Notes under the pieces: generated by a model
The model's input: only the letters and a program-made list of their open reading frames with translations
The model's database searches: none
Told to the model about the DNA's origin: nothing
In this document: in pieces, positions 1 to 38,247 of the stretch
How the letters are laid out: the number at the start of each line of letters is the position of its first letter
How positions within the stretch are numbered: the stretch's first letter is position 1
From: Tidjanibacter sp.
GTDB taxonomy: Bacteria > Bacteroidota > Bacteroidia > Bacteroidales > Rikenellaceae
Length of the DNA: 38,247 nucleotides
Assembly (NCBI GenBank): GCA_017390585.1
Contig: JAFPBB010000052.1
Span: forward strand, 1-38,247
Reading direction: 5' to 3'
Program-made: the position numbers and the translations under genes

Positions 1-424
1 GGTGGCTCAAAGGGCGCAAATACTCCATAGCAAGCACCACAAAGGCAACCACAGCCAACGTGTACATCACCTTGCGGACCAAGAAGAGCACCACAATCTC
101 GTCGAACATCCAGCCGCAAGCCACATAGCTCACCACCATCATCGCAAGTTGCGACACCCTCCCACGGCGCAGAGTCATCTCACCTCCGCGATGGCGTATC
201 AACACCCTCTGCAACCACAGAAACGCCACAGGCATAAGCAGGGTTATGAAGGCCGTGTTGCCAATCACAAAGAGCTGCACATTTTTCGGGTAGTCGAGCG
301 GTGAGGCCCACCCCACCATAGTCATCACAACCATCCATAGGGCCACAAGAGCCGGGTGGAGTGCCATCGACACCACAGAGGCCCACCTCTCGGACCAACC
401 ATATCTCTGCACACTGTTTTCCAT
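1..424 (-). CDS. Membrane protein, 3' end outside window (partial)
   Basis: An open frame starts at the ATG at 422-424 and runs 141 codons to the window edge without a stop, so the C-terminus is missing. The protein is strongly hydrophobic: I see segments near residues 18-38 (beginning SMALHPALVALWMVVM), 50-65 and 88-135, separated by a short basic loop around 66-82. The HPAL element in the first helix recalls membrane proteins of the PAP2-like group often found next to Bacteroidetes rpoN, but no phosphatase motif is visible in this part, so that link is only a guess. It lies 104 bases downstream of rpoN on the same strand and could be co-transcribed with it. Real gene: likely. Function: unknown. 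Confidence 0.6.
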   Translation of the reverse strand, partial: MENSVQRYGWSERWASVVSMALHPALVALWMVVMTMVGWASPLDYPKNVQLFVIGNTAFITLLMPVAFLWLQRVLIRHRGGEMTLRRGRVSQLAMMVVSYVACGWMFDEIVVLFLVRKVMYTLAVVAFVVLAMEYLRPLSH

Positions 425-528
425 CTTGCCATTCCTTCTCTGCCTCTCGTGCCCCTCTCGGTGCAGGAGAGCGCAAAACATACAATATATAAATAGGTAT
501 TCCCCAAAAGAGCCCACCGTTCGCACCA

Positions 529-1950
529 CTATATCTGGCGGCGCAGGCGAGCAACGGGAATCTTCAGCATCTCCCTATACTTGGCCACCGTGCGTCGGGC
601 GATGTGGTAGCCCTTGTCATTGAGGATGTTCATCAGTGCCTCGTCGGTCAGAGGGTGACGTTTGTCCTCCTCCTCAATGCAGTCGGAGAGAATCTGCTTG
701 ATTTCGTGCGACGACACCTCCTCACCACTATCGGTCTGCATTGCCTCCGAGAAGAGACTCTTGAGGGGCAGAATGCCGAAATGGGTCTGGATATACTTGC
801 TATTCACCACCCTCGATATGGTCGACACATCGAGCCCCGTGCGGTCGGCAATATCCTTGAGAATCATAGGTTTGAGCTTCCTCGGATCGCCATCCACAAA
901 GTAGTCACGCTGATAGTCAAAAATCTCCGTCATCGTACCGAGCAGAGTGTCGTGGCGCTGCTTGATGGCCGAGATGAACCACTTTGCCGAGTCGATCTTG
1001 CTCTTGACAAATTGGAGTGCCTCCCTGCCCTGTTCGCCCGTAGCGTCACTTGCAATGGAGGAGCGAATCATATCCATATAGCGGCGATTAATCTTCAGCT
1101 CGGGGACATTGTAGGAGTTCAGACGGAGGTCAAACTCCCCCTCGTGGTAGTCGAGAATGAAGTCGGGAACCACATAGGGAGCCGCATCGTCCGACGCATC
1201 GCCATACATATTACCCGGCTTGGGCGAGAGTCGTCGTATCTCGTCGATGGCCTCCAAGAACTCCTCGCGCTCCACATCCAGACGCGCCAAGAGGCGGTCG
1301 TAGTGCTTCTTGGCAAAGTCGTCGAAATATGACGAGAGAATCAGCTTTGCCAGCTTGCCACTCTCCGAAAGGGGCTCCTGCGAACGCAACTGCAAGAGCA
1401 GGCACTCCTGCAAATTACGGGCACCCACACCCGAAGGCTCCAACTCCTGCACCACCGACAAGACCCTCTCCAACTCCTCCACACTGAGGTCGAGCCCCAC
1501 ACTGAAGGCTATGTCATCCGACACGGAGAGCAGGTCGCGGCGCAGATAGCCATCATCGTCGAGACTACCTATGAGGTAGCGTGCTATCGCCCTGTCGCGT
1601 GGTGAGAGTTCCTTGTAGCCAAGTTGTTCTTCGAGAAACTCCTGCAATGAGCGTCCGCCGGAGATGTAGACCATAGGTTGGCGGTCGTCGCGCGAGTGAT
1701 TGTTGGTGCGGAGCTTGTAGTTGGGGGTATCGTCCTCCTTGAGGTACTCCTCCACCGAGATCTCCTTGGGCTCCTCACCCGCACTCTCCTCCTTGACACC
1801 CTCCTCCAACACGGGATTCTCCTCGATCTCCTGTTTGATGCGCTGCTCGAGCAAGAGCGACGGGAGTTCGAGAAGTTTAATCATCTGTATTTGCTGCGGC
1901 GAGAGTTTCTGCTGCAGTCCGAGAATTTGTTTTTGGCTGAATGAACTCAT
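529..1950 (-). CDS. rpoN: RNA polymerase sigma-54 factor
   Basis: Sigma-54 recruits core RNA polymerase to -24/-12 promoters and needs an AAA+ activator to open them. The 473-aa protein has the full family layout. Residues 1-50 form the Gln/Leu-rich activator-interaction region (QQKLSPQQIQMIKLLELP), followed by an acidic linker (about 50-75), the core-binding domain, and a C-terminal DNA-binding domain that ends in a perfect RpoN box, ARRTVAKYRE, at residues 451-460. The length is normal and the start at 1950 fits the conserved N-terminus. A short hairpin followed by seven T lies only 18 bases upstream on the coding strand. No activator gene or -24/-12 promoter was recognised in this window, so its targets are elsewhere. 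Confidence 0.97.
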   Translation of the reverse strand: MSSFSQKQILGLQQKLSPQQIQMIKLLELPSLLLEQRIKQEIEENPVLEEGVKEESAGEEPKEISVEEYLKEDDTPNYKLRTNNHSRDDRQPMVYISGGRSLQEFLEEQLGYKELSPRDRAIARYLIGSLDDDGYLRRDLLSVSDDIAFSVGLDLSVEELERVLSVVQELEPSGVGARNLQECLLLQLRSQEPLSESGKLAKLILSSYFDDFAKKHYDRLLARLDVEREEFLEAIDEIRRLSPKPGNMYGDASDDAAPYVVPDFILDYHEGEFDLRLNSYNVPELKINRRYMDMIRSSIASDATGEQGREALQFVKSKIDSAKWFISAIKQRHDTLLGTMTEIFDYQRDYFVDGDPRKLKPMILKDIADRTGLDVSTISRVVNSKYIQTHFGILPLKSLFSEAMQTDSGEEVSSHEIKQILSDCIEEEDKRHPLTDEALMNILNDKGYHIARRTVAKYREMLKIPVARLRRQI

Positions 1951-1968
1951 ACTGTATACTTTAACGTT

Positions 1969-1997
1969 AAAAAAAGACCACTATTGTATTGCGGTCT
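1969..1997 (-). terminator. Hairpin plus T7 just upstream of rpoN
   Basis: Read on the minus strand, arms at 1991-1997 and 1975-1981 pair over 7 bp (one G-U) around a 9-nt loop and are followed by seven T. This looks like an intrinsic terminator for transcription arriving from asnS. It ends 18 bases before the rpoN start, so it could also act as an attenuator of read-through into rpoN. The stem is short, so strength is uncertain. Confidence 0.5.
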
Positions 1998-2100
1998 CTT
2001 CATTCATTAAAGTCTTTCTTGGGGTCGTAGCGGACACGGAGTGCCCAAAGGTTTGCTGGGGAGCCTTAGACGGGAAGTCCGGAGGGCTCGGTGGCACCTG

Positions 2101-2132
2101 GGGCGACGGAGGGGCGACGGAGGGGCGACGGA
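2101..2132. repeat. Three tandem copies of an 11-bp G-rich unit
   Basis: The unit GGGGCGACGGA occurs three times back to back (the first copy lacks one G), directly before the longer 9-bp array. No gene overlaps it. Confidence 0.7.
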
Positions 2133-2139
2133 AGGGCCC

Positions 2140-2346
2140 GAGGGAATTTAGTGAGTTTAGGGAACTTAGAGAACTTAGAGAACTTAGAGAACTTAGAGAA
2201 CTTAGAGAACTTAGAGAACTTAGGGAATTTAGGGAAGTTTATTCCCTAATCTCACTAATCTCACTAACCTCACTAAACTCCTTAATCTCCCTATTCTCCC
2301 TATTCTCCCTATTCTCCCTATTCTCCCTATTCTCCCTATCCTCCCT
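2140..2346. repeat. Purine/pyrimidine 9-bp tandem array between rpoN and asnS
   Basis: The left half (about 2142-2240) is a run of 9-bp units of the type GAACTTAGA, with six near-identical copies in the middle. The right half (about 2243-2346) is made of pyrimidine-rich 9-bp units: CTCACTAAT-type first, then repeated CCTATTCTC. The two halves are roughly reverse-complementary in composition (purine-rich then pyrimidine-rich), so the region could fold into a long imperfect hairpin. The gap from the rpoN start to the asnS stop (1951-2417) holds only this array, the 11-bp repeat and two hairpins. Closely similar arrays flank the four-helix-bundle gene at 15877-16434. Confidence 0.85.
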
Positions 2347-2348
2347 CC

Positions 2349-2387
2349 CCTCTTTGCCCCCCACCGAGCAGGTGCGGGGCAAAGAGG
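2349..2387 (-). terminator. Strong stem-loop downstream of asnS
   Basis: CCTCTTTGCCCC (2349-2360) pairs perfectly with GGGGCAAAGAGG (2376-2387), and the stem continues with CACC/GGTG after one mismatch. It lies 31 bases past the asnS stop. There is no T-run on the minus strand, so it may protect the 3' end or act only as a weak terminator. Confidence 0.6.
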
Positions 2388-2417
2388 CGGTGACAAAATC
2401 ACCGCGAGAGATATCTA

Positions 2418-3800
2418 CTAATACTCGGCGTTCTTGGGAGTGCGGGGGAAAGGAATCACATCGCGGATGTTGGCCATACCGGTAACGAAGAGCAACAAGC
2501 GCTCAAAGCCCAAGCCAAAACCACTGTGAGGAGCCGAACCCCAGCGGCGAGTGTCGAGATACCACCAGAGGGTCTCCTTGCTCATACCACGCTCCTCGAT
2601 GATGTTGTTGAGTTTCTCGTAGTCGGCCTCACGCTCGCTACCACCGATAATCTCGCCAATCTTGGGGAAGAGAACATCCATAGCGCGAACGGTCTTGCCA
2701 TCCTCATTCTGCTTCATATAGAAGGACTTGATCTCCTTGGGATAGTTGATGAGGATAACGGGCTTCTTGAAGTACTCCTCAACGAGGTAGCGCTCGTGCT
2801 CGCTCTGCAGGTCGCAACCCCAAGTGCAGGGAAACTCGAACTTCTTGCCGCTCTCGCCGAGGATGCGGATACCCTCGGTGTAGTCGAGTCGCACGAAGTC
2901 GCAAGCCACAACGCCGCGGAGGCGCTCGATGAGCTCCTTATCAAACATATTGTTAAGGAAGGTGAGGTCGTCCATACAGTTGTCCAGAGCATACTGAACG
3001 CAGTATTTGATGAACTCCTCAGCCAGAGCCATATTATCCTCGAGGTCGTAGAAAGCCATCTCGGGCTCAATCATCCAGAACTCGGCCAAGTGGCGGGGAG
3101 TGTTGGAATTCTCGGCACGGAAGGTGGGGCCAAAGGTGTAGATCTGACCCAACGAGAGAGCACCAAGCTCACCCTCGAGCTGACCCGACACGGTGAGTGC
3201 GGTCTGACGTGCAAAGAAATCCTGAGCGTAGTCCACCTTGCCATCCTCGGTCTTGGGCACATTGTTCAGGTCGAGTGTGGTAACGTTGAACATAGCACCC
3301 GCACCCTCGCAGTCCGAAGCGGTAATCAGAGGAGTGTGCCAATAGTAGAAACCCTTGTCGTTGAAGAACTTATGAATTGCATAGGCCATTGCGTGGCGGA
3401 TGCGGAATACGGCACCAAAAGTGTTGGTGCGGGGGCGCAGGTAGGCAATCTCGCGGAGGAACTCCATCGAGTGACCCTTTTTCTGGAGGGGGTAGGTAGC
3501 ATCAGCTTTACCATAGATTTCAATCTCTTTGGCCTGCACCTCCACGGGCTGGCCCGAACCCACCGACTCCACAAGCAGACCCTTCACACAGAGGCAAGCG
3601 CCTGTGGTGACATCTTTGAGGAGATTCTCATCGGCGGTAGCCATATCCACAACTACCTGTATGTTGTTGATGGTCGAGCCGTCATTGAGAGCAATGAAGG
3701 CTACGTTTTTGTTGCCGCGTTTCGTACGCACCCAACCTTTGACAACGACCTCCTGACCTTGTGGTGTCTGTCGGAGCAAATCGTAAATTCTCACTGTCAT
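2418..3800 (-). CDS. asnS: Asparaginyl-tRNA synthetase
   Basis: This class IIb enzyme charges tRNA-Asn with asparagine in the cytoplasm. The 460-aa protein has an N-terminal OB-fold anticodon-binding domain (about residues 1-105, containing [21 protein letters not shown]), then the class II catalytic core. Motif 2 contains [21 protein letters not shown] (starting at residue 227). Motif 3 is [15 protein letters not shown] at 427-441, near the C-terminus, followed by the conserved ending [11 protein letters not shown]. Length matches bacterial AsnS. The SNTPRH segment favours AsnS over AspRS. It is a single gene with a putative promoter at 3923-3930, giving a leader of about 115 bases. Confidence 0.97.
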
Positions 3801-3922
3801 AGTTTGCTGTTAAAAAAGTTTTTTTTGTTCTATATTTTCGTTGTTTTGTTTCTCGAGTGATTGCCCTATCGTGCCGAAGTCATACATCCCAATGCACTCT
3901 TCGGGCACAATATTTCACGTTA

Positions 3923-3930
3923 CAAATGTA
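3923..3930 (-). promoter_or_regulatory. Putative -7 element for asnS
   Basis: On the minus strand this reads TACATTTG, an exact match to the Bacteroidetes -7 consensus TAnnTTTG. No clear TTTG sits at the -33 position; a T-rich stretch occupies it. The implied leader to the asnS ATG is about 115 bases. Confidence 0.5.
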
Positions 3931-4012
3931 CACATCTTTTTCTAAAAAAAAGATTTTCCGACACTATAAATTAAAAAAGAGCCAACACCTTCCATTCTAC
4001 GCTCCCAAAAAG

Positions 4013-4044
4013 ATACGGGTGCCGACCATTTTCGGCACCCGTAT
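4013..4044 (-). terminator. Intrinsic terminator of the FN3-like lipoprotein gene
   Basis: A perfect 13-bp stem, ATACGGGTGCCGA paired with its complement around a 6-nt loop, is followed on the minus strand by a short T-run (CTTTTTGG). It starts 30 bases after the stop of the 4074-7043 gene. Confidence 0.85.
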
Positions 4045-4073
4045 TCAGTGGTAAAATCGCAGTGGAGAGAGGC

Positions 4074-7043
4074 CTATTTGCGGCGGCTCTCAATCCACAT
4101 ATCGCGTCGTTGCTGCTCGGTGTAGTGCTTGGGACCCTCCACTTTCTTGAACTCCACCTTGGGACCGATAGCGCCACGACTTGCGGGACGTGCGGGAGGT
4201 GCAATCCTCTGGTTGGTCTCAACCATCTCCTTCTTGACAGCGCCAACACTCCTGCGTGCTGCCTTTGCAGGAGCTGCAGTAGCAGCGGTGTTGCGGGTGA
4301 GAACAATATCCTCAATGAGGGCAACATTGACGTTGTACATACCCGAGCCATAGTAGATTGCCGAGTTGGGATAGAAGTTGCTGCCGCTGTACTCGAAGGG
4401 TTTAACGGTGATGGTGTTGCCATCCTCGGAGATCTCCACGGGGAAATGACCGTTTATGATGTTGCCATTCTCGTCGCCCATATAACCAACGGGCAGCTTG
4501 TTAACATAGTCATAGGCAATCAGGTGCGACTCGTAGATGGCGCCATCCATAGCATACCAGCTCGACATAGGAGTGAAGTAGTTCACATTGAAAGGAGCGG
4601 TAACGGTGCCATCGGCAGCAACCTCCAGGAACCACTTGGGACCGAAGTCGTAGATGGGCATCTCGCTGGTGAAACCATTATAGGTATCCGAAATGAAGAG
4701 GCTGTAGGGGTCGGCGTATTGGTAGTAGGGAACAAGAGCGTCGGCGAAGTTGAAGCCATTCATCAGGATGCGGTTCTGTGCGCGAGTATTATCGTTGAAG
4801 GTCTTGGCTGCAGCCTTAAACTCGGCGTAGTAGAGGTCGGCCATCTCGCGGCTCACACCGTGGCGCTGGAAGGTTTCATAGACATCCTCTGTGAGCGTCT
4901 CGGGATACTCGAAGTCACCGATGGTGATAATGCTGGTACTTGGCTCTGTCATAGGCTCATACTGCTCAGTGTCAGAGTTATATACCATATAATAGATGGT
5001 TGTTGTTGCAGTCCAATCACCCTTGAGGCTCTCAAACAGCTCGCTCTCCACGCGCTCGGCAGCAGGCTCCACCAGCGACCTTGCGATGACAACATCGGAG
5101 TAGGTCTCGGTACCCTCGTCGTTGGCTACCATAGCAGCGAGATAGGTCTTTTCGTTGGGACGCGAGGTGTAGTTGATGGTGAGGCCCTCGTCGGAGTTGA
5201 TGCGTGCAAGCTCTACGGAGCTGAACTCCATACCGTAGTTATACACAATCTCCTGCGCGCTCATACCTGCCATCAGCCACTCCTTCTCATAGTTTGCAAT
5301 GACCTTACCGCTCTCGGCATCCTTGGTAGGACACTTAACGTTGAAATTAACCTCGTAGGGGGAGGTCGACTCCAAGGGGGTTACGATCAGCTCAGGCGCA
5401 GGCTTGGTGGGCTTGGGCAGGTAGAACTCGAAGTGTTTGTAGACCTGCTCGTGGCCATCGAGGTAGCCGTCGCCATTGAAGTCGCCGCGCAGACCCACAA
5501 CGTCCACCCAATATTTCGAGTCGCGGGGGATGTCGTAGAAGTACTCGCTGAGGGCGGTCTGGATGGAACCGTTGAAACCGCGTTCTGCATCGTAGGGGTT
5601 GACAATCATTGTCACGCCGCCATACATAGCCTCGAGCGAGGTGGCAAACCACTGCATATGCTCCTGACCGATAGCATTGGAGGCGATGCCATGCTCGAGG
5701 TCACTCATAATCATAATGGCCACCTGCTTGATAGATTTGTCGGCCGAAACCTTAATCTGTGCATCGTCGGGCTCGGCGTTAATCTCCACCTGGATGAACT
5801 CCTCGGGCAGGGGCTCGGGTTTCTGAATCTGTACAAAAAGCCTATGATACAAGCCCTCCCAATAGGGAGCCTCGTCGAGGGGCGATGCGCTATTCTGCTG
5901 ATCCTCGTAGTAGGCATTCTCGTCGAACATAGGGATGTAGTAGCCATAGCCCCAGCCACCCCAGTGCTCGCCTCTGCGGTACTCACCCATCACCACAACT
6001 TGGGGCTGACCGGGAACGGGTGCATCGTAGAAGATGTCGGGCTCGGCGCTATCGTTCCAAACGTAGCCGTGGGTCTCGTCCACGATGAGCGAGCGGCTCT
6101 CGTTGAAGATGTTCACACCACCCCAAACGGTGTCGTGGAGGTTCATACTCATACCGTCGCCACCGTGACCACCACCTCTGCCGTTGTAGGTGTAGAGGCT
6201 CACTGTAGCCCACTTGATGGCGTGGTTCTGCTCCTTAACTCGGGGCGAAACTTTCACGTCCACAACAAAGCCGCGGTAGTTGATGTCGCGCACGGTGATG
6301 TCCTCCGCGAAGTCGGTGGTTTTAATGCCGTCCATCACGATAATCTCGTCCATATACTCCTCAACCACAGCCACTTCACCAGCGATGTAAACCACATACT
6401 CGCTATTGGGCGAGAGGGCTTTGACGGTGAGGGTATTTTCGCCATTTTCGAGGCTCTGAATCTTGCCGGTTGCAAAGATAATCTGCACATTGGGTGCCTG
6501 CTGACCCTCTGCCTCCGCAGCGGGTTTAACAAGGTAGGCAATGCGCGAAACATTCTCGGCATAGACACCAAACTCGGCAGTGGTTGCGGCGACATCCTTG
6601 AATCGCACCTTCAGCTCGGGAACAATGGGCTCGGCAGCGGTCGTGAAACCAAACTCCTTAACCTCGCTCCACACCTTGTCGGACGAGATGCGACCTGCCC
6701 AATAGGTGATGTAGTCGGTCTCGGCCTCGAGATTGCGGATGGTAACCTGAGTTGCGCCCTCCTTCTCGAGAGCGATCATAGTTCCCTGCGCGAAAATCTC
6801 CTCTGCGGTGGGAATAACGTTCTCACCCTCAACGGGTTTAATAACGTAGGCAACCACAGACACAACCTCTGCATTGACAGAGAGAGTGGCGGCATTGACG
6901 TCGGCACCCACAAGTTTCACCTCCACAGATGCCTTCTCAAAGGGGTCCACGGGAATGGGCGCCTCGGGTACCTCCTTACAAGCCGAGAGGCTCGCTGCGA
7001 CCACAGCCATAAGCAGGGTCGCAAAACGGAAAAGTTTTTTCAT
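4074..7043 (-). CDS. Large FN3-like repeat lipoprotein
   Basis: A 989-aa protein with a type II signal peptide: a basic start, a hydrophobic core and a lipobox ending SLSAC with the lipidated Cys at residue 22. It should therefore be anchored in the outer membrane or exposed at the surface. At least two related units of about 100 aa follow, roughly residues 38-138 and 143-235. Each has a beta-strand start, a VAYVIKP or IAYLVKP element, an IFA.G element and a TLTV or VTIRNL strand before a Y-rich strand (DYITYWAG, EYVVYIAG), which resembles fibronectin type III-like folds. The rest is rich in Tyr, Trp and acidic residues, with a basic C-terminus (ESRRK). No enzyme motif was recognised. It is transcribed alone, with its own terminator. 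Function unknown; a surface binding or adhesion role is only inferred. Confidence 0.85.
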   Translation of the reverse strand: MKKLFRFATLLMAVVAASLSACKEVPEAPIPVDPFEKASVEVKLVGADVNAATLSVNAEVVSVVAYVIKPVEGENVIPTAEEIFAQGTMIALEKEGATQVTIRNLEAETDYITYWAGRISSDKVWSEVKEFGFTTAAEPIVPELKVRFKDVAATTAEFGVYAENVSRIAYLVKPAAEAEGQQAPNVQIIFATGKIQSLENGENTLTVKALSPNSEYVVYIAGEVAVVEEYMDEIIVMDGIKTTDFAEDITVRDINYRGFVVDVKVSPRVKEQNHAIKWATVSLYTYNGRGGGHGGDGMSMNLHDTVWGGVNIFNESRSLIVDETHGYVWNDSAEPDIFYDAPVPGQPQVVVMGEYRRGEHWGGWGYGYYIPMFDENAYYEDQQNSASPLDEAPYWEGLYHRLFVQIQKPEPLPEEFIQVEINAEPDDAQIKVSADKSIKQVAIMIMSDLEHGIASNAIGQEHMQWFATSLEAMYGGVTMIVNPYDAERGFNGSIQTALSEYFYDIPRDSKYWVDVVGLRGDFNGDGYLDGHEQVYKHFEFYLPKPTKPAPELIVTPLESTSPYEVNFNVKCPTKDAESGKVIANYEKEWLMAGMSAQEIVYNYGMEFSSVELARINSDEGLTINYTSRPNEKTYLAAMVANDEGTETYSDVVIARSLVEPAAERVESELFESLKGDWTATTTIYYMVYNSDTEQYEPMTEPSTSIITIGDFEYPETLTEDVYETFQRHGVSREMADLYYAEFKAAAKTFNDNTRAQNRILMNGFNFADALVPYYQYADPYSLFISDTYNGFTSEMPIYDFGPKWFLEVAADGTVTAPFNVNYFTPMSSWYAMDGAIYESHLIAYDYVNKLPVGYMGDENGNIINGHFPVEISEDGNTITVKPFEYSGSNFYPNSAIYYGSGMYNVNVALIEDIVLTRNTAATAAPAKAARRSVGAVKKEMVETNQRIAPPARPASRGAIGPKVEFKKVEGPKHYTEQQRRDMWIESRRK

Positions 7044-7214
7044 TAGAGTAATTGTTTAGTTATGTTAAGTTAGATGAATTATGTTAGTCCTATCGAAATA
7101 TGTTTTGACGAAGGCCAAACTGCCACATAGCCACACCAATCCATATTACACCACCCCACAAAACTACTATATTTTTCCAAAAAAAACATCGTTTCCACTA
7201 TTATTAATATCATT

Positions 7215-7248
7215 TTTGGCTTTTTTACCCAAAAACTTGCTATATTTG
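7215..7248 (+). promoter_or_regulatory. Putative promoter of the DUF4954 gene
   Basis: TATATTTG at 7241-7248 matches the Bacteroidetes -7 consensus TAnnTTTG. TTTG at 7215-7218 is a possible -33 element, with a 22-nt spacer that is slightly long. The ATG follows 24 bases after the -7 element. Confidence 0.6.
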
Positions 7249-7272
7249 TAGGTTGATATACACTTTAAGCCG

Positions 7273-9042
7273 ATGCAACAAAAACAGACCATAGAATACC
7301 GAGCTCTCACAAACGACGAGATTGCCACTCTCCGCAATGGAGGTTGCGACGCCGACGATTGGTCGAGAGTGATGGTTGCCTCCGAGGGCTTCACCCCCGA
7401 GAGCATCTGCCGTTGCCGCTTCAAAGGCGACGTCCGCATCGGTGCAAGAGTGAACATCAAGGACATCACCTCCTTCATCGCCAACTACACCATCGGCAAC
7501 GATGTCCGCATCATCAACGTGGGACTCCTCGAAACCAAGGGACACAGCACCTTCGGTAACGGCACCGAGGTGGCAGCCATCAACGAAAACGGAGGCCGCA
7601 GCATCCGCATCTACGACCAGCTCACCGCACAGGCCGCCTATGTGGGTACCCTCTATCGCCACCGCACCAAGACCATCGAGCAGCTCGACGCAATGGCACT
7701 GCGCTACACCGAGAGCGTGCGCTCCACTATGGGCTACATCGCCGACGGCGCCAAGGTGTGTGACTGCAAGATTATCCGCAATGTCAACATCGGCGAGTGC
7801 GCCGATGTGCGCGGAGCCTCACTCCTCCAAAACGGCACAATCATCTCCACGGCAGAATCGACCACAAAGGTGGGCGTCGACGTGAAGATGTATGACTTCA
7901 TCGCTTGCGACGGCTCGGTTGTGGACAACGGATCGTTGCTCCGCAGGTGCTTTGTGGGTCAGAGCGTGCTGCTCGAGAACCTCACCGCCACCGATTCGCT
8001 CCTCTTTGCGGGCTCCCATCTGGAGAACTGCGAGGCGTGCAGCATCTTCGCAGGCCCCTTCACCGTCTCCCACCACGCCTCCTCGCTCCTGATTGCAGGC
8101 TACTTCTCCTTCTTCAATGCGGGGTCGGGCACCAACCAGAGCAACCACCTCTTCCGCACAGGTGCGGTCCATCAGGGCATCCACCTGAGGGGTGTGAAAT
8201 TTGGCAGCAATGCCTACACGATGCTCCCCTGTCGCAATGGCGCATTCACAGTTGTGGTGGGCAAACACCGCAACCACGGCGATACCGACAACTTCCCCTA
8301 CTCCTATCTGGTGGAGAAGGATGGCGCATCCCACCTGCTCCCCGCAAAGAACCTGATGAGCTACGGCACTGTGCGCGACCTCTCCAAGTGGCCCCAAAGG
8401 GATAAGCGAGGCAGGGTGAAACGCGACAACATCAACTTCGAGGAGTGTACGCCCTATGTTGCGGAGCGCTTTCTCCGTGCCATCGAGACCCTCAAGTCTC
8501 TCCTCGGCACCGAGGGTAGCTCAGCTCCCGACATTCTCAACTGGGGCAGGATGAAAATCACCCGCAAATCGGCACAGCAAGGTAAGAAAATCTACCGCGA
8601 CGCACTTTACAAGTACCTCGCAGAGATGCTCACCTCCGGTGGTCCCAGAGAGGACATCTCGGGACGCGGCCACTGGATTGATTGCAGCGGACAGTATATG
8701 CCTATGGGAGAGATGAACGCCATCCTCGATAGGGTCGACAGTGGCGAGATCACCACCGCAGCAGAGCTGAAGAGCGCATTCGATAGGATTATGGACAACT
8801 ACCACGACTATGCCTACGATTGGGCAGTGGAGGCTGTGGAGTCGCTATTGGGTCGCGCAGTAACGGAGGAAGATCTGGCCAAAGTGATTCGCAGGGGACA
8901 CGAGTCGGCACTCAAACTCAAAGAACTCACCGAGGAGGACCGCGAGAAGGATTTCGACGTGGCCGCACAGGTGGGATATGGCATCGACTCCCTGAGTGAG
9001 GAAGAACGCCTGGCCGACTTCCGCGCAGTGAGGGGCAAGTAG
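7273..9042 (+). CDS. DUF4954 family left-handed beta-helix protein
   Basis: A 589-aa protein matching the DUF4954 family of Bacteroidetes. The middle (about residues 45-330) is full of hexapeptide-like turns such as GDVRIGARVNIKDI, GNDVRIINVG, NVNIGECADVRGA and GSVVDNGSLL, which build a left-handed beta-helix like that of acyl- and nucleotidyltransferases. The C-terminal third (from about residue 400) is charged and probably helical, with KLKELTEEDREKDFD near the end. No signal peptide, so cytoplasmic. The chemical reaction of the family is not known to me; a sugar-nucleotide or acyl transfer role is only suggested by the fold. The ATG at 7273 lies just after a good promoter and begins the conserved region. 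Confidence 0.85.
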   Translation: MQQKQTIEYRALTNDEIATLRNGGCDADDWSRVMVASEGFTPESICRCRFKGDVRIGARVNIKDITSFIANYTIGNDVRIINVGLLETKGHSTFGNGTEVAAINENGGRSIRIYDQLTAQAAYVGTLYRHRTKTIEQLDAMALRYTESVRSTMGYIADGAKVCDCKIIRNVNIGECADVRGASLLQNGTIISTAESTTKVGVDVKMYDFIACDGSVVDNGSLLRRCFVGQSVLLENLTATDSLLFAGSHLENCEACSIFAGPFTVSHHASSLLIAGYFSFFNAGSGTNQSNHLFRTGAVHQGIHLRGVKFGSNAYTMLPCRNGAFTVVVGKHRNHGDTDNFPYSYLVEKDGASHLLPAKNLMSYGTVRDLSKWPQRDKRGRVKRDNINFEECTPYVAERFLRAIETLKSLLGTEGSSAPDILNWGRMKITRKSAQQGKKIYRDALYKYLAEMLTSGGPREDISGRGHWIDCSGQYMPMGEMNAILDRVDSGEITTAAELKSAFDRIMDNYHDYAYDWAVEAVESLLGRAVTEEDLAKVIRRGHESALKLKELTEEDREKDFDVAAQVGYGIDSLSEEERLADFRAVRGK

Positions 9043-9158
9043 AGGCCCGAGTGGAAATCCCGACGCCGAGCCACGCTGCAAGAACGAAACAATATGGTAG
9101 CAGACAGACAATGTGACAACATAAATAGAGACTAACCCCAACAAAAGAGAATCTGACT

Positions 9159-9254
9159 ATGATAACAGCACTGATAATTTTGAGCCTCCTTTCGCTCATC
9201 ACGGGACGGAAAATCTCTCTCGGGAAGCGCGACAAGGCCGACTGCAAAAAATAG
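9159..9254 (+). CDS. Possible 31-aa leader peptide or small membrane protein before tnaA
   Basis: An ATG at 9159 opens 31 codons ending in TAG at 9252-9254, 80 bases upstream of tryptophanase. The peptide has a hydrophobic half (ITALIILSLLSLITG) and a basic tail (KISLGKRDKADCKK), the shape of a single-span small membrane protein. In enterobacteria tryptophanase is controlled by the TnaC leader, which needs a Trp and a Pro; this peptide has neither, so the same mechanism is not supported. It could be a chance frame. The 9043-9334 gap contains nothing else I can support. Confidence 0.3.
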   Translation: MITALIILSLLSLITGRKISLGKRDKADCKK

Positions 9255-9334
9255 CCCCCGATGAGGCTGTGCAACAAACAGAAGAAATTACAACAGATAA
9301 CATAAAGTTTAACCTTAACTAAAAAACACAAACT

Positions 9335-10717
9335 ATGAAATTACCTTATTCCGAACCCTACCGTATTAAAACGGTAGAAGCTATCAAACCCTCGACTCGT
9401 CGTCAGCGTGAGAAATGGATCAAAGAGGCCAACTACAACCTCTTCGCACTGCCTGCAGAGCAGGTTTACATCGACCTTCTGACCGACTCGGGCACCGGCT
9501 CGATGAGCGACAAACAGTGGGCCGCTATGATGACCGGCGATGAGAGCTACGCAGGTGCAACCTCCTACTTCAACCTCAAGAAAACCGTTCAGAACATCTT
9601 CGGTTTCGAGTACTTCCTGCCCACCCACCAGGGTCGTGCTGCTGAGAACGTGCTCTTCTCGGGCTTGGTAAAAGAGGGCGACATCGTTCCCGGTAACTCC
9701 CACTTCGACACCACCAAAGGCCACATTGAGTCGCGCAAAGCAACCGCTATCGACTGCACCATCGACGCTGCTAAAGATACCCAGCTCGAGATTCCCTTCA
9801 AAGGTGAGATCGACATCGAGAAACTCCGCGCCGTATTCGAGAAATATCCCAAGGAGAAGATTCCTTTCTGCGTTCTGACCATCACCAACAACACCGCAGG
9901 TGGTCAGCCCGTTTCGATGAAGAACATCCGCGAGACCTCGGAGCTCTGCCACCAGTATGGCATCAAACTCCTTATTGACTCGGCTCGTTTCGCAGAGAAC
10001 GCATATTTCATCAAGAAACGCGAGCCCGGCTACGGCAACAAGAGCATCAAGCAGATCGTTAAGGAGATCTACTCCTACGCCGACCTTATGACCATCTCCG
10101 CAAAGAAAGACGGTATGGTGAATATGGGTGGTTTCTGCGCTATGCGTACCCAGGAGGAGTTCGACCTCGCAAAACGCTTCTGCATCTCCTTCGAGGGCTT
10201 CGTTACCTATGGTGGTTTGGCAGGTCGCGATATGAACGCTCTGGCTGTTGGTCTCGATGAGAACACCGAGTTTGAGCAGCTCGACGCTCGTATGCGTCAG
10301 GTGGCCTACCTCGGCAAACTCCTCGACCGCTACGGTGTGCCCTATCAGCGCCCCGCAGGTGGCCACGCCATCTTCGTTGACGCCAAGAAGATGCTTCCCA
10401 ACGTACCCAAGGAGGAGTTCGCTGCTCAGACCTTGGCTGTTGAGCTCTACTTGGAGGCCGGTATCCGCGCTTGCGAGATTGGCTCCATCTTGGCCGACCG
10501 TGACCCCGTAACCCGTGAGAACCGCTACAGCGACCTCGAGCTCACTCGTTTGGCTATCGCTCGTAGGGTTTACACCGACAACCATATGGCAGTTATCGCA
10601 GCCGCTCTGAAGAACATCAAATCGAGGGCTGACAAAATTACCCACGGCTACCGCATCATCGAGGAGGCTCCCATTCTCCGTCACTTCACTGTGAAACTCG
10701 AGAAAATCGAGGAGTAG
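9335..10717 (+). CDS. tnaA: Tryptophanase
   Basis: Tryptophanase is a cytoplasmic PLP enzyme that splits tryptophan into indole, pyruvate and ammonia. The 460-aa protein matches the family over its whole length: PYRIKTVE near the start, the substrate-loop region TDSGTGSMSD, LTITNNTAGGQPVSM, and the PLP lysine motif SAKKDGMVNMGG (lysine predicted at residue 258, equivalent to the second Lys of the E. coli SAKKD motif). Tyrosine phenol-lyase is a close relative, but the overall sequence looks like tryptophanase. Codon use is cleaner here than in neighbouring genes (many GCT and CGT codons), suggesting high expression. It is monocistronic, closed by a strong terminator. It implies an indole-positive organism. 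Confidence 0.95.
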   Translation: MKLPYSEPYRIKTVEAIKPSTRRQREKWIKEANYNLFALPAEQVYIDLLTDSGTGSMSDKQWAAMMTGDESYAGATSYFNLKKTVQNIFGFEYFLPTHQGRAAENVLFSGLVKEGDIVPGNSHFDTTKGHIESRKATAIDCTIDAAKDTQLEIPFKGEIDIEKLRAVFEKYPKEKIPFCVLTITNNTAGGQPVSMKNIRETSELCHQYGIKLLIDSARFAENAYFIKKREPGYGNKSIKQIVKEIYSYADLMTISAKKDGMVNMGGFCAMRTQEEFDLAKRFCISFEGFVTYGGLAGRDMNALAVGLDENTEFEQLDARMRQVAYLGKLLDRYGVPYQRPAGGHAIFVDAKKMLPNVPKEEFAAQTLAVELYLEAGIRACEIGSILADRDPVTRENRYSDLELTRLAIARRVYTDNHMAVIAAALKNIKSRADKITHGYRIIEEAPILRHFTVKLEKIEE

Positions 10718-10744
10718 TAGTCTCATCGATAGATAGACCCACCA

Positions 10745-10779
10745 ACCGAGCCTCCGAGGGCAACTCTCGGAGGCTCGGT
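10745..10779 (+). terminator. Terminator of tnaA
   Basis: A perfect 14-bp stem (ACCGAGCCTCCGAG and its complement, loop of 7 at 10759-10765) followed by TTTCAA. It starts 27 bases after the tnaA stop codon. Confidence 0.85.
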
Positions 10780-10850
10780 TTCAATAAGTGGGAGGAGACT
10801 CCCACCACACAAACAACACCAATAACACCCGCATTCCCCACACTCGCACT

Positions 10851-12200
10851 ATGCCGAAAAAGTTGACCTCCACGCTCTGCGTTCTCATTTTGGCGACGCT
10901 CTCCGCCGCAGCACAGAGCCGCAACAACATCGACTACAAAGGAGTAGCACCCCGACGCAACGAGATGATCTCCTACTCCACACGCAACGCCGCCGAAAAG
11001 GGCAATCGCACAGCCGAGCGCTACTACCTCGACATCCGAGGCCTCCTCGCCTCCACTGAAACCAACGAGGCAGGTGAGACCCTCAGGAGCTACCGAGTGG
11101 AGATTCCGCTGCTCTGGCGCGACCGCGACATCTTCCTCCACACCGAGGGAGGCGCTGCCGAGAAGCGCGTGATGGTGGGCGAGCAGGAGATTGGAATGTG
11201 CAGGGACAATCGCACCCCCGCAGAGTTTCTCCTGACCCCGTGGGTGGGTGACGGCATCAACACCATCACCATCGTCACCCCCGCAGAGAGCGACCTGCGC
11301 CCCGCAGAGATGCTGGGCGAGAACCCCATCGAAGAGCAACTCTTCATCTACTCGCAGCCCCCCATCCACATCCACGACATCGTGGTCGACGCACGCCCCG
11401 ACGCTACGGGCAATCACGGCGTGCTGACAATGGACGTTGTGGTCAGCTCCTCGCGCCGCAATGCGGAGACTATCTCGGTGGGCTACGACATCTACTCCCC
11501 CGAAAAGGAGTTGAAATACTACGATGTGCGCGAAGCCGAAGTGCGCGCCAATGGTCTCGACACCCTCCGTTTTGAGACCAACATCTACGGTGCAATGGAG
11601 CGACTCTGGAGCGCCGAGAACCCCAAACTCTACAGCCTCACCCTCTATCTGAAGAGGGGCGGCATCATATCGGAATATATCAACATCAACGTTGGCTTCG
11701 GCACCACAGGCTTTGCCGACGGCCAAATCATTCGCAACGGTAGACCCATAGCCATCGCCGCCGCACGCTACAATGTGTCGGCAGGCGAGAAGGCCACCGA
11801 GGCCGACCTCAAGGCCCTCAAGAAGGAGAAAATCAACACCCTCTACGTCGACTACCCACAGCCCTATTGGTTCTATGACATCTGTGACCGCGTGGGCATC
11901 TACGTCGTGGAGCGTGCCAACATAAACACCGACCCGAAGGGAGGCGACCGCTCGCGTCGCGGCTCATTGGTCAACAACCCACAGTGGTTGGAGGAGTTCA
12001 TCGAGCGTCAGGCAGCAAGCTACTACCGCTCACGCATCCACCCCTGCATCATTGCTTGGAGTCTGGGCGGCAACTCGGGTAGCGGCTACAATATGTATAA
12101 ATGCTATGAGTGGTTCAAGGAGCGCGAGACCGAAAGAGCCGTAGTCTACGGCAACGGCGAGTGGAACAGCGACCTCACACTCCCCAAAGTTGTGCGCTGA
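10851..12200 (+). CDS. Secreted GH2-like protein lacking catalytic residues (pseudoenzyme)
   Basis: I chose the ATG at 10851 because it begins a clear signal peptide (MPKKLTSTLCVLILATLSAAAQ); an in-frame upstream ATG at 10788 would add an unlikely polar extension. The 449-aa product has glycoside hydrolase family 2 features: beta-rich N-terminal and Ig-like domains, then the start of the TIM barrel (IIRNGRPIAIAAARY, ATEADLKALKKEKINTLYV, WFYDICDRVGIYVVERANI, HPCIIAWSLG). In active GH2 enzymes the last motif reads WSLGNE, the Glu being the acid/base. Here it is WSLGGNSGSGYN, so that Glu is missing. The protein then ends about 40 residues later, before the nucleophile Glu would occur. It is thus probably a carbohydrate-binding or scaffolding relative rather than a glycosidase. 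Its stop codon overlaps the rlmH start (TGATG). Confidence 0.8.
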   Translation: MPKKLTSTLCVLILATLSAAAQSRNNIDYKGVAPRRNEMISYSTRNAAEKGNRTAERYYLDIRGLLASTETNEAGETLRSYRVEIPLLWRDRDIFLHTEGGAAEKRVMVGEQEIGMCRDNRTPAEFLLTPWVGDGINTITIVTPAESDLRPAEMLGENPIEEQLFIYSQPPIHIHDIVVDARPDATGNHGVLTMDVVVSSSRRNAETISVGYDIYSPEKELKYYDVREAEVRANGLDTLRFETNIYGAMERLWSAENPKLYSLTLYLKRGGIISEYININVGFGTTGFADGQIIRNGRPIAIAAARYNVSAGEKATEADLKALKKEKINTLYVDYPQPYWFYDICDRVGIYVVERANINTDPKGGDRSRRGSLVNNPQWLEEFIERQAASYYRSRIHPCIIAWSLGGNSGSGYNMYKCYEWFKERETERAVVYGNGEWNSDLTLPKVVR

Positions 12201-12673
12201 TGAACGTAGAACTCATTGTGGTGGGCAAGACCGACTCACAGGAAGTTGCCCGTTTGGTGGAGGAGTACAAAGGGCGCATAGGCTTCTACACCCGCTTTGG
12301 CATCACCATCATTCCCGACCTACGCAACACCCGCTCACTAAGTGAGGCACAGCAGAAAAAGAGCGAGGGAGAGTTGATACTCAAGCAGCTGCAAACCTCG
12401 GACCACGTCGTACTAATGGACGAGCGGGGCAAACAACCCTCGAGTGAGGAGTTTGCCGAGTGGTTGCAGAAGCGTATGGCGAGTGGCTGTAAGAGGCTTG
12501 TGTTTGTGATTGGAGGCCCCTATGGATTCTCGGAGGAGGTTTATGGGCGAGCCGACGACAAGATTTCGCTCTCGCGGATGACCTTCTCCCACCAGATTGT
12601 CCGCGCCATCTTTGCCGAGCAACTCTACCGCGCCTTCACCATCATCAACCACGAGCCCTACCACCATAAGTGA
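12200..12673 (+). CDS. rlmH: 23S rRNA pseudouridine-1915 N3-methyltransferase
   Basis: RlmH is a SPOUT-family enzyme that methylates the modified base at position 1915 in helix 69 of 23S rRNA on assembled ribosomes. The 157-aa product has the typical size and motifs: a start of MNVELIVVGKT, LDERGK-type LMDERGKQPSSEEFA, the cofactor knot FVIGGPYGFSEEV, and the C-terminal block SRMTFSHQIVRAIFAEQLYRA with HEPYHH at the end. The ATG shares one base with the stop of the preceding secreted GH2-like gene, so translation is probably coupled, although the two products work in different compartments. A longer in-frame extension upstream lies inside the GH2-like gene and is not conserved-looking. Confidence 0.95.
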   Translation: MNVELIVVGKTDSQEVARLVEEYKGRIGFYTRFGITIIPDLRNTRSLSEAQQKKSEGELILKQLQTSDHVVLMDERGKQPSSEEFAEWLQKRMASGCKRLVFVIGGPYGFSEEVYGRADDKISLSRMTFSHQIVRAIFAEQLYRAFTIINHEPYHHK

Positions 12674-12676
12674 ATG

Positions 12677-12787
12677 CAAAATTCAAAATTCAAAATTCAA
12701 AATTATTAGCCTTTGGCGCACGACCATAGATGAGCAGAGCAAAGGCTGCACTAAAAGTTTTTGGTGAAGCTTTTTACAAAAAGCTTC
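12677..12787. repeat. Heptamer repeats and two inverted repeats after rlmH
   Basis: Four perfect copies of CAAAATT lie at 12677-12704. They are followed by an inverted repeat GCCTTTG/CAAAGGC (12709-12715 and 12740-12746) and a 22-bp palindrome at 12766-12787 with arms GAAGCTTTTT and its complement. The last may terminate rlmH transcription or be part of a small repetitive element. It lies 62 bases before the M64 peptidase start. Confidence 0.65.
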
Positions 12788-12849
12788 GAAAAATGCAGAG
12801 TAAAAACTACAACCTAAGGAGCAAAGAAAACAAATTAACAACATTTGAT

Positions 12850-14133
12850 ATGAAGAGATTTGCGATTACCATTATGGTGTTGCTCGCGGCAGCAGGCCTC
12901 CGAGCACAGAATTTCGAGGAGTTTTTCACCAACCGAACCCTCCGCACAGACCTCATCTTCTCGGGTGACGCCACCACACAGCACATCGCCCTCCGAGCAC
13001 TCCACTCGTGGCAAGGCTGGGCAGGACGCACCCACAACCTCAATCAAGTGCCCCTCAAAGGCGACGGCGAGTTGTCGCTCACCGATGAGGCCACCGGCAC
13101 CGTTATCTACCGCACCACCTTCTCGTCGCTCTTCCAGGAGTGGCTCGGACAGGAGGAGGCACAGACCACACAGCGCGCCTATGAGTTCACCATTCTCGTG
13201 CCCCAGCCTCTGCGCCCCGCCATCCTCACTGTGCAACTATTCAACCCCAGCCAGGAGGTAGCCTCCGAGATGAAGATCCGCGTCAACCCCAACGACATCC
13301 TCATTCGCAACTGCGACAACCACCCCACCACCCCCTACACCACCATCTTCAGCGGCTCCGATAAGGAGAAAATCGATGTGGCTATCGTGGCTGAGGGCTA
13401 CGCAGCCGACGAGATGGAGACCTTCCGCGCCGACGCGCGTGCCACCGTGGAGGCCCTCTTCTCCCACGAGCCCTTTGGCTCTATGAGGGAGCGCTTCAAC
13501 TTTGTGGCAGTGGAGAGTGCCGCGGCCGAGAGCGGTGTGAGCATCCCACGCGAGGGCATCTGGAAAGAGAGCGCCATCGAGAGCCACTTCGACACCTTCT
13601 ACTCCAACCGCTACCTCACCACAAGCGCTATCTTCGCAATGTCCGACCTGCTCACCGCCATCCCCTATGAGCACATCATCGTGCTCGCCAACACCGACAC
13701 CTATGGAGGCGGCGGCATCTACAACTCCTACACCCTGACTACTGCCCACCACCCCCTCTTTGCCCCCGTGGTGGTCCACGAATTTGGCCACAGCTTTGCG
13801 GGCTTGGCCGACGAGTATTTCTACGACACTCCCGATATCGCCACCAACTTCCTCACCCCCGAGGTGGAGGCTTGGCAAGAGAACATCACCAACCTCGTAG
13901 ACTTCGACTCCAAGTGGGCCGATATGCTCCCCGAGGGGACCAAAATCCCCACCGAGGTTACGGACAAGGCAGAGAAGGAGTACATCGTGGGTGTCTATGA
14001 GGGAGCCAACTACCTCACCAAGGGAGCCTACCGCCCCGCAGTGGTGTGCCGTATGAGGAACAACACCGCCACCCAATTCTGCCCCGTATGCCAGAGGGCC
14101 ATCGAGCGTATGATTCGCTTCTACACCGAGTAG
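12850..14133 (+). CDS. Secreted M64-family zinc metallopeptidase
   Basis: The start at 12850 is chosen because it begins a signal peptide (MKRFAITIMVLLAAAGLRAQ); the frame stays open upstream through a repeat-rich leader, which is unlikely to be coding. The mature 407 residues form a beta-rich N-terminal domain and a catalytic domain with the zinc motif HEFGHSFAGLADE (His310, Glu311, His314), preceded by VVLAN-type IIVLANTDTYGGGG. These are hallmarks of peptidase family M64, which includes IgA-cleaving enzymes of gut bacteria. The C-terminus has CRMRNN and FCPVCQRAIERM, also family-like. It probably acts in the periplasm or outside the cell. The natural substrate cannot be told from sequence. 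Confidence 0.9.
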   Translation: MKRFAITIMVLLAAAGLRAQNFEEFFTNRTLRTDLIFSGDATTQHIALRALHSWQGWAGRTHNLNQVPLKGDGELSLTDEATGTVIYRTTFSSLFQEWLGQEEAQTTQRAYEFTILVPQPLRPAILTVQLFNPSQEVASEMKIRVNPNDILIRNCDNHPTTPYTTIFSGSDKEKIDVAIVAEGYAADEMETFRADARATVEALFSHEPFGSMRERFNFVAVESAAAESGVSIPREGIWKESAIESHFDTFYSNRYLTTSAIFAMSDLLTAIPYEHIIVLANTDTYGGGGIYNSYTLTTAHHPLFAPVVVHEFGHSFAGLADEYFYDTPDIATNFLTPEVEAWQENITNLVDFDSKWADMLPEGTKIPTEVTDKAEKEYIVGVYEGANYLTKGAYRPAVVCRMRNNTATQFCPVCQRAIERMIRFYTE

Positions 14134-14213
14134 CCCCCCTCCGACTCCGCACCGCGACATAGGCTATCAACAATCCACTCCGCCAGAGTCGGAGAGTACA
14201 TATACCTATTATA

Positions 14214-14248
14214 ATAATGGGCAGCCCAAGTGTTGGGCTGCCCATTAT
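14214..14248. terminator. Bidirectional terminator between convergent genes
   Basis: A perfect 16-bp stem (ATAATGGGCAGCCCAA and complement) with a 3-nt loop lies between the M64 peptidase (plus) and the PepSY-like gene (minus), 80 and 27 bases from their stops. The T-run is weak on both strands. Confidence 0.8.
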
Positions 14249-14274
14249 CTATCTTGCCATTGGGAGCGACAAAG

Positions 14275-14700
14275 CTACTCGATTTTCACAACATTACCCT
14301 TGGGATTGAAGGTGAGTTCCGTGCCATCGGAGAGCTCCACCTCCTGACCCTGACCCTCGGTCTCAATGCTCATAATCATCACATCGGGATAGGCATCCCA
14401 AACGTAGGTGGTGATATACTCGGGGATGATCTCAACGGGAATGGAGTCGTTGCGGAGTTTAATTTTTGTCCACTGACCCGAGGCGTCGAAGTTGATCTTG
14501 GAGCCATCCTTGAAGAGCACACGATAGGAGTTGCCGTGGCGGTGGTGGTGCTGATGGATGGTCTGGATTTGGTCTTTGGCAAAATACTGATGGATAAACT
14601 CTTGTGCACGTTGTGGGAGTTGCTTGAGTGTCACCTCGGCGGCAATAGCTGCGAGAGACATCAGGAGAGAGGCGGTGAGCAGGAAGAGTGATTTTCTCAT
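14275..14700 (-). CDS. PepSY-like secreted protein
   Basis: A 141-aa protein with a cleavable signal peptide (MRKSLFLLTASLLMSLAAIAA). The mature part has two tandem halves of about 55-60 aa. Each starts with a helix (LKQLPQRAQEFIHQYF; SIPVEIIPEYITTYV) and continues with strands ending in a DGSKINFDASGQW or DGTELTFNPKGNV turn. This is the pattern of the PepSY-like family of Bacteroidetes (beta-lactamase-inhibitor-like fold). A short His-rich stretch (HQHHHRHG) follows the first helix and could bind metal, which is inference. Single gene, sharing a terminator with the convergent peptidase gene. Biological role unknown. Confidence 0.8.
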   Translation of the reverse strand: MRKSLFLLTASLLMSLAAIAAEVTLKQLPQRAQEFIHQYFAKDQIQTIHQHHHRHGNSYRVLFKDGSKINFDASGQWTKIKLRNDSIPVEIIPEYITTYVWDAYPDVMIMSIETEGQGQEVELSDGTELTFNPKGNVVKIE

Positions 14701-14864
14701 ACTTACAGGTTGTTTAGACGGTTAAAAATAGATGACATATCACCCCCACGGAGTACAAAAAGGGTGCAAAACCCGCTCGGAGGGGGAGGAAATAACTCTC
14801 TCGAGGACAAAAAAACATCCCCCTTCATCAACGTTTTGGCACACTATTTGCAACCTATTAGAGC

Positions 14865-14881
14865 GTGGTCGCAACGACCAC
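14865..14881. repeat. Short perfect hairpin
   Basis: GTGGTCG, a 3-nt loop CAA, then CGACCAC. It stands immediately before the 108-bp inverted-repeat element and is the first of a series of stem-loops in the gene-free stretch 14701-15203. Nothing in that stretch looks convincingly coding. Confidence 0.6.
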
Positions 14882-14886
14882 ACAAG

Positions 14887-14994
14887 GTTTCTTCATTTAT
14901 TTAAGTTTGGGTTAGTAGTTTTGAAAAGGTAGCCGTTGTGAAACGCCTACCTTTTTTGTTTTGTCGTGGGCCAAACTTAAATAAACGAAGAAAC
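14887..14994. repeat. 108-bp element with 24-bp terminal inverted repeats
   Basis: The ends 14887-14910 and 14971-14994 are reverse complements with a single mismatch. Inside is a terminator-like hairpin (AAAAGGTAG at 14924-14932 with CTACCTTTT at 14947-14955, inner CGTT/AACG) followed by a T-run. The whole could fold as one long hairpin. Size and ends resemble a MITE, but no transposase is nearby and no target duplication was found. Part of its left end recurs at 15111 and 15693. Confidence 0.65.
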
Positions 14995-15028
14995 TGCGTT
15001 TCCTTAAACTTTTACATTCCACCCTAAA

Positions 15029-15108
15029 TCCCTCCTTTGAGAAAGGAGGGACTTGGTTTCGCCGTTCGGCTCAAAAAAGCGGAGTGGCGAGCAAATGCCC
15101 GCCACTCC
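15029..15108. repeat. Two adjacent perfect hairpins
   Basis: The first pairs TCCCTCCTTT (15029-15038) with AAAGGAGGGA (15042-15051). The second pairs GGAGTGGCG (15081-15089) with CGCCACTCC (15100-15108). Neither has a gene just upstream on either strand that obviously needs a terminator. Confidence 0.6.
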
Positions 15109-15110
15109 TA

Positions 15111-15190
15111 TATTTAAGTTTGGGTTAGAAAGAAATTCGCAATGAATTTCGAGGTAAGAGGTCGTTGTGAAACGACCTCTTATTTTTTGT
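15111..15190 (+). repeat. Second copy of leader/hairpin module
   Basis: It begins with the same 18 bases (TATTTAAGTTTGGGTTAG) found at 14898-14915. It then has a small hairpin GAAATTC/GAATTTC and an 11-bp perfect stem AAGAGGTCGTT/AACGACCTCTT (15156-15181, loop GTGA) followed by a T-run. The loop and inner stem match the first module, while the outer stem bases differ but still pair. Confidence 0.65.
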
Positions 15191-15203
15191 CTATGTTGCA
15201 AGT

Positions 15204-15572
15204 TTAAAAATCAATAGTATAACTTAATGTGAGTCCTCCTGTTTTCTTAAGTGCAAAAGGACTGTTATTTTTGCTAACATGTATTGATGTTATACCTGAA
15301 CCAACCGATATTTTTGCAATTGCCCCCTTAGGTGCTGGTCCTAATATCTCTGAAAACGTTGTAGAACCATTGCTCGTGAACGAGTAACTTTCACAACCTG
15401 TAAGAGAAATCTTAACACTACCAAGACTATGTGGGGCGTTAGCATCAAACCTTACATAATAAAAGTCTTCTTGGGTGTTTTGCCCTTTATTATTATCATT
15501 TTCTATTTTTTCACAACCAAAACAAGTGATTGCAGCAAATATAACTAAAAATAGTTTTGTAATAGCTTTCAT
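15204..15572 (-). CDS. Small AT-rich lipoprotein of unknown function
   Basis: A 122-aa protein with a lipoprotein signal (MKAITKLFLVIFAAITCFGC; lipidated Cys at residue 20) followed by a polar linker rich in Asn and acidic residues. The mature part is about 85 aa of predicted beta-structure (YYVRFDANAPHSLGSVKISL, GCESYSFTSNGSTTF, GLTLSYTIDF). No family recognised. Base composition is clearly more AT-rich than most genes in the window, suggesting acquisition. It has an excellent Bacteroidetes promoter at 15604-15635, so it is likely expressed. It is bracketed by similar leader/hairpin modules (15111-15190 and 15693-15743). Confidence 0.75.
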   Translation of the reverse strand: MKAITKLFLVIFAAITCFGCEKIENDNNKGQNTQEDFYYVRFDANAPHSLGSVKISLTGCESYSFTSNGSTTFSEILGPAPKGAIAKISVGSGITSIHVSKNNSPFALKKTGGLTLSYTIDF

Positions 15573-15603
15573 GGTTTATAATGATTAAACTGTTTCAATA
15601 TCA

Positions 15604-15635
15604 CAAATTTAGAGAATTATTTTTGATTGAGCAAA
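15604..15635 (-). promoter_or_regulatory. Promoter of the small lipoprotein gene
   Basis: Read on the minus strand: TTTG (15635-15632), a 20-nt spacer, then TAAATTTG (15611-15604). Both elements match the Bacteroidetes consensus TTTG-N19-TAnnTTTG. The ATG lies 31 bases downstream. Confidence 0.75.
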
Positions 15636-15692
15636 ATGTTGAAGTAAAAATAGATTTAGAAATTTTAAGTGTATCATTAGATGTTTACAACC

Positions 15693-15745
15693 TTTGGGTT
15701 AGTAGTTTTGAAAAGGATTCCGCTGCGACAGCGCAATCCTTTTTT
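15693..15745 (+). repeat. Third copy of leader/hairpin module
   Basis: Bases 15693-15716 are identical to 14906-14929 (24 of 24). The following hairpin has a different sequence that still pairs: AAAAGGATT/AATCCTTTT outside and CGCTG/CAGCG inside, with a CGA loop, then a T-run. Together with the other two copies this shows stem conservation with changed bases. The rest of 15573-15876 holds a promoter and the left array, and no gene. Confidence 0.7.
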
Positions 15746-15751
15746 TGTTGT

Positions 15752-15881
15752 GGGGGGGGGTATTTAGGGAGGTTAGGGAGTGTAGGGAGTAGGTTTGCTA
15801 TTCACTAAATTCACTAAATTCACTAAATTCTCTAAATTCACTAAATTCTCTAAATTCTCTAAACTCTCTAAATTCCCTATT
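15752..15881. repeat. Left array flanking the four-helix-bundle gene
   Basis: It starts with nine G (15752-15760), then purine-rich units (TTTAGGGAGG type), a core TAGGTTTGCTATTC (15790-15803), then about eight 9-bp pyrimidine-side units of CACTAAATT / CTCTAAATT type. The last unit supplies the stop codon of the four-helix-bundle gene (TAG at 15879-15877 on the minus strand). It has the same orientation and order as the array at 16465-16640. Confidence 0.85.
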
Positions 15882-16434
15882 TCCCCTTTGCCTCTCTCTC
15901 CTGCATCCTCACCCTATACATCCTCTCCTTGAAACCACCCTCTTTCACAAAGCGGTTAGATAGTGATTTGAGCAATTGATGCAAGAGATAGTCCTCTTGT
16001 TTGAGGAGAATGATTGCCATATTTGCCACCGTATCCAGAGGACGCGATTTTGCAATTGTAAGGATGTGGGCGTTGTCCCCTTTAACACCGAGCTCGCGCA
16101 TCGCCATATACTCTTTGGACGTAGTCTCCCACTGCCTGAAATCATTGACGCGCAAGTAATCCTCGTAATCCGATAGTAACTCTTGAAAGCTTGCTTTGGC
16201 AACATTGAGCAATTTGATGCCCATTTCGAGGGAGGTCTCAATGGCTGCATTACCCTCGACGATATTCTGTTTTCCCGAACGAGCCGCCTGCACCATTTGG
16301 TCAATCGTGCGATCGCCTTTTACGAAGGCTGTGTGTACAAAGTGATATGTCATATCAAAAAGCAGTTCGGCTTTGCGATAACATATCAAATTATGATGGT
16401 CGCCTTGACGCTTGATTAACTCGCTGGTGTTCAT
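15877..16434 (-). CDS. Four-helix-bundle protein (S23/Avd-like)
   Basis: A 185-aa, mostly helical protein with the layout of the four-helix-bundle family related to proteins encoded in 23S rRNA intervening sequences and to Avd accessory proteins of diversity-generating retroelements. Family-like features are the helix-1 pattern (YRKAELLFDMTYHFV), DRTIDQMVQAARSGKQNIVEGNA (near residues 61-83) and the later ASFQELLSDYEDYLR. Compared with the basic family it carries an extra C-terminal part (ANMAIILLKQEDYLLHQLLKSL and a basic tail). Relatives bind nucleic acid or form pentameric barrels, but the function of solo copies is unknown. It is enclosed by two direct-repeat arrays and the left one supplies its stop codon, so gene and repeats look like one unit. 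No reverse transcriptase is seen nearby. Confidence 0.85.
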   Translation of the reverse strand: MNTSELIKRQGDHHNLICYRKAELLFDMTYHFVHTAFVKGDRTIDQMVQAARSGKQNIVEGNAAIETSLEMGIKLLNVAKASFQELLSDYEDYLRVNDFRQWETTSKEYMAMRELGVKGDNAHILTIAKSRPLDTVANMAIILLKQEDYLLHQLLKSLSNRFVKEGGFKERMYRVRMQEREAKGK

Positions 16435-16464
16435 TGCAAATGCAGGCTTGATTTATTTTTTTTT

Positions 16465-16640
16465 GGGGGGGGGATTTTTTAGGGAATTTAGGGAGGTTAA
16501 GGAGGTTAAGGAGTGTAGGGAGTGTAGGGATTAGGTTTGCTATTCTCTAAATTCTCTAAATTCTCTAAATTCTCTAAGCTCACTAAGTTCACTAAATTCC
16601 CTAAACTCCTTAAACTCCCTAAACTCCTTAAATTTCCTAT
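16465..16640. repeat. Right array flanking the four-helix-bundle gene
   Basis: Nine T (16456-16464) lead into nine G (16465-16473), then purine units (TTTAGGGAA, GGTTAAGGA, GTGTAGGGA types), the core TAGGTTTGCTATTC (16532-16545), and about ten pyrimidine units (CTCTAAATT, CACTAAGTT, CCTTAAACT types). It is a direct repeat of the left array with extra units. It ends next to the stop of the flavodiiron gene. Confidence 0.85.
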
Positions 16641-16653
16641 CAAATCCTCAACC

Positions 16654-17850
16654 TCACTTACCCTCCTTCAAGGCAGCAGCAAGTGAGTCGGCAAGGCTTT
16701 CGAGTTGGGGTCTGTCGCTCTCCTTCATTCGGGACCAGATGGTCACCACGGGCGCAACAACCTCCACACCACACATTCCAGCCACGAGTTCCTGCATCAC
16801 GCGGCCTGCAGTGGGTGCCCACGAGCCATTCTCCACAATGGCAACTTTTCTCTTCTTATAGGCCTTCATCGACAGATGGTGGAGAAAGTCGTACATCGGG
16901 GGGAACAAGCCGCCATCATAGGAGGCTGCAGCCAAAACCAAGCCCCCCATACGGAATGCATCTTCCACAGCCTCGGCCATATCGTCTCTACACAAGTCGG
17001 TGACCACAACCTTACCCACCCCCCTACTCCTGAGCAACTCTGCAATCTCTCGGGCCACAGCGGCCGTATTGCCGTGAATCGAAGCATAGGCCACGAGCAC
17101 ACCCTCGGTCTCCACTTCATACTTGCTCCACGTGTCGTAGAGTCCGATGTAGTAGCCCAAGTTATCCCTCAGGATGGGGCCGTGGAGGGGTGCAATGGTC
17201 TCGATATCGAGTCCTGCAGCCTTCTTGAGCAGCACCTGCACGGGGCCGCCATACTTACCACAGATGTTGAAGTAGTACCTGCGAGCCTCGCAAGCCCAAT
17301 CCTCCTCCTTGCAGAGCGCACCGAACTTGCCAAAACCGTCGGCCGAAAAGAGCACCTTCTCGCTACTCTCATAGCTCACCATCACCTCGGGCCAATGGAC
17401 CATAGGGGCCATAACAAAGTGGAGAGTGTGCTCTCCGAGTGCGAGGCTATCGCCCTCCTTGACAGCTATGGTCCTACCCTCCAAGCAGATGCCATCGAAA
17501 AATTGGGGCAACATCTGGAGTGCTCTCGTCGAGGCCACAATGGTGATTGAAGGATAGCGCTCCACCACACTCGCAATGCAACCTGCGTGGTCGGGCTCGA
17601 GGTGCTGCACCACGAGATAGTCGGGGGTGCGTCCGCCCAACTCTTCGTCGAGATTACGGAGCCACTCGGCCTCCTTGCGGTGGTCCACAGTATCCATAAT
17701 TGCAACCTTATGGTCCACAATCAGATAGGAGTTGTAGGAGACACCGTTGGGGATAACATACTGACTCTCGAAGAGATCGAGGTCGAGGTCATCCACGCCG
17801 ATATATTTGATTGCTGTGCTGATGTCGTATTTCATTGCCGGACTAATCAT
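16654..17850 (-). CDS. Flavodiiron protein (A-type flavoprotein)
   Basis: Flavodiiron proteins reduce O2 to water or NO to N2O in anaerobes. The 398-aa product has the standard two domains. The first is a metallo-beta-lactamase-like diiron domain (about residues 1-250) with ligands in HLEPDHAG (His83, Glu85, Asp87, His88), VHWPEVM, SADGFGKFG and LHGPIL. The second is a flavodoxin domain (about 255-395) with the FMN loop YASIHGNTAAVA and a later AAASYDGGLFPPM loop. It ends after the flavodoxin domain, so it is class A without a rubredoxin fusion; electrons must come from a separate partner. An internal ATG at residue 6 (17835) is an equally possible start. It lies 65 bases downstream of lepA on the same strand and may be co-transcribed. 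Confidence 0.92.
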   Translation of the reverse strand: MISPAMKYDISTAIKYIGVDDLDLDLFESQYVIPNGVSYNSYLIVDHKVAIMDTVDHRKEAEWLRNLDEELGGRTPDYLVVQHLEPDHAGCIASVVERYPSITIVASTRALQMLPQFFDGICLEGRTIAVKEGDSLALGEHTLHFVMAPMVHWPEVMVSYESSEKVLFSADGFGKFGALCKEEDWACEARRYYFNICGKYGGPVQVLLKKAAGLDIETIAPLHGPILRDNLGYYIGLYDTWSKYEVETEGVLVAYASIHGNTAAVAREIAELLRSRGVGKVVVTDLCRDDMAEAVEDAFRMGGLVLAAASYDGGLFPPMYDFLHHLSMKAYKKRKVAIVENGSWAPTAGRVMQELVAGMCGVEVVAPVVTIWSRMKESDRPQLESLADSLAAALKEGK

Positions 17851-17915
17851 TTGTTATCCTGCTTGTGCAAGGCTCGCTATTGTTGAGTTGCACAAGCTGT
17901 GTTGCTTCTCCCCTT

Positions 17916-19703
17916 CTAATCCATCTTGAGCACCGCGAGGAATGCCGACTGGGGCACCTGCACGTTGCCAATCTGGCGCATACGTTTCTTACCCTTCTTC
18001 TGCTTCTCGAGCAGTTTGCGTTTACGCGAGATGTCGCCACCATAACACTTGGCCGTCACATCCTTACGCACCTGACGCACCGTCTCGCGGGCGATAATCT
18101 TTGCACCGATGGCAGCCTGGATGGCGATGTCGAACTGCTGGCGAGGGATGAGCTCCTTGAGTTTCTCACACATCTTGCGGCCGAAGTCGTAGGCGTGGTC
18201 GGTGAAGATGAGCGACGAGAGTGCATCCACGGGTTCGCCGTTGAGCAGAATATCGAGTTTCGAGAGGCGGCTCTCGCGGTAGCCAATCTGGTGGTAGTCA
18301 AACGACGCATAACCCCTCGAAATGCTCTTGAGCTTGTCGTAGAAATCGAAGACAATCTCCGACAGAGGCATATCGAAGTTAATCTCCACCCTCTCGGGGC
18401 CGAGGAAGACCTGGTTGACGAGCGTGCCTCGCTTGTCGATGCAGAGTTTTATGACGGCACCGAGATAGTCGGTCTTGGTGATAATCTGTGCTCGGATGTA
18501 GGGCTCCTCAATCTTGTCGACCATAGTGAGGTCGGGCAGACCCGAGGGGTTGTGAACATCGACCACCTCACCCTTCTTTGTGGTCACCTTGAACGACACG
18601 TTGGGAACGGTGGTAATCACATCCATATCGAACTCCCTATAGAGCCTCTCCTGCACAATCTCCATATGGAGCAGACCGAGGAAGCCGCAGCGGAAACCAA
18701 ATCCGAGTGCGAGCGAACTCTCGGGCTCAAAGGTGAGCGAGGCGTCGTTGAGCTGGAGTTTCTCGAGCGAAGCCCTTAGGTCCTCATACTCGCTTGCATC
18801 CACGGGGTAGACACCCGCAAAGACCATAGGCTTGACATCCTCGAAACCCTCCACTGCCTCGACACAAGGATTCTCAACGTGGGTGATGGTGTCGCCCACC
18901 TTCACATCTTTCGAGCTCTTGATACCCGACATAATGTAGCCCACATTGCCGGCCTTGATCTCGTCCTGCTGAACGAACTTGAGCTTCAGCACACCAATCT
19001 CGTCGGCGTCATACTCCGAGCCTGTGTTGAAGAACTTGACGTGGTCGCCACGACGGATGGTGCCGTTCATCACGCGGAAGTAGCCGATGATACCGCGGTA
19101 GGAGTTGAACACCGAGTCGAAGATAAGAGCCTGCAAGGGTGCATTTTCGTCGCCCTCGGGTGCGGGAACGCGGTCCACGATGGCGTCGAGAATCTCCTCA
19201 ATACCGATGCCCGTGCGGGCCGAAGCACAGAGGATGTCGCTCTCGTCGCAACCGAGCAGCTCGACAATCTGGTCCTTCACCTCGTCGACCATAGCCGACT
19301 CCATATCGATTTTGTTAATCACGGGGATTATCTCCAAGTCGTGCTCGAGAGCGAGATAGAGGTTGGAGATAGTCTGCGCCTGGATACCCTGCGAGGCGTC
19401 CACCACAAGGAGTGCGCCCTCACAGGAGGCGATGGCACGCGATACCTCATAGGAGAAGTCGACGTGTCCGGGGGTGTCGATAAGGTTGAGCGTATAGATT
19501 TGTCCCTCTCGCTCATACTGCATTTGGATGGCGTGGGACTTGATGGTAATACCTTTTTCGCGTTCGAGATCCATATCGTCGAGCACCTGGTTTTGCAATT
19601 CGCGCTCGGAGAGTGTTCCGGTCTGCTCCAGGAGTCGGTCTGCCAAGGTACTTTTACCGTGGTCGATATGTGCGATTATACAAAAGTTGCGGATGTTTTT
19701 CAT
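17916..19703 (-). CDS. lepA: Elongation factor 4 (LepA)
   Basis: LepA is a ribosome-associated GTPase involved in translation quality or initiation. The 595-aa protein has the complete set of GTPase motifs: AHIDHGKST (residues 10-18), [14 protein letters not shown] and NKIDM. EF-G-like domains follow, and then the LepA-specific C-terminal domain with [20 protein letters not shown], the basic segment that enters the ribosomal A site. Length is as expected. The ATG at 19703 begins the conserved [17 protein letters not shown] -7 element (TACATTTG on the minus strand) sits at 19731-19724. Confidence 0.97.
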
Positions 19704-19723
19704 ACAAATAAATATATTGGGTG

Positions 19724-19731
19724 CAAATGTA
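19724..19731 (-). promoter_or_regulatory. Putative -7 element of lepA
   Basis: TACATTTG on the minus strand matches TAnnTTTG, 20 bases upstream of the lepA ATG. A TTTG at 19759-19756 is 24 nt further up, longer than the usual spacer. It is one half of a divergent control region with the ACT-domain gene. Confidence 0.5.
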
Positions 19732-19852
19732 GTTATTTTCTCCCGAAATTAAAAACAAACCCACTCCCACTTTAGGTCACAAAATGGCGACAACGAATAT
19801 TAAGATAATGAAAAATTTGACTTTGTGTATTGGAATATTGAACATAAAAGTA

Positions 19853-19860
19853 TAAATTTG
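19853..19860 (+). promoter_or_regulatory. Putative -7 element of the ACT-domain gene
   Basis: TAAATTTG matches the consensus TAnnTTTG. It helps set the start of the downstream gene at 19936, because an earlier ATG at 19825 lies upstream of this promoter. Confidence 0.5.
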
Positions 19861-19935
19861 CGGTCCAACAACCACAAACACACACTCCCCACAGTCGCAA
19901 TGGTCGGCTGCGGGGCGAGAAAAAACCAGAGTAAA

Positions 19936-20613
19936 ATGATTTCTATTCCCACAGCAGTAGAGGCCGTAATCAAGAAGCGACCTTTCCTCGAAGTTGCGCT
20001 CGTCGATGGACTCATAAACCTCTCGGCGCTTGCACGCCAACTCAAACCAGAGATTGAACAAATGGTCGCCAAGGAGGTGAACGACAGCGCCGTAATTATG
20101 GCCCTCAACCGACTCGTACCACGCCTGGGCGCAGTAACATCCAAGAAAGCCCGAGGTGTGGTGGAAAACATCGGCGACATCATCGTTCGCAGCAATCTCG
20201 CCAACTACACCTTCAACAACTCTGCCACCCTCCATATGAGGCAGGCAAAACTGCTCGACAAAATCAACGAGATGAAGAATATCTTCTGCACCTTCTCGCA
20301 GGGTGTGTCCGAGACCACTCTCGTTGTGAGCGACTCTCTCGCAGAGTTGGTGGAGACGAGCTTCAAGGGTGAGACTCTCATCACCAAGCATACCAACCTC
20401 TCGCTCATCACCGTCAAGCTGCCCAGCGACAACACCCTCTGCCCGGGTGTCTACTACTACCTTTTCAAGGAGTTGGCCTGGGACAACATCAACATCGTGG
20501 AGGTCATCAGCACCTCCAATGAATTCACTATCGTAGTGAGCGACAACGACATCCATCGCGCATTTGCCATCCTGATGGATGCCAAGCAGCAGGGTGTCTA
20601 CTTGGAGAAATAA
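19936..20613 (+). CDS. ACT-domain protein, probably regulatory
   Basis: I place the start at the ATG at 19936 (MISIPTAVEAVIKKRPFLEVAL), because earlier in-frame ATGs at 19825 and 19900 lie before or too near the -7 element. The 225-aa product has an N-terminal helical region (AVEAVIKKRPFLEVALVDGLINLSALARQLKPEIE). Its C-terminal half resembles an ACT pair as in aspartate kinases (ETTLVVSDSLAELVE; LSLITVKLP; VYYYLFKELAWDNINIVEVISTSNEFTIVV split by short loops). ACT domains usually bind amino acids. No kinase or other catalytic domain is present, so a sensor or regulator role is inferred. It is divergent from lepA and ends at a strong terminator. Confidence 0.7.
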   Translation: MISIPTAVEAVIKKRPFLEVALVDGLINLSALARQLKPEIEQMVAKEVNDSAVIMALNRLVPRLGAVTSKKARGVVENIGDIIVRSNLANYTFNNSATLHMRQAKLLDKINEMKNIFCTFSQGVSETTLVVSDSLAELVETSFKGETLITKHTNLSLITVKLPSDNTLCPGVYYYLFKELAWDNINIVEVISTSNEFTIVVSDNDIHRAFAILMDAKQQGVYLEK

Positions 20614-20648
20614 CAAGGCGGAGACCTCTTGCGGAGGTATGGATTTTG

Positions 20649-20683
20649 GCGGACACTACCACACGGCTTGTGGTAGTGTCCGC
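20649..20683 (+). terminator. Terminator of the ACT-domain gene
   Basis: A perfect 15-bp stem (GCGGACACTACCACA and complement) with loop CGGCT is followed by TTTATTT, 36 bases after the stop codon. Confidence 0.88.
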
Positions 20684-20781
20684 TTTATTTACCCCTCCTC
20701 GAGTGGGAGATAAAAAACCAATCTCGACGTTTAATTTTCAGAAAAACTCGGTGCGGACTTTCAATTCTCGAAATTCGATTG

Positions 20782-20789
20782 TATTTTTG
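20782..20789 (+). promoter_or_regulatory. Putative -7 element of pheT
   Basis: TATTTTTG matches TAnnTTTG. The leader to the pheT ATG is about 115 bases; no leader peptide rich in Phe or clear T-box-like structure was seen in it. Confidence 0.5.
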
Positions 20790-20911
20790 TAGGTTAATTG
20801 GCGCAAAAGGCACACTACCAACCCTAAGAGAGGCAGAAACCAAGAGCCACCCGTGCCAATCGACACCCAAAAATCAGCAGAATAGAAACAACAAAAAAAC
20901 ATATAGACACT

Positions 20912-23371
20912 ATGAATATCTCCTACAATTGGCTTCAGAACTACCTGAAGAGCGACCTCTCCGCAGAAGAGGCTTCCGTAATCCTCACCGACATCGGTCT
21001 CGAAATCGAGGACTTCGAGAAACTCGAGGCTGTCAAAGGCGGACTCAAGGGAGTAGTCGTGGGTGAGGTGCTCACCTGCGAGGACCATCCCGACTCCGAC
21101 CACCTCCACGTTACCACCGTGGATGTGGGCACCGGCGAGCCCCTCGGCATCGTTTGTGGCGCTGCCAACTGCCGCAAGGGTCTCAAAGTGATGTGCGCCA
21201 CCGTAGGCGCTGAGCTCCACCCCATCGGCTCGGAGGAGGTATTCAAAATCAAACGCAGCAAAATCCGCGGCGTGGAGTCGCTCGGTATGCTCTGTGCAGA
21301 GGATGAGCTGGGCATCGGCTCCTCCCACGACGGCATTATGGAGCTCGACGAGAACGCCGTTCCAGGCACTCCCGCAATGGAGTATCTCAAGCTCACCGAC
21401 GACTACCGTCTGGTCATCGGTCTCACCCCCAACCGCATCGACGCCGCCTCGCACTATGGCGTGGCACGCGACTTGGCAGCCTACTTGCGTTCGCAGGGTC
21501 GCCAGGCCGAGTTGGAGCTCCCCTCGGTGGAGGGCTTCAAGGTGGACAACACCTCGAGGGTGACCAAGGTGAGGGTGGAGAACTCCGAGGCCGCACCTCG
21601 CTATGCAGGTGTCAACATCTCGGGCGTGAAGGTGGCACCCTCGCCCCAATGGTTGCAGAACGCACTGAGGGCCATCGGCATCAATCCCAAGAACAATGTG
21701 GTGGACGTGACCAACTATGTTCTCCACGAGCTTTGCCAGCCCCTCCACTCCTTCGATGCCGACAAGATTGAGGGCAACGAGGTGGTGGTACGCACCTGCC
21801 CCGCAGGCACCAAGTTCCGCACCCTCGACGGTGTGGAGCGCACTCTCCACGAGTCCGACCTGATGATTTGCGACGCCGAGAAGCCTATGTGCATCGCAGG
21901 TGTCTTTGGCGGTGAGCACTCGGGCGTGAGCGAGGAGACCACCAACGTATTCCTCGAGAGCGCCTACTTCAACCCCGTGTGGGTCCGCAAGACTGCCAAG
22001 CGTCACACACTCTCCACCGATGCTTCGTTCCGCTTCGAGCGCGGCATCGACCCCAATATCACCATCTACGCACTCAAGCGCGCAGCAATGCTCATTCAGG
22101 AGGTAGCCGGCGGCCAGATCACCTCGGAGATTACCGACATCTACCCCGCCCCCGTTGCACCCTTCGCAATCGACATCACCTACGACTACATCGACAACCT
22201 CATCGGCAAGAAGATTGGCAACGAGACCATCCGCGAGATTCTCCGCGACCTCCAGATTGAGATCACCGAGGAGAGGGAGGATGGACTCAAGGTGAACGTT
22301 CCTGCTTATAGGGTAGACGTTCAGCGCCCTGCCGACTTGGTGGAGGAGATTCTCCGCATCTACGGCTACAACAACGTGGAGATTCCCACCCACGTCAACT
22401 CCACGCTCTCCTATGAGCAGAAACCCAACCGCGACAAACTCCGCAATATGGTGAGCGATATGCTCTCGGCAGGCGGCTTCGCGGAGGTGATGAACAACTC
22501 GCTCACCAAGAGCAGCTACTATGAGAACTCGGAGGTATTCCCTGCCGAGCGTTGCGTGAGGATTATGAACCCCCTGAGTGCCGACCTCGGCGTGATGCGC
22601 CAGAGCCTGCTCTTCGGTCTGCTGGAGGTTGTGGAGCTCAATGCCAACCGCAAGGCCCAGAGCATCAAGATCTATGAGTTTGGCAACACCTACACCTACG
22701 ACGCTGCACGCAAGGAGGAGGGTGGTTTGGCTCCCTACTCGGAGAGTTTCCGCCTCTCGATGGCCATCTACGGCGCACAGAGCTCGCAGTCGTGGAACTC
22801 GAAGGCCGAGGGCAGCAGCTTCTTCCACCTCAAGGCTGTGGCCGAAAAGCTCCTGCGTCGCTTCGGTATGGACATCTACACCCTGCGTAGCGAGGCCATC
22901 CAGAACGAGATCTTCTCGGAGGGCTTGAGCCTCAAGGCAGGCAACAAGGAGTTGCTCCAGATTGGCACCATCTCGCCCAAGATTCGCAAGGTGTTCGACC
23001 TCAAGGGTGAGGTCTACTTCCTCGATATCGACTTCGACACCCTGCTGAAGTACACCCGCAAGCACAAGGTTACTGCCCACGAGTTGCCCAAGTTCCCCGC
23101 CGTTAAGCGCGACCTCGCACTCCTCGTGGACAATGGCGTAAGCTATGCAGAGCTCCGTCAGATTGCCTTCCAGACCGAGAAGAAACTCCTCAAGGATGTC
23201 ACCCTCTTCGACGTCTACACAGGCGACAAGCTCGAGGCAGGCAAGAAGTCCTATGCACTTGGATTCATCCTCCAGGACGAGACCAAGACTCTGGACGACA
23301 AGACCATCGACAACACTATGAATAAACTCATCGAGGCCTTTGGTAAGAAGGCCGGTGCCACCATCAGGTAG
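20912..23371 (+). CDS. pheT: Phenylalanyl-tRNA synthetase beta subunit
   Basis: PheT forms the alpha2beta2 PheRS with PheS, which is not encoded next to it here. The 819-aa product has the full domain order. It opens with the N-terminal helix (MNISYNWLQNYL) and an EMAP-type tRNA-binding domain (about 40-150, with VVGEVLTCEDHPDSDHLHVT and GAANCRKG). The B3/4 editing domain follows, then the B5 domain (ITDIYPAPVAPFAIDI), the class II-like core (RNMVSDMLSAGGFAEVMNNS, MNPLSADLGVMRQSL) and a C-terminal anticodon-binding domain (LPKFPAVKRDLALLVD to the end). Length is standard. The start at 20912 matches the conserved N-terminus. It is monocistronic and closed by an 18-bp terminator hairpin. Confidence 0.97.
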   Translation: MNISYNWLQNYLKSDLSAEEASVILTDIGLEIEDFEKLEAVKGGLKGVVVGEVLTCEDHPDSDHLHVTTVDVGTGEPLGIVCGAANCRKGLKVMCATVGAELHPIGSEEVFKIKRSKIRGVESLGMLCAEDELGIGSSHDGIMELDENAVPGTPAMEYLKLTDDYRLVIGLTPNRIDAASHYGVARDLAAYLRSQGRQAELELPSVEGFKVDNTSRVTKVRVENSEAAPRYAGVNISGVKVAPSPQWLQNALRAIGINPKNNVVDVTNYVLHELCQPLHSFDADKIEGNEVVVRTCPAGTKFRTLDGVERTLHESDLMICDAEKPMCIAGVFGGEHSGVSEETTNVFLESAYFNPVWVRKTAKRHTLSTDASFRFERGIDPNITIYALKRAAMLIQEVAGGQITSEITDIYPAPVAPFAIDITYDYIDNLIGKKIGNETIREILRDLQIEITEEREDGLKVNVPAYRVDVQRPADLVEEILRIYGYNNVEIPTHVNSTLSYEQKPNRDKLRNMVSDMLSAGGFAEVMNNSLTKSSYYENSEVFPAERCVRIMNPLSADLGVMRQSLLFGLLEVVELNANRKAQSIKIYEFGNTYTYDAARKEEGGLAPYSESFRLSMAIYGAQSSQSWNSKAEGSSFFHLKAVAEKLLRRFGMDIYTLRSEAIQNEIFSEGLSLKAGNKELLQIGTISPKIRKVFDLKGEVYFLDIDFDTLLKYTRKHKVTAHELPKFPAVKRDLALLVDNGVSYAELRQIAFQTEKKLLKDVTLFDVYTGDKLEAGKKSYALGFILQDETKTLDDKTIDNTMNKLIEAFGKKAGATIR

Positions 23372-23421
23372 AAGTCTACGGCTGGTGGCGACCTCCACGG
23401 TGAGGGAGTCTCGACTCTATA

Positions 23422-23463
23422 AACAAGAGCGCGTTCACAGAAGATTGTGAACGCGCTCTTGTT
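23422..23463. terminator. Bidirectional terminator between pheT and the GH20 gene
   Basis: A perfect 18-bp stem (AACAAGAGCGCGTTCACA and complement) with a 6-nt loop GAAGAT, between two convergent genes. Short A/T runs border both sides. Confidence 0.88.
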
Positions 23464-23479
23464 TTACACTTTCCCCTTC

Positions 23480-25513
23480 CTACGGAACGCGGATGACGGG
23501 GAACTGAATGAATACATAGTTGTCGCCGTTGGCCGTAGCCGTCGAGCGGATGCGGATGGCGCGGGTGGGGCGTCGGAGGGTGATGGTGGCACCTCCATTG
23601 TGGAGTTTGGCCACCTCGCGGAACTTCTGGCCATCTTCGCTCACCTCCACCACTCCCGAGGGGAACACTCCTCTGCAAACGTGTCGGTAGCCCGTGATGA
23701 GTTCCACCACCGCCCCACTCTTCACGCTCGAGGCAAACTCATAGAGAATCCAATCGCCCTCGCGGCAGGTACGGCTCGTGCGACACCCCCAATCGTTGGC
23801 ATAGGAGGCAATTTTATCGAGCGCTTCGGAGTTCTTCAAGGGGAGCGATGTGGAGACCTTGAGTGAGGGGGTAATTTGCCTACCTTGTGGCGGCTCCGGC
23901 GCGCCACGACGGTAGCTGATGCCCATAGCCTCCATACGCTTTTCGTGCACCTTGAGTCTTGCGGAAAACTCCTCCCAGCTGCGCGACGAAGAGGGCATCC
24001 ACCCTATTTCGGAGAGAGCACAGATGCGTGGGAAGGTCTGATACTCGAGGTAGTTGTCGTATTTATCTCGGTGAGTAACATAGAGTTCGCTCCAGAATGC
24101 ACCCGAGAAACCGATGACGTTGGACTTTGCCTTGGGGCCAAAACCGAGAGCATCGAGCGACACGGAGTAGCACTTCTTGAGGCTGATGATTCCCGCCCAA
24201 TTGTGTCCATCCTCCATCTTGCTCTGGCGCATATCGAAATAGAAATAGGGACCGGGCATAACCACCGTCGGGTAGCCCGCCTCGGCCACCTCTCGACACT
24301 GCCTCACTCCCTCCCAACCGTGGATGCGGACCTCACGCGAGAGGGTGCCTCCATTGGTGGCCTCATTCCACATCGCCGCCTTTCGTCCTCGTTGGGCGAG
24401 CATAGCGGAGAGTCGCTCCATAAAATACTCCTGCAGCTGGCTCTGGCTCGTCATCCCCCGCTCGCGGTAGAGTGCACTGCAGTGGGGGCAATCACGCCAA
24501 TAGCTCTTGTCGACCTCGTCGCCACCAATGTGTATGTACTCGGAGGGGAAGATGTCGCACAACTCCGAGATGATATCCTCGAGCAGCACGTAGTTCTCCT
24601 CCCTGGCCACACACCACACATTCTGACTCGAATAGCCCTCCGAGGCGGAGAGATCGCGCTCCACGGGGCAGAGTATCTCGGGGTGGATCTTACCGATTGT
24701 CAGACTATGACCCGGGAGGTCAATCTCGGGCACAATTTCTACGCCTCTGGCGTGGGCATAGGCCACCAGCGAGCGCAGTTCCTCCTGGGTGTAGTAGCCA
24801 CCATAGCGCTCCTCCCACTCTCCGTAGATAGCCTTCACGGGGCTATCGCCGCCACGCCAACCGCCAATTTCGGCGAGCTCGGGATGGGACTTAATCTCCA
24901 CACGCCACCCCTCATCGTCGGTGAGGTGGAGATGGAGGTGGTTGATTTTGTGGTGTGCGAGGTGGGAGATGAACTCCTCAATTTGGGGGATTGTGGAGAA
25001 TGTGCGCGCCACGTCGAGGTGCTGTCCTCGGTAGTGATACTCCGGCCAATCCACAATCTCCACGGCAGGCAGAAGGGCCACACCACGGAATGCTCCCTCG
25101 TAGACCTCGGAGGGGAAGAGCTGGAGCAACGTGTGGAATCCGTTGAGTAGTCCCGCACGATCCACACCGCGAAGTACCACCCCCTCGGGAGCGATTTTCA
25201 GGCGATATCCCTCCGCAGGAAGCCCCAAAGATGGGTCCACCGCAAGGCTCATTCGAACGGCACCAAAGCCACCGGGGAGGTAGCTACGAACATAGGCCTG
25301 TTCCTCTGCGGGGCAGAGAATCGCCACCGATTCGTCGAATCGGAACGGTTCATCCTCAACCACTTCCACACTTCGAGGCAAGGGCAGCAACCCCAGCCAA
25401 TCGTTGTCCGCCGAGGCCCCCAGAGGATTGGCGCACAGCAACATCACTATGGCCAACAACCCTCTCACCAACGTGCGACACACGCCACCACCTCCACAAG
25501 CACTACTCTTCAT
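23480..25513 (-). CDS. Secreted GH20 beta-N-acetylhexosaminidase
   Basis: GH20 enzymes remove terminal GlcNAc or GalNAc by substrate-assisted catalysis. The 677-aa product has a signal peptide (hydrophobic core LVRGLLAIVMLLCANPLGASA), a GH20b N-terminal domain (LLPLPRSVEVVEDEPFRF; GYRLKIAPEGVVLRGVDRAG), and the TIM barrel with HLDVARTF, HHKINHLHLHLTDDEGWRVEI and the catalytic pair in IHIGGDEVDK (Asp332-Glu333). It then has a C-terminal beta-sandwich (about 560-677) of discoidin-like type (VVELITGYRHV, EVSEDGQKFREVA, RPTRAIRIRSTA). It probably acts in the periplasm or at the surface. Its start overlaps the end of the upstream NamZ-like gene by 11 bases, so the two form an operon that points to amino-sugar release from peptidoglycan or related glycans. 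Confidence 0.92.
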   Translation of the reverse strand: MKSSACGGGGVCRTLVRGLLAIVMLLCANPLGASADNDWLGLLPLPRSVEVVEDEPFRFDESVAILCPAEEQAYVRSYLPGGFGAVRMSLAVDPSLGLPAEGYRLKIAPEGVVLRGVDRAGLLNGFHTLLQLFPSEVYEGAFRGVALLPAVEIVDWPEYHYRGQHLDVARTFSTIPQIEEFISHLAHHKINHLHLHLTDDEGWRVEIKSHPELAEIGGWRGGDSPVKAIYGEWEERYGGYYTQEELRSLVAYAHARGVEIVPEIDLPGHSLTIGKIHPEILCPVERDLSASEGYSSQNVWCVAREENYVLLEDIISELCDIFPSEYIHIGGDEVDKSYWRDCPHCSALYRERGMTSQSQLQEYFMERLSAMLAQRGRKAAMWNEATNGGTLSREVRIHGWEGVRQCREVAEAGYPTVVMPGPYFYFDMRQSKMEDGHNWAGIISLKKCYSVSLDALGFGPKAKSNVIGFSGAFWSELYVTHRDKYDNYLEYQTFPRICALSEIGWMPSSSRSWEEFSARLKVHEKRMEAMGISYRRGAPEPPQGRQITPSLKVSTSLPLKNSEALDKIASYANDWGCRTSRTCREGDWILYEFASSVKSGAVVELITGYRHVCRGVFPSGVVEVSEDGQKFREVAKLHNGGATITLRRPTRAIRIRSTATANGDNYVFIQFPVIRVP

Positions 25514-26678
25514 ATATCAAATAGGGTTTACGTTGTTCCACGAATCGCTCCACATCTGCGCGCCACATCGACTCGATCTCCTCGGCCCTATAGCCCATCT
25601 CTATCATATCGCGGACATAGCCCACGCCAATGAGCTTCTCGAAGTAGCTGCCAACGAAAAACTCCTCCCCCGCCTCCTTCAGCGCGTTGTGGGCCTCCAC
25701 AACATAGGAGAGGTCTATGCCGCCCATAATCAGCGAATCCACCGATGAGGCACTCAAATCCCTGCCACGACACACACTACCCAGGTGAGGCGGATTTTTG
25801 GCCCCATCGCGCTCTTCGGGAGTGAACTCCACATCGCCCTCGAGCAGGGGGTGGCCATAGAGTTGGAAGGGTCTCTCCGTGCCGCGTCCCACGCTCACAG
25901 TCGTACCCTCGAAATAGCACAGCGACGGATAGAGTGCCACCGCAACCTCGTTGGGCAGATTGGGCGAGGGAGCCACCTCGGGTGCATAGCGCATCGAGCG
26001 GCGGTAGCCAATGCAGGGGACCACCGTGAGGTCACACCTGACGCCACCCTCGAGCCACCCCTCACCGTTGATCATTCGGGCCAGCTCGCCGAGCGTCATA
26101 CCGTGAACGACAGGGATGGGCAGCATACCCACAAAGGAGCGATACTGCTCCTCGATGATGGGTCCGTCGACATACATACCATTGGGGTTGGGCCTATCGA
26201 GAATCACCACGGGGACACCCACATCGGCACAAGTCTGGAGGGTGAGGTAGAGAGTGGAGATGTAGGTGTAGAATCTCACGCCCACATCCTGAATGTCGAC
26301 CACAATCACGTCGCACTTGAAGATGTCGTTGGCCTTGGGAGCCTTCGAAGCACCATAGAGCGAGATGATCTCCACGCCCGTGTAGGCATCGCGTGAGGAG
26401 GGCACAAACTCACCCGCATCGGCCTTGCCACGGAAGCCGTGTTCGGGAGCAAAAATGAGTTTGACATCCACGCCGCAACTCAGGAGCGTATCGACCAAGT
26501 GGCGCCCACCGATGCGAGCCGTGTGGTTGGTTAGGACCCCCACTCGCTTACCTTCGAGCAGGTGGCCATACTCGTCAATGCGCTCGTCGCCCAGAACGAT
26601 GCGCCCCTCAGGCTCCACCGCCACAACGAGGTGGAGGGTAAGAAGGAGCAATATGGTGGTCAAACAGACTCTCTTCAT
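25503..26678 (-). CDS. namZ: NamZ-type exo-beta-N-acetylmuramidase (DUF1343, GH171)
   Basis: The 391-aa product has a signal peptide (MKRVCLTTILLLLTLHLVVA) and the DUF1343 fold now known as family GH171, whose studied member NamZ removes terminal MurNAc from peptidoglycan glycans. Family motifs seen are RVGVLTNHTARI, LIFAPEHGFRG (Glu79 is the likely catalytic residue by analogy), VDIQDVGVRFYTYISTL, VILDRPNPNG, PIPVVHGMTLGELA, PSPNLP and CYFEGTTVSVGRGTE. It is the first gene of a two-gene operon with the GH20 hexosaminidase (11-base overlap). Known NamZ systems pair it with a NagZ-type glucosaminidase; here a GH20 enzyme could fill that role. The substrate is inferred from the family. Confidence 0.9.
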   Translation of the reverse strand: MKRVCLTTILLLLTLHLVVAVEPEGRIVLGDERIDEYGHLLEGKRVGVLTNHTARIGGRHLVDTLLSCGVDVKLIFAPEHGFRGKADAGEFVPSSRDAYTGVEIISLYGASKAPKANDIFKCDVIVVDIQDVGVRFYTYISTLYLTLQTCADVGVPVVILDRPNPNGMYVDGPIIEEQYRSFVGMLPIPVVHGMTLGELARMINGEGWLEGGVRCDLTVVPCIGYRRSMRYAPEVAPSPNLPNEVAVALYPSLCYFEGTTVSVGRGTERPFQLYGHPLLEGDVEFTPEERDGAKNPPHLGSVCRGRDLSASSVDSLIMGGIDLSYVVEAHNALKEAGEEFFVGSYFEKLIGVGYVRDMIEMGYRAEEIESMWRADVERFVEQRKPYLIYEE

Positions 26679-26731
26679 TGTGATGTGCTATTTATTTTTC
26701 ACAAAATTAAACATTTTTTTGACGAAAAGAG

Positions 26732-26739
26732 TATCTTTG
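26732..26739 (+). promoter_or_regulatory. Putative -7 element of mazG
   Basis: TATCTTTG matches TAnnTTTG. It lies 47 bases before the mazG ATG and downstream of the namZ start on the other strand, so the control regions are divergent. A T-run ending in G just upstream (26714-26721) is too close to be the -33 element. Confidence 0.55.
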
Positions 26740-26786
26740 TGGAATATAAACAGAGTCTAACCACAACAAAAAAGGATACAACGAAT

Positions 26787-27584
26787 ATGTACGAGAAGAA
26801 ACTTGAGGCCACGGCCCGCCTGCTCGAGGTGATGGACACCCTCCGAGAGAAGTGCCCCTGGGATAGGGAGCAAACCTTCGAGAGCCTCCGCAGCAACACC
26901 ATCGAGGAGTGCTTTGAGCTGGTCGATGCCATCACGGACAAAAATATGGAGGGTATCCGCGAGGAGTTGGGCGACCTGCTGCTCCACATCGTTTTCTACT
27001 CCAAGATGGGCCAGGAGCAGGGCAAGTTCGACTTTGCCGATGTGTGCAACTATCTCTGCGACAAGCTCGTCTATCGCCATCCCCACGTCTATGGCGACGT
27101 CCACGCCGACAACCCCGAGGAGGTAATCCACAATTGGGAGATGCTCAAACTCCGCGAGAAAGCTAAGAAGGAGCGCAAGGCCGCAGGAGGCGTTCTCTCT
27201 GGCGTGCCCCGCAGCCTGCCCGCAATGGTCAAGGCCTTCCGCATCGGTCAGAAAGCCGCATCGGCAGGTTTCGACTGGGAGAAAAAGGAGGACGTATGGG
27301 ACAAGGTGAAGGAGGAGATTGCAGAGGTGGAGACCGAAATTGCCAATGCCGACAAGGATAAACTCGAAGGCGAAATCGGCGACCTCTTCTTCTCGCTCAT
27401 CAACGCCTCGAGGCTCTATGGCATCGATCCCGAGACAGCCCTCGAGAGGACCAACAAGAAGTTTATGGCCCGCTTTTCGCACATCGAAAAGGGAGCTGCC
27501 GAGCTCGGCAAGGGGCTGGGAGAGATGAGCCTCGATGAGATGGAGACCCTCTGGCAGCAGGCCAAAGGAATCAAAAACGAATAA
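26787..27584 (+). CDS. mazG: Nucleoside triphosphate pyrophosphohydrolase MazG
   Basis: MazG hydrolyses NTPs and dNTPs to monophosphates and pyrophosphate, cleaning the pool of abnormal nucleotides. The 265-aa product has the two tandem MazG domains typical of the housekeeping form. The first has EKCPWDREQTFESLRSNTIEE and EELGDLLLHIVFYSKM. The second has KVKEEIAEVETEI and EGEIGDLFFSLINASR. The acidic ExxE and ExxD metal-binding residues are present in both. The ATG at 26787 begins the conserved part; the open frame extends upstream through the promoter and is not coding there. It lies 25 bases before the gamma-carbonic-anhydrase-like gene, likely co-transcribed. Confidence 0.95.
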   Translation: MYEKKLEATARLLEVMDTLREKCPWDREQTFESLRSNTIEECFELVDAITDKNMEGIREELGDLLLHIVFYSKMGQEQGKFDFADVCNYLCDKLVYRHPHVYGDVHADNPEEVIHNWEMLKLREKAKKERKAAGGVLSGVPRSLPAMVKAFRIGQKAASAGFDWEKKEDVWDKVKEEIAEVETEIANADKDKLEGEIGDLFFSLINASRLYGIDPETALERTNKKFMARFSHIEKGAAELGKGLGEMSLDEMETLWQQAKGIKNE

Positions 27585-27609
27585 TTCACAACACAACAAG
27601 CAGAAAGAT

Positions 27610-28155
27610 ATGGCAATCATTAAGAGTGTGAGGGGTTTCACCCCCAAGATCGGTAAAGGATCGATGGTGGCAGAGAACGCAACCATCGTTGGAAATGTGG
27701 AGATCGGCGAGGAGAGCAGCATCTGGTTTGGTGCGGTGATTCGTGGCGACGTCAACGCCATCCGCATCGGCAAGCGCTGCAACATCCAAGACGGAGCCTG
27801 CCTCCACGCCACCTACGACCTCTCGCCCCACCCCTCGGTGACCATCCTCGGTGACGGCGTGAGCGTGGGCCACAACGCCATCATCCACGGCGCACAAATC
27901 GGAGATGGGTGCCTGATTGGTATGGGTGCAACTGTGCTCGACAATGCAAAGGTTGGAGAGGGTTGCATCATCGCTGCCAACGCACTCGTAACAGCCAATT
28001 CGGTGTTGGAGCCCGGCGGCCTCTATGCAGGTGTTCCCGCCAAGAGGCTCAAGGAGGTCACCCCCGAGCAGCGAGTGAACACCCTCGAGCGCACCACCCG
28101 CGACTATATGCACTACGCGTCGTGGTTCCCCGAGTACTACGTCGACGAGGAGTAG
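27610..28155 (+). CDS. Gamma-class carbonic anhydrase-like protein
   Basis: A 181-aa left-handed beta-helix protein of the gamma carbonic anhydrase-like family (YrdA/PaaY type). Hexapeptide repeats run from residue 10 to about 145 (ENATIVGNVEIGEESSIWFG; NAIRIGKRCNIQDGACLH; VSVGHNAIIHGAQIGDGCLIG). The three metal-binding His are plausibly those of CLHAT and VGHNAIIHG. It ends with a helical tail. Trimers with metal at subunit interfaces are typical. Whether it has CO2 hydration activity cannot be told; many family members are of unknown substrate. Start at 27610 gives MAIIKSVRGFTPKIG, the family start. It follows mazG by 25 bases. Confidence 0.88.
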   Translation: MAIIKSVRGFTPKIGKGSMVAENATIVGNVEIGEESSIWFGAVIRGDVNAIRIGKRCNIQDGACLHATYDLSPHPSVTILGDGVSVGHNAIIHGAQIGDGCLIGMGATVLDNAKVGEGCIIAANALVTANSVLEPGGLYAGVPAKRLKEVTPEQRVNTLERTTRDYMHYASWFPEYYVDEE

Positions 28156-28169
28156 CCCCGGCGCCACGG

Positions 28170-28210
28170 TTGGTCGTAGCGACACATTTGGCCACACGCC
28201 ACCGTTGGTC
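28170..28210 (+). promoter_or_regulatory. TTGGYC repeats upstream of the histidine kinase gene
   Basis: TTGGTC at 28170-28175, TTGGCC at 28188-28193 and TTGGTC at 28205-28210 lie in the 108-base gap before the kinase gene. The same TTGGTC begins both direct repeats in front of the Cys-rich gene at 30227 and 30248. Self-regulation of the two-component system is possible, but the match is short and the spacing differs. Confidence 0.3.
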
Positions 28211-28263
28211 ACAGCGCTCCAATGGGCCCACCACAACTCAACCCACACTAACACGAACAAAAG

Positions 28264-29469
28264 ATGAACAGACGAGAACAATATCGCAAAGTGGCGATCA
28301 ACATACTGATATCCATCGTTATATCGATGGTGCTCAACTTTGCATACTTCGTGTTCCTAATGGTCGGCCCCAACCGCGAACCCGCACCCAAGGAGCCACC
28401 ACGGGTTGAAGTGGAGAACAAAGCCGAGGCAAAAAAGGTGGTCGAAAAGCTCACCGAGGTGGAGGTCGACTCCCTGAAGAGCCGCCTGATAATCCGCGAG
28501 GAGAATCTGGTGAAGCAAAGCGCACAGCGCAATCAGCCCAACCCTCTCGCCTCCTCCACAGGTACGCTCTTCATCATCCTCGACCTCTTCTTCTATGCGG
28601 CAGTCTCGATGGCATTCCTCTCGATTATGACCTCGCCGCGCCATTGGAAGCGCAGGAATAGGTATGGCCGCAGGGTGGCGGCGTGCATCATCCTACTGCT
28701 GCCCATCTACTTCCTGGCTCCACAGCTCACTTGGAGGGGCGAGATTGTCACCACGGCCCACGTTCTCTTCAGGCTCAATGCGCTGACCATTCTCAAGCTC
28801 GCCACCACCTTCATCATCGCCATCCTCTACGGCAAAATCTATGAATTGCTCTACACCAAGCAGTCCATAGAGATGGAGAACGAAATGCTCAAGAACGAGA
28901 ATCTCACCTGGCAGTACAACACGCTCATCAATCAGGTCAATCCCCACTTCCTCTTCAACTCGCTCAACTCGCTCTCGATGCTGGTGCGCGAGGAGAAGAG
29001 TGAGGATGCACTCACCTACATCTCCCGAATGAGCGACACCTATCGCTACATCATCGAAGAGGGCAAAGTGGAGCGAACCACCGTGGCCGACGAACTGCGC
29101 TTCCTGGAGGCCTATCGCTATCTGCTCGAGGTGCGCTACGCAGGCAAACTCCACATCAACGTCGAGGTGGACCACGCCTACGACGACTATGAGTTGCCCC
29201 CTCTCTCCATCCAACCGCTCATTGAGAATGCCGTTAAACACAACGCCATCACCTCCTCCAAGCCGCTCAACATCGACATCCACACCGAGGGCGACTACAT
29301 CGTAGTCTCCAACCCCATCCACCCCAAACTCCAAAAGGAGGAGAGCACGGGTATAGGTCTGGGCAACCTCTCGAGCCGCTACGAATTGGTCATAGGCCGC
29401 AAGGTGGAGGTCGAGTGTGACAACAACATCTTCCGCGTACGACTCCCTCTAAACCGCCCCACACGATGA
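28264..29469 (+). CDS. LytS/YehU-type sensor histidine kinase
   Basis: A 401-aa membrane sensor kinase. The N-terminal part has hydrophobic helices near residues 10-35, 95-120, 137-155 and 168-190, with a charged extracytoplasmic segment (about 36-90, KEPPRVEVENKAEAKKVVEK region) that could be the sensing part. A coiled coil (about 195-220) leads to the His_kinase domain with NPHFLFNSLNSL (phosphorylated His228), then an ATPase domain with LPPLSIQPLIENAVKH (N box) and GIGLGNLSSRYEL (G box). It overlaps the LytTR regulator gene by 4 bases (ATGA), so they are translated together. The genes downstream, a cysteine-array lipoprotein and an outer-membrane barrel, are its likely targets. Confidence 0.93.
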   Translation: MNRREQYRKVAINILISIVISMVLNFAYFVFLMVGPNREPAPKEPPRVEVENKAEAKKVVEKLTEVEVDSLKSRLIIREENLVKQSAQRNQPNPLASSTGTLFIILDLFFYAAVSMAFLSIMTSPRHWKRRNRYGRRVAACIILLLPIYFLAPQLTWRGEIVTTAHVLFRLNALTILKLATTFIIAILYGKIYELLYTKQSIEMENEMLKNENLTWQYNTLINQVNPHFLFNSLNSLSMLVREEKSEDALTYISRMSDTYRYIIEEGKVERTTVADELRFLEAYRYLLEVRYAGKLHINVEVDHAYDDYELPPLSIQPLIENAVKHNAITSSKPLNIDIHTEGDYIVVSNPIHPKLQKEESTGIGLGNLSSRYELVIGRKVEVECDNNIFRVRLPLNRPTR

Positions 29470-30209
29470 AAGCAATAATCATTGAGGACGAGACCGCTGC
29501 CGCACGCAACCTCAAAGTGCTGCTCGCCTCCTCCCATCCCGAAATAGACATAGTGGCCACGCTCGAGAGCATCGAGGAGAGCGTCGAATGGTTCGGAAAC
29601 AATCCGGCCCCCGACTTGGTCTTTATGGACATCCATCTGGCCGACGGCAATGCCTTCCGCATCTTCGACACCACCGAGATTGCCGCACCTATTATATTTA
29701 CTACCGCCTACGACCAATATGCCCTCGAGGCATTCAAGGTGTGTGGCATCGACTACCTGCTCAAACCCCTCAAAGCCGAAGAACTCGAGAGGGCCATCCG
29801 CAAGTTCACCTCGCTCACCTCGGCAGGCAGAGGCGACTACAACCGCCGCGTGCAGGATATGGTCGAAAAGAGCCGCAGTAGGACCCTCCTGGCCAAAGTG
29901 CGCGACAAACTCATCCCCATTGCCGAGGGCGAGATAGCCTTCTTCTACACCTCCAATGAGCAGGTGTGCGTCACCACCATTGATGGTAAGACCTACCCCA
30001 TAGACGGCACTCTGGAGGGAATCTATGGAGAGTATGGCGGTGAGCAGTTTTTCCGTGCCAACCGCCAATTCATCGTCGCCCGCAAAGCCATCCGCGACAT
30101 CTCCGTGTGGTTTGGCAGCAGGCTCTCCGTCAACCTTACGGTGGCCACGCCGGAGCGAATAATCATCAGCAAGGCCCGCTCGTCGGAATTCAAGGAGTGG
30201 CTGAGGTAG
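29466..30209 (+). CDS. LytTR-family response regulator
   Basis: A 247-aa regulator. The receiver domain (about residues 1-120) has the acidic pair in IIIEDE, the phosphorylated Asp55 in LVFMDIHL, the Thr of IIFTTAYDQYA and the Lys of YLLKPL. The C-terminal LytTR DNA-binding domain (about 145-245) has KLIPIAEGEIAFFYTSNEQV, FFRANRQFIVARKAIRDI and a basic end. LytTR proteins bind pairs of direct repeats about two helical turns apart, and just such a pair (21-bp offset) lies right after this gene at 30227-30264. It is coupled to the kinase gene by a 4-base overlap. Confidence 0.94.
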   Translation: MKAIIIEDETAAARNLKVLLASSHPEIDIVATLESIEESVEWFGNNPAPDLVFMDIHLADGNAFRIFDTTEIAAPIIFTTAYDQYALEAFKVCGIDYLLKPLKAEELERAIRKFTSLTSAGRGDYNRRVQDMVEKSRSRTLLAKVRDKLIPIAEGEIAFFYTSNEQVCVTTIDGKTYPIDGTLEGIYGEYGGEQFFRANRQFIVARKAIRDISVWFGSRLSVNLTVATPERIIISKARSSEFKEWLR

Positions 30210-30226
30210 GTATTTCGCCAACGAGG

Positions 30227-30264
30227 TTGGTCGGTTCACCCCCTATTTTGGTCGTTTCACCCCC
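30227..30264 (+). promoter_or_regulatory. Tandem direct repeats, probable LytTR operator
   Basis: TTGGTCGGTTCACCCCC (30227-30243) and TTGGTCGTTTCACCCCC (30248-30264) differ at one base in 17 and are offset by exactly 21 bp, two helical turns. This is the known geometry of LytTR operators. They lie 31 bases upstream of the -7 element of the Cys-rich gene. No TTTG is found at the -33 position, as expected for a promoter that needs an activator. Confidence 0.65.
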
Positions 30265-30294
30265 ATCGTGGCTCCATCTGGGGCCACGTTGTGC

Positions 30295-30302
30295 TATCTT
30301 TG
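30295..30302 (+). promoter_or_regulatory. Putative -7 element of the Cys-array gene
   Basis: TATCTTTG matches TAnnTTTG. The leader to the ATG at 30369 is about 60 bases and A-rich. It stands downstream of the tandem direct repeats, in the intergenic gap after the response regulator. Confidence 0.6.
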
Positions 30303-30368
30303 TAATCGTAGAGAAGTGTGAACACGAAAAAAATAACAATACAATAAACCTCCAAAAAACTTACAACT

Positions 30369-31307
30369 ATGAAAGCCATTCAGAAAGTTCTTATCGCGGC
30401 AGCAGCCGTATTGGCAATGACCGCTTGTTCGGCACAGGACAAACCCAAATTCAACGAGAAAGAGTATGCAGAGCGCAAGACCGAGCGTCTGGACGCCATC
30501 GTAGACCTCACCGACGCACAGGAGAAAGAGGTCTATGCCGTATATCTCCAGCAGGGTCAGGACATCAAGAAACATATCAAGGCTATGAAGAAAGAGGCTT
30601 GCGATATGAAGCGTCCCGACGGCAAGAAAGCTGACTGCAAAAAAGCCGAGTGCGACAAGGCTAACTGCACCAAGAAAGCAGAGTGCAACAAAGCTGACTG
30701 CAAGAAAGATTGCGCCACCTGCACCAAGAAAGCAGAGTGCAACAAGGCCGACTGCAAGAAAGATTGCGCCACTTGCGACAAAAAAGCTGAGTGCAAGAAG
30801 GCTGACTGCAAAAAAGATTGCGCCACCTGCACCAAAAAGGCAGAGTGCAACAAGGCCGACTGCAAGAAAGATTGCGCCACTTGCGACAAAAAAGCAGAGT
30901 GCAAAAAGGCTGAGTGCGACAAAGCAAAATGCACCAAGAAGGCTGAGTGCAACAAGGCTGACTGCAAGAAAGATTGCGCTACTTGCGACAAGAAGGCTGA
31001 GTGCAAAAAAGCTGACTGCAAGAAAGATTGCGCTACCTGCGACAAAAAAGCTGAGTGCAAGAAAGGCGAGTGTGACAAAGCTAAATGTGACAAAAAGGCT
31101 GAGTGCGACAAGGTGAAATGCGACAAGAGAACTCCTCGCAAACCCCACTTCAAACACAACCCTGAAGCGCGCAAAGCTCACTTCGAGAAACTCAACACCA
31201 TCCTCACCCCCGAGCAGGTGGCAAAACTCAAAGAGCACCACGCAAAACGCTTTGAGCACGCACACAAAGCACAGCAGTGCTGCCCCACCGAGAACTGCCA
31301 GAAATAG
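30369..31307 (+). CDS. Cysteine-array lipoprotein with Spy/CpxP-like ends
   Basis: A 312-aa protein with a lipoprotein-type signal (VLAMTAC, lipidated Cys20). Residues 30-75 are helical with an LTDAQ motif (47-51); residues 252-300 are helical, His-rich, with LTPEQ (279-283). Such LTxxQ helices occur in Spy/CpxP-type periplasmic proteins, including DUF4890 of Bacteroidetes. Between them residues 90-251 hold 35 Cys, almost all others being Lys, Ala, Asp, Glu, Asn and Thr. Through most of the array the Cys spacing repeats as 6, 5, 4, 3 (period 18; for example Cys118, 124, 129, 133, 136). The tail adds QQCCPTENC. No aromatic residue lies in the array. Metal binding or thiol buffering in the envelope is inferred. 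It follows a two-component system and a probable operator, and is 75 bases from the outer-membrane barrel gene. Confidence 0.9.
   Translation: MKAIQKVLIAAAAVLAMTACSAQDKPKFNEKEYAERKTERLDAIVDLTDAQEKEVYAVYLQQGQDIKKHIKAMKKEACDMKRPDGKKADCKKAECDKANCTKKAECNKADCKKDCATCTKKAECNKADCKKDCATCDKKAECKKADCKKDCATCTKKAECNKADCKKDCATCDKKAECKKAECDKAKCTKKAECNKADCKKDCATCDKKAECKKADCKKDCATCDKKAECKKGECDKAKCDKKAECDKVKCDKRTPRKPHFKHNPEARKAHFEKLNTILTPEQVAKLKEHHAKRFEHAHKAQQCCPTENCQK
30666..31130 (+). repeat. 54-bp tandem repeats inside the Cys-array gene
   Basis: Units of 54 bp start at 30666, 30720, 30774 and 30828, with two further full units and diverged half-units after an insertion. They encode the 18-residue period of the protein. 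Adjacent copies differ mainly at third positions and in Asn/Lys or Thr/Asp swaps, so the array has been kept under protein-level constraint while likely expanding and contracting by slippage or recombination. Confidence 0.85.
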
Positions 31308-31315
31308 GTTTTTCG

Positions 31316-31348
31316 CCCCTGGCAATCCCCTGGCAATCCCCTACCAAT
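31316..31348 (+). repeat. Three 11-bp direct repeats before the outer-membrane gene
   Basis: CCCCTGGCAAT twice, then CCCCTACCAAT, in perfect 11-bp phase, one DNA turn each. They occupy the 75-base gap between the Cys-array gene and the barrel gene, 34 bases before its ATG. A weak -7-like TAGTTTTT lies at 31352-31359. They could be a binding site or simple slippage. Confidence 0.5.
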
Positions 31349-31382
31349 CAATAGTTTTTAGAAAACGATAATCAGACACACA

Positions 31383-34274
31383 ATGAATAGGCTGATAGCA
31401 CTTATCGGTACACTCGTTCTGGGCATTGGAACTTCCTTTGCCCAGACGACGGGTGTCCTAAGAGCAACCCTCAACGACAGCAAAACCGGCGAAGGAATCA
31501 ACGGCGCAGTGATAGAACTCACCAATAGCGCCAATGGCAAACAGCAGTACTACACCTCCGGCTACCAAGGCAAAATCGAGATCAAAAACCTCACCACAGC
31601 CACCTACCAGATGGTTATCACCTATCTCGGCTACAAGGACTACAAGCAGGAAGTGAAGATCAAGGCCGGTAACAACAACCTCGGAACAATCAAGTTCGAG
31701 GAGGACGCCACCATCATCGACCAAGTGGAAATCAAAGGTTTCCTCGGCACCTCACAAAAGGGTGACACCGTGAGCTACAACGCCTCGGCCTTCAAAACCG
31801 TGCGCGACGCAAGCGCAGAGGGCCTGCTGGCCAAAATGCCCGGCATCACCGTCAACTCCGACGGCTCGGTGGATGCACAGGGCGAGTCGGTGGGTAAGGT
31901 ATTCGTGGATGGCAAAGAGTTCTTCGGCGACGATGTGGCCACCACCATCAAAACCATCCCCGCAGAGATGGTCTCCAAAGTGGAGGTCTACGACAAACTC
32001 TCCGATAAGGCAGAGTTCACGGGTCTCGACGACGGCGAGGGCTACAAAGCCATCAACATCGTCACCACCCTCGGCAAACGTAAAGGAGTGTTTGGTAAGG
32101 TCTACGGCTCCTACGGCTACCCCGATAAGTACAGCCTCGGTGGCAATGCCAACATCTTCCACGGCGACGAGAAAATCTCCATCATCGCTATGGCCAACAA
32201 CATCAACCAGCTCAACTTCTCCTTTGAGGATATCGTGGGCGCAGCGTCCTCCGCTCAAGGCGGCGGTGGTGGCGGCGGTATGGGCCCCGGAAGAGGTATG
32301 GGTATGGCACGCAACTTTATGGTGCGCCCAATGTCGGGCATCTCCACGGTGCAGTCCATCGGTCTGAACTACGCCAACCAATGGGAGAAGCTGGAGCTCC
32401 AGAGTAGCTACTTCTTCAACCACACCAGCACCATCAACCACAACACTCGCGACCGCATCTCCTACGCAAGCGACAACTACAGCGAACACTCATACAGCGA
32501 GAGCGACTCCGAGTCGGAGAACTGGAACCACCGTCTCAATCTGCGCTTGGACTACAAGTTCAGCAAAACGCAGTCGCTGATGGTGCGCGCCAACGCAAGT
32601 CTCCAGCAGTATGAGAGCCTCAACACAGGTAACGAGCTCATCTCCAACAACATCACCGGCGAGAATCTCAAGCAGATGACCTCCCAGCAGAATGACGACC
32701 GCGTGGGTACCTATGGCAACGTCTTTGCCCTCTATCGCACCCGTCTCGGCAAGCCAGGCAGAACTGTGACGGTCAACTCCAGGGTGAATTGGAACAGCTC
32801 GGAGAGCAACCAACTCCCCATCTACACCTACACCATCCCCGCAGACTCGGTCTACAAGAATATCATTGAGCGCATCTCGGGTAGCAACAGCGTCAGGGCC
32901 GAGGTCACCTACACCGAGCCCTTCAGCGAAAAGGCACAGATGGACATCGAGTATGAGTTCCAGCACAACCTCAACGACCAGAACAAGACCACCGAGGTCT
33001 ATATCAACAATGTCCTCGACCCCACTCTGGGTACACTTATGACCAACATCTCGGAGAGTGGCTACACCACCCATCGCGTGGGCCCCGGCTTCAACTACTC
33101 AACAGAGATGACCAAGTTCAACTTCCAGTTGCGCTACCAACACTCCTCGCTCAACAATGAGCAGACCCTCCCACGTCCTCTCTCGCAGAGCTACAACTTC
33201 AACGACCTGACCTATAGGGGTAACTTGACGGTCAACTTCAACAAGACCAACGTATTGCGTGTGAGAATGCACTCCCGCACCCAGAACCCCTCCATCAGTC
33301 AGTTGCAGGACATAACCGATGTGAACGGCACCAGCTACACCGCAGGTAACCCCGACCTCAAGCCCAGCTACTCACACCAGCTGATGACCTTCTACACCAA
33401 CACCAACATCGAGAAAGGACGCACACTGATGTTGCACGCAGGTATGTGGGCCACCACAAGGTCTATCGCCTCGGCAATGCAGATGAACAACCCCGGATTT
33501 GTCATCCCCGGCTACAATGGTCAGACCCTCGGCGTGGGCAACACCTACAGCACCTACGAGAACATCTCCGGCGCCAACAACTGGAACCTCTTTGCAGGCT
33601 TCAGTCTCGGCTTCCCCATCGAGGTGCTCAAGAGCAACCTCACCTTTGGTGTCAACACCAACCTCAGCAGCTCGCCCAGCAAAATCAACAACTACCTCAA
33701 CATTATGCGCGGCCAGAGCTACTCGGGTAACATCCAGCTCGGTAGCAACGTCTCGGAGAACTTGGACTTCACCCTCTCCTACAACATCAGCTACTCGCTC
33801 AACGACAACAAGTCGGAGCTCCACACACAGCACAACCGCTACTTCAACCACAGCGCAAGAGCCGACCTGAAGTGGATCGCCTGGAAGGGCTTCACCCTCA
33901 CCGCCAACGGTACCTACAACCAATATAAGGGTATTACCGACAACTACAATGAGGAGATTCTCTTGTGCAATGCCTACATCGGCAAGAAACTCTTCAAGGA
34001 TGAGAGGGGTGAGTTGAGCATCGGTGTCAACGACATCTTCAACCAGAATCGCGACTTCCGTCGCAACGTCGGCACCAACTACATTGAGAATACCACCAAC
34101 CTCGCCATCGGCAGGTATGTGGCCGTACAGTTTGTCTACAACATCCGCGCCTATGGCAAGGGCTCCTCTGCCCGCGACTTCGACAATATGGGAATGGGCG
34201 GCGGTATGGGCCCCGGAGGCGGTATGGGCCCCGGCGGAGGCAGAATGCGTCCCCACGGCGGTATGCACCGATAG
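31383..34274 (+). CDS. Outer-membrane beta-barrel protein with Gly/Met-rich segments
   Basis: A 963-aa protein with a signal peptide (MNRLIALIGTLVLGIGTSFA), a carboxypeptidase-regulatory-like beta-sandwich (about 25-105: VLRATLNDSKTGEGINGAVIEL, YQMVITYLGYKDY), a TonB-receptor plug-like domain (about 115-225: GDTVSYNASAFKT, LLAKMPGITVNSDGSV, GKVFVDGKEFFGDD) and a large C-terminal barrel like the Bacteroidetes outer-membrane barrel family related to TonB-dependent receptors. A Gly/Met-rich loop (about 292-320: GGGGGGGMGPGRGMGMARN) and a similar C-terminal tail (MGPGGGMGPGGG, ending PHGGMHR) are unusual and could bind metal ions (inference). I see no clear TonB box. It follows the Cys-array gene and is closed by two terminators, so the two are likely co-regulated by the upstream kinase/regulator pair. 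Confidence 0.88.
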   Translation: MNRLIALIGTLVLGIGTSFAQTTGVLRATLNDSKTGEGINGAVIELTNSANGKQQYYTSGYQGKIEIKNLTTATYQMVITYLGYKDYKQEVKIKAGNNNLGTIKFEEDATIIDQVEIKGFLGTSQKGDTVSYNASAFKTVRDASAEGLLAKMPGITVNSDGSVDAQGESVGKVFVDGKEFFGDDVATTIKTIPAEMVSKVEVYDKLSDKAEFTGLDDGEGYKAINIVTTLGKRKGVFGKVYGSYGYPDKYSLGGNANIFHGDEKISIIAMANNINQLNFSFEDIVGAASSAQGGGGGGGMGPGRGMGMARNFMVRPMSGISTVQSIGLNYANQWEKLELQSSYFFNHTSTINHNTRDRISYASDNYSEHSYSESDSESENWNHRLNLRLDYKFSKTQSLMVRANASLQQYESLNTGNELISNNITGENLKQMTSQQNDDRVGTYGNVFALYRTRLGKPGRTVTVNSRVNWNSSESNQLPIYTYTIPADSVYKNIIERISGSNSVRAEVTYTEPFSEKAQMDIEYEFQHNLNDQNKTTEVYINNVLDPTLGTLMTNISESGYTTHRVGPGFNYSTEMTKFNFQLRYQHSSLNNEQTLPRPLSQSYNFNDLTYRGNLTVNFNKTNVLRVRMHSRTQNPSISQLQDITDVNGTSYTAGNPDLKPSYSHQLMTFYTNTNIEKGRTLMLHAGMWATTRSIASAMQMNNPGFVIPGYNGQTLGVGNTYSTYENISGANNWNLFAGFSLGFPIEVLKSNLTFGVNTNLSSSPSKINNYLNIMRGQSYSGNIQLGSNVSENLDFTLSYNISYSLNDNKSELHTQHNRYFNHSARADLKWIAWKGFTLTANGTYNQYKGITDNYNEEILLCNAYIGKKLFKDERGELSIGVNDIFNQNRDFRRNVGTNYIENTTNLAIGRYVAVQFVYNIRAYGKGSSARDFDNMGMGGGMGPGGGMGPGGGRMRPHGGMHR

Positions 34275-34326
34275 AAAACGATTGAACATCAGAAGATAAA
34301 TCCTCGAGGGGATCAGCTCCCGAGGT

Positions 34327-34368
34327 TGGCGGGAAGGATTTTTGTGGTTGCCCTCCCGCCATTTTTTT
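34327..34368 (+). terminator. Terminator of the outer-membrane barrel gene
   Basis: TGGCGGGA (34327-34334) pairs with TCCCGCCA (34354-34361), then seven T. The loop is 19 nt. It lies 53 bases after the stop. Confidence 0.75.
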
Positions 34369-34415
34369 GTCCCGCCGAGTGGCATAACATAGGGATGGGA
34401 GCCACAGAGGACATG

Positions 34416-34448
34416 AAAAAAGGAGAGAACGTTGTTCTCTCCTTTTTT
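34416..34448 (+). terminator. Second terminator, bidirectional
   Basis: Perfect stem of AAAAAAGGAGAGAAC with GTTCTCTCCTTTTTT around a GTT loop. The A-run and T-run make it work on both strands. It marks the end of the chromosome-like block before the AT-rich island. Confidence 0.85.
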
Positions 34449-34779
34449 GCGTACCCCCAAGCAATCTGTTTTCGAACGAATTTTTAGAGGACTTAGAGAA
34501 ACTATGGGAATTGCGACACTACTTCCCCATCCCAAAGAAATGACACCTCTGTAATACTGCGGTGCAAGGGTATATTGCGGAATGTGGTTGAGGTAAGGGA
34601 GGGGGTGCCAAGGGGTTGCGATGGTATCCGCCCTCTTGCAATTCCTCGGAGAGGTAGGTGTGAAAGCCTATACACTGTTCGTTACGAGAAGCCTGTTTGG
34701 TGAGAGGGTGAAAATAAATTTTACTACTCTTACTAACTTTTCCATTCTTACTGATATTTATATATAAAACACAATCAGT
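34449..34779. other. Gene-free boundary of the AT-rich island
   Basis: About 330 bases with no supported gene. A minus-strand frame crosses part of it but runs antisense through the next gene and has no promoter. The GC-rich stretch 34590-34690 contains short inverted segments (TTGCGATGG and the TTGCAATTCC area). From 34700 the sequence becomes AT-rich and leads into the next gene. It may hold the left end or origin of an integrated element, but no attachment repeat was identified. Confidence 0.4.
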
Positions 34780-34974
34780 ATGGAAAGTAAAAGACAATAC
34801 CGAGAACTCTCGGACGAAACAAAACAAAAAATCAGCAACAGCAGTAAGGGGAAGAGTAAAAGTTTTGCGCATCGTGAACACCTGTCCCAATCGTTGAAAA
34901 ATTATTGGCGCACAATCCCCAACAAACCCACCCAAACAACAATGGATGACTTGATAGGTAAGAAGAATACATAA
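34780..34974 (+). CDS. Small NUMOD3-like basic protein
   Basis: A 64-aa basic protein. It contains two short helix motifs like those of NUMOD3 DNA-binding modules (SDETKQKISNSSKGKSKS and FAHREHLSQSLKNYW), normally found in homing endonucleases; no nuclease domain is present. Such small proteins occur next to replication genes in Bacteroidetes phages and plasmids, and here the next gene (64 bases on) is replication-initiator-like. DNA binding is inferred. An AT-rich leader precedes the ATG; no convincing promoter was seen. Confidence 0.6.
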   Translation: MESKRQYRELSDETKQKISNSSKGKSKSFAHREHLSQSLKNYWRTIPNKPTQTTMDDLIGKKNT

Positions 34975-35038
34975 CCACTTATCAAGGTAAAGTTGTCATT
35001 ATTTTGGGTAAAAATAAAGAAAGAAAATGAGAACATAA

Positions 35039-35971
35039 GTGATTAAATTAGACAAAATAAAATTAGTAACACACATTGATTATATACAAATTGATAATGA
35101 GAATGCTTTTGAAAAAATAATAAGAAACAACAACATAGTTCAATTAAAATATCATCAACAAATTCCTTCTTTATATATTGAATTGGATTTTTTAGACAAT
35201 GAATTAGTAATTGAATTTTCGGGAAAGATACTCGGTAAAGATTACCACAAACTAATTTCAAAAGATACAATCAAACAATGTTTTGAAAACATAAACTCAA
35301 TAGGCATTTGCACTCTTAATGTGGAGTGTATCCTGAATGATAGCGTGGTGGTGAAATGCGATGTAACCCACGATGTTGTGTGTGAGGATATACCTCAATT
35401 AACTGCCTTCGTGAGCGGGAACATTTGTAGTTACAGGAACTATGTGTGCCGACAAATGAGAAATGGGAACTTTGTGGTGGAAAAGAATGTTACCACCAAA
35501 CAATACAAAAAGCGACTAACTATATACGATAAGGATAAAGAGATGAAGAAAAACGAGAATAGGAGATTTGCGAGGGAATACGATGTTGATGAGAGTGTGT
35601 TTAAGAGTAAATGTCGATTCGAAATGAACCTCAACAGTGTGGCTCAGATAAAGTCCGCACTTGGAATCGAGAGCAACGATTTGCAGAGCGTGCTCGGAGC
35701 CCAGAGGAATCCCATTGCAGAGTTTTTAGGGGAGGTGATTGCCGATGGTGCAGCGAGTGTTGGGGGTGAACTCTCACCCAAAGATGCGTATTTGATACCC
35801 CTTGTGTTGAAGGATTGCAATTACGACTTGGCACAGGTTGAGGCAAAGATGCGCTCCATCTACTCGAAAGGTACCAACATCTCAAAGATTATGAAGCCCT
35901 ATCGAGAGGCACTGTTTTCCATCCAACACCCCACCATCAGCAAAGAGAAGATTATCCAAATGCTCACATAG
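35039..35971 (+). CDS. Replication-initiator-like protein (filamentous phage II/X type)
   Basis: A 310-aa protein starting with GTG at 35039, which immediately precedes the conserved-looking start (IKLDKIKLVTHIDYIQI); no ATG in frame fits. The N-terminal half resembles phage/plasmid replication proteins of the gene II/X group of filamentous phages, with the late motif YKKRLTIYDKDKEMKK followed by RFEMNLNS, where family members have a tyrosine near a K-rich strand and an R-x-E strand. The C-terminal half (from about residue 205) is different and GC-richer, with DLQSVLGAQRNPIAEFLGEV and SKIMKPYREALFSI. It would nick DNA to start rolling-circle replication of an integrated phage or plasmid. No coat or secretion genes are seen, so a satellite or remnant is more likely. 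The assignment is moderate. Confidence 0.6.
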   Translation: MIKLDKIKLVTHIDYIQIDNENAFEKIIRNNNIVQLKYHQQIPSLYIELDFLDNELVIEFSGKILGKDYHKLISKDTIKQCFENINSIGICTLNVECILNDSVVVKCDVTHDVVCEDIPQLTAFVSGNICSYRNYVCRQMRNGNFVVEKNVTTKQYKKRLTIYDKDKEMKKNENRRFAREYDVDESVFKSKCRFEMNLNSVAQIKSALGIESNDLQSVLGAQRNPIAEFLGEVIADGAASVGGELSPKDAYLIPLVLKDCNYDLAQVEAKMRSIYSKGTNISKIMKPYREALFSIQHPTISKEKIIQMLT

Positions 35972-36008
35972 TGTGTTAAAATAAAAATGTGTCAATTTAA
36001 TCAACAAA

Positions 36009-36029
36009 GGGGAGGTTGTGAGCCTCCCC
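36009..36029 (+). terminator. Hairpin between convergent island genes
   Basis: GGGGAGG pairs with CCTCCCC around a TTGTGAG loop, 37 bases after the replication-like gene and before the stop of the minus-strand gene. The T-run is weak. A second tiny palindrome (AACCTAAAAGGTT) overlaps the stop of the minus-strand gene. Confidence 0.6.
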
Positions 36030-36054
36030 ATTTGTATCAATGTAACCTAAAAGG

Positions 36055-36984
36055 TTATTGACTATTTCTAATTGTTTCGCAAAGGTTGTCAATTGCGGGC
36101 TGCATCACCTCATTGTATACTTCGGGGAATAGTCGCATATAATATTCTTGTCCTACACATTTTACAAATATGGAATCAAATTGACTCTCTGTTTGGTTGA
36201 GTGCTTCCACAATGCTCTTACTTGCATTACATCTCAACGGCAGTGTCTGCTGATGAAAATATGTTTTTGTTTTTTGCAATTTATCCCAATACTCGACAGC
36301 AATCTCCATCGGAAAGTTTGAGTTAATTCGAGAACCAGTTTCCTCATTCCAATCCCCGATATTGGCACGATGATAGAGATTATTGATATATTCCCAATCT
36401 ACCGTTGAGTAATCATACAACATTACTATATCATCATGTTCTTGAAAACGGACATCCTTGTTATTTTTAAACGAACAGAGAGAGCACAACAAAGCAAATA
36501 GCGCTATGGTTATTGAACACCATGACAAGTATGTTTGTTTTTTCGCTTCTGCCAATTCAAAACTAATAAACTTGTTTTTAACCCATTTCTTTACTCGTGG
36601 GTGAACCCAAAGTTGAAGATTGTGATGTTCGAGTATGTATTTTTCGACACCTCCGGATATTTTTACAGATTCACCCTCGAAAGTACTTTCTGGCACTCCC
36701 TTTGGAATACTAGCAAAATTTGTTTGAGGATTTGCTTGTTCATAAAATTGAATTACCTGTTCTTTTTCAAAAAGTTTGATATGCCAAATTACATCTACGA
36801 TAATGTGATAAGCATTCAACGCATCGGCAGAATAAATACAAAGAACATTATCTTTGTGTAATATCTTTATGTTGTGATACACACATATATCCTCTAACAA
36901 TGTATGTAGAGTGTGAGGATGATGAATGTCGTCATAATATTTGCACAGTAGTTTCCCTATGAGTTTTCGAATATCCTGTTTCAT
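36055..36984 (-). CDS. Unrecognised membrane protein of the island
   Basis: A 309-aa protein I do not recognise. Residues 1-140 are soluble-looking, with many His and Tyr (DDIHHPHTLHTLLEDICVYHN) and a basic stretch before the membrane. One transmembrane helix lies near 152-170 (SITIALFALLCSLCSF). The last 130 residues are again soluble and contain Asp/Tyr-rich sequence (DDIVMLYDYSTVDWEYINN). Without a signal peptide the C-terminal part is probably outside the membrane. It is AT-rich and on the same strand as the two genes upstream (70-base gap), so it is likely the last of a three-gene unit. A -7-like TATCTTTA at 37038-37031 could also drive it alone. Confidence 0.6.
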   Translation of the reverse strand: MKQDIRKLIGKLLCKYYDDIHHPHTLHTLLEDICVYHNIKILHKDNVLCIYSADALNAYHIIVDVIWHIKLFEKEQVIQFYEQANPQTNFASIPKGVPESTFEGESVKISGGVEKYILEHHNLQLWVHPRVKKWVKNKFISFELAEAKKQTYLSWCSITIALFALLCSLCSFKNNKDVRFQEHDDIVMLYDYSTVDWEYINNLYHRANIGDWNEETGSRINSNFPMEIAVEYWDKLQKTKTYFHQQTLPLRCNASKSIVEALNQTESQFDSIFVKCVGQEYYMRLFPEVYNEVMQPAIDNLCETIRNSQ

Positions 36985-37054
36985 GTTTTATCTGTTTTGA
37001 CATCTCCCACCTTAGTTATGTGTGGATTTGTAAAGATATATTCTTCGCACACTA

Positions 37055-37516
37055 TTACCACCATCCAGCAAGCCATCCATACAAAAATGCGATTGCGGTT
37101 GGTATTAATATTGAACCTATTATCAAAATTGTGTAACAATGTTTTGATGTCATAAACCTATCCCATCCAGTTTGTTCTTGCGGAATATGTGTATTAGATA
37201 TGTTATCAAATAGTTTATGTATGAATTTACCCATGGCATTGTGCTGGGCAGTGGTATCCCAGTTCGCTTCTGCCCAATCAAAAAACTGAGCAGTCAGGGT
37301 TGTTTGCACATCATCTATTCTAAAAAGATTAATACGGACAGTACAATAATATGCCCCCATCTGCGTTACGTGGAAAATCATAGTTCCAGCATCAGGATTT
37401 GCCTCAATAAATTTAAGATAACAAAGCATTCGTGTTGTCGTCTTGCTGTGTTGAATTAAGCGAGTAAAACATTCATCGTATGGTAAATTGATGGTTCTTT
37501 GAATAGTTTTTTTCAT
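37055..37516 (-). CDS. Unrecognised small protein with C-terminal membrane anchor
   Basis: A 153-aa protein. Residues 1-90 look like a small alpha/beta domain (MKKTIQRTINLPYDECFTRL, DAGTMIFHVTQMGAYYCTV) that could be a START/SRPBCC-like ligand-binding fold; that is a guess. Residues 130-153 form one transmembrane helix (YTILIIGSILIPTAIAFLYG) ending in GWLAGWW, a tail anchor that leaves the domain in the cytoplasm. It starts 11 bases after the stop of the zinc-ribbon gene, so the two are one operon. Confidence 0.6.
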   Translation of the reverse strand: MKKTIQRTINLPYDECFTRLIQHSKTTTRMLCYLKFIEANPDAGTMIFHVTQMGAYYCTVRINLFRIDDVQTTLTAQFFDWAEANWDTTAQHNAMGKFIHKLFDNISNTHIPQEQTGWDRFMTSKHCYTILIIGSILIPTAIAFLYGWLAGWW

Positions 37517-37527
37517 AATAAATTTGT

Positions 37528-38247
37528 TTAATTACATTGAGTAAAATAAAACGCAAGAATGGAGATGGCGCACAAACAAAGATTTTTTATCCATGCTTTA
37601 AGTTTTTTCCCCCCTTCTTCATCTTTCTGATTTGTTAACAGTCCTTCTGCATTGGTACGAAGCCCTTTTTGTGGGAATAAATTTGTGAGACATTCGTATT
37701 GATTTTTACCTTCTATTTCAAACAGGATTTCTGATATCATTTGACTTGCTGTTTCGTAGTCCCCTCCAAAATCAATCATATAATTAGTTGCACAGATGGA
37801 TTCTGTGGGAGTGAACAGAGCGAAGCAAGTCATATTTTTAAACTTATTAAGTTTGCGAGTTGCCTCATTTGCAACATCAATATCTGTACTTCTAACTGCA
37901 AATGGAATACGAATGGTTATTCCATGTTCGCTGTTTGGGGTGAATTTTGCACCAATAGATTCATATCCAAAATTTGCTTTATCTGATGGGACAATTTGAT
38001 AATTCTCTCCCGAAGAACTAATTATCTCCGTGATAACTATTTCCGACTCAGAAGCAGCCTTTTGTAGTATGAGATTGTTTTTGAGAGCCATTTCAAGTCC
38101 CTCAATCACATCTGCCGCTTTGCCATATTTGGTTTTGTCAATGGAGAGTCCTTTATCCACGAATCTCACCAACATAGAACCACAATACTCGCAATTGTGT
38201 CTATTTTGTGTGTTAGCCCCACAGTTGGGGCAAGTGATTGTATTTAC
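37528..38247 (-). CDS. Zinc-ribbon protein with C-terminal membrane anchor (5' end outside window)
   Basis: The frame stays open to the window edge. An internal Met at 38175 could be mistaken for the start, but 24 codons upstream encode a zinc ribbon, CPNCGANTQNRHNCEYCGS, with two CxxC knuckles, so the true start lies beyond the edge (probably only a few codons away). The rest is a soluble alpha/beta domain of about 170 aa I do not recognise, and a C-terminal hydrophobic helix (LCLCAISILAFYF). Zinc ribbon, domain and tail anchor suggest a membrane-bound cytoplasmic protein. It is AT-rich, upstream of and 11 bases from the START-like gene. Confidence 0.65.
   Translation of the reverse strand, partial: VNTITCPNCGANTQNRHNCEYCGSMLVRFVDKGLSIDKTKYGKAADVIEGLEMALKNNLILQKAASESEIVITEIISSSGENYQIVPSDKANFGYESIGAKFTPNSEHGITIRIPFAVRSTDIDVANEATRKLNKFKNMTCFALFTPTESICATNYMIDFGGDYETASQMISEILFEIEGKNQYECLTNLFPQKGLRTNAEGLLTNQKDEEGGKKLKAWIKNLCLCAISILAFYFTQCN

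Follow-up and report, generated by a model that had tools for sequence, protein, structure and literature searches.

Locus architecture

The locus lies in a contig of Tidjanibacter sp. (GCA_017390585.1, contig JAFPBB010000052.1; genome 1.75 Mb), of which the window, meaning the whole stretch of DNA that was analyzed, covers 38,247 nt. It consists of a sensor histidine kinase, which we take to be of the LytS type, a LytTR response regulator, a Cys-rich lipoprotein, and an outer-membrane beta-barrel, with a probable tandem operator ahead of the lipoprotein gene (Table 1). These five elements had been named in a preliminary description of this DNA, and Pfam searches and reading of the sequence found all of them in place.

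Table 1. Positions of genes and sequence features at the locus, numbered from the first base of the window
Feature	Position	Strand	Basis
Sensor histidine kinase, presumed LytS type	28264..29469	+	Pfam His_kinase, E 4.5e-20; hydropathy
LytTR response regulator	29466..30209	+	Pfam LytTR 1.4e-15, Response_reg 2.1e-12
Probable tandem LytTR-type operator, two GGTCGnTTCACCCC repeats, 21-bp period	30229..30264	+	Pattern counts, comparison
TATCTTTG, presumed Bacteroidota-type -7 element	30295..30302	+	45 bp past start of second repeat
Cys-array lipoprotein, Spy-like core plus insert	30369..31307	+	Sequence; hhalign to slot family
First LTxxQ motif, LTDAQ, residues 47-51	30507..30521	+	Sequence reading
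Cys array, C90 to C251	30636..31121	+	35 Cys in 162 residues
Second LTxxQ motif, LTPEQ, residues 279-283	31203..31217	+	Sequence reading
Outer-membrane beta-barrel, OMP_b-brl_3 plus CarboxypepD_reg N-domain	31383..34274	+	Pfam 4.4e-26, 1.4e-9
Gly/Met-rich stretch of barrel, residues 286-311	32238..32315	+	Sequence
Gly/Met-rich C-terminal barrel tail, from residue 935	34185..34271	+	Sequence
Hairpin plus T-run, probable terminator	34413..34452	+	-20.7 kcal/mol, z -4.9

The kinase and regulator genes overlap by 4 bases, and their domains (His_kinase in one, Response_reg and LytTR in its neighbor) are those of a LytS/LytTR pair. Hydropathy gives the kinase four hydrophobic segments with a loop of about 57 amino acids between the first and second, a loop whose length differs between kinases, from about 12 to more than 100 residues; NPHFLFN stands at residue 226, and Pfam recognized no sensor domain in the protein. 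The terminator hairpin was chosen by eye and is absent from the pattern-scan list. Among the flanking genes scanned with Pfam, no known metal gene was recognized.

The lipoprotein has 312 amino acids and 40 Cys in total, including the lipid-anchor Cys (C20) of its lipobox, MTAC. Its two LTxxQ motifs flank a dense Cys array in which the count given in the preliminary description was reproduced exactly. Its DNA repeats a 54-bp unit in tandem (7.4 copies, score 484), and an 18-amino-acid unit, [TD]KKAEC[NK]KADCKKDCATC, recurs six times in the array. Among these six units, single-base codon differences are synonymous in 65 cases and nonsynonymous in 8, but since the units were picked by their amino acid pattern and their Cys codons are all TGC, this excess says nothing about the Cys residues. 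A chance or wrong-frame reading of the array was ruled out, as the frame is open and repeated and the array lipoprotein occurs in 9 of the 23 genus genomes, and a c-type heme carrier was ruled out by the lack of any CxxCH motif in the lipoprotein. A search of the PDB with the lipoprotein returned only Cellophane-induced protein 1 (E 0.022) and no Csp match.

The Gly/Met-rich loop and tail reported earlier for the barrel were confirmed, and the barrel tails of all six relatives read are Gly/Pro-rich, with Met. OMP_b-brl_3 was found in 20/20 barrels scanned, Plug in two of them at E 0.01 (the window barrel not being one of the two), and the TonB_dep_Rec barrel domain scored 22.5 bits in the window barrel against a cut-off of 27. 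PDB matches better than 0.01 were confined to the N-domain, where collagen-adhesion proteins came first (0.0002), followed by SusC-type N-domains (0.001-0.0025). Searching the PDB with a profile of the array-clade barrels gave nothing informative.

A probable tandem operator kept at the locus

Two GGTCGnTTCACC repeats stand 21 bp apart with a TAnnTTTG box 45 bp on, an arrangement present once in the window's genome. The exact pair occurs once in the 1.75 Mb, and its reversed control does not occur; the GGTCRNTTCRCCCC pattern matches twice in the window, where shuffled sequences averaged 0.15 matches and 2 of 100 also gave two. With up to three mismatches, the pair is present in 12/23 genus genomes, including all nine array genomes at the locus, and 15 of its 16 matches fall at the kinase/regulator locus; the reversed control matched twice in the 23 genomes, both times in G240. 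The pair followed by the -7 box at a spacing of 43-47 bp was found at 45/61 loci, a count that skipped locus ends and rises to 46/61 when the last bases of each locus are included; outside the genus, the first count comprises 28/41 loci. The combination appeared at 0/61 loci after one letter shuffle and at 0/61 after each of five dinucleotide shuffles. In G231, where the lipoprotein and barrel genes are opposite in strand to those of kinase and regulator, the operator precedes the lipoprotein gene.

LytTR sites generally comprise two 9-11-nt repeats with 11-13 nt between them (PMC4847170, in the part available), and the direct repeats in the window, with their 21-bp period, follow this rule ahead of a probable target promoter. 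The probable operator of the preliminary description was upheld in form, its tandem repeats being arranged like those of a dedicated LytTR operator.

The array protein as a remodeled Spy-type protein

In Rikenellaceae, the genes for kinase, LytTR regulator, and barrel make up a conserved locus. Of the 28 loci read outside the genus that hold all three together, 21 carry a short, Spy-like, array-free protein in the lipoprotein's slot and 7 have no Spy-like slot protein. Within the genus, 8/23 genomes have kinase, regulator, and barrel together, and no slot protein was found there (G228, G229, G230, G236, G241, G246, G247, and G249), and G232, G235, G237, G242, and G243 were not classed, their contigs ending or their genes being unlinked. 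The suggestion that the barrel moves the ligand of the array is therefore unsupported, because the barrel occurs where the array is absent, both in these eight genomes and in other genera whose slot protein has no such array. That the four genes belong together was upheld: the neighbors are present in 9/9 genomes with the array gene as far as contigs reach, six of them having the gene set on one contig (that of G238 ends inside the barrel gene), and the contigs of G239, G240, and G244 ending before the full set is reached.

The window lipoprotein scores below the Pfam cut-off for every Spy-type family (best Metal_resist, 14.6 bits against 29.2), as does the L103 orthologue, so that the term Spy-like rests on its relatives. 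Outside the array clade, four of eight slot proteins tested pass the cut-off for DUF4890, LTXXQ, or Metal_resist. Array lipoproteins aligned with the slot family by hhalign at 97.6% (E 2.6e-12) with signal peptides and at 95.7% (E 8.4e-9) without them, the alignment taking in the first LTxxQ segment alone. A profile of 19 slot proteins in turn matched Spy in the PDB (3oeo, E 1.8e-7) and CpxP (0.034); without signal peptides (15 of the 19 proteins), the values were 1.1e-4 and 0.004. Homology to the Spy fold is thus reached in two steps, from array lipoproteins to slot family and from there to the Spy structure. The slot proteins of G013, G015, and G178 were taken from the profile search, the slot length of G264 is understated by the start rule, and the slot protein of G153 was left out of the start and lipobox reading. 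Outside the array clade, 10/26 slot proteins have at least 3 Cys and 4/26 have at least 9 His. Two weak matches, at 31-33% identity, were seen in Flavobacteriales.

The array and the lipobox mark one clade of nine genomes, which form a single group on the kinase/regulator tree (support 100/100); a mobile cassette was ruled out by this grouping and by the single conserved place of the gene. Cys make up 19-24% of the array in 9/9 orthologues, counting the lipoproteins of G239, G240, and G244, which are incomplete at contig ends; in G244, just 8 Cys precede the LTPAQ motif. Spacers between Cys are mostly 3-5 residues, and no spacer of 0 or 1 (C-C or C-x-C) was found in the nine arrays, three of them cut by contig ends, which makes the earlier comparison with metallothioneins a loose one. 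The lipoproteins of G233 and G234 match exactly over end stretches of 95 and 58 residues and are unequal in length, so part of the array may be neutral, its tandem-repeat length drifting. Array length changes fast while Cys density stays, and the proposal of a Spy-type core with an expanding Cys-rich insert is borne out. The comparison shows Spy-family ancestry of the array protein and its restriction to a single clade; judged from sequence, the array is a lineage-specific remodeling of a Spy-type protein.

Similar arrays on other exported proteins

The pattern KAECxKAxC occurs in 14/268 family genomes and its reversed control in none. One match, in G235, was judged a chance one and dropped, since its ORF holds one unit and no further array, and a Cys-rich stretch in G102, a contig-end fragment, was left out of the carrier count. 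Besides the Spy-like protein, the Rikenellaceae carriers are small lipoproteins often near ubiE, a META lipoprotein, and the predicted periplasmic loop of an MFS protein; of 10 other carriers whose start was read, nine are lipoproteins by their lipobox and one is a predicted periplasmic loop. Across the order, the peptide pattern matched 2/393 genomes, namely the window's own and one with an aldose epimerase lipoprotein that bears a similar array and belongs to another Bacteroidales family, and the DNA pattern matched 1/374, again the window's own; a wide spread of the array protein in Bacteroidales was thereby ruled out. The peptide patterns used matched no viral contig. Arrays scattered without their neighbors would count against the envelope metal or thiol system first proposed, and this was half seen, in that other exported proteins of the family bear arrays of similar composition away from kinase, regulator, and barrel; in the nine genomes with the array gene, the neighbors are there as far as contigs reach.

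A proposed switch with a variable output

We favor, with a probability of roughly 55%, a LytS/LytTR switch with one target promoter whose Spy-type output was turned into a soft-metal/thiol trap in one clade. The kinase would sense an envelope signal, and the LytTR regulator would bind the tandem 21-bp repeats and turn on the unit of Spy-type exported protein and OMP_b-brl_3 barrel. The Spy-type protein is the variable part: that of relatives resembles a soluble accessory protein of the periplasm, as CpxP and ZraP are, and that of the Tidjanibacter-like clade bears a lipid anchor and an expanding Cys array between its two LTxxQ segments. The array Cys would stay reduced and trap Cu(I), Zn, Cd, Hg, or thiol-reactive compounds at the membrane, and the lipoprotein may feed back on the kinase. 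As sequence, the circuit is well supported by its gene set and by the geometry of operator and promoter; what we infer is that the regulator binds and activates, what the signal and the ligand are, and whether the barrel has any part in moving that ligand. Metal or thiol trapping is probably the likeliest role of the array, and its thiols could be oxidized.

The pair could instead sense a small molecule and switch on the barrel as a transporter, in which case the Spy-like protein would serve the barrel precursor as a holdase and the array would be a side matter of one clade; we consider this doubtful. The barrel is indeed the more constant partner, given the 8 genus genomes and 7/28 outside loci without a Spy-like slot protein; operator-like pairs (score 21.3) precede the barrel gene on a contig other than the kinase's in G041 and G065, and weaker pairs (11.0 to 19.8) lie ahead of the kinase in G228, G229, G246, G247, and G249. 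YpdB, too, acts on one target, and it responds to pyruvate (PMC4847170, in the part available). However, this explanation accounts neither for the repeated Cys or His tails of slot proteins nor for the kept Cys content of the arrays, and transport by the barrel is itself putative, in view of the rarity of Plug and the confinement of PDB matches to the N-domain.

It is likewise possible, though in our estimate unlikely, that the array buffers redox stress or electrophiles, its thiols being consumed by oxygen, polysulfide, hypohalous acid, or electrophiles, or that it forms a disulfide cross-linked stalk. The dense exported Cys, the absence of a VKOR oxidase from the 23 genus genomes, the lipid anchor of the array clade, and spacers that lack classic metal clusters would all suit it, but easily closing CxxC pairs are few outside the window (G231 has one and G238 two; the other six orthologues have none), and the Cys plus His tails of slot relatives point more to metals. 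Least probable is neutral expansion, in which slippage during replication would have extended a Lys/Cys-rich linker in the Spy-like protein, its Cys being without function: the 54-bp repeat, the differing array lengths of near-identical relatives, and the identical Cys codons (which recent copying also explains) agree with it, but Cys density is maintained across the clade and KAECxKAxC recurs on different exported carriers.

More tentatively than the soft-metal/thiol trap itself, we propose that an exported, mostly lipid-anchored Cys array, serving as a thiol/metal sponge of the envelope, arose on several unrelated exported Rikenellaceae proteins and that, in the Tidjanibacter-like clade, the LytS/LytTR sensor's own accessory protein became such a sponge. 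Should the array bind soft metals, gut anaerobes would have in it a metal/thiol buffer on the envelope side that evolves through repeat expansion on a chaperone core, and a LytS/LytTR envelope circuit would gain an assayable output. Because the operator is conserved, the circuit is open to testing, and a genus that has the same locus with and without the array offers a natural comparison.

Comparison with known systems

Among the literature matches listed, which gave titles and the starts of abstracts and included few subscription journals, none described a LytTR/Spy/barrel locus or a Cys-rich LTXXQ lipoprotein. Metallothioneins carry C-x-C and C-C clusters and are, in Gram-negative bacteria, mostly known from the cytoplasm, and the copper ligands of Csp1 are Cys; dense exported Cys arrays are, to our knowledge, unusual in Gram-negative bacteria. 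The bacterial metallothioneins SmtA and MymT are Cys-rich and bind soft metals, binding that is proposed here, and Csp1 is an exported bacterial copper protein that holds 13 Cu(I) (PMC7558416, in the part available). SmtA and MymT are small, whereas the Cys described here belong to an exported lipoprotein with a Spy-type core and form no C-x-C. Csp1 is a four-helix bundle exported by a Tat signal, whereas the window protein has a lipobox at C20, a signal without twin Arg as read, and tandem repeats.

The CpxRA-CpxP and ZraSR-ZraP systems of Escherichia coli and Salmonella likewise join a two-component pair to an exported target of the Spy/CpxP type. Their CpxA/CpxR and ZraS/ZraR pairs differ in type from the LytS/LytTR pair used here, which also has a large outer-membrane barrel within its unit and, in the array clade only, a lipid anchor and Cys array that set its output apart from CpxP and ZraP. 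The part in signaling of CpxP is thought to be mainly negative, and a title cited in the same source describes ZraP as both chaperone and repressor of ZraSR, which responds to zinc (PMC6737893, in the part available). YpdA/YpdB of E. coli is also a LytS/LytTR pair, whose regulator binds direct repeats of the GGCATTTCAT type and has a single target gene (PMC4847170, likewise in part); that target is yhjX, whereas here it would be a Spy-like protein and an outer-membrane barrel.

Gene content and putative operator of the locus

The preliminary description named genes for a kinase, a LytTR regulator, a Cys-array lipoprotein, and an outer-membrane barrel; all four were confirmed, on the plus strand, as was its count of 35 Cys in the array (residues 90 to 251). 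The whole lipoprotein has 40 Cys. Contig C40, 38,247 bases long, makes up the window; the assembly to which it belongs measures 1.75 Mb and is 84.7% complete. A hairpin probably closes the four-gene unit, and the ORFs beyond it, the one at 35039 (310 residues) having no Pfam match, possibly form a separate island. On the other side, mazG and the hexapeptide-repeat gene precede the kinase and regulator genes in many relatives' loci, as judged by eye and uncounted.

Between the regulator and lipoprotein genes lie two GGTCGnTTCACC repeats, 21 bp apart, followed by a TAnnTTTG box 45 bp downstream of the second repeat's start. The exact pair occurs once in its own genome. With up to 3 mismatches, it is found in 12 of the 23 genomes of the genus, where 15 of the 16 matches fall at the kinase/regulator locus and one elsewhere (genome G241); a reversed control pattern gave two matches in the same genomes, both in G240. 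Three genomes have a third, overlapping repeat. A weight matrix was built from 10 sites at loci of the genus, which therefore match by construction; outside the genus, the pair with a box at 43 to 47 bp is present in 28 of 41 loci, and 17 of the 41 score at least 15. No pair with box appeared in shuffled versions of 61 loci (one letter shuffle and five dinucleotide shuffles of each). This arrangement is consistent with published LytTR sites and with YpdB, which has a single target (PMC4847170).

The putative operator is also seen where the gene order differs. In G231, the lipoprotein and barrel genes adjoin the kinase and regulator genes but are encoded on the other strand; here the operator lies upstream of the lipoprotein gene. 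In five genomes in which the slot protein, i.e., the product encoded at the lipoprotein gene's place, was not found (G228, G229, G246, G247, and G249), a weaker pair scoring 11.0 to 19.8 lies upstream of the kinase gene. Separately, loci L132 (G041) and L133 (G065) have an operator-like pair and a -7 box before the barrel gene, with the kinase gene on a different contig.

Features of the window and Cys arrays on other proteins
Feature	Location	Remarks
NamZ-type exo-N-acetylmuramidase, MazG, and hexapeptide-repeat protein	window 25503-28155	upstream of kinase
11-bp tandem repeat CCCCTGGCAAT	window 31316-31342	2.5 copies; between lipoprotein and barrel genes
Hairpin	window 34413-34452	picked by eye
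ORFs of unknown family	window 35039-38175	3' of probable terminator
Seven small Cys-array lipoproteins	L188-L193 and L100; e.g., L190:5794-6138	92-140 aa, 12-28 Cys
MFS transporter, G033	L098:7445-9190	26 Cys in an insert that separates hydrophobic segments 7 and 8; predicted periplasmic loop
META-domain lipoprotein, G074	L101:3117-3842	C-terminal Cys array
Aldose 1-epimerase lipoprotein, G474 (another family)	L153:451-2073	C-terminal Cys array

Distribution of the gene set

Of 268 Rikenellaceae genomes, 211 have the kinase at E 1e-60 and 128 have the barrel at E 1e-140. Besides the loci of the genus, we read 41 from outside it, a nonrandom set of 40 picked from the kinase and barrel match lists plus that of G137; kinase, regulator, and barrel occur together in 28 of them, and the remaining 13 hold a partial set. 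A Spy-like slot protein is present in 21 of these 28 complete loci and absent in 7; the slot gene was not found in G219, G187, G251, and G046 despite the kinase, regulator, and barrel, and a different gene occupies the slot beside the same three in G181, G182, and G184. Of 26 slot proteins from outside the array clade, 10 have at least 3 Cys and 4 have at least 9 His.

The Cys-array gene keeps its neighbors as far as the contigs reach: the array lipoprotein occurs in 9 of the 23 genomes of the genus (G000, G231, G233, G234, G238, G239, G240, G244, and G245), and contig ends cut three of the nine sets, splitting them in G239 and G240 and stopping within the lipoprotein gene in G244. In eight further genomes the kinase, regulator, and barrel are present but a slot protein was not found, G248 has a Spy-like slot protein without such an array, and five were left unclassed in this tally. 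Searched against named genomes, the N-terminal part of the lipoprotein matched nine loci: six labeled Tidjanibacter, whose record titles give the gut of goats, sheep, water deer, and yaks as the source, one from a Rikenellaceae bacterium, and two weak ones from Flavobacteriales.

Spy ancestry and a clade-specific thiol array

A profile of 19 slot proteins matched the solved structure of Spy (3oeo; E 1.8e-7); its match to CpxP (3itf; E 0.034) was weaker. The array lipoproteins, compared by their N-terminal part, matched this profile at 97.6% (E 2.6e-12). Because the latter alignment contained signal peptides, it was repeated with these removed, giving 95.7% (E 8.4e-9); a slot profile likewise stripped, made from 15 of the 19 proteins, gave E 1.1e-4 for Spy and 0.004 for CpxP. 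Membership of the window lipoprotein in the Spy family holds through its relatives, not through its own Pfam score. The lipobox pattern fits none of the 19 slot proteins and five of the six array lipoproteins with a complete start, the sixth, in G233, reading MMSC; therefore, lipid anchor and array track the clade. The nine array genomes group together, with 100/100 support, in a 27-row tree built from the regulator and the kinase core.

Cys makes up 19 to 24% of the array in all nine orthologues, those of G239, G240, and G244 being incomplete, and G244 having just 8 Cys ahead of LTPAQ. Spacers between Cys are mostly 3 to 5 residues and never 0 or 1. In six 18-residue units of the window array, eight codon columns vary synonymously only and two vary in amino acid, with 65 synonymous against 8 amino-acid-changing single-base differences in pairwise comparison; since the units were selected by amino acid pattern and their Cys codons are all TGC, these counts suggest constraint on neighboring residues at best. 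For shorter Cys-anchored units from six genomes, the synonymous/nonsynonymous ratio ranges from 0.67 to 3.04, where about 0.19 would be expected. The proteins of G233 and G234 share two identical end segments (95 and 58 residues) yet total 271 and 313 residues, so array length changes fast.

Cys arrays on other proteins

The motif KAECxKAxC occurs in 14 of 268 family genomes, seven of the genus and seven of one other genus (reversed control, 0), and in a sample of 374 genomes of the order only in the window's own. The match in G235 was judged to be chance. Six carriers of the other genus (G028, G042, G044, G062, G077, and G117) encode small lipoproteins made of lipobox and array, and a separate search found a seventh of the same makeup in G032. 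Some of their arrays contain C-C pairs. Near all seven, inspection by eye showed a gene resembling ubiE or an FtsX-like permease as in G044, the one genome in which Pfam was checked; in G028 the distance is about 4 kb.

Proposed circuit and comparison with known systems

We propose that the unit is a CpxP/ZraP-type envelope circuit in which the LytS/LytTR pair acts on a single target promoter and whose accessory protein became a lipid-anchored thiol array within one clade. The idea that the barrel moves the array's ligand is not supported, since the barrel is also found without the array; we therefore do not tie its function to the array. In our judgment, metal is preferred over other thiol-reactive ligands of the array. 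No VKOR-type oxidase, the type covered by our search, was found in the 23 genomes of the genus (the same search detected it in 3 of the 14 named genomes used as controls), which would agree with reduced array thiols. Among the literature matches listed, we found neither this gene set nor a Spy-type lipoprotein with a Cys array described. The system would work in the manner of the CpxP and ZraP accessory loops. The array differs from metallothionein in having no C-x-C pattern, and the lipoprotein differs from Csp1 in its signal.
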